Assembly (NCBI RefSeq): GCF_000760295.1
Contig: NZ_JNBA01000012.1
Coordinates: 1-64,000, forward strand
Direction: 5' to 3'
Origin: Prochlorococcus sp. MIT 0701
Lineage (GTDB): Bacteria; Cyanobacteriota; Cyanobacteriia; PCC-6307; Cyanobiaceae
DNA length: 64,000 nt
The position numbers and the translations under genes are program-made. Positions 1 through 64,000 of this stretch are shown here, in pieces. Below the pieces are notes generated by a model. It did no database searches, was not told where the DNA came from, and saw only the letters and a program-made list of their open reading frames with translations. Position 1 is the stretch's first letter. Every line of letters begins with the position of its first letter.

Positions 1-31
1 AATGCAACGCAAGCTGGATCGTCAGCATTGA
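1..31 (+). CDS. 3' end of a second PLD-like gene (partial, cut by window edge)
   Basis: The first 26 bases are identical to positions 37574-37599, the last codons of the phospholipase-D-like lipoprotein gene at 36231-37634, and read in the same frame (MQRKLDRQ). Here the frame ends H-stop, with TGA at 29-31, whereas the other copy continues for about ten more codons. The rest of the gene lies outside the window, so it could be a full paralogue or a fragment. The adjacent accessory module is on the opposite strand and converges on it. Confidence 0.6.
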   Translation, partial: MQRKLDRQH

Positions 32-40
32 TTGCGTTAT

Positions 41-66
41 GCCCTTGCGTAGGGCTGCGTGATTTT
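41..66 (+). terminator. Possible terminator hairpin after the PLD-like 3' end
   Basis: GCCCT (41-45) and AGGGC (51-55) form a 5-bp stem with a 5-base loop, followed within 8 bases by a short T run. It lies just after the PLD-like stop codon. The stem is short, so this is a weak call. Confidence 0.3.
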
Positions 67-164
67 TCAATCGACGCCCCCTCCTTTTAGGTTCTTCTTA
101 AGTGAATTAATCAAGGTGGCCTCCCAGCCCTCAAAATCATTAGCGGCAGGCCGTTGTTCGTGGT

Positions 165-956
165 TCACCAGGCCGCCAACACTTTTGATACTCCTGTGAT
201 TAATTCCGTTTTTGCTTCTGAGCTAGTTCGCCAGCCGATTGCTACACCGCTGAGCCTTGGCGCTAAAGCTAGAAATTGATCTCGCACCCTGCGACTGCGA
301 TCAAATTGTTTGCTAGTTACATCTGTAACTAACACCACTTCAGCTGCCGCCTGTTGTGCTCTGAGGCGATGAAGTCCACCGCGTGCTCGTTCAATATCGG
401 CTTGTAACACCTCCAGCGATGGAAGCTCAGATGGCATAGCTAATTGCACGGGCGGCTCTGTTTCTTTTTCTTCATGTGCATTTCTCTGTGCTTGATCACT
501 TGCCGCCTGCAAGGTGCTGTTAATGCTTGAAAGCATTAAGCCATATGCATTACTACTCTCAAGCAGCTGTGGTGCAATCGATTGTGCCCAACTCTTCATT
601 AGTTTCTCAAGCAGAGCGAATACTTCCTTCTCTGGAATCTGAATCTGCGCGGTATTACAAAACTTTCTTTCCTCTTCCTGCAGCTGTAGCAATAAAGAAC
701 GGCCTTGCCACCAGAGTCTTTTACGACGTTCTAATGCCAACGCCTGCCGGGGACTGAGTGAACTTTTATCGGCTTGCTCTAATTGATGCCAGACGATCAG
801 CAAACGCTCTAGATCTACTTTTGCTGGACGTCCAGGTTGAATGCAGGCCTGCAATCTTGGTTCGGCCTGCGCAATCCGTCGAAAACTGGTGAGTGGTAGC
901 CCAATGTGGCGAGCAGCTGCTCTAAGGCTCACCACTTGGCAATCAGAACTGCTCAT
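165..956 (-). CDS. Terminase small subunit-like DNA-packaging protein
   Basis: About 263 aa if started at the ATG at 956, whose first base is the last base of the upstream primase stop (TAATG overlap), so the two are probably translationally coupled. The N-terminus looks like a helix-turn-helix (SLRAAARHIGLPLTSFRR). A charged coiled segment follows, rich in E, R and Q, and then a stretch like LEKLMKSWAQSIAPQLLES. That order resembles Nu1/terminase-small-subunit-like proteins, in which a DNA-recognition helix precedes a basic helical region ending in a motif of the type W-x-x-x-I-A-P-x-L. In phage satellites a TerS homologue redirects packaging to the satellite genome. The function is inferred from shape and context; an unrelated DNA-binding protein is possible. 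Confidence 0.45.
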   Translation of the reverse strand: MSSSDCQVVSLRAAARHIGLPLTSFRRIAQAEPRLQACIQPGRPAKVDLERLLIVWHQLEQADKSSLSPRQALALERRKRLWWQGRSLLLQLQEEERKFCNTAQIQIPEKEVFALLEKLMKSWAQSIAPQLLESSNAYGLMLSSINSTLQAASDQAQRNAHEEKETEPPVQLAMPSELPSLEVLQADIERARGGLHRLRAQQAAAEVVLVTDVTSKQFDRSRRVRDQFLALAPRLSGVAIGWRTSSEAKTELITGVSKVLAAW

Positions 957-3520
957 TAAGAGATCCCTTTTCGTGGCCCCCAATGCGGATCATCACCGGC
1001 GTCGATATCCCAACTGCTGCCTTGGACATACCGCTGAGAACTCTGTGGTGTGGTCACAAGATCCATTGCAATGCTGTTGACCTCCGACCTCGGCACCCCG
1101 GCCACACCAACTAGGCCAGAACCTTCTCGCGCTCGATTTGTACCTGCGCACACCACCCCATCAGGCTTTAACTCCCACCTCTGAGTCAACTCTTTTGTTT
1201 TTGATATGTCCGGTGTGACCACAACCGCAGATCCTTTGCTGTTACTTGGATCTTCGCTATGGCCAGTGGCATGGCCATCGGTGTGACCGCTCTGGCCAGA
1301 CTGAGGAGCCCAAAGGCCTGCAAGTCTTTGTCCCCCAGAGACACGACGTCGGCCCCACTCCCAGCCGGCTTGCTCTGCAATTTGCCGCACCCTTGCACTG
1401 AGTTGGTTATTACGACGCTCAACAGGGACACCGAGAAACTCCAGTAAATCAGGGCTTTTCACAGGACCAGGTGTGTGGAGCTTTAAGTAGTCGAGAACCT
1501 GATCAGTCCACGGATCAATCTCAGTGAAGTCACAATTACGCCCTGCAATCGCATCCCGCTCTGATTCATCGCAAACGTCCCATTGAACGCCCACTTGGTA
1601 CTGCTCGACGGCACGAGCCCAGATTGCATCTCGATGCTCCTTCGCCCATGCCAAAGGCAACATCCGATCAGAAATCCGAATGCAAACAAATCGAGTCGAC
1701 CCGGTGGCGTCTCTTAGAGGAGACCCGTTGCTTGTCGCCCAAAATACGAATCGGCGCGGATGACGTTCAGGAGCACGTTCATAGGGAGCGCGGTAGGTGT
1801 CTATCCGCTCAGTCAAAAACGCCTTGAGCTTTTCCTGATCCGCTCGACGAGTAACGCCATCCAGCTCTGCCAGCTCAACCCCCCATGCGGTTCGGCATTT
1901 CATCAACGCATCACGACCTAAGTCCTCAAGACCTTCAGTCCAGTAATCAACTCCAAAAAGAATTCGACCAAGAGCTGACTTGCCCCGCCATTGCGGACCA
2001 ACCAGAACCGGCGTCTGTCTAATGCTGGCACCAGGCTCAAAAATACGAGCAACACCAGAAACTAAATATCGCGACAGAAACGCAGCTGCGATCGGATCAT
2101 CAATTCCCAGCAAGAACCTATCCAGTCGCTGCCACTGCTTCATCGGCAAAGGGTCTACTCGCAGCATCGTCTCGAGATAATCCTGAACAGGGTCAAACTG
2201 GTTCTGCTTTGCGATGAGCTGCAAAGCATCAGAGGTTGCCTCTTTTGGCCAAGTCGCTGCTGACGTCGAAAGCCTCACGTACAGCCTGCCGATGTCATTG
2301 GCTCCCAGAACCTGATCCGCTACATACACATCACCTGTACGGATGTTCAGTCTTGGCTTCCCGCCTAATACCCAAGGCAAGTTGCTAAGGACCTGATCGG
2401 CCTTAAGACGATGACGGAGTCCTGGAAAAAACCTTGCGTCACGTGAGCCCTCCGGTATTGAGGACGATCGTGGTGCAGACTCCTGCCCCTGCTGTTGTCG
2501 CAACCAGAAGCGCTCGCGCCCTGGCCAGCCGGGATCCGGTTCTGACGATCGACTCTCTGCAGATCGCAAAACCTTGATCAGCTCGTCTTCCTCAAGCGGC
2601 GGTTCGCATCGAGCAGCGAATTCACGGACTATCTCTTCTGAACAACCGCTGAACTTGATTCCAGCTGCCCTGGCGGCATTCTCCACTGCCATCGTTCCAA
2701 CGGCCAACCGGAAACACTGGCTGTTGCGATCACCCTCCTGAGCACCTTTCTCCACTAACTGTTCCTGATCTCGACTCAACAAATTCGACAGATCAGGCAA
2801 CTCCTTTGGCTTAGCAATCGCTTTGCTGATCTCTTCAACGGAATACCTAGCCCCAGCAGCATTGGCTATCTGGCATGGCTTGCCTGTCTTCGGGTGAATG
2901 GTGCCGGGCAATCGCATTACCCGGGAGGGATTATTGATGCTGCGATCAGCATCTGCAAAATTCAGCAAGCGCTTCTGCAGATCGCGCCATTGCTCTGGAG
3001 CTAGCGGCTGATCGAGCACCCAATAGCTATGAATGCTCTTATGGCCGGTATCAATCTGAACCGTCGGCTCTGGCAAGCCCAGATCACGCCAGCAGTCCAG
3101 CTGCCATAGCCGACTGCAATCATCGTGCTCAATAAAAACAGCTGGGCATGAAGTAATACTCTTGTCGTTGTCGCCGTTGTTTCCAATGACGGCATAGATG
3201 CTGCGCCCCTCTGATTGCCATTGCTTGATTAGGTGCTGGGAAAGTTTTCCTTTGCGGCCACGATCGTTGTGATTGCCTTTCGGCAGAATCCCACGGATTC
3301 GGGTGGAACTTGGATCCTTCCTCAACAGCTCCAGAAAGCGCTTAATCTGATCAGAGGGGTCCTCCTGAAAGCAACGCTCTAGTGCCAAACGAGCGTCATC
3401 AAACATCTTTAGAGCACTCTCGTCACCAGCTTCAGCAAGGTCACAAAGTTGGCTTACGTTGAATTTTTTGAGATAGAATTGTGTTGAGTCATTGTTCAGA
3501 AGTTTCTTGATTTTGGACAT
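956..3520 (-). CDS. Satellite/phage-type primase-helicase (VapE-like)
   Basis: 854 aa from the ATG at 3520; a TTG lies directly before it. The N-terminal third carries archaeo-eukaryotic primase-like motifs: VFIEHDD, then SIHSYWVL (the S-x-H motif) and NPSRVMRLPGTIH. A linker follows with a PriCT-like region (GDRNSQCFRLAVGTMAVE and a later REFAARCEPPL). The C-terminal half is a VapE/D5-type P-loop ATPase: LVGPQWRGKSAL is the Walker A motif, ELAEL is Walker B-like, and RRFVFWATSN is followed by a D-A-T-G-S-T-R-F segment. Such proteins start and drive replication of phages, satellites and tRNA-integrated islands. It lies between an HTH gene and a TerS-like gene in one apparent operon. No integrase is in view. 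The family assignment is strong; which element it belongs to is inference. Confidence 0.85.
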   Translation of the reverse strand: MSKIKKLLNNDSTQFYLKKFNVSQLCDLAEAGDESALKMFDDARLALERCFQEDPSDQIKRFLELLRKDPSSTRIRGILPKGNHNDRGRKGKLSQHLIKQWQSEGRSIYAVIGNNGDNDKSITSCPAVFIEHDDCSRLWQLDCWRDLGLPEPTVQIDTGHKSIHSYWVLDQPLAPEQWRDLQKRLLNFADADRSINNPSRVMRLPGTIHPKTGKPCQIANAAGARYSVEEISKAIAKPKELPDLSNLLSRDQEQLVEKGAQEGDRNSQCFRLAVGTMAVENAARAAGIKFSGCSEEIVREFAARCEPPLEEDELIKVLRSAESRSSEPDPGWPGRERFWLRQQQGQESAPRSSSIPEGSRDARFFPGLRHRLKADQVLSNLPWVLGGKPRLNIRTGDVYVADQVLGANDIGRLYVRLSTSAATWPKEATSDALQLIAKQNQFDPVQDYLETMLRVDPLPMKQWQRLDRFLLGIDDPIAAAFLSRYLVSGVARIFEPGASIRQTPVLVGPQWRGKSALGRILFGVDYWTEGLEDLGRDALMKCRTAWGVELAELDGVTRRADQEKLKAFLTERIDTYRAPYERAPERHPRRFVFWATSNGSPLRDATGSTRFVCIRISDRMLPLAWAKEHRDAIWARAVEQYQVGVQWDVCDESERDAIAGRNCDFTEIDPWTDQVLDYLKLHTPGPVKSPDLLEFLGVPVERRNNQLSARVRQIAEQAGWEWGRRRVSGGQRLAGLWAPQSGQSGHTDGHATGHSEDPSNSKGSAVVVTPDISKTKELTQRWELKPDGVVCAGTNRAREGSGLVGVAGVPRSEVNSIAMDLVTTPQSSQRYVQGSSWDIDAGDDPHWGPRKGIS

Positions 3521-3528
3521 CAAAGAAG

Positions 3529-3552
3529 CCCCGGGAATGCAACCCTCCGGGG
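3529..3552 (-). promoter_or_regulatory. Hairpin in the leader of the primase gene
   Basis: CCCCGG (3529-3534) and CCGGGG (3547-3552) form a 6-bp GC stem in the minus-strand leader, 9 bases before the primase ATG. A GGAGGG stretch lies at the edge of the stem and loop. The position would allow attenuation or control of ribosome access, but no T run follows, so it is not a standard terminator. The structure is visible; the role is a guess. Confidence 0.3.
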
Positions 3553-3563
3553 TTATTTATTGC

Positions 3564-3839
3564 TCAAGCCCTGGCTGCCAATTTCGAGCAAGCGCCAAAT
3601 GTTTCAATCTCCTCAGCTGGTAGACGCTGGAATACTTCAAACGCCTTCTCGGTGGCATCAGGCTTCCATTGCAGACGGCCTCCTTGGACTAAACCGGACC
3701 AGCGATAATCACGGCCCTCTTTAAAAGGAGTAATCGCACTTCGTCGCATCGCTAATAGCGACTTCACGTGAATCCCAAGCCATTGCGCCATCAATTCAGA
3801 CGAGAGCAAGCCACTAGGGATCAAAGAATGATCATTCAT
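3564..3839 (-). CDS. Small HTH/excisionase-like DNA-binding protein
   Basis: 91 aa from the ATG at 3839 (MNDHSLIPSG). The reading frame stays open upstream to 4196 but there it runs through the iterons and the tmRNA terminator, so the internal ATG is preferred. The core LLSSELMAQWLGIHVKSLL looks like a helix-turn-helix, followed by the K-E-G-x-D-Y-R-W pattern seen in AlpA/excisionase-like and other winged-helix-type element regulators. It is the first gene of the minus-strand module and lies 44 bp upstream of the primase start. A role as excisionase or regulator of the module is inferred from size and position. Confidence 0.55.
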   Translation of the reverse strand: MNDHSLIPSGLLSSELMAQWLGIHVKSLLAMRRSAITPFKEGRDYRWSGLVQGGRLQWKPDATEKAFEVFQRLPAEEIETFGACSKLAARA

Positions 3840-4078
3840 GAGAGTTATGCGGTTTGTATTGACCTGTCGCCGGAACCCGTTCAGCCATTGCTTGAGCCAA
3901 CAGTCAGAGACTGAAACTGCCGGAGGTTGCACTGCTTCGTAGAGCAGCAGCACGAAAAATTTGGGCTTACTGAGGTGTGTTTGGCCGGTTCGGTTGATCT
4001 CCTTAATTATAACTCTTAAAAACGGCACTGCACTACTGGTAGCGTACAGATAATCCCATGAGCACCAGAAGAAGCGTA

Positions 4079-4114
4079 TTTTATCCCGAGTTTTATCCCG
4101 AGTTTTATCCCGAA
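4079..4114 (-). repeat. Three tandem 12-bp iteron-like repeats
   Basis: The unit TTTTATCCCGAG occurs at 4079-4090 and 4091-4102, and with one change (last base A) at 4103-4114. The array lies in the 300-bp gap between the HTH gene start (3839) and the tmRNA terminator. I see no gene in the rest of that gap. Tandem 12-mers upstream of a replication-initiator gene resemble iterons at plasmid or satellite origins; this role is inference. Confidence 0.7.
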
Positions 4115-4142
4115 GGTGTTTCAGACCGAAACACGTGTCCCT

Positions 4143-4173
4143 TAAAACCCCTCTTATAGCAATAAAAGAGGGG
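4143..4173 (-). terminator. Rho-independent terminator of the tmRNA transcript
   Basis: CCCCTCTT (4148-4155) pairs perfectly with AAGAGGGG (4166-4173) around a 10-base loop. On the minus strand the stem is followed by TTTT (4147-4144). It lies just past the tmRNA coding piece and before the accessory module. Confidence 0.75.
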
Positions 4174-4187
4174 CCCTTCCAGGCCCC

Positions 4188-4500
4188 ATGAGTCATTTGG
4201 GTGATAAGGCTGACCTCACCCCATCTCCCTTATTAGGGTCAGGCAGCCACGAGGGCAGGCTGACGGGAGAAACGAACGATGTTGTTCGCAGTTACGGATT
4301 TGCTCTTACCGAGCAGGCTTCAGTCACCCTCCTCATACCCCGTCGAAACCATTGCAGCCCCAAGAAACCTGAAAGAGGAATGGAGCTGAGCGGAATCGAA
4401 CCGCTGTCCGAGACACTGGTGTGGATCACCTAGTCCGCCAAAAGGTGGACACGATCATTCTGACAGGAATGCTGTTCTGTCGCTCAACAACCCGTGGGGT
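4188..4500 (-). ncRNA. ssrA: Circularly permuted two-piece tmRNA
   Basis: Reading the minus strand, the acceptor piece comes first and ends with a T arm (GCGG-TTCGATT-CCGC) and the acceptor strand CAGCTCC plus discriminator A at 4381; CCA is not encoded. After a 19-base spacer the coding piece begins at 4361 with GGGGCTG, which pairs with CAGCTCC over all seven positions (one G-U). GGTTTCGACGGG, typical of tmRNA 5' ends, follows, and then the tag frame. This gene order, native 3' end before native 5' end, is the permuted form known from marine picocyanobacteria and alphaproteobacteria. tmRNA with SmpB rescues stalled ribosomes and tags nascent proteins for proteolysis. The outer ends are approximate. 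The promoter should lie in or beside the 5' end of the divergent methyltransferase gene. Confidence 0.92.
4239..4289 (-). CDS. tmRNA tag-peptide reading frame
   Basis: The resume codon GCG at 4289-4287 starts the frame for ANNIVRFSRQPALVAA, ended by TGA at 4241-4239. The C-terminal A-L-V-A-A is the hydrophobic degradation signal seen by ClpXP-type proteases. From memory, the marine picocyanobacterial tags are of the form ANNIVRFSR(Q/H)AAPVAA, so this one differs in the last third (QPALVAA). Confidence 0.9.
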   Translation of the reverse strand, partial: ANNIVRFSRQPALVAA

Positions 4501-4511
4501 GTAAAAGCTCA

Positions 4512-5636
4512 ATGCAAGCGATCGCCGTACTCCCCCAAGGATTAGAAGAAGAAGGCGCTAAAGAGCTCACCACTCTTGGGGCCAAAGCCGTGCGCCCGCT
4601 CAGACGCGCTGCGGCTTTTGAAGCCAACATGGCCTGCTTCTATCGGCTGCATCTACAAGCGCGCCTGCCATTTCGCCTGCTCAGGGAAATTGCCCAATTC
4701 CCTTGCCGAGGGCCAAAAGAGCTCTACTCAGGTGTGCAATCAGCCTTCGACTGGGAACGTTGGCTGCATCCCTCGATGAGCTTTCGTGTCGATGTCACCG
4801 GCAGCGGCCCTGGCCTCACTCACAGCCACTTCACAGCCCTGCAGGTAAAAAATGCGATCATCGATCTACAACGGCAGCTATGGGGTGAGCGATCTGATAT
4901 CGATCTGCAAGACCCTGCGCTCTGTTTGCATCTCCATCTCAATCGAGATTGTGCCGTCCTGAGCTTGGACGGTTCAGCTGGCAGCCTGCACCGCAGGGGC
5001 TACCGAGCTGCAGTCGGCGCTGCGCCTCTCAAAGAAAACCTTGCCGCCGGACTGATCAGACTCAGCGGCTGGGATGGCTGCGTGCCCTTAGTTGACCCCC
5101 TGTGCGGATCGGGCACCCTGCTGATCGAGGCAGCCAGTATGAAGCTTGGCCTTGCACCAGGGTTAAAGCGTTCTTTTCTCCTAGAAGGTTGGGCAGATTT
5201 CGATCCTCAACTCTGGAGCGAGGAACAAGCACGAGCCAAGCAACGAGAACGCAAAGATCAATCGCTGCCAGTGATCATTGGTTGCGACCGAGACCCCAGC
5301 ATCACAACACAAACAAAAACCAATGTGGCCGAGGCAGGCCTCGGCCATGTTGTAGGCATTCAAACCTGTGATTTTCGCGACCTAGAACTGCCAAAACAGC
5401 CAGGAGTAATGGTCTGCAACCCTCCCTATGGCATCCGAGTTGGCCAGGATGAAGACCTAACCGCTCTCTATGAAAGCTTCGGTCAATACGCGAAAAAACA
5501 TGCCTCAGGTTGGCAGCTGTGGCTGCTGAACGGCAATCCCAGCCTCAGCCGATCACTGCAAATGAAAGCGAGTCGGCGGATTCCAGTCAGCAATGGCGGC
5601 ATCGAATGCCGTTGGCTGAACTACGCCATTCGCTGA
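4512..5636 (+). CDS. THUMP-domain class I RNA methyltransferase (RlmL/UPF0020 type)
   Basis: 374 aa from the ATG at 4512 (MQAIAVLPQGLEEEG); a GTG at 4494 is in frame but lies in the tmRNA acceptor region. The N-terminus has the pattern of the ferredoxin-like/THUMP part of this family. The C-terminal Rossmann domain shows VDPLCGSGTLLIEAA (SAM binding) and VCNPPYGIRV (N-P-P-Y, the amino-methylating catalytic motif). The family makes N2-methylguanosine in 23S rRNA or tRNA; the exact target base cannot be read from the sequence. It is divergent from ssrA. Its last codons (NYAIR-stop) are duplicated at 6198-6216. Confidence 0.85.
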   Translation: MQAIAVLPQGLEEEGAKELTTLGAKAVRPLRRAAAFEANMACFYRLHLQARLPFRLLREIAQFPCRGPKELYSGVQSAFDWERWLHPSMSFRVDVTGSGPGLTHSHFTALQVKNAIIDLQRQLWGERSDIDLQDPALCLHLHLNRDCAVLSLDGSAGSLHRRGYRAAVGAAPLKENLAAGLIRLSGWDGCVPLVDPLCGSGTLLIEAASMKLGLAPGLKRSFLLEGWADFDPQLWSEEQARAKQRERKDQSLPVIIGCDRDPSITTQTKTNVAEAGLGHVVGIQTCDFRDLELPKQPGVMVCNPPYGIRVGQDEDLTALYESFGQYAKKHASGWQLWLLNGNPSLSRSLQMKASRRIPVSNGGIECRWLNYAIR

Positions 5637-5637
5637 A
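5619..5637 (+). repeat. Direct repeat, copy 1 (methyltransferase 3' end)
   Basis: The 19-mer aactacgccattcgctgaa spans the last codons and stop of the methyltransferase gene and recurs exactly at 6198-6216. Confidence 0.9.
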
Positions 5638-6197
5638 CCGCAGGGCAACTTGATCTATCAGCAGCAATCTTCAGATTCACGGCACTTTTTAGAGGCCCTA
5701 ATCATCCAATAAGGTCCCAGAGGTATCAAAGAAAACATCAGCCTGCAATCTGCCAAGCTCTTGCCCTAAAATAAAAGGCAAGCTCACTTGGAAAGATGCT
5801 TAGCCACCTTTTAACGCCTACCAACCTAGTTATTTTTGCTGTTGCATTTACAATCAAACTCCTTGTTGCTGGCTACATTATCTTGAAAGTACGCAAAAGG
5901 ATTGCATGATGACTTGGCTGCTATTAGGAGTGATAGTGCAAGGTGATCTTAAAAATAAAGCCCTAGGCTAAGAAGACGATAACTTACCTTTTGCAATTGA
6001 CGTAATACATCAAATATTACTGCGCTTATTAATCTTTATTGAACAATCTTAAGAGTCGGAACGATGACTCATTGAAGACTGATTAGATCAATTCATGATG
6101 TGTATATTTGATGCCATTTTTTCTGATTGTCGACTCTCATGCCAAGCACACCATTCAAAGCAAGAGAGTCCGTTGCCATTCAGATGTCTTGAATGAA
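5638..6197. other. 560-bp segment between the two 19-bp repeats
   Basis: This segment separates the methyltransferase stop from the convergent YqjE-like gene. It looks AT-richer than both neighbours and contains one credible small ORF (5796-5909). Removing it with one repeat copy would leave two tightly convergent genes, so it reads as an insertion. I see no transposase, integrase or terminal inverted repeat in it. Confidence 0.5.
5796..5909 (+). CDS. Small single-span membrane protein, unknown
   Basis: 37 aa: a short polar start (MLSHLLTPTN), one hydrophobic span (LVIFAVAFTIKLLVAGYIIL) and a basic tail (KVRKRIA), giving an inside-positive C-terminus. GGAAAG lies directly before the ATG, closer than a normal Shine-Dalgarno. 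I do not recognise it as a known photosystem, NDH or toxin small subunit. It is the only plausible gene in the 560-bp insert. A chance ORF is possible, although the span and positive tail argue for a real protein. Confidence 0.4.
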   Translation: MLSHLLTPTNLVIFAVAFTIKLLVAGYIILKVRKRIA

Positions 6198-6216
6198 AAC
6201 TACGCCATTCGCTGAA
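6198..6216 (+). repeat. Direct repeat, copy 2
   Basis: Exact second copy of the 19-mer at 5619-5637. Weaker similarity appears to continue upstream (6175-6197 against the codons before 5619), as if a longer piece of the gene end had been copied and then decayed. It abuts the stop codon of the YqjE-like gene. Confidence 0.9.
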
Positions 6217-6603
6217 TCAATGGCGCCCGAGCACCGCCCGAGTGGTTTTCGACAAACCCTCCAACGTCTGTGGCAAATACGGCCCTTTGGCGAGCTGACC
6301 ACCAAGGCGCAGGCTCACTCCTGCCAAGACAACATCAAGAACTGCGATAGCAAGCAAACCCTTCATCAGACTCCAACCCCAAACCTCCTGCATCCAAAGC
6401 ACCAAAGCCACTTCCACAGCCAACAGCGCCAGAAGCATCAACGTGCCTCCCATGGCCAGGAAAACGCCTCCACTAATCAAACGGCGTTTCTCTCGATCCA
6501 CCTCCTGCAAAGCAATACGCACATGCAGATCCATGACTGAAGCAGCAATCGCAGTCACACGCGCGCCCGCTCCTGATCCGCTTGAACGTTGTTCGTCGCT
6601 CAT
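6217..6603 (-). CDS. YqjE-like phage-holin-family membrane protein
   Basis: 128 aa. After a polar N-terminus comes an amphipathic segment (LHVRIALQEVDREKRRL), two transmembrane spans (about residues 43-70 and 80-100) and a short basic tail. This matches the putative Actinobacteriota/YqjE holin-superfamily layout. Its ATG overlaps the stop of the upstream DUF883-like gene by one base (TGATG), so the two are co-translated, as in yqjD-yqjE pairs. Inner-membrane location is clear; molecular function is unknown for the family. Confidence 0.65.
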   Translation of the reverse strand: MSDEQRSSGSGAGARVTAIAASVMDLHVRIALQEVDREKRRLISGGVFLAMGGTLMLLALLAVEVALVLWMQEVWGWSLMKGLLAIAVLDVVLAGVSLRLGGQLAKGPYLPQTLEGLSKTTRAVLGRH

Positions 6604-7067
6604 CAGGACCGCCGACCTCCGGCGAAAATAACTCCAATCAGTACACCGATTCCAGCAGCCATTGCAACAGCAAGCAACGGTCGCTGCCGCACAGGACGTT
6701 CAATCCGCGGCCGCAGTGTGCTGTTCAGCTCATCGAGAAGCTGCTCGAGCTGCTTCTCCAATGGCTCCAGACTGTCGGCCAGATCCCTGGTGCGGTCACC
6801 AGCAACCTGAAATAGGTCCTCCAGCTGATCACGCACACCATGGCTCGTTAATCCCGAATGCTGTGAAATCACACGAACCATTTCATCAAGGCTGCCTCGT
6901 GTTGCTTCCAGTGTGTCCCAAGCCAAATCTGGCCAATACTCTTGGATCGTGGGCAACAAGCTCTCAAATCGTTCACGGAACCTCTGTTCAGAGGGATCTG
7001 CAGTACGCGAAGGCTCAGTATTGACTTGGGTCTGTTGATCGCCGGATGCGGAATTCTCTGATTCCAT
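6603..7067 (-). CDS. DUF883/YqjD-like membrane-anchored protein
   Basis: 154 aa: an acidic, disordered N-terminus, a helical middle with a coiled segment (LEPLEKQLEQLLDELNSTL), and a C-terminal glycine-rich span (LLAVAMAAGIGVLIGVIFAG) ending GGRRS. The C-terminal span with R-x-P-L-L-A-V-A-x-A-A-G-x-G is the hallmark of ElaB/YqjD/DUF883 proteins, some of which tether ribosomes to the membrane in stationary phase in E. coli. First gene of the pair with the YqjE-like gene. A ribosome-related role here is only inference from the family. Confidence 0.65.
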   Translation of the reverse strand: MESENSASGDQQTQVNTEPSRTADPSEQRFRERFESLLPTIQEYWPDLAWDTLEATRGSLDEMVRVISQHSGLTSHGVRDQLEDLFQVAGDRTRDLADSLEPLEKQLEQLLDELNSTLRPRIERPVRQRPLLAVAMAAGIGVLIGVIFAGGRRS

Positions 7068-7324
7068 GAATTCCAGACGGTTGATCTCAGCCTAGTTAGA
7101 CCTGTGCAGGAGCGAAACCCCCCTGTAGCTGGAATGCATCGAAGCCTGCTGCCTGAATGCCACTGCCACTGCAACCGCAACCATCACCCAGCTCTTCGCA
7201 GTGCATTCATAAGCGTCATTGATTTGCAGAGGATCTGACCTGCTCAAAAGTTGATCAACAATCCTTGGGTATCTCAGAACTCAAAGGATCCTGAGCACTA
7301 CCCCTTGAAACGAATCGCCCCTGA

Positions 7325-7618
7325 CGGAACGACTCCTCTCACAAGGCTTTCGCTCAACTTGCCAGATATGGTGTAGTTGTTGCTACTACCTTCTCCAGAT
7401 CTAGTGCGTTACAACTCCTACATGAACAAAATTCTCCATTGATGGAGTTTATGAGCGATTCCGTAGCTGAACATTTAGGGACTTTGCAACCCATTGTTCC
7501 TCCTCGTCTAGAGCGCATCCGGGAGCAAATCAGTATCCAAGAACTTGAACTAAGCCTGGCTCGCCTTGGCCTCACCTCACCAACCTCTAATGAGCTAACC
7601 GAAGTAATCGCGAGCTGA
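7325..7618 (+). pseudogene. Remnant of an unknown gene, start lost
   Basis: After an in-frame TGA at 7322 the frame stays open for 97 codons to TGA at 7616-7618, with sensible protein composition (a segment like FAQLARYGVVVATTFSRSS and an end like ELELSLARLGLTSPT). The only ATGs are at 7442 and 7451, which would leave 58 aa or fewer. It is most simply a 5'-truncated or frameshifted gene, but a short real protein from 7442 is possible. I do not recognise the family. Confidence 0.35.
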
Positions 7619-7623
7619 AACAG

Positions 7624-7965
7624 CTACTCCACCAGCACGACAATCTTGTTTGCATCGATGAGCATGACTTGACTGGAATCAACTCCAACATTTGCTTGCT
7701 GCCTATAACCACTGAATCAAGCTGATCGATAGTCCCAGATCTTTTACTGCCCACAACAAGCACGCTGAGGCATCCTTGCTTAATCGTGTTCAAAAAATGT
7801 CTAGCAAATACACCCTTTCGCTCAAGCTCTTGTGCTGGCCTCTGGCGACAGATGATGATCTCCTTTAGATCCATCCGTGTAGCTGGCGCTATCGGCAGAG
7901 ATCCTTCTGGAGCCTTATCAAGGCTTAGCGGAAGCGAAGGTGATGCAAAAGATAGTAAAGAACAT
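7624..7965 (-). pseudogene. Frameshifted gene for a small secreted protein
   Basis: From an ATG at 7965 the frame reads a signal-peptide-like start (MFFTIFCITFASA) and hits TGA after 15 codons. A second frame then continues smoothly (SLDKAPEGSLPIAPATRMDLKEII, in two parts, and later VLVVGSKRSGTIDQL), and the original frame resumes near 7690 to end VMLIDANKIVVLVE-stop at 7624. Two compensating frameshifts in about 110 codons point to a decayed gene. Function not recognised. It sits next to another remnant, so 7.3-8.0 kb seems to be an eroding region. Confidence 0.4.
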
Positions 7966-8118
7966 AAAGCGAGATTTTACCAAGCAAGGGAATGCTAAAA
8001 ATTCCATCTATAAATAACAATTTTAGAGCCTTATACCAGTGCAGTTTACCCCTAAATTTTTACTCTGCTTGGCAAGAATTAGGACTCAGCTAAAATCAAC
8101 AAGTCTTCCAAGAAAACA

Positions 8119-8334
8119 TTAGCTATATTCTCCAGGTACATCCTGTTTCCTGACGGTCACTCGGTCCACCTTTTGTCCTGAGATCCGCAGCAGCTCATCA
8201 CCTGAGAATTCATAACCAAGGCCGACAGCAAGGTTTGCCACCTCATCAGCCGTGGAAGCACTTAAGACCTGCTGGCGCAGGTCAGAATCATCCTGCATTT
8301 TGATAAGAAAGGCTCGGAGTTGCTCGAGGGACAA
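8119..8334 (-). CDS. Orphan Nif11-type short protein
   Basis: 71 aa. Residues 1-48 match the Nif11 leader-peptide pattern: MSLEQLRAFLIKMQDDSDLR, then a helix with V-A-N-L-A-x-x-L-G-Y-x-F-S-G-D-E-L. In MIT9313-type strains this domain serves as the leader of lanthipeptide precursors (prochlorosins). Here there is no G-G or G-A cleavage motif and the 22-residue tail (RISGQKVDRVTVRKQDVPGE) has no cysteine, so it cannot be a lanthipeptide substrate. No LanM-type enzyme is in the window. It is probably a stand-alone Nif11 protein or a precursor that lost its core. Confidence 0.75.
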   Translation of the reverse strand: MSLEQLRAFLIKMQDDSDLRQQVLSASTADEVANLAVGLGYEFSGDELLRISGQKVDRVTVRKQDVPGEYS

Positions 8335-8702
8335 AATTTAGAGAACAAAGGCTTCAGACAATGATATTCAAAACCATCCTGCGATGCTAAAAAGATCAAG
8401 TTTTACAAGGCAAGATAGCTTGACCATCCCTTTGCAAAGAGACATACCTTAAGGCTGCCCAAATCCGACACCAAAGCAAAGGCACTAAAACGCAGTCGCT
8501 GGTCAAGAAGAAACCTACAGAAGAGACCGTATATGCGCAGCCTCATCTACTACATCAATCATTAGTACTGATCAATTGCACTTCCGCTTTCACGATGAAC
8601 AGAGGGATGCGAGCTATTAAAGATCGCAAACATCAATACAAGGCCGATCAATACTGGATCTATTACTGATTCAACTAAGCTAATGCAATTAGGTTTTTCT
8701 CT
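8335..8702. other. Intergenic region, no gene seen
   Basis: About 370 bases between the Nif11 gene start and the phosphoesterase-like gene. AT-rich, with no credible ORF, RNA gene or strong hairpin by eye. It probably carries promoters for the two divergent flanking genes. Confidence 0.4.
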
Positions 8703-9077
8703 CTGAATAGATTCGTCCTATTGGAACATCGTGGAGCGCCGAATGATCCGCTCGGGTGTCATTTTGATTTGCTCCTAGAAGACGGCCCCGCATGTCGAAC
8801 CTGGCGATTGCCGCAGATCCCACGATTAGATGGTCCAGCGGTAGAAGCCATTCCTCTAACAGTCCATAGGCTGGCTTGGCTGGATCATCATGACGCCGCC
8901 GTCTCAGGGGGACGCGGTTGGGCTAGACGCATCATCGGCGGACTGTTCAGCGGCTCCCTGCCTATCGACTGTGAAGATCGCTTGAGTGTGCGCCTACAAA
9001 GCACTGATCTGGAGGGGCACTTGGAGATCAAACACAGACTCTGCTGGATCAGATCCGAACCGAGGGCGAACCCTTGA
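8703..9077 (+). CDS. LigD 3'-phosphoesterase-like protein
   Basis: About 118-124 aa. The frame is open from 8679. A TTG lies at 8721 and a CTG at 8703; the conserved-looking RFVLLEH segment before 8721 favours the upstream start. HFDLLLEDG followed by C-x-T-W-R-L-P resembles the H-x-D-L-x-L-E...W-x-x-P core of the 3'-phosphoesterase domain of DNA ligase D, which trims 3' ends in end joining. The protein is shorter than a typical stand-alone domain (about 150 aa), and the later basic G-G-R-G-W-A-R-R segment is unusual. It ends 51 bases before smc and may share its transcript. The function is inferred from a short motif only. Confidence 0.5.
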   Translation: MNRFVLLEHRGAPNDPLGCHFDLLLEDGPACRTWRLPQIPRLDGPAVEAIPLTVHRLAWLDHHDAAVSGGRGWARRIIGGLFSGSLPIDCEDRLSVRLQSTDLEGHLEIKHRLCWIRSEPRANP

Positions 9078-9128
9078 GCTTCAAAAAAAATTCGGTAAAG
9101 TTGCCTTGCTGAGAGCCCGTGCAACCTG

Positions 9129-12100
9129 TTGGTTCACATCAATCAGGTTGGGCTTACGCAGTTCAAGTCCTTTGGGGGGTCGATGACCATCCCCCTCGAA
9201 GAGGGCTTCACAGTCGTCACAGGCCCCAACGGTTCTGGCAAGAGCAACATCCTCGACGGCGTTCTCTTCTGCCTTGGTCTTGCCACAAGCAGGGGTATGC
9301 GAGCAGATCGACTGCCTGACCTTGTCAACAGCCGCATCCTTCGAGCAGGCAAGGCAGCTGAAACCGTGGTGAGTGTGCGCTTCGACCTCAGCGACTGGCA
9401 GCCCGATCCAGCCGAGGCAGGTCTGGAGCCACCAGAGGAAGGTCCTTGGATCAAAGCTGATCAAAAAGAGTGGACCGTTACCCGCCGCCTGCGGGTCATG
9501 CCTGGCGGCTCCTACAGCACGAACTACAGCGCCGATGGCGAACCCTGCAACCTGCAGCAACTTCAAACCCAGCTGCGCCGACTGAGGATCGACCCAGAAG
9601 GCAGCAATGTTGTGATGCAAGGCGATGTGACCCGCATCGTCTCAATGAGTAACCGCGATCGCCGCGGCCTGATCGACGAACTGGCTGGTGTAGCACTCTT
9701 CGACAGCCGCATCGAACAGACTCGCTCCAAGCTCGATGATGTTCAAGAGCGGCAGGAACGCTGCCGGATCGTGGAACAGGAACTGCTGAGCACACGGCAA
9801 CGCCTGGAACGAGACTGCGCTAAAGCCCGCACCTACCAGGAACTCCGCCAGCAACTTCAATTGGGTCGGCAACAGGAACTGATGCTGGCCTTTGAAGCAG
9901 CCAAGCAAGGTTTGCGTGATCTTCAAGCACGACACCAACAGCTTGGCGAGCAAGAGGTACACGACGCTGCAAACCTCAAAGAGGCCGAAGAAAAGCTGGC
10001 GAAGGCCGCCGCCAACCTGAAGACGCTGCAAGAGAACGTGAAGGCCCTCGGCGAAGACCAGTTGCTAGCGGTGCAAGCCGAACTGGCGGGATTGGAAACC
10101 CAGGCTCGTGAACTCGAGCGCCAAGCGGAGCAACACCAAAATGAAGGTCAGCGCCTCCAAGGCGTTCGCCAAGACCTAAGTAACCGCCGCAAACAACTGC
10201 AACAGGAGGCTCACAGTCAAACCGAAGATCCCCATCGCGCGGCCTTAGAAGATGCTGAGAAAACCTGCAGAGAGGCCGAAGCCGCTGTAGAGGTCTCCCG
10301 TCGCCGCCTTGGAGACGCCGCCGGTCGCTCTGGTGCTTGGCTTGAGGAACAACGGCAGCGCAGCTCTCGCCGTCAGGAGCTTCAATCCACCCTTACACCA
10401 CTGCAGCAGGAGCAACAACAACTTCAAGAACGCCTGCGACAAGACGGAGCGCGGCGAGTGGAACTCGAAGCAGAGCAGCAGCGTGACGGCACCGAAGACC
10501 AGCAGGTACAGAAACAGCTGGATCAACTCGAACAGGAATGGCAGACACTCCTCCAGAACATCAGCGACAAGAAAGAACAGGTTCAGCAAGCCGCTGAAGC
10601 CCTTGCAGTGCAGCAACGTACCCGCAGTCGACTAGAGCAAGAACAAACCCGCTTGGAAAAAGAAATCGCCCGGCTAGAGAGTCGTCGCGAGACCCTGCAG
10701 GAGAGTCGTGGCACTGGAGCTCTAAGGCTGCTGCTTGAAGCCGGTCTGGAAGGTATCCACGGCCCCGTTGCCCAGCTTGGGGAGGTAGACGATCGCCACC
10801 GACTTGCTTTGGAAGTCGCTGCGGGTGCACGACTCGCTCAAGTCGTCGTAGACGACGATCGCATTGCCGCCAAAGCCATCGAACTGCTCAAAAGCAGGCG
10901 AGCAGGCCGGCTCACCTTCTTGCCTCTCAATCGCATCAAAGCACCTGCAGCTAGCAGCAATAGCGCCCTAACTCGAGGCCGAAAGCCAGACAACGTTGAT
11001 AGCAGCACTGGGCTGATCGGCAAAGCCTTTGAGCTGGTTCGCTTTGAGCCCATTTATGCCGAGGTCTTTGCCTACGTCTTCGGCGAAACTTTGGTCTTTA
11101 GCAACCTGAAATCTGCCCGGCTGCAGTTGGGACGAACTCGAGCCGTAACTCTTGATGGAGAACTGCTAGAGAAGAGCGGTGCCATGACAGGCGGCAGTTT
11201 TTCCGGTCGTAGCAACAGCCTTAGCTTTGGTAGCAGCAACGATGGAGATGAGGCCGAACCCCTACGCCGCAGGCTTCTTGAACTTGGAGAAACCTTGGTG
11301 GCTTGCCGCAGAGAGGAAGCTCTCCTCAGCCAACTCCTCGAGGAAGCTCGCCCCTGCCTAAGAAATCTTGAACAGCGCCAAGCCGCTCTGGAAGCCGAAC
11401 GCAGCGCAGCCCGCCGCTCCCATGGCCCCTTGATGGAGAGACGTCATCAACGCTCTCAAAAAGTGGAGGGGCTACAAGCGCATCAAAAACAACAGCAGCA
11501 GCGACTGAACGCTCTCATCGAAAAGCTGTCTCCCCTCACCCTTGAACTGCAGCAACTGGAACAACATGAGCAGGAAGCCCAGGCGGATGGCGATGCAGAG
11601 ACATGGCAACGATTACAAGCGGATCTTGAAGCCGCCGATGAAGCACTTGGGACAGCCAAAACGAATCGGGATCAGTTGCTGACTGCTCAGCAGCATCGCC
11701 ACCTCGCCCTCGAACGCCTAGGCGATCAACAAAAGGGCCTGGAGGCTGAGGAAAAAAGACTGCAGGAAGCCGTCCAGGCGCTGGCAACTGCCCATGCTCA
11801 ATGGCGTGACCAGCAGCAAGAACTGCAAGCGCGAAAACAAACACTAGAGAGCCAACAACAAGACCTACAGACTCGCTTTGGCGAACAACGGCGCGCCCGC
11901 GATGCGGCTGAAGCAGAAGTAGCAAACCAGCGCCAAGGCCTACAAGAGGCCCAGTGGAACCTGGAACGCCTCCGACAGGATCGCCAAGCCCTGGCCGAAG
12001 AGCTTCGCAGCGGCGGCCTCCGACTCAAAGAACTCCAACAAGCCTTGCCAGACCCTCCCCCGGAGATCCCCGCAGAGCTTCGCAGCGCAGGACTTGAGGC

Positions 12101-12737
12101 CCTTCAAACCGATCTGCAGCAGCTTCAAAGCCGTATGGAAGCCCTGGAACCAGTGAACATGCTGGCGCTTGAAGAACTCGAACAACTCGAACAACGACTC
12201 GGAGATCTGGTCGAAAGGCTTGAGGTTCTCTCCCAGGAGCGAGAAGAACTCCTACTGCGCATCGAGACCGTCGCCACCCTTCGTCAGGAAGCCTTCATGG
12301 AAGCTTTTGAAGCAGTTGATGGTCATTTCCGTGACATCTTCGCCAGCCTCTCTGAGGGCGATGGCCACCTACAACTCGACAACCCTGACGACCCCCTCGA
12401 AGGCGGCCTCACCCTGGTAGCTCATCCCAAAGGCAAAGCAGTGAGACGCCTTGCGGCTATGTCTGGTGGAGAAAAATCGCTTACGGCACTCAGCTTTCTA
12501 TTTGCTCTTCAGCGCTTCCGCCCATCTCCCTTCTATGCCCTCGATGAAGTGGACAGTTTCCTCGATGGGGTGAATGTGGAACGCCTTGCTGCTCTGATCG
12601 CCCGCCAAGCAGAACAAGCCCAGTTCATGGTTGTGAGCCACCGCCGACCAATGATCGGCGCCTCCAACCGCACCATCGGGGTAACCCAGGCCCGTGGAGC
12701 TCACACTCAAGTCGTGGGATTACCCAATGCGGCGTGA
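9129..12737 (+). CDS. smc: Chromosome segregation protein SMC
   Basis: 1202 aa from a TTG start (MVHINQVGLTQFKSFGG), close to the usual ~1200 aa. Walker A is TGPNGSGKSNILDGV (about residues 31-45). Two long coiled coils rich in E, Q, L and R flank the hinge (about residues 540-690, around LEGIHGPVAQLGEVDDRH). The C-terminal head has the ABC signature AAMSGGEKSLTAL and Walker B FYALDEVDSFLDG. SMC dimers with ScpA/ScpB organise and segregate the chromosome. The coils are unusually glutamine-rich, as in other marine picocyanobacteria. No scpAB gene is nearby. Confidence 0.97.
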   Translation: MVHINQVGLTQFKSFGGSMTIPLEEGFTVVTGPNGSGKSNILDGVLFCLGLATSRGMRADRLPDLVNSRILRAGKAAETVVSVRFDLSDWQPDPAEAGLEPPEEGPWIKADQKEWTVTRRLRVMPGGSYSTNYSADGEPCNLQQLQTQLRRLRIDPEGSNVVMQGDVTRIVSMSNRDRRGLIDELAGVALFDSRIEQTRSKLDDVQERQERCRIVEQELLSTRQRLERDCAKARTYQELRQQLQLGRQQELMLAFEAAKQGLRDLQARHQQLGEQEVHDAANLKEAEEKLAKAAANLKTLQENVKALGEDQLLAVQAELAGLETQARELERQAEQHQNEGQRLQGVRQDLSNRRKQLQQEAHSQTEDPHRAALEDAEKTCREAEAAVEVSRRRLGDAAGRSGAWLEEQRQRSSRRQELQSTLTPLQQEQQQLQERLRQDGARRVELEAEQQRDGTEDQQVQKQLDQLEQEWQTLLQNISDKKEQVQQAAEALAVQQRTRSRLEQEQTRLEKEIARLESRRETLQESRGTGALRLLLEAGLEGIHGPVAQLGEVDDRHRLALEVAAGARLAQVVVDDDRIAAKAIELLKSRRAGRLTFLPLNRIKAPAASSNSALTRGRKPDNVDSSTGLIGKAFELVRFEPIYAEVFAYVFGETLVFSNLKSARLQLGRTRAVTLDGELLEKSGAMTGGSFSGRSNSLSFGSSNDGDEAEPLRRRLLELGETLVACRREEALLSQLLEEARPCLRNLEQRQAALEAERSAARRSHGPLMERRHQRSQKVEGLQAHQKQQQQRLNALIEKLSPLTLELQQLEQHEQEAQADGDAETWQRLQADLEAADEALGTAKTNRDQLLTAQQHRHLALERLGDQQKGLEAEEKRLQEAVQALATAHAQWRDQQQELQARKQTLESQQQDLQTRFGEQRRARDAAEAEVANQRQGLQEAQWNLERLRQDRQALAEELRSGGLRLKELQQALPDPPPEIPAELRSAGLEALQTDLQQLQSRMEALEPVNMLALEELEQLEQRLGDLVERLEVLSQEREELLLRIETVATLRQEAFMEAFEAVDGHFRDIFASLSEGDGHLQLDNPDDPLEGGLTLVAHPKGKAVRRLAAMSGGEKSLTALSFLFALQRFRPSPFYALDEVDSFLDGVNVERLAALIARQAEQAQFMVVSHRRPMIGASNRTIGVTQARGAHTQVVGLPNAA

Positions 12738-12745
12738 GCTGTTTC

Positions 12746-12771
12746 CTCAAGCCCTTGAGTCAAAATGACTC
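12746..12771 (+). terminator. Overlapping hairpins between smc and the PRC gene
   Basis: CTCAAG/CTTGAG (12746-12751 with 12754-12759) and GAGTCA/TGACTC (12757-12762 with 12766-12771) share bases, so only one can form at a time. No T run follows. They may weaken read-through from smc, but this is uncertain. Confidence 0.25.
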
Positions 12772-12798
12772 GATTCGCCCCCTGTTGAGGGCCTGCGT

Positions 12799-13908
12799 TT
12801 GACGACAAACCCATCCCCGAACGATCCACTGGACAAGGTTCCTAGCGACCGCCTCTGGCTGCGCTCAGAGCTCATGGGCACCGACGTGATCACCCGTGAT
12901 ACCGGACGTCGTCTCGGCGTAGTGGGAGAAATCGTGGTTGATATTGATCGCCGTGAAGTGGTGGCCCTAGGCCTGCGAGACAACCCCCTCACCCGTTATC
13001 TACCCGGCCTTCCACGCTGGATGCCACTTGATCGGATCCGTCAGGTGGGGGACGTCATCCTCGTGGATTCCTCTGACTCTCTCAAAGAGGGTTTCACCCC
13101 AGATCGCTACAGCCGAGTGATCAACTGCCAAGTGATCACAGAATCTGGCCAGCAACTAGGCAGAGTCCTGGGGTTCTCCTTCGACATCGAAACAGGGGAA
13201 CTCACAACCCTGGTGATTGGAGCAATAGGTGTCCCCATATTGGGTGAAGGGGTCTTGAGTACCTGGGAGATGCCGGTAGACGAGGTGGTCAGCAACGGCG
13301 CAGACAGGATCATTGTGTATGAAGGCGCAGAAGAGAAGCTCAAGCAACTGAATAGCGGCTTCCTCGAAAAACTCGGAGTTGGCGGCCCCAGCTGGGAAGA
13401 ACAGGAGCGAGAGCGCTACAGGATGAATCTTGTACCAGTGGAAAACCAGCTCAATTCAGGACAGCCCACAGAACAGGAGCAGCGCCGGCTCCAACCTTCC
13501 ACCACTCAAACCTTTGAGCCGGAAGAGGAACTTGAATACGTTGAAATTGAAGAGCGTCAGCAGGAAGTCATCCCCCAACAGCGCTATCTCGACGAAACAC
13601 CCTCAAGCTCCCCAACGCGCTACCGCAATGACAGAGAAGAAAGAATGACCTTCGAAGAACCTCCTGCCTATGAACAAAGGCCAGTCTTCGAAGAATCAGC
13701 TGCCTATGAACAAAGACGAACCTTTGAAGATCAACAACCGCAAAGACCAAGGCCAGCCTCACGTCGACCTGTTCAGAGCCTTGGTGATCCCCTTGATGTG
13801 GAGCCCCTCGACTTTTCAGTACGTGATCAAGCTGGCCGAGACCGAGATGCAGAGGTGGAGGAGCCGCCACCGCGCCGTAATGGCACCGAACTAGACGACC
13901 CTTGGTGA
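12799..13908 (+). CDS. Tandem PRC-barrel protein
   Basis: 369 aa from a TTG start. The N-terminal ~180 residues contain two PRC-barrel repeats: LWLRSELMGTDVITRDTGRR with G-V-V-G-E-I-V-V-D, and a second unit starting SRVINCQVITESGQQLGRV with G-F-S-F-D. The C-terminal half is low-complexity, rich in E, Q, R and P, with an imperfect repeat around FEEPPAYEQRPVFEESAAYE. PRC barrels occur in RimM and photosynthetic reaction-centre H subunits and usually mediate protein contacts. Cyanobacterial two-PRC proteins of this kind are conserved but uncharacterised. It lies 61 bases after smc on the same strand. Confidence 0.75.
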   Translation: MTTNPSPNDPLDKVPSDRLWLRSELMGTDVITRDTGRRLGVVGEIVVDIDRREVVALGLRDNPLTRYLPGLPRWMPLDRIRQVGDVILVDSSDSLKEGFTPDRYSRVINCQVITESGQQLGRVLGFSFDIETGELTTLVIGAIGVPILGEGVLSTWEMPVDEVVSNGADRIIVYEGAEEKLKQLNSGFLEKLGVGGPSWEEQERERYRMNLVPVENQLNSGQPTEQEQRRLQPSTTQTFEPEEELEYVEIEERQQEVIPQQRYLDETPSSSPTRYRNDREERMTFEEPPAYEQRPVFEESAAYEQRRTFEDQQPQRPRPASRRPVQSLGDPLDVEPLDFSVRDQAGRDRDAEVEEPPPRRNGTELDDPW

Positions 13909-13921
13909 CGTTCGATTCAAA

Positions 13922-14356
13922 TCAAACCTCTGACTGCTCGGAAAAATCAAGCGAAGCGCTGTTCACGCAGTACCTCTGACCTGTAGGAACTGGTCCGTCG
14001 TTAAAGACATGGCCCAGATGAGCCGCACAGCGAGAACAGTTGATCTCAGTACGCTCCATTCCATGACTCGTGTCCTGATGGGTGGTAATAGCACCTGCAT
14101 TTACTCCATCCGAAAAGCTCGGCCAACCAGTGCCTGAATCGAATTTTGTCGCTGAGCTGAATAGTGGGGCTCCACAACAGACACAGCAATACATCCCTGC
14201 TGCCTTGTGGTTCCAATAAGCACCTGTAAATGCTCGCTCCGTGCCTCCCTTACGGGCAACCTGATACTGCTCACGAGTCAACCTGGCCTGCCATTCCTCA
14301 GGGCTGAGCTTGATCCAATCCACTGAATCGGAAGCGGAGGAATCAGACCTGGACAT
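13922..14356 (-). CDS. msrB: Peptide-methionine (R)-S-oxide reductase MsrB
   Basis: 144 aa from the ATG at 14356 ([11 protein letters not shown]), better than the hydrophobic upstream extension to 14398. Zinc-binding CxxC pairs appear as CCVCCGAP and [20 protein letters not shown] and the catalytic cysteine in [11 protein letters not shown] are also present. It repairs methionine-R-sulfoxide in proteins with thioredoxin as reductant, which suits a phototroph under oxidative stress. It follows the LpxB-related gene on the same strand with a 48-base gap. Confidence 0.95.
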
Positions 14357-14404
14357 GGAAGGGAACAGAGAAAGGACCTGCAAGACCCTAAACAGCATTC
14401 AAAT

Positions 14405-15682
14405 CTAAAAAGCACCGAGAGCTTTGGGCAGCAAACGACGCACCTGCTGAACCAGTGCAGACACAGCCCCAGGTTGCCCACGCAAGCTGCGCAGATCCTC
14501 GCGCAGCCCCCTGAGCCGTTCAGGAGATTCCAGCCAAGCTGACGCCTCATTAGCAATGTCCTGTGGCGAAATTGAGCCCACTCGTTCCGGAACCACCATG
14601 CGTCCAGCAGAAATATTGGGCCAAGCCAGGAATCCATGGCGACGCAGCCGCCATGCACTGAGCAAGACACCAATGCACCAACGCAATCCAGGGAGCCGAG
14701 CCAACAAACCCATCCAGCCATCCCATGCCTGCATCACAGCCAAATGCTGGGTGGGCACGATCACAATCATTGGCAAACCGAGCGCCCCCAATTCGGCCGT
14801 ATTTGCCCCCACAGTGGTAAGAGCTAAATCACATTGGCTCAAGGGACCATGCGCAGGATGGTCCTCTTGGAGATAGATGACCGTGCCGGCCCTGGTGATC
14901 AATCTTCGCCAAGGCTGATCAAGCTCAGCTGGCCTGATCATGGCAATGGCTGAGCGATAGGCAGCAGCAATCGGATTGCTCGAACTCATAAAGCTTTCCA
15001 ACTCCTTCACGCTTGTGGTGGGTGCAACAGGCAGCAAAAACCGACATCCAGGTCGCAGCCGAGCCAATCGATCAGCCGCCTCCAACAGGAAAGGAACCCC
15101 CACGCAGAGCTTGGCCCGTTTAGACCCCGGCAATAAAGCCACCCAGTCGCCTTGTGGCAGCGGAGCTTCAGCTCGTGCAAGACAAGACAAATCCGCCATC
15201 AGGTCCCCCACCACAGTGCAACGTTCCCGGAAACGACGTGGCAGCTGATCCCGCACTTTCGGAGACATCGCAGCAATGCAGTCATTCCAACGAGGCCAGC
15301 GGGCCACCCACTCGGCGTAGGTGAGATGGCGGTAGCCCAAGCGGGCTGAAAGAAGCACGCTCCAGAACTGATCTCCACCAAGGAAAACCACCACTCCTTG
15401 GCGAGGCCATGGCCCATAGCGGCGGGGAAAGAACAACAAATTCCAAAACTGCTGTGCTGGCGTGATCTGCTCAAACTGAATCCATCGCCTAGCCGCATCA
15501 GCCTCCTGTCCTGTGGCATTCGGGCAAGGCACCAACACCAGCCTCAGGTCAATAGGCGAGCTTGCAGCGCGAGGACGCATCAAAATGCTGCGATGCAGGC
15601 TCTCAGCAATGGGTCTAACCCAAGTCGCTAGTTCGCCTGGACCATTGGAAACCAGCACCACCGCCAGCGAAGCGTCCGGCAT
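14405..15682 (-). CDS. LpxB-related glycosyltransferase-like protein
   Basis: 425 aa from the ATG at 15682 (MPDASLAVVLVSNGPGELAT); starts further upstream would run toward the tRNA. The GT-B-like layout shows VSNGPGELATWVRPIAESL at the N-terminus, VALLPGSKRAKL in the middle (the P-G-S-R-like motif of LpxB and related enzymes), and a C-terminal segment with LTTVGANTAELGALGLPMIV, which matches the nucleotide-sugar site of LpxB (a G-T-x-x-x-E-x-x-x-x-x-x-P-M pattern). It lacks the true LpxB start S-A-G-E-x-S-G-D, so I call it LpxB-related. Substrate unknown; cell-envelope glycolipid synthesis is plausible. Confidence 0.65.
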   Translation of the reverse strand: MPDASLAVVLVSNGPGELATWVRPIAESLHRSILMRPRAASSPIDLRLVLVPCPNATGQEADAARRWIQFEQITPAQQFWNLLFFPRRYGPWPRQGVVVFLGGDQFWSVLLSARLGYRHLTYAEWVARWPRWNDCIAAMSPKVRDQLPRRFRERCTVVGDLMADLSCLARAEAPLPQGDWVALLPGSKRAKLCVGVPFLLEAADRLARLRPGCRFLLPVAPTTSVKELESFMSSSNPIAAAYRSAIAMIRPAELDQPWRRLITRAGTVIYLQEDHPAHGPLSQCDLALTTVGANTAELGALGLPMIVIVPTQHLAVMQAWDGWMGLLARLPGLRWCIGVLLSAWRLRRHGFLAWPNISAGRMVVPERVGSISPQDIANEASAWLESPERLRGLREDLRSLRGQPGAVSALVQQVRRLLPKALGAF

Positions 15683-15721
15683 GACAGCTGGAGGGAGTGA
15701 GGTCAAGTTGTAAGGAAAGAA

Positions 15722-15803
15722 TGCGGATGGCGAGACTTGAACTCGCAAGGCCGAAGCCACACGCCCCTCAAACGTGCGTGTCTACCAATTCCACCACATC
15801 CGC
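15722..15803 (-). tRNA. tRNA-Leu(GAG)
   Basis: 82-nt class II tRNA on the minus strand. The acceptor stem GCGGATG pairs with CATCCGC, the D arm reads TGGTGGAATTGGTAGACACG, the anticodon loop TTGAGGG gives GAG, and a long variable arm (GTGGCTTCGGCC) precedes the T arm GAGTTCAAGTCTC. The discriminator is A and CCA is not encoded. It reads CUU/CUC codons. No inserted element is seen at its 3' end. Confidence 0.95.
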
Positions 15804-15926
15804 GTGGCCGACTCAACCTCGCGAGCTTCGTCGATCGAGGATCATACCGGCCAATGGTCCAACGTTTTGCAAAGTTGCCTGGCAAGGAGCGCTGATACGA
15901 TCCGCCCAAAGCCTGATTACTGCGGG

Positions 15927-17273
15927 ATGACCATCGGCAAGGTGCTGATCGCCAACCGCGGCGAAATTGCCCTCAGAATTCTGCGTACCTGCAGAGAGCT
16001 GGATATCCCCACAGTGGCTGTTTACAGCACCGTGGATCGCAATGCGCTGCATGTTCAACTTGCTGATGAAGCCGTCTGCGTTGGCGAGGCCCCTAGCAGC
16101 AAGAGCTATCTAAACATCCCCAATATCCTTGCGGCTGCCACCTCCCGCGGGGTCGATGCAATTCATCCGGGCTATGGATTTCTGGCCGAAAACGACAGAT
16201 TCGCCGAAATCTGTCGTGACCATGGCATCACCTTTGTAGGTCCTTCCCCCCATGCAATCCGCTCCATGGGAGACAAGTCGACCGCTAAGGCGACCATGCA
16301 ACAAGTCGGTGTTCCGACTGTGCCAGGCAGCGAGGGCTTGCTAGCCAATCCAGAAGAAGCAGCTGAGCTAGCGAAGGAAATGGGCTACCCAGTGATGATC
16401 AAAGCCACTGCAGGCGGGGGTGGCCGCGGCATGCGCCTGGTAACCACGCCAGACCAACTGGAAAACCTCTTCAAGGCCGCCCAAGGAGAGGCCGAAGCGG
16501 CCTTCGGCAACCCTGGGCTCTACATGGAGAAATTCATCGACCGGCCCCGGCACGTCGAAGTGCAGATCCTGTCAGATCGACACGGCAACGTCATACACCT
16601 CGGCGAGCGTGACTGTTCCATTCAGCGACGTCATCAAAAACTGTTGGAAGAATCCCCCAGCCCAGCCCTCACCCCCGAATTACGCCTCCGCATGGGTGAG
16701 GCTGCGGTGGCCGCCGCAAGGAGCATCAACTACGAAGGCGCTGGAACCGTGGAATTCCTACTTGATCGCAAGGGTGACTTTTACTTCATGGAAATGAACA
16801 CCCGTATTCAGGTTGAGCATCCCGTCACAGAAATGGTGACAGGCATCGATTTGATCGCAGAACAACTGCACATCGCCGGCGGCGATCCCATCAGCATCAA
16901 ACAAGAGGACATCCAACTAAGAGGCCATGCCATCGAGTGTCGAATCAATGCTGAAGACTCCACCCACAACTTCCGCCCCTCACCAGGGCAAATCACAGGT
17001 TGGTTACCACCAGGAGGACCAGGGGTACGCATCGACAGCCACGTCTATACCGGCTACGACATACCGCCTTTCTACGATTCATTGATTGGCAAGGTGATCG
17101 CCTGGGGGCATAACCGAGACGCGGCCCTCAAACGAATGAAAAGAGCACTCAATGAATGTGCTGTCACAGGCATCCCCACCACAGTTGAGTTCCATCTCGA
17201 ACTGCTCAATCGAGAAGAATTTCTTAGAGGAGATGTTCACACCAAATTCGTCGAGCAGGACATGCTCGACTGA
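15927..17273 (+). CDS. accC: Biotin carboxylase subunit of acetyl-CoA carboxylase
   Basis: 448 aa from the ATG at 15927 ([20 protein letters not shown]); the frame is open further upstream but runs into the t[24 protein letters not shown], the ATP-grasp glycine loop [14 protein letters not shown], the RHVEVQIL segment, [12 protein letters not shown] and [14 protein letters not shown] are all classic biotin carboxylase motifs. It carboxylates biotin on AccB with ATP and bicarbonate, the first step of fatty-acid synthesis. Length is normal. accB, accA and accD are not nearby, as is usual in cyanobacteria. Confidence 0.97.
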
Positions 17274-17290
17274 AATTGCTTCGCTCAATC

Positions 17291-17650
17291 TCACGCAATG
17301 GCCTGGCTCTTAAGAAGCATCTGAGAAAGCAGTCCTTGCTGGCCAACCAACAACTCCCTCAACAAACTGATCAATCCAGCCCATATCACGGGAGTGACAT
17401 CCACTCCACCAATGGGAGCCACCACACGGCGGGTTATCGCCAAAAGAGGCTCCGTAGGCCAACTCACCAAAGGCCAAAACCCCTCGCTGAGCTTCACCTG
17501 GGGATACCAAGAGAGCACGATCCGGAAGATAAATGTCAGCGTCCAAAACGCAAGCGAAAAGGCCAGAACCAGATGCAGTGTTGGCAGCGCTTGAATCAGA
17601 ACTGGTGTCACAAAGCTCAAAGCATCAGCAGTTCCATCGTAGAAAGTCAC
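17291..17650 (-). CDS. YGGT-family membrane protein (Ycf19-like)
   Basis: 119 aa. Two YGGT-type membrane blocks: one around LVLAFSLAFWTLTFIFRIVLSWYPQ and one around PVIWAGLISLLRELL, with the conserved middle segment F-W-P-L-V-S-W-P-T-E-P-L-L-A-I-T-R-R. YGGT proteins (YggT, Ycf19, CCB3) take part in membrane protein or cofactor assembly and nucleoid or division processes; in chloroplasts CCB3 helps attach cytochrome b6 haem. Its specific job here is unknown. It converges on accC and is divergent from psbX, 49 bases away. Confidence 0.75.
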   Translation of the reverse strand: MTFYDGTADALSFVTPVLIQALPTLHLVLAFSLAFWTLTFIFRIVLSWYPQVKLSEGFWPLVSWPTEPLLAITRRVVAPIGGVDVTPVIWAGLISLLRELLVGQQGLLSQMLLKSQAIA

Positions 17651-17699
17651 CCCTGATCATTAAGATCATGATGGCCTTGCCCAAGTCAGAACCACTGCT

Positions 17700-17819
17700 A
17701 TGACCGCTTCTCTCGCCAATTATCTAAGCAGCCTCGTTTGGGCCGCAGTAATCGTGGTAATACCAGCTGCCGTTGCCCTTGTGTTGATCAGTCAAAACGA
17801 CCAGATGTATCGCAAGTGA
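17700..17819 (+). CDS. psbX: Photosystem II reaction centre protein X
   Basis: 39 aa: MTASLANYLSSL, then one transmembrane span (VWAAVIVVIPAAVALVLISQ) and a short polar tail NDQMYRK. The span with V-V-I-P-A and the following I-S-Q-x-D is characteristic of PsbX, a low-molecular-weight photosystem II subunit near cytochrome b559 that affects plastoquinone exchange. The neighbouring ycf66 gene fits the marine cyanobacterial arrangement. Confidence 0.9.
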   Translation: MTASLANYLSSLVWAAVIVVIPAAVALVLISQNDQMYRK

Positions 17820-17923
17820 TCAGGTTGACCGAAACTTCAAAGCACCCTTGGCGCACTTCGTAGACTGAGCTCAACGAGGTTGGTTTTCAACCTCCTGTTC
17901 AGGCGTTTTCAGGGGGCGCAATT

Positions 17924-18904
17924 GTGGTCAATGCCAGTCTTAACTGGGGCAGCATTTGTGGAATCGTGCTTGCAGTAGGCGGTGCTCTGCTGTATTTCAT
18001 GCGATCGTTCAAGCCTGCCTTAGCACGCGACTACGACGTCTTTTTCGCAGCCATTGGCCTGCTTTGTGGTGGGGTTTTCTTTTTTCAGGGGTGGCGCCTG
18101 GATCCGATCCTGCAGTTCGGCGTCTTCCTGCTAGCAGGCACCACCATTTTTTTCGCCTACGAAAGTGTCAGATTGAGAGGCGTAGCTGTCGAGGGGGCTC
18201 GGCGTTCCTCTTATTTCGATGATGAACCAGCCCCGCCTATCAACCAGGGGAGAGAGGGTGGCCTAAGGGGTGGCTGGGATGAACCCTATGACCGCTTTGA
18301 GGAACCCCAACCGGTTCGAAGACGCTTCTCCAGTCGAGATAACGACGATGCTGACCGCCCTCAGGAAGACTTATACCGGCCCCGCAAAACCACAAGAGCT
18401 GCAATACCAGAACAAGCAGCAAGCCGCCGCCGCAACAAGGAGGAAGAGTCCTGGGGCGAAGACTCAGAACGCTCTCGGCGCATGGCCCGCTTCGGCCGCC
18501 AGGATGATGAACAGAACAATCGTCCTGACTTTGGAGAACGCCGCAATGTTCGCCAAGATCAACGCCGGGGCAGCCGTCCCTCAGCCAATCAACAAACCAG
18601 CAATCGAACCCAATTAAGCAACGAGCCAAGACCTACGACCAGAGGGGGCTACGCCTCATCAAGAAAACCTGGTGTCCCTCAAGGGTCTCAGATTCGTCCA
18701 GAGGCTGAAGATGCGGCCTACTCTCCTGCAAAGTCCAGGTCGACGGGATCCAGGCCCACAGCATCAAAACCCTCCCGAACCCAAGGCAATCCCTCAGCCA
18801 CCAGAACAGAAACTGCTCCTCCTTCATCATCAATGCCTGAGCCAGGACGCTCAGCTCCGCGAAGTTCAAGACCTCGCGACAACAGTTCCCGTTTTGACGA
18901 CTGA
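17924..18904 (+). CDS. Ycf66-family protein
   Basis: 326 aa from a GTG start (VNASLNWGSICGIVLAVGGA). Three hydrophobic spans in the first ~95 residues (about 8-25, 38-55 and 62-80) end with FFAYESVRLRGVAVEGARR, the conserved part of Ycf66. The remaining two thirds is a disordered tail rich in R, P, S and E with several RR and PRSS-type clusters. Ycf66 proteins are found in cyanobacteria and some plastids, and their function is unknown. It lies 104 bases after psbX and its stop overlaps a possible start of the next gene. Confidence 0.8.
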   Translation: MVNASLNWGSICGIVLAVGGALLYFMRSFKPALARDYDVFFAAIGLLCGGVFFFQGWRLDPILQFGVFLLAGTTIFFAYESVRLRGVAVEGARRSSYFDDEPAPPINQGREGGLRGGWDEPYDRFEEPQPVRRRFSSRDNDDADRPQEDLYRPRKTTRAAIPEQAASRRRNKEEESWGEDSERSRRMARFGRQDDEQNNRPDFGERRNVRQDQRRGSRPSANQQTSNRTQLSNEPRPTTRGGYASSRKPGVPQGSQIRPEAEDAAYSPAKSRSTGSRPTASKPSRTQGNPSATRTETAPPSSSMPEPGRSAPRSSRPRDNSSRFDD

Positions 18905-19449
18905 AGACCATTGCCAACAATCTGCGGCAACTGATCCTGCTTTTTGGCTGCCTCAGCCTTGGGAGCTGCATCAATTCGATTGAGAGAGCACCCGGTGGCC
19001 TGCTTCAGCGCAGCCAGCAAGACCCGGCCCTCAGCGGCAATGGCGAAATGCTGGCAGTGATCGTCGATCAGCGAGGCAGGCCAACCGTTCAGCTCCGCGA
19101 TCTTAGAGACGGAAAGATCCTGCCACTACGCCATTTCTCCCGTCACCAACCTCACAGTTCTCCCTCCCTGAGCTGGAGTGGACGCTATCTGGCAGTCATC
19201 ACACAAAAAGGCAATCGACGCCTAACGATCATTGAAGACCGTCTAACCGGAAGGATCCACCCGCTCCCCCTACCGGGGGGGAGAGATCCTGTGAGCCTCA
19301 GCCTTGCACCAGATGCACGCCAGTTAGCTCTGCAAGTGGCCGATCAGGGCCATTGGCGCGTAGAGCTCTTCGATCTATCTCAAATACTTGAACCAGATCA
19401 AATCAGAGGACTGAAGCGCTCAACGCCGACTAAAGAGGGTAGGCCGTGA
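18901..19449 (+). CDS. Putative lipoprotein with TolB-like propeller fragment (1)
   Basis: About 182 aa. The frame is open from just after the in-frame TGA before 18901. The only starts upstream of a clear lipoprotein signal (LILLFGCLSLGSC, lipobox L-G-S-C) are a CTG at 18901, which overlaps the Ycf66 stop, and an ATT at 18910; the first ATG (19048) would discard the signal. The body has beta-propeller-like repeats (GEMLAVIVDQRGRPTVQLRD; ARQLALQVADQGHWRVELFD). It is followed with a 4-base overlap by a paralogue of the same layout. Probably anchored in a periplasm-facing membrane; function unknown. The non-ATG start is an inference. Confidence 0.6.
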   Translation: MKTIANNLRQLILLFGCLSLGSCINSIERAPGGLLQRSQQDPALSGNGEMLAVIVDQRGRPTVQLRDLRDGKILPLRHFSRHQPHSSPSLSWSGRYLAVITQKGNRRLTIIEDRLTGRIHPLPLPGGRDPVSLSLAPDARQLALQVADQGHWRVELFDLSQILEPDQIRGLKRSTPTKEGRP

Positions 19450-19952
19450 AATATGGGTTCTTACGAGATCTGCCGAGTTGGCTTGTAACTCTGCTTATTT
19501 GCTTTGGGCTGGTTGCTTGCGGAAGAGAAGCATTGAGGCCACTCCAAGGCATCAATCGCTCACTGCTCCAATCCGCTAGCAGTCGTCGCCAACCGGCCCT
19601 TGGCGAGCGTTGGTTGGCCACTCTGGCCAACCATCAAGGAAAAGAAAGAATTGAATTGATCGATCTACGTAGCCGCAGACCGGTACTACTTCCTGGCCTG
19701 AATCGAGCTGATGCTCAGCCAATCAGTGTGAGCGTGAGTGCCAATGGCGAACGCCTGGCACTGGTAAGACAGCGTGACGACCAAACGGAACTGTTGCTCT
19801 ATCACCGCAGTATGGGTACTGTTCATCGGCTTGAGCTCAGCGCCAAAGGGATCCCTCGCGATGTGATTCTGGATGGCGAGGGTCGACTTCTAGCAGTTCA
19901 AGTCAGCCGAGATGGTCGTTGGGATGTGGACCTGATCCGTTTACCAAGCTGA
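19446..19952 (+). CDS. Putative lipoprotein with TolB-like propeller fragment (2)
   Basis: 168 aa from the GTG at 19446, overlapping the previous gene by four bases (GTGA). The signal is WLVTLLICFGLVACGRE with lipobox L-V-A-C. The body has TolB/WD40-like strands (GERWLATLANHQGKERIELI; NGERLALVRQRDDQTELLLY) and ends with RDGRWDVDLIRLPS, echoing the QGHWRVELFDL end of the upstream paralogue. The pair looks like an ancient tandem duplication. The small number of blades suggests a partial propeller or an assembly of subunits. Role unknown. Confidence 0.65.
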   Translation: MKYGFLRDLPSWLVTLLICFGLVACGREALRPLQGINRSLLQSASSRRQPALGERWLATLANHQGKERIELIDLRSRRPVLLPGLNRADAQPISVSVSANGERLALVRQRDDQTELLLYHRSMGTVHRLELSAKGIPRDVILDGEGRLLAVQVSRDGRWDVDLIRLPS

Positions 19953-19969
19953 TTCGACAACCCAACCAC

Positions 19970-20236
19970 TCAGGACAGCAAACCGGCCCAATGCAAGAAG
20001 GTGTCGCGACTCACCACTTCGATGAGCAGCACAGCGGCCAATCCAATCATCGCGAAACGCCCATTGACCCGTTCTGCATAGGCACTCCAACCAAAAGCGG
20101 GAGGATCTCCCGTAGTCGCACTATTGACGGGTGGCTGTACCTCTGAACTTTCAGAACCCTGCTCGGATCCCTCGAAGACAGCCTGTTCGCTTGGAAGGTC
20201 CTGATCGCCTGGAAGGTTTTGCTTTGTTGAGGTCAT
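19970..20236 (-). CDS. High-light-inducible (Hli/Scp) protein
   Basis: 88 aa from the ATG at 20236, which overlaps the ABC transporter stop (TGATG). The hydrophilic N-terminus is long and acidic; the C-terminal span holds YAERVNGRFAMIGLAAVLLIE, the E-x-x-N-G-R-x-A-M-I-G chlorophyll-binding motif of the LHC superfamily. Hli proteins bind chlorophyll and carotenoid and protect photosystem II assembly under stress. It is longer than typical 40-70-aa Hli proteins owing to the N-terminal extension. Co-translation with a transporter is noteworthy. Confidence 0.9.
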   Translation of the reverse strand: MTSTKQNLPGDQDLPSEQAVFEGSEQGSESSEVQPPVNSATTGDPPAFGWSAYAERVNGRFAMIGLAAVLLIEVVSRDTFLHWAGLLS

Positions 20237-22239
20237 CAAACCAGGTCAGGATCTTGAGACAATAGATAGGTGGCGGTCGGGATCAAACGCCATTTGCCAT
20301 TCCCTAAAAGTTCAAGCACGGAATCGTGGAAGTCGATAAGGGTCGAGCGATGGCCGACACTGATGACAGCCAAATCACGATCCTCTAGAAGCTTGTAGAG
20401 ATGCTTCTCGATCTTGACATCCAAAGCACTCGTCGCTTCATCAAGAACAACAAAACGAGGCGCATTCAACAGCAAACGTCCAAAAGCCAAACGCTGCTGC
20501 TCTCCCAGCGAAAGGATCCGCGGCCAATCTTGCTTGACATCAAGATCTGGATAGCGCTCAACGATCTGAAGAAGCCTAACCTCCTCCAAAACTGCTTTCA
20601 ATTGATCGTCGCTGAAACGATCTTCATCAGCTGGATAACAAAGCTGCTCACGAAGTGAGCCCAAAATCATATAAGGCTTCTGAGGGATGAATAACAAGTC
20701 ACCCGAGGCAGGTCGTTGAACACTCCCCTGACGTGGATTCCAAAGACCACTAATCATACGTAGCAAAGAGGTCTTGCCACAGCCTGATGGACCAACAACA
20801 AGAAGTTTCTCTGACTCCTCAACATTCAGGCTCAGGTCATTAATAATCTGTTGACCTCCATTAGGGGGATATAAATCAGCGTGCTGAATCAAGATAGAAT
20901 TTCCACTAGAGAAAGTCGGCGAATCAACAACAGCAGTCTGCCGACTAATCTTCTCAACCTTCGCTTGAAAGCCTTCCAAACGAGTAACCCCGGCCGTAAA
21001 TTGTGCAAGCTCATCAATTCTATTGACAACAAAAAATAACGAGCCCTCAACCATATTAAATGCGAAACCTGCTTGAACGAAACTTCCATAATCAATTTCG
21101 CCCGCAAAGTACGGGACCGCCATAATCACATACGGGAAGAAAACTCCAGCATAAGTCGACGAACGCTGCATAGCGCTAATAATCACTTGCCAAACAATCA
21201 GCAGGTTAAAGTTTTTCACCACAGATCCAAGCCTTCTTTGCGTCTCTTCCTGCTCAGGCTCTTCCCCTGAATAAAAGGCAATTGACTCTGCATTATTACG
21301 GATATGAACCAGTCCATACCTAAAATCAGCTTCAAATCGCAACTGGTCAAAATTAATTTTGACCAGTTTTCTCCCAGCCACAATCAAAACAGCAGTGGCG
21401 AAGGAAGCATATCCAAATAAAGAAAATGTCAGTGTCCTGCTAATACCCCAAAGGATAAGTATATTCAGAGAAAATGTAAGAATCGCATCAAATACACCAA
21501 GGGTAAATTGAAGACTCTGTGCCGTAAACGAGCGAGTGTCATCTGTAATGCGCTGATCGGGGTTATCAACGTCCGTAGCCTGCTCGTCATTGGGGTCTAA
21601 AACGTAATACGCACGATTGCTCATGAAGTCAGAAATCAGGCTGCGCGAAAGCCAATCCCTCCAAATGATCCCGAGCTTCAATGTGAAAAAGATCTGCGAA
21701 ACTCTTATTGGTAGTGCAACAACAAAGCAACAGGCATAAATAATTAAAATCCGGTAAAAACCGCTTTCCTCTCTTTCCACGAGAGCATTGGTGAGATCCC
21801 TAGCAATAAATCCAATACCCGCATTAATGCCATTCACAGCCAATAGCATCAGAACGATGACAGCAAGCATCAACCAATGCAGCCAGCGTTTGTGACGCAA
21901 CTGCTGACGCATGCCAAAGAAACTGCCTGCTCCAATCACGAACAGGCCAGAGAATGCCCAGCCCCACCAGCTCGACCAGATCGTCTTGATCGTGCCAGCA
22001 ACGCCTCCGAAATAGTTCTCCGTTAGAACTGGCTGAAGTCGTTCAAGAACTGCAATCAGCCCCGTAAGGGCAACGAGGACAAGTCCACCAACACAAAAAA
22101 TCAGCGCGACCAGCAGCCCAATAAATTGCCATCCGTTGGCTTGGTCGAGCGGCAGAAAGAAAGGCTGAGCAAGCCTCCGGAACTTGCCGAGCTGATTAGG
22201 CAGGCCCTTCAGAGCCCCCCTCCTGATAGTGGTTGTCAT
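20236..22239 (-). CDS. SbmA/BacA-like ABC transporter, permease fused to ATPase
   Basis: 667 aa. The N-terminal ~420 residues are membrane-embedded with several spans and the SbmA/BacA-type features RDWLSRSLISDFMSNRAYY and NPDQRITDDTRSF. The ATPase has Walker A VVGPSGCGKTSLLRMI, signature LSLGEQQRLAFGRLLL, Walker B RFVVLDEATSALD and a switch histidine in ISVGHRSTL. The family (ABC subfamily D-like in cyanobacteria) moves peptides, cobalamin or fatty-acyl compounds; substrate unknown here. Base composition looks slightly more AT-rich than the neighbours. It is followed by the overlapping hli gene and lies 25 bases after the HIT gene stop, so HIT, ABC and hli may form one operon. Confidence 0.9.
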   Translation of the reverse strand: MTTTIRRGALKGLPNQLGKFRRLAQPFFLPLDQANGWQFIGLLVALIFCVGGLVLVALTGLIAVLERLQPVLTENYFGGVAGTIKTIWSSWWGWAFSGLFVIGAGSFFGMRQQLRHKRWLHWLMLAVIVLMLLAVNGINAGIGFIARDLTNALVEREESGFYRILIIYACCFVVALPIRVSQIFFTLKLGIIWRDWLSRSLISDFMSNRAYYVLDPNDEQATDVDNPDQRITDDTRSFTAQSLQFTLGVFDAILTFSLNILILWGISRTLTFSLFGYASFATAVLIVAGRKLVKINFDQLRFEADFRYGLVHIRNNAESIAFYSGEEPEQEETQRRLGSVVKNFNLLIVWQVIISAMQRSSTYAGVFFPYVIMAVPYFAGEIDYGSFVQAGFAFNMVEGSLFFVVNRIDELAQFTAGVTRLEGFQAKVEKISRQTAVVDSPTFSSGNSILIQHADLYPPNGGQQIINDLSLNVEESEKLLVVGPSGCGKTSLLRMISGLWNPRQGSVQRPASGDLLFIPQKPYMILGSLREQLCYPADEDRFSDDQLKAVLEEVRLLQIVERYPDLDVKQDWPRILSLGEQQRLAFGRLLLNAPRFVVLDEATSALDVKIEKHLYKLLEDRDLAVISVGHRSTLIDFHDSVLELLGNGKWRLIPTATYLLSQDPDLV

Positions 22240-22264
22240 CGCGTCATTCTTGCCAGTTCAATCC

Positions 22265-22606
22265 TCAACCGGGAGGCCAGGCCAGCGGACGGCCACCTAT
22301 CACATGAACATGAAGATGAAAAACGGTTTGTCCTGCCTCAAGACCACTATTGATCACGGTGCGAAAGTCATCAAGGCCCTCCTGCTTGGCCACCCTGGCT
22401 GCCACCAGCAGCAAATGCCCCAGCAACTCCGAGTCCGTGGAATCAGCGGCCCGCAGACTTTCCAGCGGTTTACGGGGGATCACCAGCACATGAACCGGGG
22501 CCTGAGGCTGAATATCGCGAAAGGCCAGACATCTCTCATCGCTATAAACCTCATCACAAGGAATCTCACCGCGAAGCATCTGGCCAAAAATGGTGTCACC
22601 AGCCAT
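22265..22606 (-). CDS. HIT-family nucleotide hydrolase (HinT-like)
   Basis: 113 aa from the ATG at 22606 (MAGDTIFGQMLRGEIPCDEV). The histidine triad is HLHVHVIGGRPL near the C-terminus, and D-E-V-Y-x-D-E-R-C-L-A-F-R-D-I is the standard N-terminal segment. HinT enzymes hydrolyse AMP-lysine and AMP-N-linked nucleotides. Length is normal. The longer open frame upstream overlaps the divergent comM gene and is not used. Confidence 0.93.
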   Translation of the reverse strand: MAGDTIFGQMLRGEIPCDEVYSDERCLAFRDIQPQAPVHVLVIPRKPLESLRAADSTDSELLGHLLLVAARVAKQEGLDDFRTVINSGLEAGQTVFHLHVHVIGGRPLAWPPG

Positions 22607-22667
22607 TGAGTCACAGTCTGAGGATGGGACGGCTGGGGCATGAAATCCATGCACCGTCTGATTACAA

Positions 22668-24254
22668 ATGCTGGCACGTTGCCTGAGTGGTTCTCTGCAT
22701 GGCATTGAGGCCCTAGCCGTCACCGTGGAAGTGGATCTAGTGCCTGGGCTGCCAGGGCTGCAACTGGTAGGGCTACCCGACGCCGCCATACAGGAGTCTC
22801 GTGAGCGAGTGCGATCAGCACTGCGCAACAGTGGCTTTCGCGGGCCACTCGTGCGAGTCGTGGTGAACCTGGCTCCTGCCGATCTTCGTAAAGAGGGACC
22901 TGCCTTTGATCTACCTATCGCCCTGGCCCTATTGGTAGCCAGTGGGCAGCTGGATGGTCCGTTGCTTGCGAATCTCTGCTGCGCTGGAGAACTCGGACTC
23001 GATGGCAGCTTGCGGCCCTGCAGAGGAATCCTTGCCATTGCCAACCTGGCCGCTGCGCAAAACGTAAGAGCGCTAGTGGTGCCATCAGCCAATGCAGCAG
23101 AAGCAAGCCTTGTACCTGGATTAACAGTACGAGCTGCTCATTCCCTCAGCGAGGTTGTGGATCTATTGCACCAACCCCAACCACTAGCACCTACACACAT
23201 CTCCAACGCGGCCGTCACAGCAAACATCACGCGCAAACCAAACGATCAACGTCATCCACTGCTTGGTTGCACCTTGGGCCATAAAGCCCTTGCCTTGGCT
23301 GCTGCCGGAGGCCATCACCTCCTGATGGTGGGGCCACCTGGCTGTGGAAAAACACTTTTGGCTCAACATTTAGCGCAGCTGCTGCCGCCGCTCACGCGCC
23401 AAGAGGCCTTGGAAATCACCAGTATTCACTCTGTGGCGGGAATGCTGAAGAGCACTCCCCAGTTGATGCAACAGCGACCCTTCCGGGCTCCCCATCACAG
23501 TTGCACGATTGCTGCCCTCGTTGGAGGCGGTGCAAACCCCAGGCCAGGAGAACTGAGCCTTGCCCATGGTGGTGTGTTGTTTCTCGATGAACTAGCTGAA
23601 TTTCCACGCAAAGTTCTCGACCAACTTCGACAACCACTCGAGGAAGGAGTCATTCGTCTGAGTCGAGCCCGGCAGACATCTGCCTTCCCTGCTCAAATCA
23701 CCCTTGTAGCAGCAACCAATCCCTGCCCATGCGGGTGGTTTGGAGATGAAGAGCATCCTTGCCGCTGTAGCCAATCCCAACGCCAGCGGTATTGGAGCCG
23801 CCTCTCTGGCCCCTTATTGGATCGCCTGGATCTACAACTGCGGCTCAAGCACCTACCCGCAGCTCAGCTGCGCAAATCGGTTACCGGCATAACTCCCACT
23901 GATCTCAATGATCAAGAGTTAATCGGCATCGAGCAGATCTTGCGCGCACGCGCGCGGATGCTTGTTCGCAATCCTGATGGGAAGCTCAATCGTGACCTCT
24001 CGGCCCAGGATTTAGGAAAAATCGGCCAGCTGGATGAAGAGGCTCTAGAACTCTGGGAGCAAGTTGTCAATCACCGCAGACTCAGTGCCCGCAGCGGTCT
24101 AAGGATTCTTAGAGTCGCTAGGTCTTTGGCAGATCTTCATGATCAAGATAAAGTCAATAAAAATGCGATAGCGGAAACAATGTGTTTCCGTAGTTTTGAT
24201 TGTGGCGATGCCAAAGAAGATTTCGCCATCATTGCCAAGCAACTCGCCAGCTAA
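22668..24254 (+). CDS. YifB/ComM-family Mg-chelatase-like ATPase
   Basis: 528 aa. The N-terminal Lon-protease-like fold domain shows IEALAVTVEVDLVPGLPGLQ and LPDAAIQESRERVRSAL. The AAA+ domain has Walker A MVGPPGCGKTLLAQHL (about residues 220-235) and Walker B HGGVLFLDELAEF, followed by the NPCPCGWFGD segment and a C-terminal Mg_chelatase_C region. ComM is a branch-migration helicase that extends heteroduplexes in natural transformation. The rest of the competence set is not in view, so its role here rests on family membership. Confidence 0.93.
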   Translation: MLARCLSGSLHGIEALAVTVEVDLVPGLPGLQLVGLPDAAIQESRERVRSALRNSGFRGPLVRVVVNLAPADLRKEGPAFDLPIALALLVASGQLDGPLLANLCCAGELGLDGSLRPCRGILAIANLAAAQNVRALVVPSANAAEASLVPGLTVRAAHSLSEVVDLLHQPQPLAPTHISNAAVTANITRKPNDQRHPLLGCTLGHKALALAAAGGHHLLMVGPPGCGKTLLAQHLAQLLPPLTRQEALEITSIHSVAGMLKSTPQLMQQRPFRAPHHSCTIAALVGGGANPRPGELSLAHGGVLFLDELAEFPRKVLDQLRQPLEEGVIRLSRARQTSAFPAQITLVAATNPCPCGWFGDEEHPCRCSQSQRQRYWSRLSGPLLDRLDLQLRLKHLPAAQLRKSVTGITPTDLNDQELIGIEQILRARARMLVRNPDGKLNRDLSAQDLGKIGQLDEEALELWEQVVNHRRLSARSGLRILRVARSLADLHDQDKVNKNAIAETMCFRSFDCGDAKEDFAIIAKQLAS

Positions 24255-24774
24255 TTTCCTTCGAGTTCAGCAATCATCCGTATCAGGCTTATTCCAACGA
24301 GGCTAAAATCGAATCAAATGGAGTTGATTATTAATCTTCGCCAAGGTAATTCAAGCTGTATTCCAGCCCATAGGCAAACCATTTATTTGCACAGGCCATT
24401 AGGAATATGTGCCATAGCAAAGATACTGTTGAACTGATTTTAGTTACGCCCTAACGCCCAATCAGGCTACGAATAATATCAACAGGCAGCCACACTTCCC
24501 AATCAGCTCTAAGAAAAAATTATTTAAACTAGCAAAACTCACGCCAATGGAATGCACTGTGGCTACTATACTTCTGATTCTTGCGCATATTATTCTCTAC
24601 AGGGGAGTCTCGTGACAGAGGGTACTCTTTAGACCAGTAAAAATCATAGTCTTAGATACTTGCCACTAAAACGGTGCTGACAAATTAACTTCGCTCATTT
24701 TCTCGAACCATGACTTGGTTCATTGAGCAAGTAACCATTTTGAGCACTGCAGAGTAGCAGTCTGAATCTGCTTA
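24255..24774. other. 520-bp intergenic region, no gene seen
   Basis: AT-rich gap between two convergent genes. I see no ORF with coding character, no tRNA and no strong terminator; several T- and A-rich runs are present. It could host a small RNA, but nothing in the sequence supports one directly. Confidence 0.4.
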
Positions 24775-25527
24775 TCAATCAGCAGATTCAACAGTTGATG
24801 CCTCAGGAGTTATGTCTTCAACAACTTCCTCCTCAGCTACTACTTCCTCAACTACTAATTCCTCAACAGTTTCCTCCTCAGCCACTTCCTCAACTACTAC
24901 TTCCTCCTCAACAACTTCCTCAGCGGTGACGTTTTCATCTGAACTCCCAGGCCAAGTGTCGCTGAACACATACAGATGGCCAAGCGTACGTTGCCCATAT
25001 TGGCGACGCATCAATTGCCAACCAGGCTCGAAGTCCAACTTAAGGAAATCACTGCTAGAGACCCCAGAACCACCAGCCCTCGCCACGATCAGGGTTGGAT
25101 TAGAGGTGTCCCTAGTGGGGATGGCTAGCAAATGCATATCCCCATCAGTCCTCACCACACTCAAGCGATAGTGAGTTCCTAGGTCATCGCCCCCTATCCG
25201 CAACGAATACCCATTGCCGTCAATGTATCGATTGCAAATCCCGGTGAAATCAAACCTCGCAAGCAGAGGATCAACAACAGCCGGCAAGCTTCCATCTACT
25301 GCAAAACAGGCTCTTTTGCTACTGCGTTGTTCGTAGATATTCAACTGCGACCTCTCACCCTTGCCAATCGGGGCACCCACCAAAATGAATCTGCTCTGCT
25401 CAACAGGGGCTGCTGTAAAGAGAGATCCCTGAGCCTGGACAGATGACGACCATCCAGTCAGGCCCGTCGCACCTACCAGGACCAGAGCAACTGCAGAGGG
25501 GAAATAACGAGCCATCAAGGCCTGCAA
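24775..25527 (-). CDS. Secreted DUF3747-type protein with acidic repeat tail
   Basis: 250 aa. A signal peptide (FPSAVALVLVGATGLTGWSS, cleaved near V-Q-A-Q) precedes a ~150-residue globular domain containing QSRFILVGAPIGKGERSQLN and CNRYIDGNGYSLRIGGDDL, as in cyanobacterial DUF3747 proteins. The last ~50 residues are almost only E and V (EEVVEEEVVVEEV type), encoded by degenerate repeats of a 'tcctcaact(a)act' kind at 24800-24930. The domain function is unknown; the tail could bind cations or tether to a surface. Repeat length is likely to vary between strains. Confidence 0.7.
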   Translation of the reverse strand: MQALMARYFPSAVALVLVGATGLTGWSSSVQAQGSLFTAAPVEQSRFILVGAPIGKGERSQLNIYEQRSSKRACFAVDGSLPAVVDPLLARFDFTGICNRYIDGNGYSLRIGGDDLGTHYRLSVVRTDGDMHLLAIPTRDTSNPTLIVARAGGSGVSSSDFLKLDFEPGWQLMRRQYGQRTLGHLYVFSDTWPGSSDENVTAEEVVEEEVVVEEVAEEETVEELVVEEVVAEEEVVEDITPEASTVESAD

Positions 25528-25598
25528 GATTCTGATCGAATCGTAAAAGTCTGCCGAGCAATCGGCTGCCCCCTAAGGCCGGTTTGTTGAGTCGAATC

Positions 25599-25832
25599 AT
25601 GACCAACAGTGAATCCACCATGCCTGAAGCTGCAACCAGCAGAAGCTTGCCAGTCGCTAAAGCCCCAAGAGATGGATCTCACAAGCGCTTCAAAGCAAGG
25701 CAAAGAAAGAAACAATCAAAACGCGACGCCAAACAGACAAGAAACAGTCAAGGAAAGCATCCTCAAAGGCTTCAGCCAACGCATTCAAACCAGTGGACGA
25801 ACATCAGCCCGCTTGAAGCCATGCTCCTTTAA
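25599..25832 (+). CDS. Possible small basic protein (low confidence)
   Basis: 77 aa from the ATG at 25599 (MTNSESTMPEAATSRSLPVA), very basic in the middle (KRFKARQRKKQSKRDAKQTR). Its 3' end overlaps the end of the convergent def gene by 48 bases. It fills an otherwise empty 250-bp gap and could be a nucleic-acid-binding small protein, but composition alone does not prove coding. Confidence 0.25.
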   Translation: MTNSESTMPEAATSRSLPVAKAPRDGSHKRFKARQRKKQSKRDAKQTRNSQGKHPQRLQPTHSNQWTNISPLEAMLL

Positions 25833-26390
25833 CTCAAGGCTGAGCTCATTCTCATCGGTGACCCTGTCGACAAAAAGGACACCTTCAAGGTGATCCATCT
25901 CGTGCTGGATGCAGCGAGCCATCAGGCCGTCGGCCTTCATTTTGCGTGGTCGTCCCATCTCATCGCGAAAACTGAGCACGATCTCACTAGGCCGCACCAC
26001 ATTGAGATAAACGCCTGGGATGCTCAGGCAGCCTTCCTCATAGGTTTCGACAGTTGCACTGGAGCTAATGATCTCGGGATTGATCAAAACCACTGGCGGG
26101 GTTGTAGGGGTTTCCAGATCTAGGTCAAGAACCAAGAGCTGTTTATGAATTCCCACCTGCGGGGCAGCCAAACCAATCCCCTTAGCTGCATACATGCTGC
26201 GAAGCATGTCCCTCACCAAGTCCCTCACAGATTCATCAACCTTGCCAATCCGACGGGTGGATTGCCGCAAAACCCCATTGCCCAAAGTGTGAATTTGAAG
26301 GGGCGGATGATCAAGCGGCTCCTTCGGGACAGCAACAGAGCCCGTATTTTTTTCGGCCGTACGTGCCAGCTGAGCGAAGCTTCGAGCCAA
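25785..26390 (-). CDS. def: Peptide deformylase
   Basis: 201 aa. All three motifs are present: GIGLAAPQVG, EEGCLSIPG and QHEMDHLEGVLFVD, with the metal ligands C and HxxxH. It removes the formyl group from nascent proteins. The N-terminal ~30 residues are an extension of the kind seen in cyanobacterial and plastid enzymes. It is divergent from the peptidase gene at 26457 with a 66-bp shared promoter region. Confidence 0.97.
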   Translation of the reverse strand: MARSFAQLARTAEKNTGSVAVPKEPLDHPPLQIHTLGNGVLRQSTRRIGKVDESVRDLVRDMLRSMYAAKGIGLAAPQVGIHKQLLVLDLDLETPTTPPVVLINPEIISSSATVETYEEGCLSIPGVYLNVVRPSEIVLSFRDEMGRPRKMKADGLMARCIQHEMDHLEGVLFVDRVTDENELSLELKEHGFKRADVRPLV

Positions 26391-26456
26391 AGAAAAGTCT
26401 CAGCATCAGTTGATTGAGTTTAGGCAACTCCACCGCACATCAGACCCCAAACCGCC

Positions 26457-28415
26457 ATGGAAAGCACAAGCCATGCCCAGCAAAACCAGAACCAAACCAC
26501 TCAACCTCTTTCTGCCAGCCGCGCTCTTGGACGAACACCCACCCTCAAAGAACCGCGCCTGATTGATGACTGGGTGCTTTGGCTGGAGCAACGTCCTCAG
26601 GAGCATGGTCGCACCACTGCCCTTATCCGTCCCTGGGGTGAATCTGACCACCCCCCCCAAGAGCTGACACCGGCCCCAGCCAACCTGCGTAGTCGTATTC
26701 ACGATTACGGAGGAGGGGCCCTAGCAACAGCCTGCCAAGACAACCAGCTACTGATGGCCTGGATCGATGATGCCGATGGCTGCCTCTGGTTCCAGCGCTG
26801 GCAGGGCCTCAACCAGGCCACAAAAAGTAAGAAGGCATTATCTCCGCTCAAGCCTCCGCTTCGCCTCTCAAAACCTAACGATGCCCAACTTGCTGATGGC
26901 CTGATTGACCTACCACGGCAGCGCTGGCTCGGAATCATGGAAGCAGACAAGCGGGACTGGCTGGTGACCTTCTCCCTCAACCATGAGAACCAACCTGCCA
27001 AGGTGTTGCATCGCCCTGCTGATTTTGCTGGTTACGCGATCCTCAGCCCCAATGGAGATCAGCTGGCCTGGGTGGAATGGCAACAACCGGCCATGCCCTG
27101 GGAGGCAAGCCAACTCTGGTGGGCCAGCCTCGACCCTGCTGGTTTGATCAAAAGCTCGGCCTGTCTAGCTGGTAGCAGTCCACTTGATCACAAACAAACA
27201 TCCGTTTTCCAGCCCCTTTGGCTACCCAATGGAGAGCTGGTTGTCAGCGAAGACAGCAGCGGCTGGTGGAATCTGATGGTGGCAAATCTGACGACAGACC
27301 CCACTGTTCCACCCACTTGGCGACGCCCCTGGCCGATTTCAGCCGAAACCGGCATGCCGCAGTGGGTTTATGGCATGAGCACCAGCGCCTGGGATGGAGA
27401 GCAAATTCTGACCGCCATCTGTGACCAGGGTTCTTGGAGGCTGAGCCGCCTGGCCGATGATGGACAAATCAGTAACGTCAACCAACCTTTTGATGATCTA
27501 ACTGGTCTACAGGCGCAGGAAGGTCGAGCCGTAGCCATCGCCAGCAATGCCACCACGGGTCCTGGGCTACTGGAGCTCAACCTCAACTGTGGCAGCTGGA
27601 AGCACACACCTGCCAGTGAACCTTTACTGAATGCTGATGCGATCAGCGTTGCGGAGCCTATCTGGTTTGAAGGCTGCCTTGGGCAGGCAACCCATGCCTG
27701 GTATTACCCGCCAATCAATGGCAGCAAAGGCCCTGCTCCACTGCTTGTCAAAAGCCATAGCGGCCCTACCAGCATGGCCAGCCGCGGTCTAAGCCTCAGC
27801 ATTCAGTTCTGGACGTCTAGAGGCTGGGGAGTGGTGGATGTGAACTATGGCGGCTCCACTGGATTTGGCCGTGCATACCGCGAACGCCTGCGGGGAGGCT
27901 GGGGAGAAGAAGACGTCACGGATTGCGCCGAAGCAGCACGTGCATTAGTGAAATGCAAGAAGGCAGATCCAACACAAATCGCCATTGAAGGAGGTAGTGC
28001 CGGTGGGTTTACCACCCTGGCCTGCCTTTGCTTCACCGATGTATTTCGCGCTGCTGCCTGCCGTTATGCAGTGACTGATCTCACCGCCATGGCCGAGGAC
28101 ACCCATCGATTTGAATCTCGATACCTCGATCACCTGATAGGCCGTTGGCCCGAGCAAAGACAACTTTACGAAAACCGCTCACCTCTCCTACATGCCAACA
28201 AGATCCAATGCCCAGTGATCTTCTTTCAGGGACTTCAAGACAAGGTGGTTCCCCCAGAGCAAACAGAACAGATGGCCAATGCCCTACGAGAAAACGGCAT
28301 ACCAGTTGAACTCCACATTTTTGAGCAGGAAGGCCACGGCTTTCGCGACAGTGCTGTCAAGATCAAAGTCTTAGAAACAACTGAGCAATTCTTCCGCCGT
28401 CACCTAAAGCTCTAG
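26457..28415 (+). CDS. S9-family serine peptidase (acylaminoacyl-peptidase-like)
   Basis: 652 aa. The N-terminal ~380 residues form a beta-propeller-like region; the C-terminal alpha/beta-hydrolase has the nucleophile elbow IEGGSAGGFTTLAC, the aspartate in FQGLQDKVVPPEQ and the histidine in FEQEGHGFRDS. The upstream N-Y-G-G-S-T-G-F-G-R is the usual oxyanion-loop segment. Such enzymes cut short peptides, often acylated ones. No signal peptide, so it is probably cytoplasmic. Its end overlaps the sufS stop by four bases (convergent). Confidence 0.9.
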   Translation: MESTSHAQQNQNQTTQPLSASRALGRTPTLKEPRLIDDWVLWLEQRPQEHGRTTALIRPWGESDHPPQELTPAPANLRSRIHDYGGGALATACQDNQLLMAWIDDADGCLWFQRWQGLNQATKSKKALSPLKPPLRLSKPNDAQLADGLIDLPRQRWLGIMEADKRDWLVTFSLNHENQPAKVLHRPADFAGYAILSPNGDQLAWVEWQQPAMPWEASQLWWASLDPAGLIKSSACLAGSSPLDHKQTSVFQPLWLPNGELVVSEDSSGWWNLMVANLTTDPTVPPTWRRPWPISAETGMPQWVYGMSTSAWDGEQILTAICDQGSWRLSRLADDGQISNVNQPFDDLTGLQAQEGRAVAIASNATTGPGLLELNLNCGSWKHTPASEPLLNADAISVAEPIWFEGCLGQATHAWYYPPINGSKGPAPLLVKSHSGPTSMASRGLSLSIQFWTSRGWGVVDVNYGGSTGFGRAYRERLRGGWGEEDVTDCAEAARALVKCKKADPTQIAIEGGSAGGFTTLACLCFTDVFRAAACRYAVTDLTAMAEDTHRFESRYLDHLIGRWPEQRQLYENRSPLLHANKIQCPVIFFQGLQDKVVPPEQTEQMANALRENGIPVELHIFEQEGHGFRDSAVKIKVLETTEQFFRRHLKL

Positions 28416-29716
28416 CTGTGCTGTCTTAGGAAGCCAATCGTCGCAACCAATTCCTCAGCAAAGCGATCGACTTCTTCTGGTGTGTTGGTGAAGCTCAGGC
28501 TGGCACGAGCTGATCCAGGTATCCCATAGTGACGATGCAAAGGCTGGGTGCAATGGTGGCCGCTACGAATACAAATGCCTGCTGAATCAAGCAAGGCGCC
28601 AATATCATTGGGATGCAAGCCATCAACCGTGAAAGCCGCCAGGACGGCTCGATCAGGCTCCTGCTGAGGAGTTGGGCCCAGAATCGTCAACCCATCGATG
28701 TCTTGAAGGCGATCAAACAATTGCAGCGTGAGCTGCTGCTCCCAAGCGTGGATACGATCAAGGCCAACCTGCTTCAGGTAGTCGAGCGCAACGCCCATAC
28801 CAATAGCTTCCCCGATAGCAGGGGTACCTGCTTCAAACTTGTAGGGCAGATCAGCCCAGCTGCTGTGGTCGAGATAAACATCCTGAATCATTTCGCCACC
28901 GCCGAGGAAAGGCGGCATGGCATCAAGCAACTCCTCTCGAGCCCAAAGAAAACCCATCCCGGTAGGACCACACAATTTGTGGGAAGAACCCACGAGAAAG
29001 TCACATCCAAGCCGGGACACATCCACAGGCATATGTGGCAAGCTCTGGCAAGCATCCAGCAACACCAGAGCACCGAAGCGATGAGCCTCTGCAGTGACCT
29101 CAGAGATAGGGTTAAAACAACCCAGCACATTGCTCAAGTGAGCCAGGCTGACTAAACGGGTGCGCTCTGAGAGCTTGTGCCGTAGATCATTTAAATCAAG
29201 CTCCCCGCAATCGGTGAGGTCGACAAAGCGCAGCACACAACCTGTTCGCTTGGCAAGCATCTGCCAAGGGACAATGTTGCTGTGGTGCTCCATCAAGGTG
29301 AGCAGCACCTCGTCACCCTCATGGAGGTTGGCATCTCCCCAACTGCGAGCCACCAGGTTGATAGCCTCACTCGCATTCCTGGTGAAAACGATTTCCCGCG
29401 CGCTTGAGGCAGCAATGAAATCAGCCACCTTCTGACGTGCTCGTTCAAAATCCTCTGTAGCCCGAACACTCAACTGATGGGCACCACGGTGCACATTGGC
29501 GTTGTCATGGTCGTAGTAGTGCTGCAATGCTTCCAGCACCTGCCGCGGCTTCTGACTTGTCGCGGCATGGTCCATGTAAATCAAGGGCTGGCCTAAGCAG
29601 GCGGTCTGCGCCAGTAGCGGGAAATCCGCTCGCGTGAGCTCTGCCAGGTTGGCTGAAGCTTCTACAGCAGCCATAGCCAACGGCATGCTCTGCTCTGAAC
29701 TAACGGAAGAGGTCAT
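28412..29716 (-). CDS. sufS: Cysteine desulfurase SufS
   Basis: 434 aa from the ATG at 29716 (MTSSVSSEQSMPLAMAAV). PLP-enzyme motifs are clear: IYMDHAATSQKPRQVLEAL, NVHRGAHQLSVRAT, the lysine in FLVGSSHKLCGPTGMGFLWA and the persulfide cysteine loop IRSGHHCTQPLHRHYG. It supplies sulfur to the SufBCD scaffold for Fe-S cluster assembly. Last gene of the sufBCDS operon; its start lies just past the end of sufD (stop 29724-29726). Confidence 0.97.
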   Translation of the reverse strand: MTSSVSSEQSMPLAMAAVEASANLAELTRADFPLLAQTACLGQPLIYMDHAATSQKPRQVLEALQHYYDHDNANVHRGAHQLSVRATEDFERARQKVADFIAASSAREIVFTRNASEAINLVARSWGDANLHEGDEVLLTLMEHHSNIVPWQMLAKRTGCVLRFVDLTDCGELDLNDLRHKLSERTRLVSLAHLSNVLGCFNPISEVTAEAHRFGALVLLDACQSLPHMPVDVSRLGCDFLVGSSHKLCGPTGMGFLWAREELLDAMPPFLGGGEMIQDVYLDHSSWADLPYKFEAGTPAIGEAIGMGVALDYLKQVGLDRIHAWEQQLTLQLFDRLQDIDGLTILGPTPQQEPDRAVLAAFTVDGLHPNDIGALLDSAGICIRSGHHCTQPLHRHYGIPGSARASLSFTNTPEEVDRFAEELVATIGFLRQHS

Positions 29717-29723
29717 GATCGGC

Positions 29724-30977
29724 TCAAACCCCATCCAACAATCGAGCTAATGGCCGCCAGGCCCCTGCAGTCGATGGGAGCATGCAAATCACCTCATCAC
29801 AAAACGCGCGCAGTAAAAGCTGTGCGGCTTGATCAGGAGAAATTCCGCGACTTTGAAGATAAAAAAGTGCCTCCGGCTGCAGCCGACTCACAGTGGCCCC
29901 ATGGGCGCATTTCACATCGTCAGCAACAATTTCCAACTCAGGCTTGGTATCAATTCGGGCCCGATCTGAGAGCAGCAAGCTACGACTTAGCTGAGCGGCA
30001 TCAGTACGCTGCGCCTCACGAGGCACCTGCACCACCCCATTAAAAACACTGCGGCCATGACCTGCCGCAACTGCCTTGTGAAGTTGATCCAAAGTTCCTT
30101 CTGGGCCATTAAAACGCACGCAGGAATGAGTATCAGCAAGCTGATTAGCCTGCACCAGTTGAAGGGCCCGCAATTGACTCTTAGCACCACCATTCAACTG
30201 AATCAATTGGGGCTCATGACGAATCACACCCCAACCTTGACAGACACTCACCAGGGAAACATCACTGCTTGGTTCCTGCTCAACATCAAGATGAGCCAAC
30301 AATGCAGCTTGAGGATGGCCGAAAGCTAGAAGGCCATGACGCAACTTGGCCTCACTTTGCAAGTGGGCTTCCACCAAAACACTGGTGAGATTGGCACCTG
30401 AACTCAGCTGAACTTGTAGCAGCTCAAGCTTGGCCTTTTCCTCAAGCAGCAAGAGCACCCGCACGGCAAAAACACCCCGATCGGCGCCGGCATCACACAC
30501 CAATTCAAGAGGGTTATCAACTGTCCCGCGAACCCGCAAGCCAATGACTTGTGAAGCGATGGCCTGATTAAGCGCCACCGGCCATTGGCCTTTGGATGTC
30601 GCCAGGTTGAAAGTTTGCCCAAGGGAATGCTTGAGTTCCGCATCACTAAGCGGCGACAGGCCCTTCGGGAGAGTCACTCCAGCGAAAGGATCCTGCCCCG
30701 TCCCTAAGACCAGACGTGTCACCTGATCAGAAACACTAGGAGCCGATGGCTCACCTAGAGAGCGAATCTGTCGAGGCTCAAGTTCAGCGATGGGTGCAAG
30801 ATCACAAAAACGCCATGCCTCCTGTCGACGATGAGGAGCAGAGAGGGTTTCAAGCTGATTACGCGACTGAGCCTGGCAGGCAGCCATCGGACCTGATGGG
30901 GCTTCCAGACTGTGCAAGAGCCGCTCACACCAGTCATCGAGAGCTGAGGAGTTCTTGATGGGGGATTCCACCATCAA
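29724..30977 (-). CDS. sufD: Fe-S assembly protein SufD
   Basis: 417 aa. The beta-helix core typical of SufB/SufD paralogues ends with [36 protein letters not shown] (in two parts) and a short C-terminal helix. The conserved C-A-H-G-A-T is the SufD signature whose histidine takes part in cluster assembly on SufBD. The start overlaps the SufC stop (ATGATG context). It forms SufBC2D with its neighbours. Confidence 0.96.
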
Positions 30978-31762
30978 GTCATCTCCAGTGCATCCAATTC
31001 ACGATCCACCCATTCATAACCTCGTTGCTCCAACTCAAGAGCCAGCGCCTTATCACCGGAGCGCACAATCCTCCCCGCGGCCATCACATGCACGTAGTCG
31101 GGTTTGATTAGATCAAGTAGACGCTGGTAATGAGTAATCAACAGGGTGGCATTATCAACATTTGCGAGTTGATTGACACCCCCAGAAACGATGCGCAAAG
31201 CATCGATATCCAAACCGGAATCGGTTTCATCGAGAATCGCTACAAGAGGTTCTAGTAAAGCCATTTGCAAAATCTCATTGCGCTTCTTCTCTCCACCACT
31301 GAAGCCCTCATTCACCGAACGGTCTAGAAAAGCTGGGTCCATCTGCACCAAGCCGAGACGCTCACGCACAAAGTCTTCGAACGCAAAGGTGTCCAATTCC
31401 TCCAGGCCTTGTTCTAGGCGACGGGCATTCGTAGATACCCGCAGGAACTCAAGATTACTCACACCAGGAATCTCAACCGGGTACTGAAAGCCGAGAAAGA
31501 GCCCAATTCGAGAGCGCTCATCTGGCTCAAGAGGAAGTAAATCCTCACCGCGATAAAGAACACTGCCCTCCGTGACTTTGTAAGCAGGATGCCCTGCCAA
31601 GACCTTAGACAAAGTGCTTTTGCCGCTGCCATTACGACCCATCAAGGCATGAATCTCGCCTGCACGGATGGTGAGATTTACTCCATTAAGAATAGGCTGA
31701 TCATCAACGCAGGCACACAAGTCGCGTATCTCTATCAGTACTGGAGCATCGAGAGAAATCAC
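30974..31762 (-). CDS. sufC: Fe-S assembly ATPase SufC
   Basis: 262 aa from a GTG start. ABC-type ATPase: Walker [18 protein letters not shown], signature [17 protein letters not shown], Walker [17 protein letters not shown] and the GFSGGEKKR variant unique to SufC. It powers the SufBCD scaffold. Operon position is B-C-D-S. Length is normal (about 250-260 aa). Confidence 0.97.
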
Positions 31763-31811
31763 TATGAGAAACGAAAAGAATTAGGAGAGGTTAAGCCAAC
31801 GCAGCAATTCA

Positions 31812-33254
31812 TTATCCAACCGAACCCTCCAATTTCAGAGCCAATAGCTTATCAGCCTCAGCAGCAAACTCCATTGGCAACTGACTAAAAACATCTCGAC
31901 AAAATCCACTAACAATCATCGAAATTGCAGCTTCAAAATCTATGCCCCGGCTCTGAAGATAAAAAAGCTGATCTTCTGAGATTCTGCAGGTACTGGCCTC
32001 ATGCTCAATACTGGCATCAGGCTGCTGACTGCGTATATAGGGATAGGTGTTGGCTCCTGCCTGGTCACCAATCAGCATGGAATCACACTGGCTGTAATTC
32101 TTGGCATTGACAGCCTTTGGACCCATCTGTACCAAACCGCGATAGCTGTTCGCAGAATGGCCTGCGCTGATGCCCTTGCTCACAATCGTAGAGCGAGTAC
32201 GAGGCCCTAGATGGATCATTTTTGTACCCGTATCTGCCTGCTGACGATGATTTGTGAGAGCAACGGAATAAAATTCACCTACGGAATCAGCACCTTGCAA
32301 GATGCAACTTGGATACTTCCAGGTAATCGCTGAGCCTGTTTCTACTTGTGACCAACTAATTTTACTGCGCTCACCACAGCAATGCCCTCGCTTGGTGACA
32401 AAGTTGTAAATACCTCCAACGCCATTCTCATCACCGGCATACCAGTTTTGCACCGTGGAATACTTGATCGAAGCATCATCAAGTGCCACCAACTCCACAA
32501 CAGCAGCATGGAGTGTATTGGTATCAAACATCGGAGCTGTACAACCCTCGAGATAACTCACTGATGCCCCCTCTTCTGCAACAATCAAAGTCCGCTCAAA
32601 TTGTCCAATATCGCCCGAATTAATACGAAAATAAGAAGATAATTCCATCGGGCATTCCACACCCCTAGGGATAAAAACAAAAGAGCCATCGCTGAAAACA
32701 GCTGAGTTCAACGCTGCAAAATAATTATCATTCGAAGGCACAACTGTGCCAAGATATCTGCGAACCAATTCTGGATACTCATTCACAGCATCAGTAATGG
32801 AACAAAAGACCACTCCATGCTCAGCAAGCTTTTCTTTATAGGTGGTTGCAATCGAAACGCTGTCAAATACTGCATCAACAGCCACATTTGATAAGCGCTT
32901 TTGTTCACTAAGTGGAATACCAAGCTTATCAAAAGTTTCCAACAAAGTCGGATCAACCTCATCAAGGCTATTTTTTTTCTCCTTCTGTTTAGGTGCCGCG
33001 TAATAAACAATATCTTGATAATCTATCGGTGGATAACCAAGGCCTGCCCAATCAGGTGCCTGCAATTTAAGCCAGTGCCGATAGGCCCTGATCCGAAAAT
33101 CAAGCAGGAACTGCGGCTCATTTTTCTTTTCCGAAATCAAGCGAACAACGTCTTCATCAAGACCCTTAGGGATCTTTTCAGTTTCGATCTCAGTAACAAA
33201 CCCATACTTATAAGGCTGTGAAACAAGCTGCCCAACGTGGCTTTGGCTGGTCAT
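31812..33254 (-). CDS. sufB: Fe-S assembly scaffold SufB
   Basis: 480 aa from the ATG at 33254 ([20 protein letters not shown]), the usual start of cyanobacterial SufB; the upstream 13 codons are probably not used. [16 protein letters not shown] and the C-terminal [19 protein letters not shown] match SufB. First gene of the operon, with 49 bases to sufC. Its 5' part seems AT-richer than the neighbours. Confidence 0.97.
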
Positions 33255-33628
33255 AATTGATAGCCGATCAGAAGGGAGTGAGGGTTTTGACACCCTCTAG
33301 ACAAAGGCCTTTGCTTGTGAAATATGGAGGGCCCCATCTGGCATGGCATCGAGAAAAAGGATGGGCCAATCAACTTAGGCACGACGACATGAATAAACAA
33401 GAAGCCGTTGAAGGCTCTCAGGAGAAACGAAACCAATAGGTTTCGATTCAAGCAGCCTAGGGCAAAAGGCCTTGAGGTGACTGGCCGCTTGGTGAAGCAC
33501 TGTTCAAGACTCAACCAGATTGTGTCCATAGGATTGCGGATTGAACCCTGCCTTAAACCTGATCTAACGCAACCTCTCCCGCCACCTTCTGTTTCTGCGT
33601 GGCATGGTTATAGGAGCACTAACTATCC
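33255..33628. promoter_or_regulatory. Shared sufB-sufR control region
   Basis: 374 bases between two divergent genes, expected to hold both promoters and the SufR operator. SufR of Synechocystis binds an inverted repeat of CAAC and GTTG half-sites; I see a partial match (CAACCAGATTGTG near 33518) but no perfect one, so no operator is called. A short ORF at 33257-33439 is not credible. Confidence 0.5.
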
Positions 33629-34276
33629 ATGACCACAGAGGCGCAGGCACCTACCCGCGAAGCAACCCTCACTCTGCTATTGCGGCAGGGTGAGAGTAGT
33701 GCGGCAAACCTGGCTGCATCGTTGGGCATCTCAGTCCAAGCAATGCGTCGCCATCTACGCAGCCTCGAAGACGATGGTCTGGTAGAGGCCAGCCCAACTC
33801 CCTCAGGCCCAGGGCGACCCTCGAACCTCTGGCAATTGACAACGCAGGGACACCATCACTTCCCTGATGGCAGTGAGCATTTCGCCCTCGGCTTGATGGA
33901 GTCCATGACAGCCGCCCTGTCTCCCGAGACATTTACGTCACTACTAAGTCAACAAGCACTCAAAAAAGCCAACCTCTACCGCCATCAGCTCGGCTCAGGT
34001 TCAATCCAGGATCGCCTTGAGAAGCTGGTGGAATTACGTCGCCAAGAGGGATATGAAACGGAATGGCAGCCCGCCCCAGATGGTATTGGCTGGTTCATCA
34101 AAGACTTTCACTGTTCCCTGCAAAGAATTGCAGAGGAGTATCCATCGGTTTGCGAGCAGGAATTACTGCTCATGAGACAAACATTCCCCGACTGCTTGAT
34201 TGATCGAGTGAACTGGCGTCTGGAATACGGCAATTGCTGCGGCTTCCAAATCAAGCCAACTCAAGGTCATGACTGA
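33629..34276 (+). CDS. sufR: Fe-S-sensing repressor SufR
   Basis: 215 aa. The N-terminal winged helix (TLTLLLRQGESSAANLAASL; ISVQAMRRHLRSLEDDGLVE) belongs to the DeoR-like type. The C-terminal domain has the cysteines expected to hold a [4Fe-4S] cluster: the H-C-S site, S-V-C-E, P-D-C-L and N-C-C-G-F. SufR represses sufBCDS when clusters are plentiful and relieves repression when they are lost. Its divergent placement beside the operon is the standard cyanobacterial arrangement. Confidence 0.92.
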   Translation: MTTEAQAPTREATLTLLLRQGESSAANLAASLGISVQAMRRHLRSLEDDGLVEASPTPSGPGRPSNLWQLTTQGHHHFPDGSEHFALGLMESMTAALSPETFTSLLSQQALKKANLYRHQLGSGSIQDRLEKLVELRRQEGYETEWQPAPDGIGWFIKDFHCSLQRIAEEYPSVCEQELLLMRQTFPDCLIDRVNWRLEYGNCCGFQIKPTQGHD

Positions 34277-34906
34277 GTAGGAAACGTAGTAGGGGAATCC
34301 TCTCAGCCTGGAAGGCCTTAGCCAGATCCAAGCCAGGCTCAATCCAATCCGCGACAGCGAAAACAATTCCATCCTTGCGGCTAGACAGACACCCTCCCAA
34401 GCCAGCGCAATCGCTGCATGGATGAGCAAAAGGTCACCAACACCGCAACAGCCAAACCTGCAAGCTGCACCTTTGCCTTTCCGATCGTGATTTAGACCAC
34501 TGCCATCGGCAGTGCCCCAGGCCATATCTTCTAGCAATCCCGTGGAGGCAGACCAGCGGAGTCCTTGCCCTGGATGCAGTCACAAGCAAAGGCACCTATG
34601 CATCTCATTAAAGGGGGAGGGAACAGCCCCGCAATGATCTGCATGGCCAAGGTGCATGTCACAGCATTGAGCTCTGAACCATCCCTGCTCGGGAACAGAT
34701 CAACAGAAGGTCCCATTCACGGCGAAGAGCAAAGCTGAATTTTTTATTTGTAGGTGCGCTCAATTGAGCGTCACCTGCAGATCCCAGTGCTGTCAGTAGA
34801 TGCTGACCACCAGAGCTCTAACCACCCGTAAACGACCAATTGCCCACAGAATGTGATCCCAAACAAAAACGGAGTGTTTTTAGACGTGACCCAAGCCTTA
34901 TCTTCT
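34277..34906. other. 630-bp intergenic region with little coding evidence
   Basis: Open frames exist on both strands, but none has convincing protein character; a minus-strand one (34163-34537) overlaps the end of sufR and is probably a shadow. The region contains one strong inverted repeat (34752-34776). It could hold decayed sequence or an unannotated RNA. Confidence 0.4.
34752..34776. repeat. Near-perfect 12-bp inverted repeat
   Basis: AGGTGCGCTCAA pairs with TTGAGCGTCACCT with one bulged base and almost no loop, centred on the palindrome GCTCAATTGAGC. A T-rich run lies on its left side. There is no T run in the right position for a terminator on either strand, so an operator or cruciform is as likely. 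Confidence 0.5.
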
Positions 34907-35983
34907 ATGGCACGTCTCACCATCCGTCAGCTCCGCCAAGTGGCCAGCGATTTGGGTGTAACCCTTTACAGCCGAAAGACCAAGGAACAATTGCTCAGCG
35001 CTATTACTGTTCGTCAGGAAAAGGAAGAAAGGAACCGACAAGGGCTAGAAGCTGAGCTCAACTCCCCATCCAGACTCAAATCCGATACTCGAGTGGTTTT
35101 CCTACCCCGAGATCCTCAATGGGCTTATGTCTTCTGGGAAATCTCCGAAAGTGATCGCAAGCGAGCACTATCGAAAGGGGCCAACCGGCTCTGCCTACGT
35201 TTAACCGACGTAACCGGCATCGATGACAACAAAGCACATCCCCACACACTCCAGGAAGTCTCTGTAGACAGCCACAGCAGCGAATGGTATCTACCTGTTC
35301 CAATGGGTGATCGGGACTATCGAGTTGAACTCGGTTATCGCGTCGGTACTCTCTGGATGTCCCTGGCCTTTTCCTCTATAGCCAAGGTCCCAACACTGCA
35401 CCCCAGCGAGCAAATCCTCGATCAATTTGTTCCCTTCAGCCTTGAGGGCATCACGAGCAGTCCTTCACCTACTGCTACACAAGCACCACAGCTCGACAAT
35501 GATCCCGTTGGCGAAACGATTGATAGCGGGCTACACGAGCGGCTCTATCAGAGCGCCACACAACACTTCCGCAGCAGCAGGGTCGGTTCGGAAGTCTTCC
35601 AAGAACACAACAGCTTGAATAGCGATCAACGCGGTCTGAACGATTCAGGTGTCGGCCTTTGGGCCAGTGGTCGTAATGAGTCCGGAGTGGGTGGAGTACC
35701 ACCACGCCAAAAAACCTTCTGGCTTATTGCCGACGCTGAGCTGATGATCTACGGCGCAACAGATCCTTCTGCCCGCCTAACCATCGGCGGCGAAGACATT
35801 CCTCTCTCCAATGATGGAACCTTCCGTATCCAAGTTCCCTTCCGCGACGGAGAACAGATCTATGCGATTGAGGCGACTGCAGCAGACGGTGAGCAGAAGC
35901 GCAATATCACCTTGAACTTCCAACGGATGACACCCACCGATAACACAAACCCCGAAAACCAGGCAGTCGCAGAATGGTTTTAA
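34907..35983 (+). CDS. DUF4912-type protein with N-terminal SAP/Rho-N-like segment
   Basis: 358 aa from the ATG at 34907 (MARLTIRQLRQVASDLGVTL). The first ~40 residues resemble a Rho-N/SAP-like helix pair (YSRKTKEQLLSAI). A DUF4912 domain follows (RVVFLPRDPQWAYVFWEISE; EWYLPVPMGDRDYRVELGYR). Then comes a low-complexity linker, and a C-terminal beta domain (LMIYGATDPSARLTIGGEDI) of the cyanobacterial type. The function is unknown; a nucleic-acid-binding or envelope role is possible. It is an ordinary core-like gene by composition. Confidence 0.7.
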   Translation: MARLTIRQLRQVASDLGVTLYSRKTKEQLLSAITVRQEKEERNRQGLEAELNSPSRLKSDTRVVFLPRDPQWAYVFWEISESDRKRALSKGANRLCLRLTDVTGIDDNKAHPHTLQEVSVDSHSSEWYLPVPMGDRDYRVELGYRVGTLWMSLAFSSIAKVPTLHPSEQILDQFVPFSLEGITSSPSPTATQAPQLDNDPVGETIDSGLHERLYQSATQHFRSSRVGSEVFQEHNSLNSDQRGLNDSGVGLWASGRNESGVGGVPPRQKTFWLIADAELMIYGATDPSARLTIGGEDIPLSNDGTFRIQVPFRDGEQIYAIEATAADGEQKRNITLNFQRMTPTDNTNPENQAVAEWF

Positions 35984-35999
35984 ATCAGCCCCCTAGATC

Positions 36000-36176
36000 A
36001 TGACGATGTTGCGTAAGTTTGTCGCCATCACTCCCCTCGCTGGGGCGATCATCTTCCCTCTCGTTGTACCCCTCAGCATGGCCCGTCTTGGTGTCGGTGC
36101 AGGAGTCCTCATGACGCTGATGGTGTCCACTATCTGGTTCGTAGCCATGCTGCGCACCGCAGAAATGCCCCACTAA
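36000..36176 (+). CDS. Small two-span membrane protein, unknown
   Basis: 58 aa: MTMLRKFVAI, two hydrophobic stretches (about 9-25 and 33-50) and a short tail LRTAEMPH. It starts 17 bases after the upstream stop on the same strand. It seems to be one of the conserved small membrane proteins of marine picocyanobacteria, but I cannot name it. Confidence 0.5.
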   Translation: MTMLRKFVAITPLAGAIIFPLVVPLSMARLGVGAGVLMTLMVSTIWFVAMLRTAEMPH

Positions 36177-36230
36177 CACAAGGGGCCAAATCAAGGTGGA
36201 ACCCTATTAGCGGGTGGTTGAGGTCAAGAG

Positions 36231-37634
36231 GTGTGCAAGCAAGGCTGGAAGTGGATGCTCCCCATACTTCTAGGGTGTGCAAGTTGCAGCAAGGTTGGAT
36301 CTGTACAGGGCAATGCCCCTACGGAACTGCCCTTACCTGAAAGGATCCAGGTGGTTTTCAACCATCGCGATGGTGCGCGATACCGCAGTCCCCTTAGTGA
36401 TCAGTGGCGCAACGGCGACAACCTTGAGAAGTTCGTCATCACTGCCATAGAACAAGCGCAGCAAGAGATTCTTGTAGCCGTGCAAGAACTCAGCTTGCCT
36501 GGAGTAGCAGAAGCACTCGTCACTGCCAAGCAACGGGGTGTGACCGTGCAAATGGTGATCGAAAACAGCTTTAGCCAGCCCTGGGGTGATCTACATGAAG
36601 CAGATCTGTCCCTTCATGAACGCCGTCGAGTGGCCAATCTGAAGATGTTGGCAGATCGTAATAACGACGGGAAGCTAAGCCCCACAGAACGCTATCGCGG
36701 CGATGCGATGCAAATCCTCAGGCGTCATCAAATCCCTTTGATTGATGACAGAGAAGACGGCAGCAAAGGCAGCGGGCTTATGCATCACAAATTCTTGGTT
36801 ATCGATAATCAAACGGTGATTACTGGAAGTGCAAACTTCAGCAATTCAGGCATGCATGGAGATCCCGCAGCAATGCAAACGCGCGGCAATGTCAACCACT
36901 TGCTGAGCTTCAACAGTACAGAACTAGCTGAACTATTCAAAAAGGAGTTCCTTTTGATGTGGGGCGATGGTGCGGGGGGTGCAAAAGACAGCCTGTTTGG
37001 GTTAGCTAAAAACGAGCCTGGTATTCAAACTGCAAAGGTTGGTGACACCAGAATTGAAGTGTTCTTCGCTCCACATGCAAAACGACAAAAGATGAACGGC
37101 CTAAAATTTATTACCAAGCAAATAGAAACATCAAAACAAAACATCGATATGGCCTTGTTCATCTTTTCTGCACAAGGTTTAGTTAACAAGCTACGGGAGC
37201 AGGTGCAAAGCGGTGTGAAGGTACGATTAATCGCTGACCCTGGCTTTGCCAGCCGTTCCTATTCAGAAGTACTGGACTTATTAGGCCTTGCACTTCCAGA
37301 TCATCGTTGCAAAATAGAAGCAGGTAATAACCCATTTGATTCACCTCTTAAGGGTGTAGGTACACCGAGGCTGGCGAGCGGAGACAAGCTGCACCACAAG
37401 TTCGCGGTGATCGACAACAAAAAAGTAATCACAGGCTCATTCAATTGGAGTCCTGCTGCAGCTCACACCAACGACGAAACACTGCTGTTGATTCATTCAC
37501 CCCAACTTGCCAAACACTTCACCCGTGAAATGAATCGGATGTGGCGAGGCGCTGAGCTGGGGATCACTGCGAGAATGCAACGCAAGCTGGATCGTCAGCG
37601 TGCCAGGTGCGGGAGTGGTCAAGAGAGGGGATGA
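36231..37634 (+). CDS. Lipoprotein phospholipase-D/nuclease-family protein with EF-hand-like loop
   Basis: 467 aa from a GTG start. A signal with lipobox L-L-G-C (WKWMLPILLGCASC) suggests membrane anchoring outside the cytoplasm. Two HKD motifs are present: MHHKFLVIDN (H185, K187, D192) with TGSANFSNSG, and LHHKFAVIDN with TGSFNWSPAA. This is the two-motif architecture of phospholipase D, cardiolipin synthase and PLD-type nucleases. Between the first strands and HKD motif 1 lies DRNNDGKLSPTE (residues 142-153), a perfect EF-hand calcium-loop pattern. The last 26 coding bases tested are repeated at the left window edge. Substrate (lipid or DNA) cannot be decided from sequence. Confidence 0.85.
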   Translation: MCKQGWKWMLPILLGCASCSKVGSVQGNAPTELPLPERIQVVFNHRDGARYRSPLSDQWRNGDNLEKFVITAIEQAQQEILVAVQELSLPGVAEALVTAKQRGVTVQMVIENSFSQPWGDLHEADLSLHERRRVANLKMLADRNNDGKLSPTERYRGDAMQILRRHQIPLIDDREDGSKGSGLMHHKFLVIDNQTVITGSANFSNSGMHGDPAAMQTRGNVNHLLSFNSTELAELFKKEFLLMWGDGAGGAKDSLFGLAKNEPGIQTAKVGDTRIEVFFAPHAKRQKMNGLKFITKQIETSKQNIDMALFIFSAQGLVNKLREQVQSGVKVRLIADPGFASRSYSEVLDLLGLALPDHRCKIEAGNNPFDSPLKGVGTPRLASGDKLHHKFAVIDNKKVITGSFNWSPAAAHTNDETLLLIHSPQLAKHFTREMNRMWRGAELGITARMQRKLDRQRARCGSGQERG

Positions 37635-37729
37635 GAGTGACTTACGAAGTGGCTTGAGAGGTGGCTTAAGGCATTAGGAGAATGGCTCCAACGACGTAAA
37701 TTGCTCTTCAGATAAAGCGCAAACATCCA

Positions 37730-39349
37730 GTGGATCAAAAGACATTCCAGGATCTCTCATCCACTGGACGTCATCAGGAGTGCCTAAAGGCATGCCAACA
37801 ACTTCTCCAAAGCGAACCTGAAAACTCATCTGCCTGGAAGTACGCAGGTAAATCACTTCTCGCCCTAGGGCAATTTAAAAAGGCTAAACAGTGCCTAACA
37901 AAAGCTCATCAACTCGACAATAAAGACCCTGAGATCATCAAAGACATATGAAATATTTTCAACGCTCTCCAAAATGATGCGGAAGCGATAAGACTTTATA
38001 AGGCTGCTCTAGCCATCGACCAAAATTACGCACCAGCAATCAACAATCTTGGCTTAATCGCTAAACTACAAGGCAATCTCACCGCCGCAGAGCAGTTAGT
38101 CAAAAAGGCTAGAGATCTGGATCAATTCTTCGCCCCTTATCACCTGAACCTGGGCGGCATCTACAAAGACCTCGGCAACCTTGATCAAACTCTTGCCTCC
38201 ACTCTTAAGTCCCTAGAGCTCAAACCTGATAACCACACTGCCCTCATGAACCTGGGCGGCATCTACATAGATCTCGGACAGCTCGATCAAGCGCTCATAG
38301 CAGCAAAAAAAAGCATGGAACTAGACGCACTTAATCCAAATTGTTATGTACTTTTGTCTTCTGTGTACCAAAAAGCAAATAACCCAACACAAGCAAAGGA
38401 GGTTTGCGAGCAAGGTTTAAGGATTAGTAGCAAAAATATCCGCCTACAAAACAATCTGAGCGAAGCGCTAAGCCAGATAACACCTCTTTGGCACATCGCA
38501 ATGATGAATGATGCGGACCGAAACAGATGCTATGCAGAAGCGATCAATAAAGCAGTAAAGCCTAACGATTTGGTTCTTGATATTGGAGCTGGCGCTGGAC
38601 TGCTATCAATGATGGCAGCAGAAGCAGGCGCATCAGAAGTTATCGCATGTGAAATGGTAATTCCAATCGCAAACAAAGCACAGGCTATTGTGAGAAAGAA
38701 TGGATTTGAGGATAAAATAAGGCTCTTCGGCATGAAGTCAACTAATGTCAAAATTGGCAAAGAAATGCCTCAAAAAGCAGACGTAATTATCTCTGAAGTA
38801 TTTTCATCGGGAATGGTTGGAGAGGGGATACTTCCAACACTTCAGGACTCACGAGAAAGACTACTAAAAGAAGGAGGACTCATGATTCCAGAACAGGCTG
38901 AAATAAAATTCGCCCTAATAGGAGCAAGTCCTGAAGTAAGTCGCCTCACAAATCCAGGAGCTGACAGCTGCTATTGCTTAGAAGACTTTAGTGAAATATG
39001 TCCCCGAAAAATTCCTGCGAAATTAACAGAAAGACCAAATCTTCTCAGCGAAGCAGAGGCTGCATTTCATTTTGACTTTCGCAAGCCATTTGCATTTAAA
39101 TCAGAAAAAAGAATCAACGTTACCGTCGCAAAAGGCGGGCAGTGCATAGGAATAATACAATGGCTCAAGACTATTCTTTTTGGCGACATCGTATACGAAA
39201 ACATTCCAGGTGAAATCTCATCTCACTGGAGCAGCAATATTTATCTTTTCCAAAATCCGATCTCAGTTAAACAAGGTCAGAGTATCAAAATAAATGCCTT
39301 GGTAGAAAAAGACATGCTGTGGTTCCAACATTGTGGGCTGGATAGCTAA
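37730..39349 (+). pseudogene. TPR plus PRMT7/9-like methyltransferase, interrupted by one in-frame TGA
   Basis: From a GTG at 37730 one reading frame runs to TAG-free position 39349 (539 codons) but contains a single TGA at 37949-37951 (codon 74), where the TPR alignment expects a glycine; GGA to TGA is one change. Residues ~1-250 are TPR repeats (for example NLGGIYKDLGNLDQTLASTL). Then comes a class I methyltransferase with VLDIGAGAGLLSMMAAEAGA (D284), a PRMT-like double-E loop ISEVFSSGMVGEGIL (E356 and E365) and, near the end, SSHWSSNIYLF (H499-W500), which matches the T-H-W loop of arginine methyltransferases. The S-E-V-F...G-E-G pattern is closest to PRMT7/9. The patch is AT-rich compared with its neighbours. 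It may be decayed, or translated from a later start (38246), which would keep the methyltransferase and part of the TPR. Confidence 0.75.
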
Positions 39350-39378
39350 ATGTACTCAAATAGATAATTTGTTTAATT

Positions 39379-39516
39379 ATGACAGGAAAGATTCCTGCGC
39401 TCCTGGATCTTCCAAAATTTGTCAGAGATTTTTATTCACTATCGGAATGCCGAGACCTATGTTTCCATGTTCAAGAACATCGCTATACAGTAGCAGTAAG
39501 ACTTACAGGTCTCTAG
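39379..39516 (+). pseudogene. Fragment of a methyltransferase-associated C-terminal domain (copy 1)
   Basis: 45-codon frame MTGKIPALLDLPKFVRDFYS followed by LSECRDLCFHVQEHRYT and a stop. The core F-Y-S-L-S-x-C-R-x-L-x-F-H-x-Q-E-H-R-x-T is shared with the longer fragment at 40059-40400. From memory it resembles the C-terminal part of TPR/methyltransferase proteins of this group. It begins 30 bases after the PRMT-like gene. It is too short to be a functional copy. Confidence 0.45.
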
Positions 39517-40058
39517 ACTTTGACGAGCGCATCAAATGACAAGAATTCTCCAGTAAAAATCTTATTTATGAGAAATATTTTCAACTCAAAATTGCCACAC
39601 CTACTATTCCCAAGGGTAAAGACAAATTCAAGGAATGCCAATAAGCTATCCAAGAAGGCTTGCATAAGTGCCAAACCGCTTTTGTTTTAGTGTTCGCTTA
39701 TTTACTAATACAGCATGACTTCGTTCAAGGATTACACGAGGTAAGACGTCTTCTACAGAAAATGACAATGAATTAATATTTTAAAGCCAAGCATTGGATT
39801 ACAATAAGCACTCAGGAGCTACATTGTCTTTATTCTATAATATTATTGAAGCGATTGGAGTATGCTCGGCAAGAATTTAGGGCTTAAAGCTCTCGTCAGT
39901 TTTCAGATGTCGATACTAGGTTAGTGTTCACAACCACCCATCACTTCAAACCACAACCGACGTGGCGAACCCGTTCAGAGCCTCGGGACCCAAGCAGAGA
40001 CAAGCCACGCACGATCACGCAATCATATAAAGTAATTAGCCATTAAAAGCAGGCCTAA

Positions 40059-40400
40059 AGTATTAGAGATTTCCGCAAAAGCTTTCTAAATGGTGATATA
40101 GAAGAGTTATCGGAGCTGTCTCAATCAGGAAGCAACTTTTACTCACTCTCTACATGTCGCGTCCTCTGGTTTCACGAGCAAGAACATCGGTTCACAGCAG
40201 GGCTACTACAAAAGCTTTTAGACAATCAGAGACTAACATTTTCCGGATTTATGCTGCCAGAAACAATCAGAAAAACTTACCAACAACAGTTTCCCTCCGA
40301 CACTGACATGACATCTCTTTCCAATTGGGGAGAATTTGAAAAGCAAAATCCATCTACTTTTAAGGGCATGTACCAATTCTGGGCTTATAAGCCTTCTTAA
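40059..40400 (+). pseudogene. Fragment of a methyltransferase-associated C-terminal domain (copy 2)
   Basis: 113 open codons after an in-frame TAA, with no usable early start: IRDFRKSFLNGDIEELSELS, then FYSLSTCRVLWFHEQEHRFT, a middle part (GFMLPETIRKTYQQQFPSDT) and an end with STFKGMYQFWAYKPS. The conserved F-Y-S-L-S...Q-E-H-R-F-T core matches copy 1. It looks like the 3' end of a larger gene whose 5' part has been lost. Confidence 0.5.
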
Positions 40401-40603
40401 GATCAGGTGAGATGCTTGGGATATTGATTTTTTATGCCTGACGAATCGACTCCTCAATCGCTTCCTAGCAAAACGCAAAAAGGTTCAAGCATCATTTCTT
40501 TTTTCGTCTGACCAGCAGCTGATGGAAAAAATCACATAGCAAGATCCGTTCACCGATCGCAAAGCCTGAGCCACAATCAACTCATCCAGGGCAGAATGCG
40601 CCC

Positions 40604-41011
40604 ATGAGCCCGCTCAAAATCCATCCGGCCTTGGCCCTACTCGGCCTGTTTGCCATTTCTGCACCTGCTGCACCCAGCGATGTGGAATACATTCCGTTCC
40701 CAAGCAAAGAGGAGCTGCGCAGCATCCAGCTTCAGGCCTACGCCTGCTCCCGAGACAATGATGCGGAAGCCTGCAGCAACACCCGAGAATTGATCGATCC
40801 TTTACTAGACCACCCCCGTTTGCCATCCTCTTGCAAGGATGTCGTCTGGGATTTGCTTCAGGTGGCCAACAAAGTCCCTAAAAACAGCTTCCAGCGCAGG
40901 GATGCCATCGATCAGCCCGCCAAACGACTCTCCATCATTTGCATCAATCCAGCAAAACAAACAGCACCTAAGCCTTCCCAACAAGGTGGTCTAGTCCCCC
41001 AACAAAGCTGA
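40604..41011 (+). CDS. Secreted hypothetical protein
   Basis: 135 aa. A signal peptide (IHPALALLGLFAISAPAAPS) is followed by a small domain with four cysteines (ACSRDNDAEACSN; SCKDVV; ICIN), suggesting disulfide bonds in the periplasm. The start of the mature part, DVEYIPFPSKEELRSIQLQA, resembles the segment after the signal in the neighbouring gene at 41184 (QIPYPQAEQV). Family not recognised. Confidence 0.6.
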   Translation: MSPLKIHPALALLGLFAISAPAAPSDVEYIPFPSKEELRSIQLQAYACSRDNDAEACSNTRELIDPLLDHPRLPSSCKDVVWDLLQVANKVPKNSFQRRDAIDQPAKRLSIICINPAKQTAPKPSQQGGLVPQQS

Positions 41012-41183
41012 ACCAGCAAGCATGCAGCAAGCAATTGATGCTTAGATCATCTTGATCACCTAGTTCCTCAATGAAATGCTGATCTGCTGGCCTGTTTCAG
41101 CCTGTGTAAGAGCAACCTCAAATCCTGAATATCCAGGTGATGGCTCCAAGTCATGAACCTGAAGTAATCCCTAGGCTCAACAA

Positions 41184-41558
41184 TCAAGGTTCGACAGAAT
41201 CAGTGTCGAGTAAATCCAATAAGGTCTCTGCTGTCGCCGTCATCTGAGCAAGGCTGAACTCTCCTTCTTGAGAGGCAATTTGAGCAGCCAATTTGCACAA
41301 TGAGGACGATCGACCTGTTGCGCTGCAGCTCATCGTGAGATCGAGCAGGGCATTTGTCAGCTTGCCGCGCAGGCAGCTTTCACTGCCGGAGCTCACAATC
41401 ACAGCCTCAGCAGCTGTACGCGTCACCTGTTCGGCCTGCGGATAAGGAATCTGACGAATTCCTTTAAACGCCATCGAAGGAGTTGTTAAAAAAAGCATGG
41501 CACTAGCGAAAGCCAGCCCATAGGCTTGGAGGCCGATTCTCCAACAACTGAGCTGCAT
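41184..41558 (-). CDS. Secreted hypothetical protein, possible distant relative of its neighbour
   Basis: 124 aa from the ATG at 41558 (MQLSCWRIGLQAYGLAFASA). Signal peptide, cleaved near S-M-A-F. The mature part carries I-R-Q-I-P-Y-P and cysteine pairs (ESCLRGK; MSCSAT; SLCKL), the same general layout as the protein at 40604, so the two convergent genes may be distant paralogues. Function unknown. Confidence 0.55.
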   Translation of the reverse strand: MQLSCWRIGLQAYGLAFASAMLFLTTPSMAFKGIRQIPYPQAEQVTRTAAEAVIVSSGSESCLRGKLTNALLDLTMSCSATGRSSSLCKLAAQIASQEGEFSLAQMTATAETLLDLLDTDSVEP

Positions 41559-41629
41559 CTCAGCTCCTCTCAATGATCTTTGCGAACACTAGCCGCGAGA
41601 ACTGGATGGGGCCAAAACAGGATTGATGA

Positions 41630-43330
<1,701 letters not shown>

Positions 43331-43347
43331 ACTCAGCGCAGCCACCA

Positions 43348-43617
43348 CTACCGTTGACGGCGGTGATACTCCGCCTCGGTGCTGCTTTGTTGCAGCTGGC
43401 GCATGCTTTCAATAACCACTGCTCCAAGAGCTCCAGATAGCGTGACCATGATGAAAAAAAGGTTCAGCCTCTGACTGTGGAGGTCTACGGGAGTGTTTGA
43501 GATCACCGTACGCAAAAAGAGGGCAACAAGACCTCCGAGCAAGAACCCCACCAGCAGCGCTATCAATACCCTCGTACCGCTCATGGGCTTGTTTCTTATT
43601 GAGCGAGAGCGGTTCAT
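43348..43617 (-). CDS. Small membrane protein, unknown
   Basis: 89 aa from the ATG at 43617 (MNRSRSIRNKPMSGTRVLIA). Two hydrophobic spans (VLIALLVGFLLGGLVALFL and LFFIMVTLSGALGAVVIESM). The C-terminus is charged (RQLQQSSTEAEYHRRQR). It starts 4 bases after the RND gene stop on the same strand, so it is probably co-transcribed with the pump. Family unknown. Confidence 0.5.
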   Translation of the reverse strand: MNRSRSIRNKPMSGTRVLIALLVGFLLGGLVALFLRTVISNTPVDLHSQRLNLFFIMVTLSGALGAVVIESMRQLQQSSTEAEYHRRQR

Positions 43618-43621
43618 TGGT

Positions 43622-46600
43622 TTATCCCTGTCCAGAGGGGTCTCCCGAATTAAGTAAATTGGTGTTGCCTTGTTCTGTATCACTAAAGGTGCCTACAAGA
43701 GCTTTAACAACGACGTAAAAGACAGGCACAACAAACAGTGAAAGGAAAGTGGCAACCAAAAGGCCACCGAATACAACCGTGCCAAGAGAAGCTTGGCTGC
43801 GGGCTCCTGCTCCACTAGCCAAGACCAACGGCATAAAGCCAAAAAGAGACGAAATAGCAGTCATAATGATCGGCCTAAGTCTCGACTGGGCTGCCTGCCT
43901 TGCTGCTTCAAGGGCCGTAACTCCCTCAGCCATGCGTTGATTAGCCAAATCAACAATCAAGATCCCGTTCTTAGCCGCAAGACCAATCAACATCACAAGA
44001 CCAACCTGTGCATAAATGTTGAGAACCTCGCCACGCAATGCAAGAAACATCAAGGCTCCAAGCATTGCGGTAGGAACTGTCATCAAAATAATCAGAGGGT
44101 CTACATAACTCTCATATTGAGCTGCAAGCACGAGATAAACCACCAAAATTCCCAATGCAAAAATCACAACAGCTAGTGCACCAGCTTTTACTTCCTCTCG
44201 AGATATCCCTGTCCAATCAAATCCAAGGCTGTTAAGATTCTGAGCTGCAAAAATCTCTTTCATACCATTAATTGCCTGCCCCGAACTCTTACCAGCAGCA
44301 GGTGATCCTTCTATTTTTATCGATCTGTAAAGGTTAAAGTGAGAGATCACACTTGGCCCAACAGAAGGCTCAACTGTTAAAAATTCAGATAGCTGAATCT
44401 GCTCACCCGCGCGATTCTTAACGTAAATCGAAGCCAGCTTTTCAGGAGCAGACCGACCCAATTCATCAGCCTGAACATAAACACGACGAACCTTACCTTC
44501 CTGGAAAGTATCATTAACATAGGCGCCTGCAAAATTAGCGCTAAACACACGCATTGCAGAGCTAAAGTCAACATCAAGAGAGGCCATAATGTCCCTATCG
44601 ACCTCAACTCGTAGCTGCGGAGACTCAGGAGAGAATAAAGTCCGTACACTGCTCAACAATGGATTTGCATTCGCCTGCTGAATAATTTGACCAGCCGAGG
44701 CAAAGAAGTTGTTTAAGCCATAAGCACCACCACTCTTGTCAAGTAATTGGAACTCAAATCCACTGCCAATACCGTATCCAGGAATAGCAGGTGGCTCTAC
44801 AACAAAAATCCTCGCGCCATCAATAGCCTCAAAGAACTTCTGATTTAGCCGTCCAACAATTGCATCGGCAGATTGATCACGATTTTTCCGCTCATCCCAA
44901 TTACGCATCCCAATAAAAAACAATCCTTTATTAGGGCTATTGCCGTCAAAACTTGCTCCACTAAAAATTGCTGCTGAAGTGATATCAGGTTCGCTGCGCA
45001 ATGTCTCAGCAACTTGCTGATTAATCTTCTCGGTGACCTGAGTCGACACACCTTCTGGAGCCTGCAACACGCCGATGGCATAGCCCTGGTCTTCAGTAGG
45101 AACAAATCCTCCTGGAATCGCGGTAAAAGCAACTCCGGTAAGCAGAACGCCTACCGCAAGAATTCCCATCACAAGAGAACGGCGGCCAAGAACCCACTCG
45201 AGCAGATCGGCGTAACGCTGCTCAAAGACGGAATAAATGCGATTGAAATGACTAAAAATCCATGGTGTATACCAACCCAAAGCCAAGCCAAGACCAGCGA
45301 ATAAAAAGACTGGCAAGGGATTTGAAACTCCAGCGATGAAAAGGCCAATCACAGCGCCTGCAACAGAGAATGGCAGCCTCAACGAACGGCCAATGAAGCG
45401 AGAAAGCACAAAGCCAAGAATTGCAGCCATTACTGCAGGGATCAAGGTAAGCGCCGCACCACCACCAACAACTAATAAACCGTAGATAAACCCAATAACT
45501 GCCCCAGAAATTGCATATGTATTGCGTCCCGGAGCTGTGTCTTCCCGACCCAAAAGCAAGGCAGAAAGCATGGGAGAAAAAGTTAAAGCATTAAAGGTAG
45601 AAATCGCGATAGCGAAAATAATCGTTGCTGCAAACTGCTTGTATATCGCACCCGTAGCACCAGGGAAAAACAACACTGGCAAAAACACTGAAAAAAGAAC
45701 CAAGGATGTAGCAATAACTGCAGAGAAAAGCTCATCCATTGTTGACTTCGCAGCTTCCAAGGCAGTCATCCCTGATGCTTTCTTGGTTGAGGTATCTTCA
45801 ATCACTGTGATTGCATCATCAACCACTAATCCTGTAGCAAGAACTAATCCAAATAAGGTGAGCTGGTTGAGCGAGAAGCCAAAACCTAAAACCAGAGAGA
45901 ATGTTCCTATAAGCGCAACAGGGATGGCAATACCAGGCACCAAAGTAGCTTTCCAATTCTGTAAAAATACAAACAGAATAAGAACCACCAAAATGATCGC
46001 ATCTCTAAGCGAATTGGTCACTCCATTAATTGATGCATTAATAAAGTCTGTATTGTCATAGATTTTCTCCATCTTCATACCAACAGGCATTTTGGCGGAA
46101 AATTCTTCGAGAACATCTTTTACTCCATTGGAAACCTCAAGAGCATTGCTGCCACTCAATTGGTAAACAGCCATACTCACAGAAGGGACTCCCTGCAAAT
46201 CCGTAGCACTGTTGGAATAGCTTTCACCACCAAGCACAACACGACCGACATCGCTGAACCTCACTAATCCGCCATCCTCTGTGGTCCTAACGACCATATT
46301 TTCAAAGTCTCCAATGGTCACAAGGCGGCCATTTAATTGCACAGGGAAAGTAAATATCTGCCCTGCTGCAGATGGTTCACCTCCTATATTCCCAGCAGGA
46401 ACCAAACGGTTCTGGCTTTCAATAGCCCCCATTACATCAGCTGAAGTCAGGCCAAAGACCTCCAGCTTTTCATTATCCAGCCAAAGCCTAAAAGCAACCT
46501 TACGGTTACCAAAGTAGGTCACTTCACCTACTCCCTTAACCCGCTTAACCTCGTCCGTTAGGCTCAGATCTAGCAGCCCACTAATCGTTTCTACACTATA

Positions 46601-47059
46601 TTCAATATAGCCTGGATCTTCGCTAACGAAGTTATAAAGAAGCAAGATAAAATTGGAAGCCTTATTAACACTCACCCCTGCCTTGCGCACTTCTTCCGGT
46701 AACTGTGGCTCTGCAAGCGCAACCCTGTTCTGAACATTAACTTGATTAATATCGCTATTACTACCACTTTCGAACGCAACAGCGATCGAGCTCACCCCAT
46801 CAGCCGAGCTTGAGGAAGTCAAATAGTCCATATTCTCCACCCCATTAATCTGCTGCTCCAGCACACTGGTCACACCCTGTTCAACCGATTCAGCATCTGC
46901 ACCGATGTATATTGAATTTACTTTTACTGTTGGCGGAGCAATATCCGGAAGCATTTCAACTGGCAAAATAGGGATAGATATCAGTCCCGCAATGACGATC
47001 AACAAACTGCAAACTGTTGCTAAAACAGGTCGCGTAATAAAGTTATTTGAAGCAGACAT
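43622..47059 (-). CDS. RND efflux pump, HAE1 type, with an extra hydrophobic insert
   Basis: 1145 aa, against about 1030-1050 for typical AcrB-like pumps. The start NNFITRPVLATVCSLLIVIA, GVENMDYLTSSSSADG, TM-region motifs LVVDDAITVIED (with the conserved D pair of TM4) and GLAAKNGILIVDLAN identify an HAE1-type RND transporter. Between about residues 505 and 620 lies an insert of extra hydrophobic segments (GAVIGFIYGLLVVGGGAALT; LPVFLFAGLGLALGWYTPWI) where AcrB has only a short loop. It works with the adaptor at 47069 to export drugs or toxic lipids; the outer-membrane TolC partner is elsewhere. The gene is AT-richer than its neighbours by eye. Confidence 0.93.
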   Translation of the reverse strand: MSASNNFITRPVLATVCSLLIVIAGLISIPILPVEMLPDIAPPTVKVNSIYIGADAESVEQGVTSVLEQQINGVENMDYLTSSSSADGVSSIAVAFESGSNSDINQVNVQNRVALAEPQLPEEVRKAGVSVNKASNFILLLYNFVSEDPGYIEYSVETISGLLDLSLTDEVKRVKGVGEVTYFGNRKVAFRLWLDNEKLEVFGLTSADVMGAIESQNRLVPAGNIGGEPSAAGQIFTFPVQLNGRLVTIGDFENMVVRTTEDGGLVRFSDVGRVVLGGESYSNSATDLQGVPSVSMAVYQLSGSNALEVSNGVKDVLEEFSAKMPVGMKMEKIYDNTDFINASINGVTNSLRDAIILVVLILFVFLQNWKATLVPGIAIPVALIGTFSLVLGFGFSLNQLTLFGLVLATGLVVDDAITVIEDTSTKKASGMTALEAAKSTMDELFSAVIATSLVLFSVFLPVLFFPGATGAIYKQFAATIIFAIAISTFNALTFSPMLSALLLGREDTAPGRNTYAISGAVIGFIYGLLVVGGGAALTLIPAVMAAILGFVLSRFIGRSLRLPFSVAGAVIGLFIAGVSNPLPVFLFAGLGLALGWYTPWIFSHFNRIYSVFEQRYADLLEWVLGRRSLVMGILAVGVLLTGVAFTAIPGGFVPTEDQGYAIGVLQAPEGVSTQVTEKINQQVAETLRSEPDITSAAIFSGASFDGNSPNKGLFFIGMRNWDERKNRDQSADAIVGRLNQKFFEAIDGARIFVVEPPAIPGYGIGSGFEFQLLDKSGGAYGLNNFFASAGQIIQQANANPLLSSVRTLFSPESPQLRVEVDRDIMASLDVDFSSAMRVFSANFAGAYVNDTFQEGKVRRVYVQADELGRSAPEKLASIYVKNRAGEQIQLSEFLTVEPSVGPSVISHFNLYRSIKIEGSPAAGKSSGQAINGMKEIFAAQNLNSLGFDWTGISREEVKAGALAVVIFALGILVVYLVLAAQYESYVDPLIILMTVPTAMLGALMFLALRGEVLNIYAQVGLVMLIGLAAKNGILIVDLANQRMAEGVTALEAARQAAQSRLRPIIMTAISSLFGFMPLVLASGAGARSQASLGTVVFGGLLVATFLSLFVVPVFYVVVKALVGTFSDTEQGNTNLLNSGDPSGQG

Positions 47060-47068
47060 CTACTCGCC

Positions 47069-48196
47069 TCAGTTATTAACAGAAATAGGCATACCATGTC
47101 TCAATTTCAAAAGGTTTGTTGTGATCACCTGCTGGCCAAACTTCAGCCCCTTTGTAACTGCATAGCGCTGCTTCTGTAATTTTCCCAACGTCACAGGGGT
47201 CTGCAAAGCAAAACGTGTGGAGGGGGGTAACTTACGAAGTTTCTCAAGAGACGCATTGCCAGAAAAAGTCTCAAGCTCTTGGAAACTTCCCACACGATAA
47301 ACAAAACTCTGACCCGAAGTTTGTGTTACCGCAGCAAAGGGAACAGACAACTCCTCTCTGGCATCCAATTGAACCCGCGTTCGCAAGCGCTGGCCATTTC
47401 GCAACGATCCATTACCATTCTCAAAGGCTGCCTTCACTAGTAATCCCTGGGTATTTCTATTAACAGTTGGGTCCACAGAATTAATTTCACCAGTCGCGAT
47501 CACATCTGACGATCCAGTCTTGCTGAGAAAAACAGGCAAGCCAATCTTGATCCGATCAGAGAATGTGGCAGGCACCTCAACTCGAGCCAAGAGCCAGTTG
47601 TTTCTGATCAATTTGGTGAATGGATCACCAGAACGGATGACATCTCCAACCTTGACATCAACATCAGCCACGATCCCTGAAATTGGAGAACGTAAATTGC
47701 TATATGCAAGCGTTGCTTCTGTGGCTTTTACCTTTTCTCGAGAGGCGATGTACTGGGCCTTGTATTCATCTCGATCCAATGCCGAGGCAGCTCCTTGAGG
47801 AACCAAGAATTCATATCGCTGCCAATTGAGCTTGTTCTTCTGCTCCTGAGCTTTGAAATCTGCCAATTCCGCACGGATCTGAGCTTGATCCAGCACAACC
47901 AACATCTGACCAGGCTGAACCTGATCACCCTGATCAATCTTTAACTCAATAATTCGACCAGCAGCTTGTGCAGCAAGATGAACCTCCTCCTTCGCCTCCA
48001 AGGTGCTCACCGTATCGATATCGTCCGTGAATTGAGCCGTCTTCACAGGTGTCTGGCTGACGGTAATCGGCGAGAAAGCTATTTGCGCCTTGCCACAGGC
48101 GCAAAGCAACAGCACCGTAAAAACGACTAGAGCGCGTTGCTGATTCGGCACTAACGACTTGTTCAACAGCCTGATTATGGAAAGTTTCCAGCTCAC
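47069..48196 (-). CDS. RND efflux periplasmic adaptor (MFP)
   Basis: 375 aa with a lipoprotein signal (LVVFTVLLLCACGK, lipobox L-C-A-C). Lipoyl-like strands (VQPGQMLVVLDQAQIRAELA), a coiled hairpin and a barrel-like C-terminal part follow. It links the pump to an outer-membrane channel. The pump gene starts 9 bases downstream, so they form one transcript. Lipid anchoring is typical of AcrA-like adaptors. Confidence 0.92.
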   Translation of the reverse strand: MSWKLSIIRLLNKSLVPNQQRALVVFTVLLLCACGKAQIAFSPITVSQTPVKTAQFTDDIDTVSTLEAKEEVHLAAQAAGRIIELKIDQGDQVQPGQMLVVLDQAQIRAELADFKAQEQKNKLNWQRYEFLVPQGAASALDRDEYKAQYIASREKVKATEATLAYSNLRSPISGIVADVDVKVGDVIRSGDPFTKLIRNNWLLARVEVPATFSDRIKIGLPVFLSKTGSSDVIATGEINSVDPTVNRNTQGLLVKAAFENGNGSLRNGQRLRTRVQLDAREELSVPFAAVTQTSGQSFVYRVGSFQELETFSGNASLEKLRKLPPSTRFALQTPVTLGKLQKQRYAVTKGLKFGQQVITTNLLKLRHGMPISVNN

Positions 48197-48247
48197 GACA
48201 ACAAGTCACCCCCTAGCGCAAGAATTGTCCACCAGTGCCAGAGCTCA

Positions 48248-50455
48248 TTGGATCAAGATCTGTTCACATACCAGGGAGATCAGGAGCTAAAGCGCCATGC
48301 ACCACTAGCTGATCGTCTGCGCCCTAGAACCCTGGAGGAATTTGTTGGCCAGGGTTCGATCCTGGCGGAAGGACGTCTCCTACGCCGAGCCATTGCTGCC
48401 GATCGTGTAGGCAACTTGCTGCTACATGGTCCTCCAGGTGTTGGTAAAACCACCCTGGCCAGGATTATCGCTGGCCACACCCGTGCCAACTTCAGCAGCC
48501 TCAATGCTGTTCTGGCAGGGGTCAAAGAACTTCGCCAAGAAGTAGACGCAGCCAAGCAGCGGCTAGAGCGACATGGCTTACGCACGATTCTCTTCATCGA
48601 CGAAGTACACCGCTTTAACAGTGCCCAACAAGATGCCCTGCTGCCCTGGGTAGAGAACGGCACCGTGACACTGATTGGTGCCACCACGGAAAACCCCTAT
48701 TTCGAAGTCAACAAAGCGCTGGTAAGCCGCTCCAGGCTGTTCCGACTACAGGCCCTCGAGAATGAAGATCTTCATCGCCTCCTGAAACACGCTCTTCAAG
48801 ATTGCGAGCGGGGCTATGGCGATCGTCAGGTGATGCTCAGCACAGCAGCTGCAAACCATCTCGTCAATGTCGCCAACGGCGATGCTCGCAGTCTGCTCAA
48901 TGCGCTCGAACTCGCTGTGGAGAGCAGCCGTCCAAATGAACAGGGCTCAATCCATATCAACCTTGCCATCGCTGAAGAATCAATTCAGGAGCGGGCAGTT
49001 CTCTACGACAAGCATGGGGATGCCCATTTCGACACCATCAGTGCCTTCATCAAATCCCTACGAGGCTCAGATGCCGACGCAGCTCTGTTTTGGCTAGCGC
49101 GCATGGTGGAGGCTGGTGAAAACCCACGCTTCATCTTCAGACGCATGCTCATTGCCGCTGGAGAGGACATTGGCCTCGCTGATCCCCAGGCGATCGTGGT
49201 GGTAGAAGCCTGTGCTGCAGCCTTCGAGCGAATCGGCCTACCGGAGGGTCTCTACCCCCTGGCACAAGCCACCCTTTACTTGGCCTGCGCCGAAAAAAGC
49301 AACAGTGTGCTGGGTTTCTTCGAAGCCCTACGCACGGTTCGGGAGGCCCAGCGTCAGGACGTCCCCAGCCATCTCCGCGATGCCCATCGTGACGGAGCAG
49401 CATTTGGAGATGGTGTCGGCTACCGCTATCCCCATGCTTTTGCGGAACACTGGGTTTCACAGCAATACCTACCCACCTCCCTGCAAGGAGAAGTCTTCTG
49501 GCAACCGAGCCGAAAAGGCTGGGAAGGGCACAGGCGCCTACTCATGCTGGAACGAAGAGCAGCACAGCTGGCCGCAGCAAGCGAATCAGCCCAGGAGAAC
49601 CCATTGCTCGTTAGCAGTGGTCCAGAAACCCCTGAGCTAGAGAGATGGGTGCAACGCCAGCTCAGCCAAGATGGAGAACGCCTAAACCACCTGCGCGAAC
49701 GCCTCTGGTCTGGAGTGACTTGCCAACGCAACCATCGAGTTCTGATGATGAGCGGACGCTCCTTGCTCTGGGCACTCGATCCGCTTCAAGCAGTGCCTGA
49801 AGGCGGCGTCACAATCCTCTGCGCAACAGCGCAGGATCAGGAGCGCCTCATCGCTCAGCTCGATCTGCTCGACCCAATCATCCGCCCTGAACTGATCGAT
49901 GGAAGCAGCGATGCACTCAAAGAATTACCAGCACAACATCAGTTCGAATGGATTGGGGGACGTCTCTCCAGCCAAGACATTGCAGGCACAGAACAAAAGA
50001 AACTTTGGAGCCTCATCAGCCAGCGATGCACCGATGAAACCGGTCTAAGGCTCCTGATCAGCCATGCAGACATCGGGCCGGCCGAGGCCCTACTGCAATT
50101 ACTAGAGAGCAAAGAAGCCAATCCCGTGGAGAGAAACCTGCTAGCACCACTAATCGCTCGCGAAAAGATCTGGCTTGAAAGCCAGCGCCTCGATACCCTC
50201 CTTGCACAAAACCTGAAGGAGCTCGGCTGGCATCTGACCTGGGAGAGATGGGAAGAACCCCTTACGTTGCAGGTGGATGAGGGCCTTGAGCATCGCTGGC
50301 TCAGCGAAGGGCGACCCTACCGAGACCTAGTAGCGAACAATGCATCGTTAGAGGTTCTGGAAAACCTGAAGCTCATGCTCAAGCGCACGCGAGGACAACA
50401 ACTACCCCAACGCCTGATCCATCAACGCATCATCGGCAGCCGCAGACTCCACTAA
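48248..50455 (+). CDS. RarA (MgsA) recombination ATPase fused to an unknown C-terminal domain
   Basis: 735 aa. Residues ~1-430 are RarA: PLADRLRPRTLEEFVGQGSI, Walker A LHGPPGVGKTTLARIIAG, Walker B ILFIDEVHRFN, ATTENPYFEVNKAL and the C-terminal part with EDIGLADPQAIVV. RarA acts at stalled replication forks with RecA and SSB. The remaining ~300 residues (from about LERWVQRQLSQDGER) are not part of RarA; they have a Rossmann-like look around VLMMSGRSLLWALDPLQAV and might be a methyltransferase-like domain lacking clear SAM motifs. Such 'RarA/unknown domain' fusions occur across marine cyanobacteria. It is divergent from the RND operon (gap 51 bp). Confidence 0.9.
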   Translation: MDQDLFTYQGDQELKRHAPLADRLRPRTLEEFVGQGSILAEGRLLRRAIAADRVGNLLLHGPPGVGKTTLARIIAGHTRANFSSLNAVLAGVKELRQEVDAAKQRLERHGLRTILFIDEVHRFNSAQQDALLPWVENGTVTLIGATTENPYFEVNKALVSRSRLFRLQALENEDLHRLLKHALQDCERGYGDRQVMLSTAAANHLVNVANGDARSLLNALELAVESSRPNEQGSIHINLAIAEESIQERAVLYDKHGDAHFDTISAFIKSLRGSDADAALFWLARMVEAGENPRFIFRRMLIAAGEDIGLADPQAIVVVEACAAAFERIGLPEGLYPLAQATLYLACAEKSNSVLGFFEALRTVREAQRQDVPSHLRDAHRDGAAFGDGVGYRYPHAFAEHWVSQQYLPTSLQGEVFWQPSRKGWEGHRRLLMLERRAAQLAAASESAQENPLLVSSGPETPELERWVQRQLSQDGERLNHLRERLWSGVTCQRNHRVLMMSGRSLLWALDPLQAVPEGGVTILCATAQDQERLIAQLDLLDPIIRPELIDGSSDALKELPAQHQFEWIGGRLSSQDIAGTEQKKLWSLISQRCTDETGLRLLISHADIGPAEALLQLLESKEANPVERNLLAPLIAREKIWLESQRLDTLLAQNLKELGWHLTWERWEEPLTLQVDEGLEHRWLSEGRPYRDLVANNASLEVLENLKLMLKRTRGQQLPQRLIHQRIIGSRRLH

Positions 50456-50490
50456 CACTGCCAAGCCATCGGGAAGACCAACACAGCAAT

Positions 50491-50518
50491 AAAAAAAGCC
50501 CCGGCGATGCCGGGGCTT
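50491..50518 (-). terminator. Strong rho-independent terminator
   Basis: AAGCCCCGGC (50496-50505) pairs perfectly with GCCGGGGCTT (50509-50518) around a 3-base loop. On the minus strand it is followed by a run of T (50497-50491), so it ends the DUF1400-type gene. It also lies 36 bases after the rarA stop on the other strand. Confidence 0.88.
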
Positions 50519-50540
50519 GAGAGTTGTGATCAAAAACGGA

Positions 50541-51245
50541 TCACCAAAGACCACGAATGGGGGACGAGCTGTAGGACGACAAGTTGTTAGAAGACGTCTG
50601 ACCTGTTGTCTTGCCGCCATAAATCCATCTAGGAGCAAGCTGATTGGCCTGCACACAAGCAGGAAGAAATACGTACCAAGACAACAGGGAGGTGCACTGA
50701 GCGTCGCCCTGGCACTTGCCATCTGCACAAACATTCTGGCTGCCGTCATAGGTGCCACAGGTGTCGGCAAGACGGAAAGCAACAGGCAGGTTTGCCATAA
50801 TGCCCTGCGAAGAGATGCTGCCATCAACAGAATCAGCAATGATCGCTGCACGAAGGCCCTGCACAGCCGTAGCGGTCATCTTCCAGTAAGGGAAGTAGCT
50901 CTTCGTCTGATTCTTAAGGAAGACAACCCCATCATCGGAATAGAGGAAGCGAGTCACGTCGATCACGTCGACGTCATAGGTTTTGGTCATGCCCTGCTGA
51001 ATTTCATCAGCAGACCAACCTGAGCCGCTAATCCCTGAGTCAAGGGCACGATCGGTGATATCACCATCTTCTAAGAATGTTGAGAACTCACTAGACGTAG
51101 TGGTCCAAACAGCACCACCGGAGTTCCAGCGAACGGGTGAATTGGTACCTGCCTGCGCGGGGATGGCTAGGACCGACAAAGAGGCACCGGCAAGCAAACC
51201 GGCAGCAAGACGATTGAACACGGACGATTGAGAATAGGTATCCAA
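50541..51245 (-). CDS. Secreted DUF1400-type protein without a hydrolase domain
   Basis: 234 aa. Signal peptide (RLAAGLLAGASLSVLAIPAQ, cleaved at A-Q-A). The body matches cyanobacterial DUF1400: WNSGGAVWTTTSSEFSTFLE and GMTKTYDVDVIDVTRFLYSD, then FLKNQTKSYFPYWKM. In many cyanobacterial proteins this domain precedes an alpha/beta hydrolase; here none follows. The C-terminal ~70 residues have five cysteines (CGTYDGSQNVCADGKC; QCTSLL; ACVQ), probably disulfide-bonded. Periplasmic or extracellular; function unknown. Followed by a strong terminator. Confidence 0.65.
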   Translation of the reverse strand: MDTYSQSSVFNRLAAGLLAGASLSVLAIPAQAGTNSPVRWNSGGAVWTTTSSEFSTFLEDGDITDRALDSGISGSGWSADEIQQGMTKTYDVDVIDVTRFLYSDDGVVFLKNQTKSYFPYWKMTATAVQGLRAAIIADSVDGSISSQGIMANLPVAFRLADTCGTYDGSQNVCADGKCQGDAQCTSLLSWYVFLPACVQANQLAPRWIYGGKTTGQTSSNNLSSYSSSPIRGLW

Positions 51246-51421
51246 ACTAAACTAGCTGCAAAAGATAGATTCGCCAACACATCTGATTGCCCTGTTCCAA
51301 AATCACACTTTTGGCAGCACTTCAGGCCGTAATCAAACTGGTCTTGCACCAAGGCTGAAAGATCGCGAATCTCCTCGTGCCCCAATAATCAAGAAGCCCA
51401 ATCAAGTTGATGTCGCAATAT

Positions 51422-51949
51422 TCAAATATTTTTTAAAGGCAAAAATGCACTCCATCCATCTGGGCAACTACCCAAAAAGGGTTTCTTCAACCTGGAAACA
51501 TTGCCTCTGCAATGAAGCCTCTCGAGCCTAGTGCCGCTGCTGTCACGACGAACAATGGCTAAATAGGCTTCCTCACCATGTTGTGGAGCCAGCCACAACA
51601 TGGTGAGGTTTTTTGATCGTTGCACATGTGCGATGAGAGGTTCTCCGACAGTCAGGCCCAGCTCATCCAACGACGAGGCAAACTCACCCCAATAGAAACG
51701 TGTCATCTGAGCTCGGGTGAAAGACAACAACAACGCTTCGGCCTCGCTGCGCAGGTTGAGAGTGGCCTCCCGTTCCGCCAAGCGAGACGTCACATCTTCC
51801 CCGCTCAACCAAGTTCCAGAAACCATGAGCGCCTGCTCCTGATGCATCCCCAACAAACCCATCACTGCCAAAAGGACTGCGGCTACAAGCGATGGGGCTT
51901 TCTGTGAGCTCAGCATGCCGAGCATGAGCGTCTCAACAATGACCCTCAA
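51422..51949 (-). CDS. Pilin-like or secreted hypothetical protein
   Basis: 175 aa (possibly shorter: MLGMLSSQKAPSLVAAVLLA from a later ATG). One N-terminal hydrophobic span (LVAAVLLAVMGLLGM) precedes a globular part with two cysteines near the end (LHCRGNVSR and LGSCPDGWSAF), a layout like type IV pilin-like proteins of marine cyanobacteria. There is no clear G-F-T-L-x-E prepilin site, so the assignment is weak. The stop overlap with the next gene (51946-51949) suggests coupling. Confidence 0.45.
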   Translation of the reverse strand: MRVIVETLMLGMLSSQKAPSLVAAVLLAVMGLLGMHQEQALMVSGTWLSGEDVTSRLAEREATLNLRSEAEALLLSFTRAQMTRFYWGEFASSLDELGLTVGEPLIAHVQRSKNLTMLWLAPQHGEEAYLAIVRRDSSGTRLERLHCRGNVSRLKKPFLGSCPDGWSAFLPLKNI

Positions 51950-52599
51950 ACTAAGCAGAGCATTGGGGAATTAGACATCGCACTTAAATCACTCACCACC
52001 GCCATGCTCCAAATGTTGTGATGCATTCGATGCACATCGACCTGATGCCCCAATACCTCATGAACAGCAAACGCAGAGTCGACCCCACAACGCCAATGAA
52101 TCAGATCCGCCGCCAGGCTGCCCCGCTGCCATTTAATCGCTGCTTCTTTAATTAGCCATTGCTCAAGCACGGCATCCCGCAAAGCCGCACCCCTCAAATG
52201 GCAGAGCGCTGCCTGATCGTCAGCACAGAAATAACGACGTGCAAGCAACTCAGCAGAAATAGGACGGTCACTACGCTCCAAATCCACCCCGACCCGTTGC
52301 GGCGACCAACCCACCAGCAGTGCATCTTGACAGTGACTGAAGCTGATGTATCCCCAACCATTTGCCAGCTCTGGAGGTTTGCCTGGAGGGGCCTGCAATG
52401 GAATCTCAAGTGCAGACACTTGCCACAGGTCAGCGAGGGCATGACGTACATAGCCACGAGACTGTCTGAACTGCCTTGATCTCCGCGTAGGCAATCGCCC
52501 AGCCCATTGTTCCTCCTCCGTACTGATAGGCATCAAGGGAGCCTGCATCGGAAATAACCACAACGCCAGTACGCTTCGGCTATTGAGTTGAAGCGGCAT
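51946..52599 (-). CDS. 4'-phosphopantetheinyl transferase (Sfp type)
   Basis: 217 aa from the ATG at 52599 (MPLQLNSRSVLALWLFPMQA). Core motifs: PPELANGWGYISFSHCQDAL, GVDLERSDRP and EQWLIKEAAIKWQRG (the W-x-x-K-E-A-x-x-K motif). It attaches the phosphopantetheine arm to acyl or peptidyl carrier proteins. A start at 52548 (MQAPLMPIST) is possible but would cut into the first strand. Only two bases separate this start from that of the divergent bcp gene, so each promoter must lie in the other gene. The single copy probably serves the fatty-acid ACP. Confidence 0.85.
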   Translation of the reverse strand: MPLQLNSRSVLALWLFPMQAPLMPISTEEEQWAGRLPTRRSRQFRQSRGYVRHALADLWQVSALEIPLQAPPGKPPELANGWGYISFSHCQDALLVGWSPQRVGVDLERSDRPISAELLARRYFCADDQAALCHLRGAALRDAVLEQWLIKEAAIKWQRGSLAADLIHWRCGVDSAFAVHEVLGHQVDVHRMHHNIWSMAVVSDLSAMSNSPMLCLV

Positions 52600-52601
52600 C
52601 A

Positions 52602-53069
52602 ATGACCCTGCAGATTGGTGATCCAGCACCAGATTTCAATCTCCCCAATCAGGACGGCAACCTCGTTCAGCTGGCATCACTAAGAGGTCAAAGGGTTGTG
52701 ATCTATTTCTATCCGAAGGACGACACCCCTGGCTGCACGAAGGAAGCCTGCAATTTCCGAGACCAATGGGAACGCTTCGAGGCCAATGACATCAAGGTGC
52801 TTGGTATCAGCAAAGACGGTGCTACATCCCACACCAAATTCATCAACAAGTATCAGATTCCTTTCACCCTTCTTAGCGACACGGAACCCTGCCCAGTGGC
52901 CAGCTCCTACGAAAGCTATGGGCTCAAAAAATTCATGGGGCGCGAATACATGGGCATGATGCGCCATAGCTTTGTCGTAGATCCAAAGGGCAATCTGGAA
53001 CTGATTTATCTAAAGGTGAAAGCCGCAACCATGGCCGATCAAATCCTCAAAGACTTGGGGCTCGACTAA
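52602..53069 (+). CDS. bcp: Thioredoxin-dependent peroxiredoxin (BCP/PrxQ type)
   Basis: 155 aa: GDPAPDFNLPNQDG, the peroxidatic cysteine segment YPKDDTPGCTKEACNFRDQW and RHSFVVDPKGNLELIY. PGCTKEAC has the two cysteines spaced as in PrxQ, giving an intramolecular disulfide. It reduces peroxides with thioredoxin. It is divergent from the Sfp gene; its 3' end overlaps the convergent coaX gene by 23 bases. Confidence 0.95.
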   Translation: MTLQIGDPAPDFNLPNQDGNLVQLASLRGQRVVIYFYPKDDTPGCTKEACNFRDQWERFEANDIKVLGISKDGATSHTKFINKYQIPFTLLSDTEPCPVASSYESYGLKKFMGREYMGMMRHSFVVDPKGNLELIYLKVKAATMADQILKDLGLD

Positions 53070-53757
53070 TCCGATCGTGCACGTCAACCATCCCCTCCAA
53101 GACAAGATTCGGATGATGAACCACATCGAGCCCCCTCTGACTGAGTGCTTCCTTAAGAACCGAGGCATCACCTCCACATAACCAAAGCGGTAGGGCCGCC
53201 TCACGCTGAGCCTCTAGAAGAGTGCCAAGCAGTGCCTGGAGGCTGCCCCGACGCATGGCCTCGGCCGTGGCAAAAGGAAATGGTTCAGCACTAACCGACC
53301 CAATGCCTGGATCAATCAGACCTTGGGTCCCCTGCGCCATGGCACGTAGCTGCAGACGTAAACCCGGCACCAACTGTCCACCAGCGAAATCACCAGCGGC
53401 CGTCACTCGCGTCAAGCTCAACACGGTGCCGGCATCGGCCACAAGCAGGCCTGAAGAAGACATCCCGATGGTGTGCGCTCTTCTCAACGCACCCCAGGCC
53501 GCCAAAGCTCGATCAATGCCAAGCCCTAAAGGCATTCGGGTTAAGGGCACATCCCCCAACCCCAAGCGCCGGTTCGGATCCAAGACAACTCCCGCAGGGA
53601 TCGGACCAACAGCAGCCCATGCCACAAGAGGGGCCTCAAGCGTTTGAAGCTTGAGCGGATTGGGAACGCTATGGCAAAACTGCCATGCATCAGCCTGATA
53701 CTCGGCCCAATGCCAGCGACTGTTGCCAATCAACAAGCAATGCCTAACAACCTCCAC
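53047..53757 (-). CDS. coaX: Type III pantothenate kinase
   Basis: 236 aa from the GTG at 53757, two bases after the cysH stop. Domain motifs of the ASKHA fold: LIGNSRWHWAEYQ (the phosphate-1 region; the usual D-x-G-N-T is changed to I-G-N-S), VADAGTVLSLTRV and FAGGQLVPGLRLQLRAM, followed by LWLCGGDASVLKEAL. It phosphorylates pantothenate, the first step of CoA synthesis, and is feedback-insensitive in this family. The missing first-motif aspartate is worth noting, although cyanobacterial CoaX often varies there. Its 3' end overlaps bcp by 23 bases. Confidence 0.85.
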   Translation of the reverse strand: MEVVRHCLLIGNSRWHWAEYQADAWQFCHSVPNPLKLQTLEAPLVAWAAVGPIPAGVVLDPNRRLGLGDVPLTRMPLGLGIDRALAAWGALRRAHTIGMSSSGLLVADAGTVLSLTRVTAAGDFAGGQLVPGLRLQLRAMAQGTQGLIDPGIGSVSAEPFPFATAEAMRRGSLQALLGTLLEAQREAALPLWLCGGDASVLKEALSQRGLDVVHHPNLVLEGMVDVHDRISRAPSL

Positions 53758-53759
53758 CT

Positions 53760-54560
53760 TTAGATGCCTTCGCCCAACACACCTGGGAGGTGCAGGCCGC
53801 ATTCCTGCTTAAGACCTCCAAAGCGTGTCTCCCGTCCAGACGCCTCCCCCCCATCGGGAGCACTGGAATGCAAATCGCCGACCGTGGAGTAACCCTTTTC
53901 AAAAAGAGGATGCTGCGGCAACTGATTCTCCTGCATGTAATAGAAAACCTCCTTGGGAGTCCAGTCGAGTAAAGGCCTCAATGAAAGGCGATCACGAATC
54001 AGGTCCAAAAAAGCCATTGAGCGCCGATAGTCGGTCTGATCACTGCGCACTCCACTTGCCCAGCAATGCACATGGAGATCATCCAGAGCCTGCTCGAGGG
54101 GCTCCACCTTGCGAATACGGTGATATGTCTCCAGATCCTTCACCGAGCCTGTCTCCCAGAGCCGGCCATAGATAGCCTCCATCCGAGCGGGAGACATTGA
54201 GCTTTGAACCACCTTTAAATCCAGCCCAAGCTGACGCGTGAGCTGATCGGCATAGAAATAGGTCTCAGCTGGTAGATAGCCCGTATCCACCCAGACCACA
54301 GGGACCACCGAACCACCATGAAGATCATGGAGCATGTGCAACAGAACAGCTGATTGAATGCCAAAGCTCGTTGTCAGAACAAAGCCTTGACCAAACTGCT
54401 TCAGTGCCCAGTCAAGACGGTTCTGGGGAGAAAGATTGGCAAGGTGTATCCGAGCATCCTCCAGAGGCATCTCGAGAATCGAGGCAACCTGCACACTCGA
54501 AGATTGGCCTGCCGCAGTAGACGTGGCAGTGGTAACCGTCTCAATGGAGCCATCAGTCAT
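53760..54560 (-). CDS. cysH: Phosphoadenylyl-sulfate (PAPS) reductase
   Basis: 266 aa from the ATG at 54560 (MTDGSIETVTTATSTAAGQ). VLTTSFGIQSAVLLHML is the P-loop-like PP-loop, WVDTGYLPAETY and the C-terminal KQECGLHLPGV carries the catalytic cysteine (E-C-G-L-H). The paired Cys-Cys and C-x-x-C that bind the [4Fe-4S] cluster of APS reductases are absent, which supports the PAPS type. It reduces PAPS to sulfite with thioredoxin. coaX follows with a 2-base gap, so the two are co-transcribed. Confidence 0.93.
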   Translation of the reverse strand: MTDGSIETVTTATSTAAGQSSSVQVASILEMPLEDARIHLANLSPQNRLDWALKQFGQGFVLTTSFGIQSAVLLHMLHDLHGGSVVPVVWVDTGYLPAETYFYADQLTRQLGLDLKVVQSSMSPARMEAIYGRLWETGSVKDLETYHRIRKVEPLEQALDDLHVHCWASGVRSDQTDYRRSMAFLDLIRDRLSLRPLLDWTPKEVFYYMQENQLPQHPLFEKGYSTVGDLHSSAPDGGEASGRETRFGGLKQECGLHLPGVLGEGI

Positions 54561-54632
54561 CTCCCCATTCTCCAATGTCGCCCTCCACAACAGAGTGTTT
54601 AAGGTTCGAGAATCATCCCAGGCTTGTCGCCC

Positions 54633-55802
54633 ATGATCCCCAACCCGTCAAACGCCAATGCCGTGGTTGTTGTCGGAGGCGGATTTGCAGGGCTAACGAC
54701 CGCGCTCGCTCTCAGCCACTGCCAACCTCGCCCCCCCATCGTGCTGATTGAACCGCGCCAGCGGTTCGTCTTTCTCCCCTTACTTTACGAACTCTTGAGT
54801 GGAGAGCTTCAGGCTTGGGAAGTCGCACCTCCGTATCACTCTCTACTCAGTCAACGCGGTATTGCCCTTCTCGAAGACAGGGTTGAAAGCATCGACACCA
54901 AAGCAAAAACGGTCACCACCAGCTCAGGGCTCAAGCTCAACTACGCACAACTGGTACTCAGCACTGGCTCAACTCCAACAGATTTCGCCATTCCAGGGGT
55001 CCGTAAACACGCCCTGATGTTTCACCGTCTAAGCGACGTTGAAGTGCTGCGACAACGAATTAAAGAACTTCAATTACGTAAAAATCCTCGTCAGGCCCTT
55101 GTGATTGTTGGAGCGGGTCCAACTGGCGTGGAACTGGCATGCAAGCTGGCAGATCTCCTTGACGGTGCTGCTGAACTCCACCTCATTGAGCTTGGCGAAA
55201 GGGTTCTGCCCAGTGCGAAAGCCTTCAACCAAGAACAAGCCGAGCGAGCACTCAACGAACGTGGTGTTCACGTTCATTTACTCACGCAAGTTCGAGCAAT
55301 CTCGACAGATCAGGTTGAACTCCTAAGCAAACAAAAGGAACCTGCCATAAGTTCAGCAATAACGCACAGTGGTCTTGTTTGGACAGCCGGCACAAGACCG
55401 GTCATACCAGCACTCAGCCCCGACTTTGTCCTTACCGAAGCAAGACTGCCTATCGATTCGTGCCTACAAGTGATCGGACTCAGTGATGTGCTTGGCATTG
55501 GCGATGCCACTTACAACAAAGACCACTCCTGGCCGTCCACAGCCCAGGTGGCACTTCAACAAGGGGAGATCGCCGCTCGAAACGTGATCGCACTACGAAC
55601 CAGCAGTCCTCTCCAGCCTTTTGAATTTAAGGATTTTGGCGAAATGCTCAGCCTGGGAGTAGGAGAAGCCTCCCTCACCGGCATGGGTTTCACACTCGCA
55701 GGCCCTCTGGCTTTCCAAATTCGTCGGGGTGCCTATCTAACAAAACTACCTGGATTGTCTCTAGGCCTGCGCTCAGGCGGGGCCTGGCTGCTCGGACATT
55801 GA
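54633..55802 (+). CDS. NDH-2-type NAD(P)H-quinone oxidoreductase (NdbB-like)
   Basis: 389 aa from the ATG at 54633 (MIPNPSNANAVVVVGGGFAG). FAD Rossmann motif VVVGGGFAGLTTALAL, second nucleotide motif IVGAGPTGVELACKLADLL, and FAD-binding GIGDATYNKDHSWPSTAQVA. LPLLYELLSGELQAWEVAPP is the NDH-2 quinone-side segment. It passes electrons from NAD(P)H to the plastoquinone pool, or reduces demethylphylloquinone as NdbB does. No clear membrane span, so attachment is peripheral. The hflX TTG start overlaps its stop. Confidence 0.88.
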   Translation: MIPNPSNANAVVVVGGGFAGLTTALALSHCQPRPPIVLIEPRQRFVFLPLLYELLSGELQAWEVAPPYHSLLSQRGIALLEDRVESIDTKAKTVTTSSGLKLNYAQLVLSTGSTPTDFAIPGVRKHALMFHRLSDVEVLRQRIKELQLRKNPRQALVIVGAGPTGVELACKLADLLDGAAELHLIELGERVLPSAKAFNQEQAERALNERGVHVHLLTQVRAISTDQVELLSKQKEPAISSAITHSGLVWTAGTRPVIPALSPDFVLTEARLPIDSCLQVIGLSDVLGIGDATYNKDHSWPSTAQVALQQGEIAARNVIALRTSSPLQPFEFKDFGEMLSLGVGEASLTGMGFTLAGPLAFQIRRGAYLTKLPGLSLGLRSGGAWLLGH

Positions 55803-57475
55803 AACAAGCCCACCTAGCTGGTCGCACCAAAGGACTACGCCCTTCACAACAAAGACAATTAGAACGCCTCAGCCACCGCCGGCATCCCGAAAGGGAAGGC
55901 GCCGATCAGCTGACCCTGGAACGCCTAGCAGAACAGGCGCTTGAGCTATGCCAACCACTCCATTTAGTGCTGGATAGCCGTGGATTGTGCCGCCTTCTTT
56001 GGGTCGGTCCTCTCGATGGATCCGGCCAACTTCTCGCCCATCTTCCTGAATCACCCCGTCGCAAGACCGCCGGATGGCGCTTAATCAGCTGCTCTCTGAC
56101 GCTTCAGCGAAACAACCTCAGGCCAGACCAACATGATGCAATCGTGGCACTCGATCTAGCACCGAACTCCTGGCTACGTTTTGCCCCCACAGCAGATCGA
56201 GGAGGTCACAGGATTGCTGCCCTCTGGCAACCAGATCCCAAGGAGATCTCGGGATGGAGCTTGATCGAAGCCAACGGACTAAGCGAGCTCTGCCAATACA
56301 GCCAAGGATCAACCCCCAAGCCAGAAGTAAACCCCCGACCATCAAAGGACGGTAAGGAACGGGTCCTACTACTTACCCTTACTGGACCAGAGCAAAGCCG
56401 CAGCGAACGCGACCTTGCTGAGCTCGAGGGGTTGGTGCGCAGTGCAGGGGGGCATCCTGTAGCAGTTGTGCGACAAAAGCAGGGTGCTGCTAACCCTCAG
56501 ACCCTCTGGGGCAAGGGGAAACTACAAGAGGCCGCCTTGGAAGTTAGGCGACATAACGCTTCTCTAGTGATCACAGACCGTGAGCTAAGTCCTGTTCAAG
56601 TCAGGAATCTGGAGCGATATCTCGACTGCCCTGTCATGGATCGCAGTGAATTAATCCTAGACATCTTTGCCCAGCGCGCCTCTAGTGCAGCAGGCCGCCT
56701 TCAAGTGGAACTAGCCCAACTTCGCTATCGCATGCCAAGGCTGATGGGGCGAGGTCGCAGCCTATCCCGTCAGGGAGGTGGCATCGGCACACGCGGACCC
56801 GGCGAGACCCAGCTCGAGAAAGACCGGCGTGCCATTACAAGACGCATCGAACACTTGTTATGTGAGGTAAGGCAACTGCAAAACCATCGCGCCCGACTTC
56901 GCAACCGCCGGGAAGGTCTGCCAAGGGTGGCACTCGTGGGTTATACCAATGCGGGGAAATCATCCCTACTCAATGCTCTCTGCAGTCGAAACGAGCACAG
57001 CAAAGTGCTGGCAGAGAACAAACTGTTTGCAACCTTGGATCCAACCACCCGACGATTCTTGATTCCTCAGACAGGTGGAAAACCCCTTGAGCTTCTAATC
57101 ACAGACACTGTGGGCTTCATCCGTGAACTGCCAGCGCCATTAGTGGAAGCCTTTCGGGCCACTTTGGAGGAAACTCTTGAAGCCGATCTCCTCCTAGTGG
57201 TGGTGGACTTATCAGACACAGACTGGCAAGCCCAACTAGACACAGTGCATCAGTTGCTTAATTCCCTTGGCGCAGAATCAATCCGGCAGGTGGTAGCCAA
57301 TCAAATTGACCGCTGTGACAGCAGTGCCCTTGAGACAATCCGCAGCATCGACCCGAAGGTGATTTATCTCTCCGCTGCCTCAGGTGCCGGGCTGCAAGGA
57401 CTCAAACACTGGCTGAAGGACCAATTCTGGGGTCGCAGAGCAGAATCGGCCCCTCTGCATTCTGCAAACAACTAA
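55799..57475 (+). CDS. hflX: Ribosome-associated GTPase HflX
   Basis: 558 aa from a TTG start overlapping the previous stop (TTGA). The N-terminal ~190 residues are an extension (LERLSHRRHPEREGADQLTL). The HflX domain follows with ALEVRRHNASLVITDRELSP and GTRGPGETQLEKDRR, then the G domain: G1 VALVGYTNAGKSSLLNAL, G3 ITDTVGFIRELPAPLVEAF and G4 VANQIDRCD (N-Q-x-D rather than N-K-x-D). HflX splits stalled or heat-damaged ribosomes. The N-K-x-D to N-Q-x-D change and the extension are typical of some cyanobacterial forms. Part of a long plus-strand gene run. Confidence 0.95.
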   Translation: MKQAHLAGRTKGLRPSQQRQLERLSHRRHPEREGADQLTLERLAEQALELCQPLHLVLDSRGLCRLLWVGPLDGSGQLLAHLPESPRRKTAGWRLISCSLTLQRNNLRPDQHDAIVALDLAPNSWLRFAPTADRGGHRIAALWQPDPKEISGWSLIEANGLSELCQYSQGSTPKPEVNPRPSKDGKERVLLLTLTGPEQSRSERDLAELEGLVRSAGGHPVAVVRQKQGAANPQTLWGKGKLQEAALEVRRHNASLVITDRELSPVQVRNLERYLDCPVMDRSELILDIFAQRASSAAGRLQVELAQLRYRMPRLMGRGRSLSRQGGGIGTRGPGETQLEKDRRAITRRIEHLLCEVRQLQNHRARLRNRREGLPRVALVGYTNAGKSSLLNALCSRNEHSKVLAENKLFATLDPTTRRFLIPQTGGKPLELLITDTVGFIRELPAPLVEAFRATLEETLEADLLLVVVDLSDTDWQAQLDTVHQLLNSLGAESIRQVVANQIDRCDSSALETIRSIDPKVIYLSAASGAGLQGLKHWLKDQFWGRRAESAPLHSANN

Positions 57476-57477
57476 CT

Positions 57478-59298
57478 ATGGCTGTGCTGAGCACCGCTAT
57501 TCAAAACCCCCAAGCCCTCATCACCCTGGCGGTGTTGTTGCTGGCGGTGGTGCTTTTCATCAGCGGTGCCCTAGCCCCTGAACTCACTGGCCTGCTGAGT
57601 ATGGCACTGCTGATGGCCACAGGTGTCCTAACTCCCCAACAAGCCCTGGCGGGATTTGGCAGACCTGCCCTAATTACGCTGATGGGCCTGTTCGCCGTCT
57701 CTGCAGCCTTATTCCGCAGTGGTGCCCTGGATCGCGTGCGCGAATTGATCGCATCCGAGCGCATTCGCAGCCCACGCCGGTTGATTGCCTTGTTGGGCCT
57801 AGTGGTCGCTCCCATTTCGAGTGTCCTCCCAAACACACCCGTCGTCGCCTCGTTGCTACCTGTCATCGAAGCCTGGTGTCATCGACGCCGAATCTCTCCT
57901 TCTAAGGTCCTGCTGCCACTATCATTCGCCGCGCTTTTCGGCAGCACACTCACACTGCTGGGGAGTTCAGTGAATCTGCTGGTCAGTGACATCAGCGAGC
58001 AACTGGGCAATGGATCTCTAGAACTGTTCAGCTTCACAGCCATCGGCGTGCCGATCTGGCTCGCCGGAACCACCTATCTAATGCTTGCCCCTCAGGCCCT
58101 GTTGCCAGACCGTGGCAGCAACAGCGATGAACTAGGAGACAACAAAGACCAGACCGGTTACTTCACAGAGGTCACCATCCCTCAGAACTCTCAACTGGTA
58201 GGACAATCCCTGCACAACAGTCGTTTACAACGTCGTTTTGATGTAGACGTGCTGGAACTGCAAAGAGGTCGAGAACGACTCCTACCGCCCCTGGCTGATC
58301 GCAGACTTGAACCTGGCGACCGACTTCTCCTCAGGGTCACCCGCGCAGACCTACTACGTCTCCAACAAGAACACAACGTACAGCTAGCAACAAGAGAGTC
58401 GATCGCTCCCTCCTCACTTTCCCCATCTGGCCTCGGCGAAGGGCAAAGAACTGTGGAAGTACTCCTACCGGCAGGCTCAACTTTGGCTGGTGCAAATCTG
58501 CGGGAACTGCGATTTCGGCAACGCCACAACGCCACAGTTCTTGCTCTCAGGCGTGGTCAGCAAACAGTGCAAGAGCGTCTTGGACAAGCTGTACTACGCG
58601 AAGGCGATGTCTTACTGCTGCAAGCCCCACTGGACTCCATTCGCGGACTGCAAGCCAGCAATGATTTGCTGGTCCTTGATCAGCTGGAAAACGACCTGCC
58701 CACAGTGCGCCGCAAACCACTGACCATCGCCATTGCTTTGGCCATGCTGATCATGCCAACAGTGACGGCCCTGCCACTGGTGGCAGCGGTCCTACTTGCT
58801 GCAGTCGCGATGGTGGCAGGAGGATGCCTTCGTCCAGGGGAACTTCAGCGATCAATTCGACTCGATGTGATTCTGCTGCTGGGGTCGCTCTCCAGCTTCA
58901 GCGTGGCAATGCAGAAAACCGGCCTGGCAGATGCTCTGGCAAGCAGCTTTGAAACCTTGCTGAATGACTGGTCCAACTACTTAGCCTTACTAGTCATCTT
59001 TCTGGTCACCACGCTCCTCACCCAGGTGATGAGCCCAGCCGCATCCGTTGCACTACTTGTCCCAGTGGCCATCCAACTCGCACCTGGACTAGACCTTGTA
59101 CCCAATGCACTGGTCTTCACCGTGCTATTTGGTGCAAGCCAGTCTTTTCTGACACCAATGGGGCATCAGACAAACCTGATGGTGTTCGGTCCTGGGCGTT
59201 ATCGATTTCTGGATGTAACCCGTTACGGAGCTGGCCTAACGGCCCTGATGACCGTGATGATTCCTGGGCTGATCCTTTGGCATTTCGGCGGATCTTGA
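57478..59298 (+). CDS. SLC13-type permease with two RCK-C domains
   Basis: 606 aa. N-terminal membrane block (VLLLAVVLFISGALAPELTG; ISSVLPNTPVVASLLPVIEA; LLPLSFAALFGSTLTLLGSS), then two cytoplasmic TrkA-C/RCK-C-like domains (VTIPQNSQLVGQSLHNSRLQ; VLLPAGSTLAGANLRELRFR), then the second membrane block with LLTQVMSPAASVALLVPVAI. This is the SLC13/DASS (sodium:sulfate or carboxylate) architecture with an internal ligand-sensing pair. Substrate unknown; sulfate is plausible in marine cyanobacteria. It starts 2 bases after hflX and is followed by the ktr genes. Confidence 0.88.
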   Translation: MAVLSTAIQNPQALITLAVLLLAVVLFISGALAPELTGLLSMALLMATGVLTPQQALAGFGRPALITLMGLFAVSAALFRSGALDRVRELIASERIRSPRRLIALLGLVVAPISSVLPNTPVVASLLPVIEAWCHRRRISPSKVLLPLSFAALFGSTLTLLGSSVNLLVSDISEQLGNGSLELFSFTAIGVPIWLAGTTYLMLAPQALLPDRGSNSDELGDNKDQTGYFTEVTIPQNSQLVGQSLHNSRLQRRFDVDVLELQRGRERLLPPLADRRLEPGDRLLLRVTRADLLRLQQEHNVQLATRESIAPSSLSPSGLGEGQRTVEVLLPAGSTLAGANLRELRFRQRHNATVLALRRGQQTVQERLGQAVLREGDVLLLQAPLDSIRGLQASNDLLVLDQLENDLPTVRRKPLTIAIALAMLIMPTVTALPLVAAVLLAAVAMVAGGCLRPGELQRSIRLDVILLLGSLSSFSVAMQKTGLADALASSFETLLNDWSNYLALLVIFLVTTLLTQVMSPAASVALLVPVAIQLAPGLDLVPNALVFTVLFGASQSFLTPMGHQTNLMVFGPGRYRFLDVTRYGAGLTALMTVMIPGLILWHFGGS

Positions 59299-59403
59299 AT
59301 ACAGCAGAACTGTGCCAGCATTTGCAGAATCTGGTTCTATCCGTCTGGGGAGCATCCTCAGTACAACCTTTGACTCTCGTCGCGATAAAGCGGTAACCCA
59401 TCG

Positions 59404-60807
59404 GTGCCATTTCCTAAAGCCGTCCATCGCACTCAGGATTTGTACCGTCGCCTAACGGTTCCTCAATTCACTGTGGTCACAGGTTTACTGGTGATCACGG
59501 CTGGAACTCTGATCCTCGCCACTCCGGTCTGCTCCAACGCCAAGGTGGGCTTGTGGGAGGCACTGTTCACGGCGACCTCAGCCGTGACCGTGACTGGACT
59601 TTGCATTATTGATATCGGCCAAGATCTAACCAACGTTGGCCAGGGGGTTCTTGCAGCGATGATCCTTGCAGGTGGACTTGGGCTGATGGCTATCACCACC
59701 TTCTTACAAGGTTTTGTGGTTCGCGGAACTGAACTGAGATGCAGGCTTGATCGAGGCAAAACCCTCGATGAATTCGGGGTTGGCGGCGTAGGCACGACTT
59801 TTCGAGGCATTGCCCTCACCGCAACAGTGCTGATCCTGATTGGCGCGATCGTGCTCTACATCTTTGGCTTCAATGACATCACCAACCATGGAGACCGACT
59901 GTGGGCTGCACTTTTTCACAGCATCTCTGCCTATAACAACGCTGGCTTCGGCCTCTGGTCTGACAGCCTGGAGCACTACCGCAGCAATGCGGTAGTCAAT
60001 AGCGTGATCATCGTACTGATCGTTCTGGGCGGGCTGGGATGGAGAGTCACCAGTGATCTCTGGAGCAATCGCAAACAGCTACAACGCCGCAACCTCAGCC
60101 TGCATACCCGTCTGGTCATTCGCACATCCCTGATCCTGATCCTGATGGGAACAGTCGGGCTAGTGATCACTGAATCACTAAGCCAAGACCACTTCCTCTC
60201 AAGCATCGGTTGGTCTGAGCGACTGATGAGCTCGCTATTCGGATCTATCAGTGCCAGAACCGCTGGATTTACCACCGTGAACCTCTCTCTCGAGAGCATT
60301 TCCGATTCAGGGCTACTTCTGCTAATGGCGCTGATGTTCATTGGAGCTAGTCCCGGAGGTACAGGCGGTGGCATCAAAACCACCACCCTGGCCGCCTTAA
60401 TGGCCGCCACCCGTTCAACCCTGCGTGGCCATGACGATGTCGTCATCCGTAATCGTCAGATTTCCGACAAGGTGGTCTTGAAAGCCGTCGGCATCACAGT
60501 GGCATCCATGCTTTTCGTGCTTGTGATGGCCTTATTGCTGGGTATGTCCAGCAGCCTGAATGGAGAGGAAGCCTTCACCTTTCTAGAGATGTTATTCACA
60601 TGCATTTCAGCCTTTGCCACTGTGGGGTTCGATGTTGGCGTCACCCAGAATTTGAGTCATTTCGGACAACTCGTGCTGATCGTCGGCATGTTTGTGGGAC
60701 GACTCGGCATCCTTCTGCTGCTCAGCGCAATCTGGGAAGCCGTCAACAAAGATCGGCTCCACCGTCAAAATCGCATCGGCTATCCGCGAGAAGATCTTTA
60801 TGTCTGA
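59404..60807 (+). CDS. ktrB: Ktr/Trk-type K+ channel-transporter subunit
   Basis: 467 aa from a GTG start (VPFPKAVHRTQDLYRRLTVP). Selectivity-filter-like loops: TATSAVTVTGLCIIDIG, SAYNNAGFGLWSD, SARTAGFTTVNLS and SAFATVGFDVG, one per MPM repeat, with the glycine residues (T-G-L, A-G-F, A-G-F, V-G-F). This is the KtrB/TrkH core and, with KtrA, forms Na+-dependent K+ uptake in cyanobacteria. It is close to the ktrA gene (24 bases). Consistent with osmotic and pH homeostasis in seawater. Confidence 0.93.
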   Translation: MPFPKAVHRTQDLYRRLTVPQFTVVTGLLVITAGTLILATPVCSNAKVGLWEALFTATSAVTVTGLCIIDIGQDLTNVGQGVLAAMILAGGLGLMAITTFLQGFVVRGTELRCRLDRGKTLDEFGVGGVGTTFRGIALTATVLILIGAIVLYIFGFNDITNHGDRLWAALFHSISAYNNAGFGLWSDSLEHYRSNAVVNSVIIVLIVLGGLGWRVTSDLWSNRKQLQRRNLSLHTRLVIRTSLILILMGTVGLVITESLSQDHFLSSIGWSERLMSSLFGSISARTAGFTTVNLSLESISDSGLLLLMALMFIGASPGGTGGGIKTTTLAALMAATRSTLRGHDDVVIRNRQISDKVVLKAVGITVASMLFVLVMALLLGMSSSLNGEEAFTFLEMLFTCISAFATVGFDVGVTQNLSHFGQLVLIVGMFVGRLGILLLLSAIWEAVNKDRLHRQNRIGYPREDLYV

Positions 60808-60831
60808 ACTTTGGTTTGCTGAGAAAGCACA

Positions 60832-61536
60832 ATGAAAGAGTGGTGGAACTGGTCACCCCAACAAGGCACCCCTCAGCTCGGCTTTGCGGTAGTGGGAGTA
60901 GGGCGCTTCGGGAGCGCTGTCTGTCGTGAACTCATGCAAAACGGTGCAGACGTGCTGGCGGTTGACCGCTCAGAACGATCTATCGAAGAGCTACGACAAC
61001 TGGAGCCATCGATCGAAGCAAGAGTTGTGGACTGCACTGACGAGGAATCGATGCGAGAAGCAGGTGTACTCGAAATGGGCACCGTTGTCGTGGGCATCAG
61101 CGAGCCGATCGAAGCAAGCATCACAACCACGCTGATCGCCAAGGACAGCGAGGGCAGCAAAGTGCAACAGGTGATTGCCCGAGCCACCAGTGACCTACAC
61201 GAAAAGATGTTGAAGCGGGTTGGCGCTGATCGGGTGGTCTTCCCCTCGAGGATGCAGGGGGAGCGGCTAGGACTTGAATTAGTGCGGCCCAACCTGATGG
61301 AACGCCTGGAACTTGATGACCAAACCTGCATCGAAGAAATCAAGGTTCCCGATCTGTTTGTTGGACATTCCCTACGAGACCTCAACCTACGCAAGAACTA
61401 CCTGGTAAACGTTCTGGCAGCTGGCCCAGCCAAGGGACTGCACGTCAACCCTCCCGCAACGTATGTGCTCGAAAAAGAGCATGTGCTTGTCGTCATGGGA
61501 TTGGTTGACGACCTCAAGAAACTTCCCAAAACCTGA
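60832..61536 (+). CDS. ktrA: Ktr/Trk regulatory NAD-binding subunit
   Basis: 234 aa. RCK-N Rossmann fold FAVVGVGRFGSAVCRELMQN with D-R-S-E-R-S-I-E at the end of strand 2, and RVVDCTDEESMREAGV. A C-terminal RCK-C domain follows (IEEIKVPDLFVGHSLRDLNL). KtrA rings gate KtrB in response to nucleotides. It is next to ktrB, as usual. The start at 60832 is at MKEWWNWSPQQGTP. Confidence 0.95.
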   Translation: MKEWWNWSPQQGTPQLGFAVVGVGRFGSAVCRELMQNGADVLAVDRSERSIEELRQLEPSIEARVVDCTDEESMREAGVLEMGTVVVGISEPIEASITTTLIAKDSEGSKVQQVIARATSDLHEKMLKRVGADRVVFPSRMQGERLGLELVRPNLMERLELDDQTCIEEIKVPDLFVGHSLRDLNLRKNYLVNVLAAGPAKGLHVNPPATYVLEKEHVLVVMGLVDDLKKLPKT

Positions 61537-61541
61537 CTTCA

Positions 61542-62681
61542 ATGCGCGTACTGGGGCTGATGAGCGGCACCAGTGCTGATGGTGTTGATGCAGTACTGGC
61601 TGAGTTCAGTGGTTCACCGGCTGAACCAAAATGGTCTCTACTGAATCTTGTCTGCACCCCCTACCCAGAGGATCTTCGTCAAACAGTTGTTAACGCAGGA
61701 CAAGGCATCAGGCTCAATAGCCGTGAATGGCTCGAGCTATCTGAGTCCATTACCGAGGTTCATGCTCAAGCTGCTCTGGCCTGTGACCCCAGCGCACAAG
61801 CTGAACTCGTGGGCTCTCACGGTCAGACTGTTTGGCATCGTCCTCCTCACAAGAATCATCGCGGCGCCAGTTGGCAAATCCTGCAAGCCCCTCTACTGGC
61901 TGAACTGCTCAAGCGCCCTGTTGTTCATGACTTCCGAGCCGCAGACCTGGCGCTAGGAGGCCAAGGCGCACCTTTGGTACCGATGGCTGATGCCGCACTG
62001 CTAGGTCGAGTAGGGGGCTGGCGTGGGGTGCTCAATCTTGGAGGGATTGCCAATCTCACCCTGATTCCTCCCCGCAGCGGTCCGGATCGCCTTGCTTCAG
62101 TTCTGGGCTGGGATTGCGGCCCAGCCAACAGCTTGATAGATCTTGCTGTCCAACAGATCAGCAAAGGCAAGCTTGCCTTTGATCATGATGGAATCATCGC
62201 TGCCAGTGGGCATCCGCATACGACCACGATCGAACGCTGGCTGAAGGAACCTTTCTTCCAACTCCCTCCTCCCAAATCAACAGGCCGGGAGCAATTTGGT
62301 CTAGCCGATCTAGAGCAGCGCCTAGAGGAACTCCCCAAGCTGTCGACGGCCAATCGTGTCGCCACATTGACAGCTTTCAGCGCAGCCGTTGTGGCACAGG
62401 ATCTGGACAATCTGCGCATTAGAAATCTGGTTGGCCCCCTGGAACTCATTGTTGCTGGTGGAGGAAGCCGAAATCCTGTGCTGATGAACGAACTGAGACA
62501 ACGCTGCCGTGGCATGCGACTCCTCAATAGCGATGAGCTGGGCCTCAGCGCTGAAGCCCGAGAAGGTCTGGCCTTTGCATTACTGGCCTGGTGGCATTAC
62601 CTCCAGCACCCAGGCAACGCTCCTGCCATAACAGGGGCCAAGCGTGCGGCAGTTCTTGGTGTGAGAGCTGATCCAGCCTGA
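61542..62681 (+). CDS. anmK: Anhydro-N-acetylmuramic acid kinase
   Basis: 379 aa: MRVLGLMSGTSADGVDAVLA (phosphate-1), GSHGQTVWHRP, VVHDFRAADLALGGQGAPLV and VLNLGGIANLTLIP, and the sugar/adenosine segment LIVAGGGSRNPVLMNEL. It phosphorylates anhMurNAc released in peptidoglycan recycling to MurNAc-6-P. The gene follows ktrA by 5 bases and so belongs to the same run. MurQ is not in the window. Confidence 0.96.
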   Translation: MRVLGLMSGTSADGVDAVLAEFSGSPAEPKWSLLNLVCTPYPEDLRQTVVNAGQGIRLNSREWLELSESITEVHAQAALACDPSAQAELVGSHGQTVWHRPPHKNHRGASWQILQAPLLAELLKRPVVHDFRAADLALGGQGAPLVPMADAALLGRVGGWRGVLNLGGIANLTLIPPRSGPDRLASVLGWDCGPANSLIDLAVQQISKGKLAFDHDGIIAASGHPHTTTIERWLKEPFFQLPPPKSTGREQFGLADLEQRLEELPKLSTANRVATLTAFSAAVVAQDLDNLRIRNLVGPLELIVAGGGSRNPVLMNELRQRCRGMRLLNSDELGLSAEAREGLAFALLAWWHYLQHPGNAPAITGAKRAAVLGVRADPA

Positions 62682-62723
62682 TTCGCCAAGAAGTTCATTG
62701 AAGAACCACTAAGACCACCAAGC

Positions 62724-63023
62724 TCAAGAAGGGCGATAGAGACGGAGACGGCGCGGCGCGCCTCTTAAACGCCTGGGCTGTTGAGCTTCAAGAGCAGATC
62801 GAAAGCCTTCTGTACTCGCTAGCGATGGGGCTGAAACGACCGAACTCTGCTCCTGCTCGTAACGCTGAATACCCTGCTGAATAAGCACTTTGGCCATATT
62901 GCTAACGGTGCGGGACTCAAGCTCGGCAAGAGCTGTGAGGCGCACACAAAGCTCTTCAGGCAACACAACCTGGACTCTCGGAGACTTGGGCTTCCCACTG
63001 GATGAGGTTTGACGGGTAGCCAC
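62724..63023 (-). CDS. Ribbon-helix-helix (CopG-like) DNA-binding protein
   Basis: 99 aa from the GTG at 63023 (VATRQTSSSGKPKSPRVQVV); earlier starts give a hydrophobic N-terminus unlike the family. The core SPRVQVVLPEELCVRLTALA followed by LESRTVSNMAKVLIQQGIQR is a good ribbon-helix-helix motif. The C-terminus is basic (RRLRGAPRRLRLYR). It could be an antitoxin or a stand-alone repressor, but no partner toxin is adjacent. Its target is unknown. Confidence 0.65.
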   Translation of the reverse strand: MATRQTSSSGKPKSPRVQVVLPEELCVRLTALAELESRTVSNMAKVLIQQGIQRYEQEQSSVVSAPSLASTEGFRSALEAQQPRRLRGAPRRLRLYRPS

Positions 63024-63230
63024 GACCCTAAAAAAGTAAGTGCTACTTAGAAGTGTACAGAGGTGTGCAAGGATAGTATCCAGCACTATGCTGAGACCAC
63101 AGTTCGGAATGGTCTATTCCGATGGCCCAGTTCAACACTTCCATGGTCCGTCGAAATACCTAATGCTTTTTCAGCCCTAAAACTCAAGTACCCCCTCATT
63201 CGACTAACAGCCAGACACCAGGATTGCCCC

Positions 63231-63590
63231 ATGGACCAACCCACCCTTCCAACCTCAACTCGCTTCAATCCAACTCAACAATCCAACAGCCCTATCCAAT
63301 CCAACAGCCCTGTCAAGCCAAACAGCCGGATCAAATCAAGCAAGGGTCGGCGTTTAAGCCGAAGCCAAGAAAATAGCGATGTGCTGGTATCAGCTGTAAT
63401 CAGCAGCTATCTGCTCACACATCTCCATCAAGTCTTGCAAAGGGCGGAATACAGCGCCGTTCAGGACGGACGCGAATCCCAGGCCGCAAATTTCGCCCAA
63501 CTGCGCAAAGTCCTCTGCATGGATGCCCGCAGCATGAAAGACGCATCGGCAACAGGCATGGCAGAAATTGATGTGGAGCAAGCAGCATGA
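63231..63590 (+). CDS. Small hypothetical protein with N/S/P-rich N-terminus
   Basis: 119 aa from the ATG at 63231. The first ~40 residues are made of imperfect repeats of the type QSNSPIQSNSPV and are probably disordered; the later part is helical (NSDVLVSAVISSYLLTHLHQ; VQDGRESQAANFAQLRKVLC). No recognised family. It has a small nucleotide repeat (ccaatccaacagccctatccaat-like, near 63280-63330). It ends 61 bases before the Nif11-like gene, and the two might be co-transcribed. Confidence 0.5.
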   Translation: MDQPTLPTSTRFNPTQQSNSPIQSNSPVKPNSRIKSSKGRRLSRSQENSDVLVSAVISSYLLTHLHQVLQRAEYSAVQDGRESQAANFAQLRKVLCMDARSMKDASATGMAEIDVEQAA

Positions 63591-63651
63591 AGCAAGAATC
63601 AGGTCAAATCACTTCAGGCTGAATACAGTTCCAACAGACTCTTCCCTTCTG

Positions 63652-63882
63652 ATGAGCAGCAACGCTGCAGTGCTCTACGAACGTATTCAGAACGATCCCG
63701 GACACACCAAAGCCTTATTTCGGCAGGCACTCCAAGATCCTCAGGGAGCCTTGAAGGCAATCTGCGATCTGGGGCACAGCATGGGACTCCCTGTCACGCT
63801 TGACGAAGTAAAAGCACACTTGGCCAGCCTTGATGACGCTGACACCAAGCAATGGCTCGTCAAGGCCCGGGGGGGACTTTAA
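63652..63882 (+). CDS. Nif11-like short protein
   Basis: 76 aa from the ATG at 63652 (MSSNAAVLYERIQNDPGHTK). The pattern of a first helix, A-L-F-R-Q-A-L-Q-D-P, then A-I-C-D-L-G-H-S-M-G-L-P-V-T-L-D-E-V resembles the Nif11 leader family. There is no double-glycine site and the short tail (TKQWLVKARGGL) has no cysteine, so it is not a lanthipeptide precursor. It is weaker than the protein at 8119. The final ~120 bases of the window contain no gene that I can see. Confidence 0.4.
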   Translation: MSSNAAVLYERIQNDPGHTKALFRQALQDPQGALKAICDLGHSMGLPVTLDEVKAHLASLDDADTKQWLVKARGGL

Positions 63883-64000
63883 GACCAGGGTCTAATTCAC
63901 GCGAGCGCCCTTCTTCTACTGGTGGGGGATTGGCGTTCTGCATGCCTCGACGGTCGTAACCGCCACCCCCTGCCAAACTCCAAAAAAACCAGTAACTAGG

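Follow-up and report, generated by a model that had tools for sequence, protein, structure and literature searches.

Probable ssrA-proximal end of a tycheposon-like phage satellite at a contig terminus in Prochlorococcus sp. MIT 0701

Three uninterrupted genes, all on the minus strand, fill the space between ssrA (4148-4470) and a contig end in Prochlorococcus sp. MIT 0701, and they encode an HTH protein, a PrimPol-VapE replicase and a small terminase (TerS), which raises the question of what kind of element they belong to and how much of it is seen. The original prediction was a PICI- or tycheposon-like satellite candidate, perhaps one end of a larger element. ARAGORN, open reading frames (165-983, 956-3523 and 3564-4196) and family matches recovered the primase-helicase, TerS-like and HTH genes beside ssrA, all close to where they had been placed, and the TerS family, the use of ssrA as an attachment site and the absence of the module from a related genome support the candidate. 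We consider it quite probable, judging from sequence comparison, that this region forms the end nearest ssrA, at least 4.1 kb long, of a TerS-bearing, tycheposon-like phage satellite that has integrated here. Coordinates below are those of the window, the whole 64-kb stretch that was analysed (G000:C12:1-64000).

1..26, no strand: contig terminus, with exact 26-bp identity to window 37574-37599, the 3' part of a phospholipase-D-like ORF
77..997, no strand: block 90% identical to a decayed TerS copy at G000:C25:14372-15289, beside tRNA-Ala(ggc)
165..983, minus strand: solitary Nu1-type TerS, 272 aa (phrog_57 match)
956..3523, minus strand: PrimPol-PriCT-VapE helicase replicase, up to 855 aa (Pfam and structure-chain matches)
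3564..3839, minus strand: excisionase-like HTH protein, 91 aa (homology and position)
4079..4114, plus strand: three tandem TTTTATCCCGAR repeats at 12-bp spacing (repeat search)
4148..4173, no strand: hairpin CCCCTCTTATA/TAAAAGAGGGG on the element side of the att core (inverted repeat)
4148..4470, minus strand: ssrA, permuted tmRNA with tag ANNIVRFSRQPALVAA, the integration target (ARAGORN)
4169..4206, minus strand: att core (attL), the 38-bp ssrA 3' end, plus strand AGGGGCCCTTCCAGGCCCCATGAGTCATTTGGGTGATA (alignment with relatives)

Base 1 of the window is the physical end of its contig (G000:C12:1) in an assembly of 2.59 Mb and 53 contigs, and the terminal 26 bp are probably an assembly artefact or chimeric contig tip. 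No integrase was found in the 4.1 kb between ssrA and the contig end, and the visible end of the element holds no virion structural genes. The earlier remark that the window contains no integrase is thus correct for what can be seen but uninformative leftward, since the contig ends at base 1 and a missing integrase beyond it is an absence of data; that end, together with the habit of related ssrA elements of keeping the integrase at the far end, explains why the window has none. Synteny with G001 was tried as a way of finding the contig that continues the window and was rejected, the region being an island scattered over contigs.

The replication and packaging genes

The HTH reading frame stays open to 4196. 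Its translation probably starts at 3839, since homologous proteins have 88 aa and the frame above that point enters ssrA. The 91-aa protein itself had no family match. With an HTH protein that G010 and G015 carry at the ssrA end it shares 45% identity over 76 aa, and homologues were also found in G229, G238 and both ssrA elements of G161 (the one in element 2 at 38% identity, HMM 3.5e-26). Some of these homologues, including those of G010 and G015, weakly match HTH_17 and the putative excisionase DUF1233, and we infer from homology and position that the window protein is an excision factor (Xis).

The VapE-type identity first proposed for the primase-helicase was borne out by Pfam matches to VapE (2.3e-49) and PriCT_1 (3.8e-5), by a match of residues 57-229 to the S-2L PrimPol AEP domain (6zp9, 1.5e-37) and by a match of residues 433-616 to the vapE chain 7pds (4.4e-17). 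A full-length relative adjoins tRNA-Pro in G079, and a close scan of viral contigs matched neither the replicase nor TerS. An in-frame ATG at 956, read from the sequence, overlaps the VapE stop as TAATG and is most likely the TerS start; this overlap suggests translational coupling of VapE and TerS.

The TerS protein matches phrog_57, terminase small subunit (1.4e-6), and its homologues in L082 and L083 (33% and 28% identical) do so independently (2.3e-9 and 2.7e-7), which answers the concern that the TerS-like protein might belong to an unrelated family. These PHROG matches are modest; Pfam and NCBIfam gave the protein no name, phage records yielded no match at 1e-5, and a TerS profile search of genome contigs returned only L132, the same record as L083. 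The structure model is of low confidence (pLDDT 59), and Foldseek found no significant match for it, the best viral hit being a TerS (E 0.067). Members of the satellite group are 257-287 aa long, versus about 185-190 aa in S-2L/lambda-like phages and L155.

The same genes might be what is left of a lambda-like cyanophage prophage, its TerL and structural genes lying beyond the contig end or deleted. The viral contig L155 (IMG/VR 3300034198_020511) does join a PrimPol-VapE relative (53% identity) and a short Nu1-like TerS to a GpA TerL and a lambda-type portal, and the contig end hides whatever follows TerS in the window. In L155, however, TerL overlaps the TerS stop, whereas the 164 bp after the window TerS hold no TerL start; none of the TerS homologues in L082, L083 and C25 is followed by TerL, and L083 stops at an att repeat. 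The placing of Xis and replicase beside ssrA, moreover, is that seen in elements that show no virion genes, and we regard a prophage remnant as improbable. The comparison points to the L155 lineage as a likely phage source of the replicase and TerS functions, and we treat it as a candidate source or helper lineage for the satellite.

P-SS2, a siphophage of MIT9313, was considered as a helper but finds no support, as its TerS belongs to another family (phrog_6299). A TerS in L146 lies beside an HK97-type capsid gene (phrog_57 1.8e-22; Phage_capsid 9.4e-21), and its C-terminal part resembles a segment encoded in the terL-annotated stretch of S-CBS1 and S-CBS3, which is a lead only. At L146 8289-15453 (G035:C7), a tyrosine recombinase, the HK97-type capsid gene and TerS make up an element-like cluster similar to capsid-forming satellites.

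The ssrA attachment site and matched element ends

G001, a complete genome of the same genus in a single contig of 2,410,873 bp, has a block 94% identical to the ssrA region. Identity stops at window 4145, past the att core the window sequence differs from G001, and the three-gene module is absent downstream of ssrA there, so that related ssrA loci do vary. The att core was defined by aligning seven ssrA 3' ends with five displaced copies, all of which contain variants of AGGGGCCCTTCCAGGCCCCATGAGTCATTTGGGTGATA and lose similarity on either flank. Displaced copies of the ssrA 3' end were found in G006, G010 and G015 by an ssrA-region search, with more in G161 and G238, and a tyrosine recombinase adjoins the copy in G010, G015, G161 and G238. 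By these alignments the ssrA 3' end is an att site in use in related genomes, as had been anticipated for ssrA. The hairpin at 4148-4173 is probably the ssrA terminator. As a separate observation, G017:C8 (L053/L065) carries a second, diverged, near-complete tmRNA (12289-12557 and 15527-15786), 3 kb from the first.

The iteron-like repeats reported between the HTH gene and ssrA are real. Their core, TTTATCCCGA, occurs in three exact copies at 4080-4113 and nowhere else in the window (chance expectation 0.07), and the TTTTATCCCGAR repeats are probably integrase arm-type (or Xis) sites. In related ssrA elements, a short repeat particular to the element lies just inside both ends. In G010, TTTGTCCTAA is present at both ends and links two contigs as the two ends of one element. 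The single-contig genome G161 has two elements in tandem at ssrA, each with its own integrase and matched end repeats (L078 (G161:C1:371000-390900) 5096-13961, on to L150 13530-13565). Element 1 spans about 9 kb from ssrA to a displaced att and has VapE, an integrase beside attR and, at either end, TTTGTCGGAA repeats. Element 2 covers about 19.5 kb, with cargo, the homologue of the window's Xis-like HTH gene and an integrase beside attR; TTTATCCCGA occurs three times where it starts and twice where it ends, next to the second displaced att. In the 169 loci fetched, the double form TTTATCCCGANNTTTATCCCGA is confined to the window sequence and the two ends of G161 element 2, from which we infer that the window element uses a related integrase and that its missing end bears these repeats too. 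In viromes and fragmented genomes, the ssrA 3' end combined with TTTRTCC-type repeats offers a simple marker by which both ends of an element of this sort can be located.

Elsewhere at ssrA, about 27 kb separates ssrA from the displaced att in G238, an interval with integrase and VapE, and G229 has ssrA, Xis-like and PrimPol genes in the window's order, followed by a transposase. TerS homologues occur in elements at tRNA genes. L083 is complete in about 5.4 kb, comprising tRNA-Val, integrase, AAA ATPase, TerS and a perfect 45-bp tRNA repeat. The 22.6-kb tRNA-Pro element of G164 (L144/L082, G164:C2:66022-88739), bounded by a 59-bp tRNA repeat, reads tRNA-Pro, Xis-like HTH, DUF3854/D5 primase-helicase, TerS, regulator, cargo, integrase, tRNA repeat. 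Its cargo, named from reading the translations, includes a multicopper oxidase, RND-type metal efflux, MerR and a sensor kinase, and the element carries these alongside the solitary TerS. A first reading of the G164 element as integrase-less was rejected, since an att copy and an integrase lie 22 kb away.

Complete satellite or remnant

No second att copy was found in the G000 assembly, even allowing 3 mismatches over 23 bp, and recombinases of the ssrA-element integrase family exist in G000 but none near this locus; this copy may accordingly have decayed to a remnant. Loss of the distal end would leave an immobile satellite, compatible in origin and design with the reading we prefer, and the absence of attR and an ssrA-type integrase from a 99.98%-complete assembly points that way, as does the plainly decayed TerS copy on C25 of the same genome, which carries in-frame stops. 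Against decay, no damage is seen in the three ORFs, the att core or any of the three repeats, and a contig break at exactly this place fits a repeated or multi-copy end; we judge immobility a possibility, though on balance a rather unlikely one.

The C25 copy is homologous as far as window 77, 88 bp past the TerS gene, and C25 there has GGCTCCA, as at the tRNA-Ala end. A minimal satellite might then end at about window 77, lack an integrase and borrow the recombinases of other elements in trans. The 7-bp match is weak, however, window 1-77 holds no att copy of ssrA, and the G164 element turned out to have its own integrase, all of which make such an arrangement very improbable. The tRNA-Ala(ggc) region (G000:C25:13980-15289, L004) is itself a variable site, at which G002 (L092) has a frameshifted integrase and PrimPol. 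Use of the C25 flank as an empty-site test was rejected, as sequence beyond tRNA-Ala varies in all relatives.

If the region is indeed one end of a tycheposon-like satellite, its unassembled far end would encode a tyrosine recombinase that recombines attP with the tmRNA 3' end, and the element would bring a replacement ssrA 3' end and terminator, leaving ssrA functional. The TTTATCCCGA repeats would act as arm sites, matched at the opposite end, and the HTH protein beside them would serve as excision factor, working with the distal integrase. After excision, PrimPol-VapE would let the element replicate autonomously by priming and unwinding it. The solitary TerS, of Nu1 type, would pair with the GpA-type TerL of a lambda-like siphophage, whether infecting or resident, and this pairing would direct packaging of the satellite into helper phage particles. 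The element has its own replicase and a phage packaging subunit, so particles of other viruses are its probable vehicle. Were this right, gene exchange among ocean picocyanobacteria would be tied to phage packaging at one specific locus.

We also offer, tentatively and as something we hold to be possible rather than expected, that the long (257-287 aa) Nu1-type TerS is a satellite-specific packaging adaptor of picocyanobacterial elements that are otherwise unrelated, with differing replicases and att sites. Large cargo islands, including metal-resistance islands, would then be transducible by lambda-like cyanophages.

Comparison with known satellites

Tycheposons are reportedly tyrosine-recombinase elements of picocyanobacteria that sit at tRNA-type genes and combine a replication module with variable cargo, and some are said to carry TerS. 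The window element resembles them in its picocyanobacterial host, in its tyrosine-recombinase relatives at ssrA, in its replication module and in TerS. It pairs that module with an excisionase (the replicase by its matches, Xis by homology and position), and it is variably present, as its absence downstream of ssrA in G001 indicates. It differs in that its target is the tmRNA and that only one end is seen; seven tRNA genes are listed as tycheposon targets (PMC10872708), and tycheposons are also cited in PMC10803314 and PMC11389934.

With PICIs/SaPIs the element shares an Xis-like HTH, a VapE-domain primase-helicase (nearest solved chain 7pds), a solitary TerS (as in L082, L083 and C25) and no virion genes in view. 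It differs from them in that no integrase is visible in the window and the PrimPol is of S-2L type, and in G164 the TerS family is accompanied by long metal-resistance cargo. PICMIs are likewise marine, minimal satellites, with int, alpA and primase genes at fis and without TerS (PMC10803314), whereas the window element lies at ssrA and has TerS. S-2L, which has a homologous PrimPol, is a phage, and L155, alike in VapE and Nu1-type TerS, is a phage contig in which, in contrast to the window, a GpA TerL adjoins TerS. The tycheposon or phage-satellite kind is already known; what is new is this ssrA-sited, incompletely assembled member of it.
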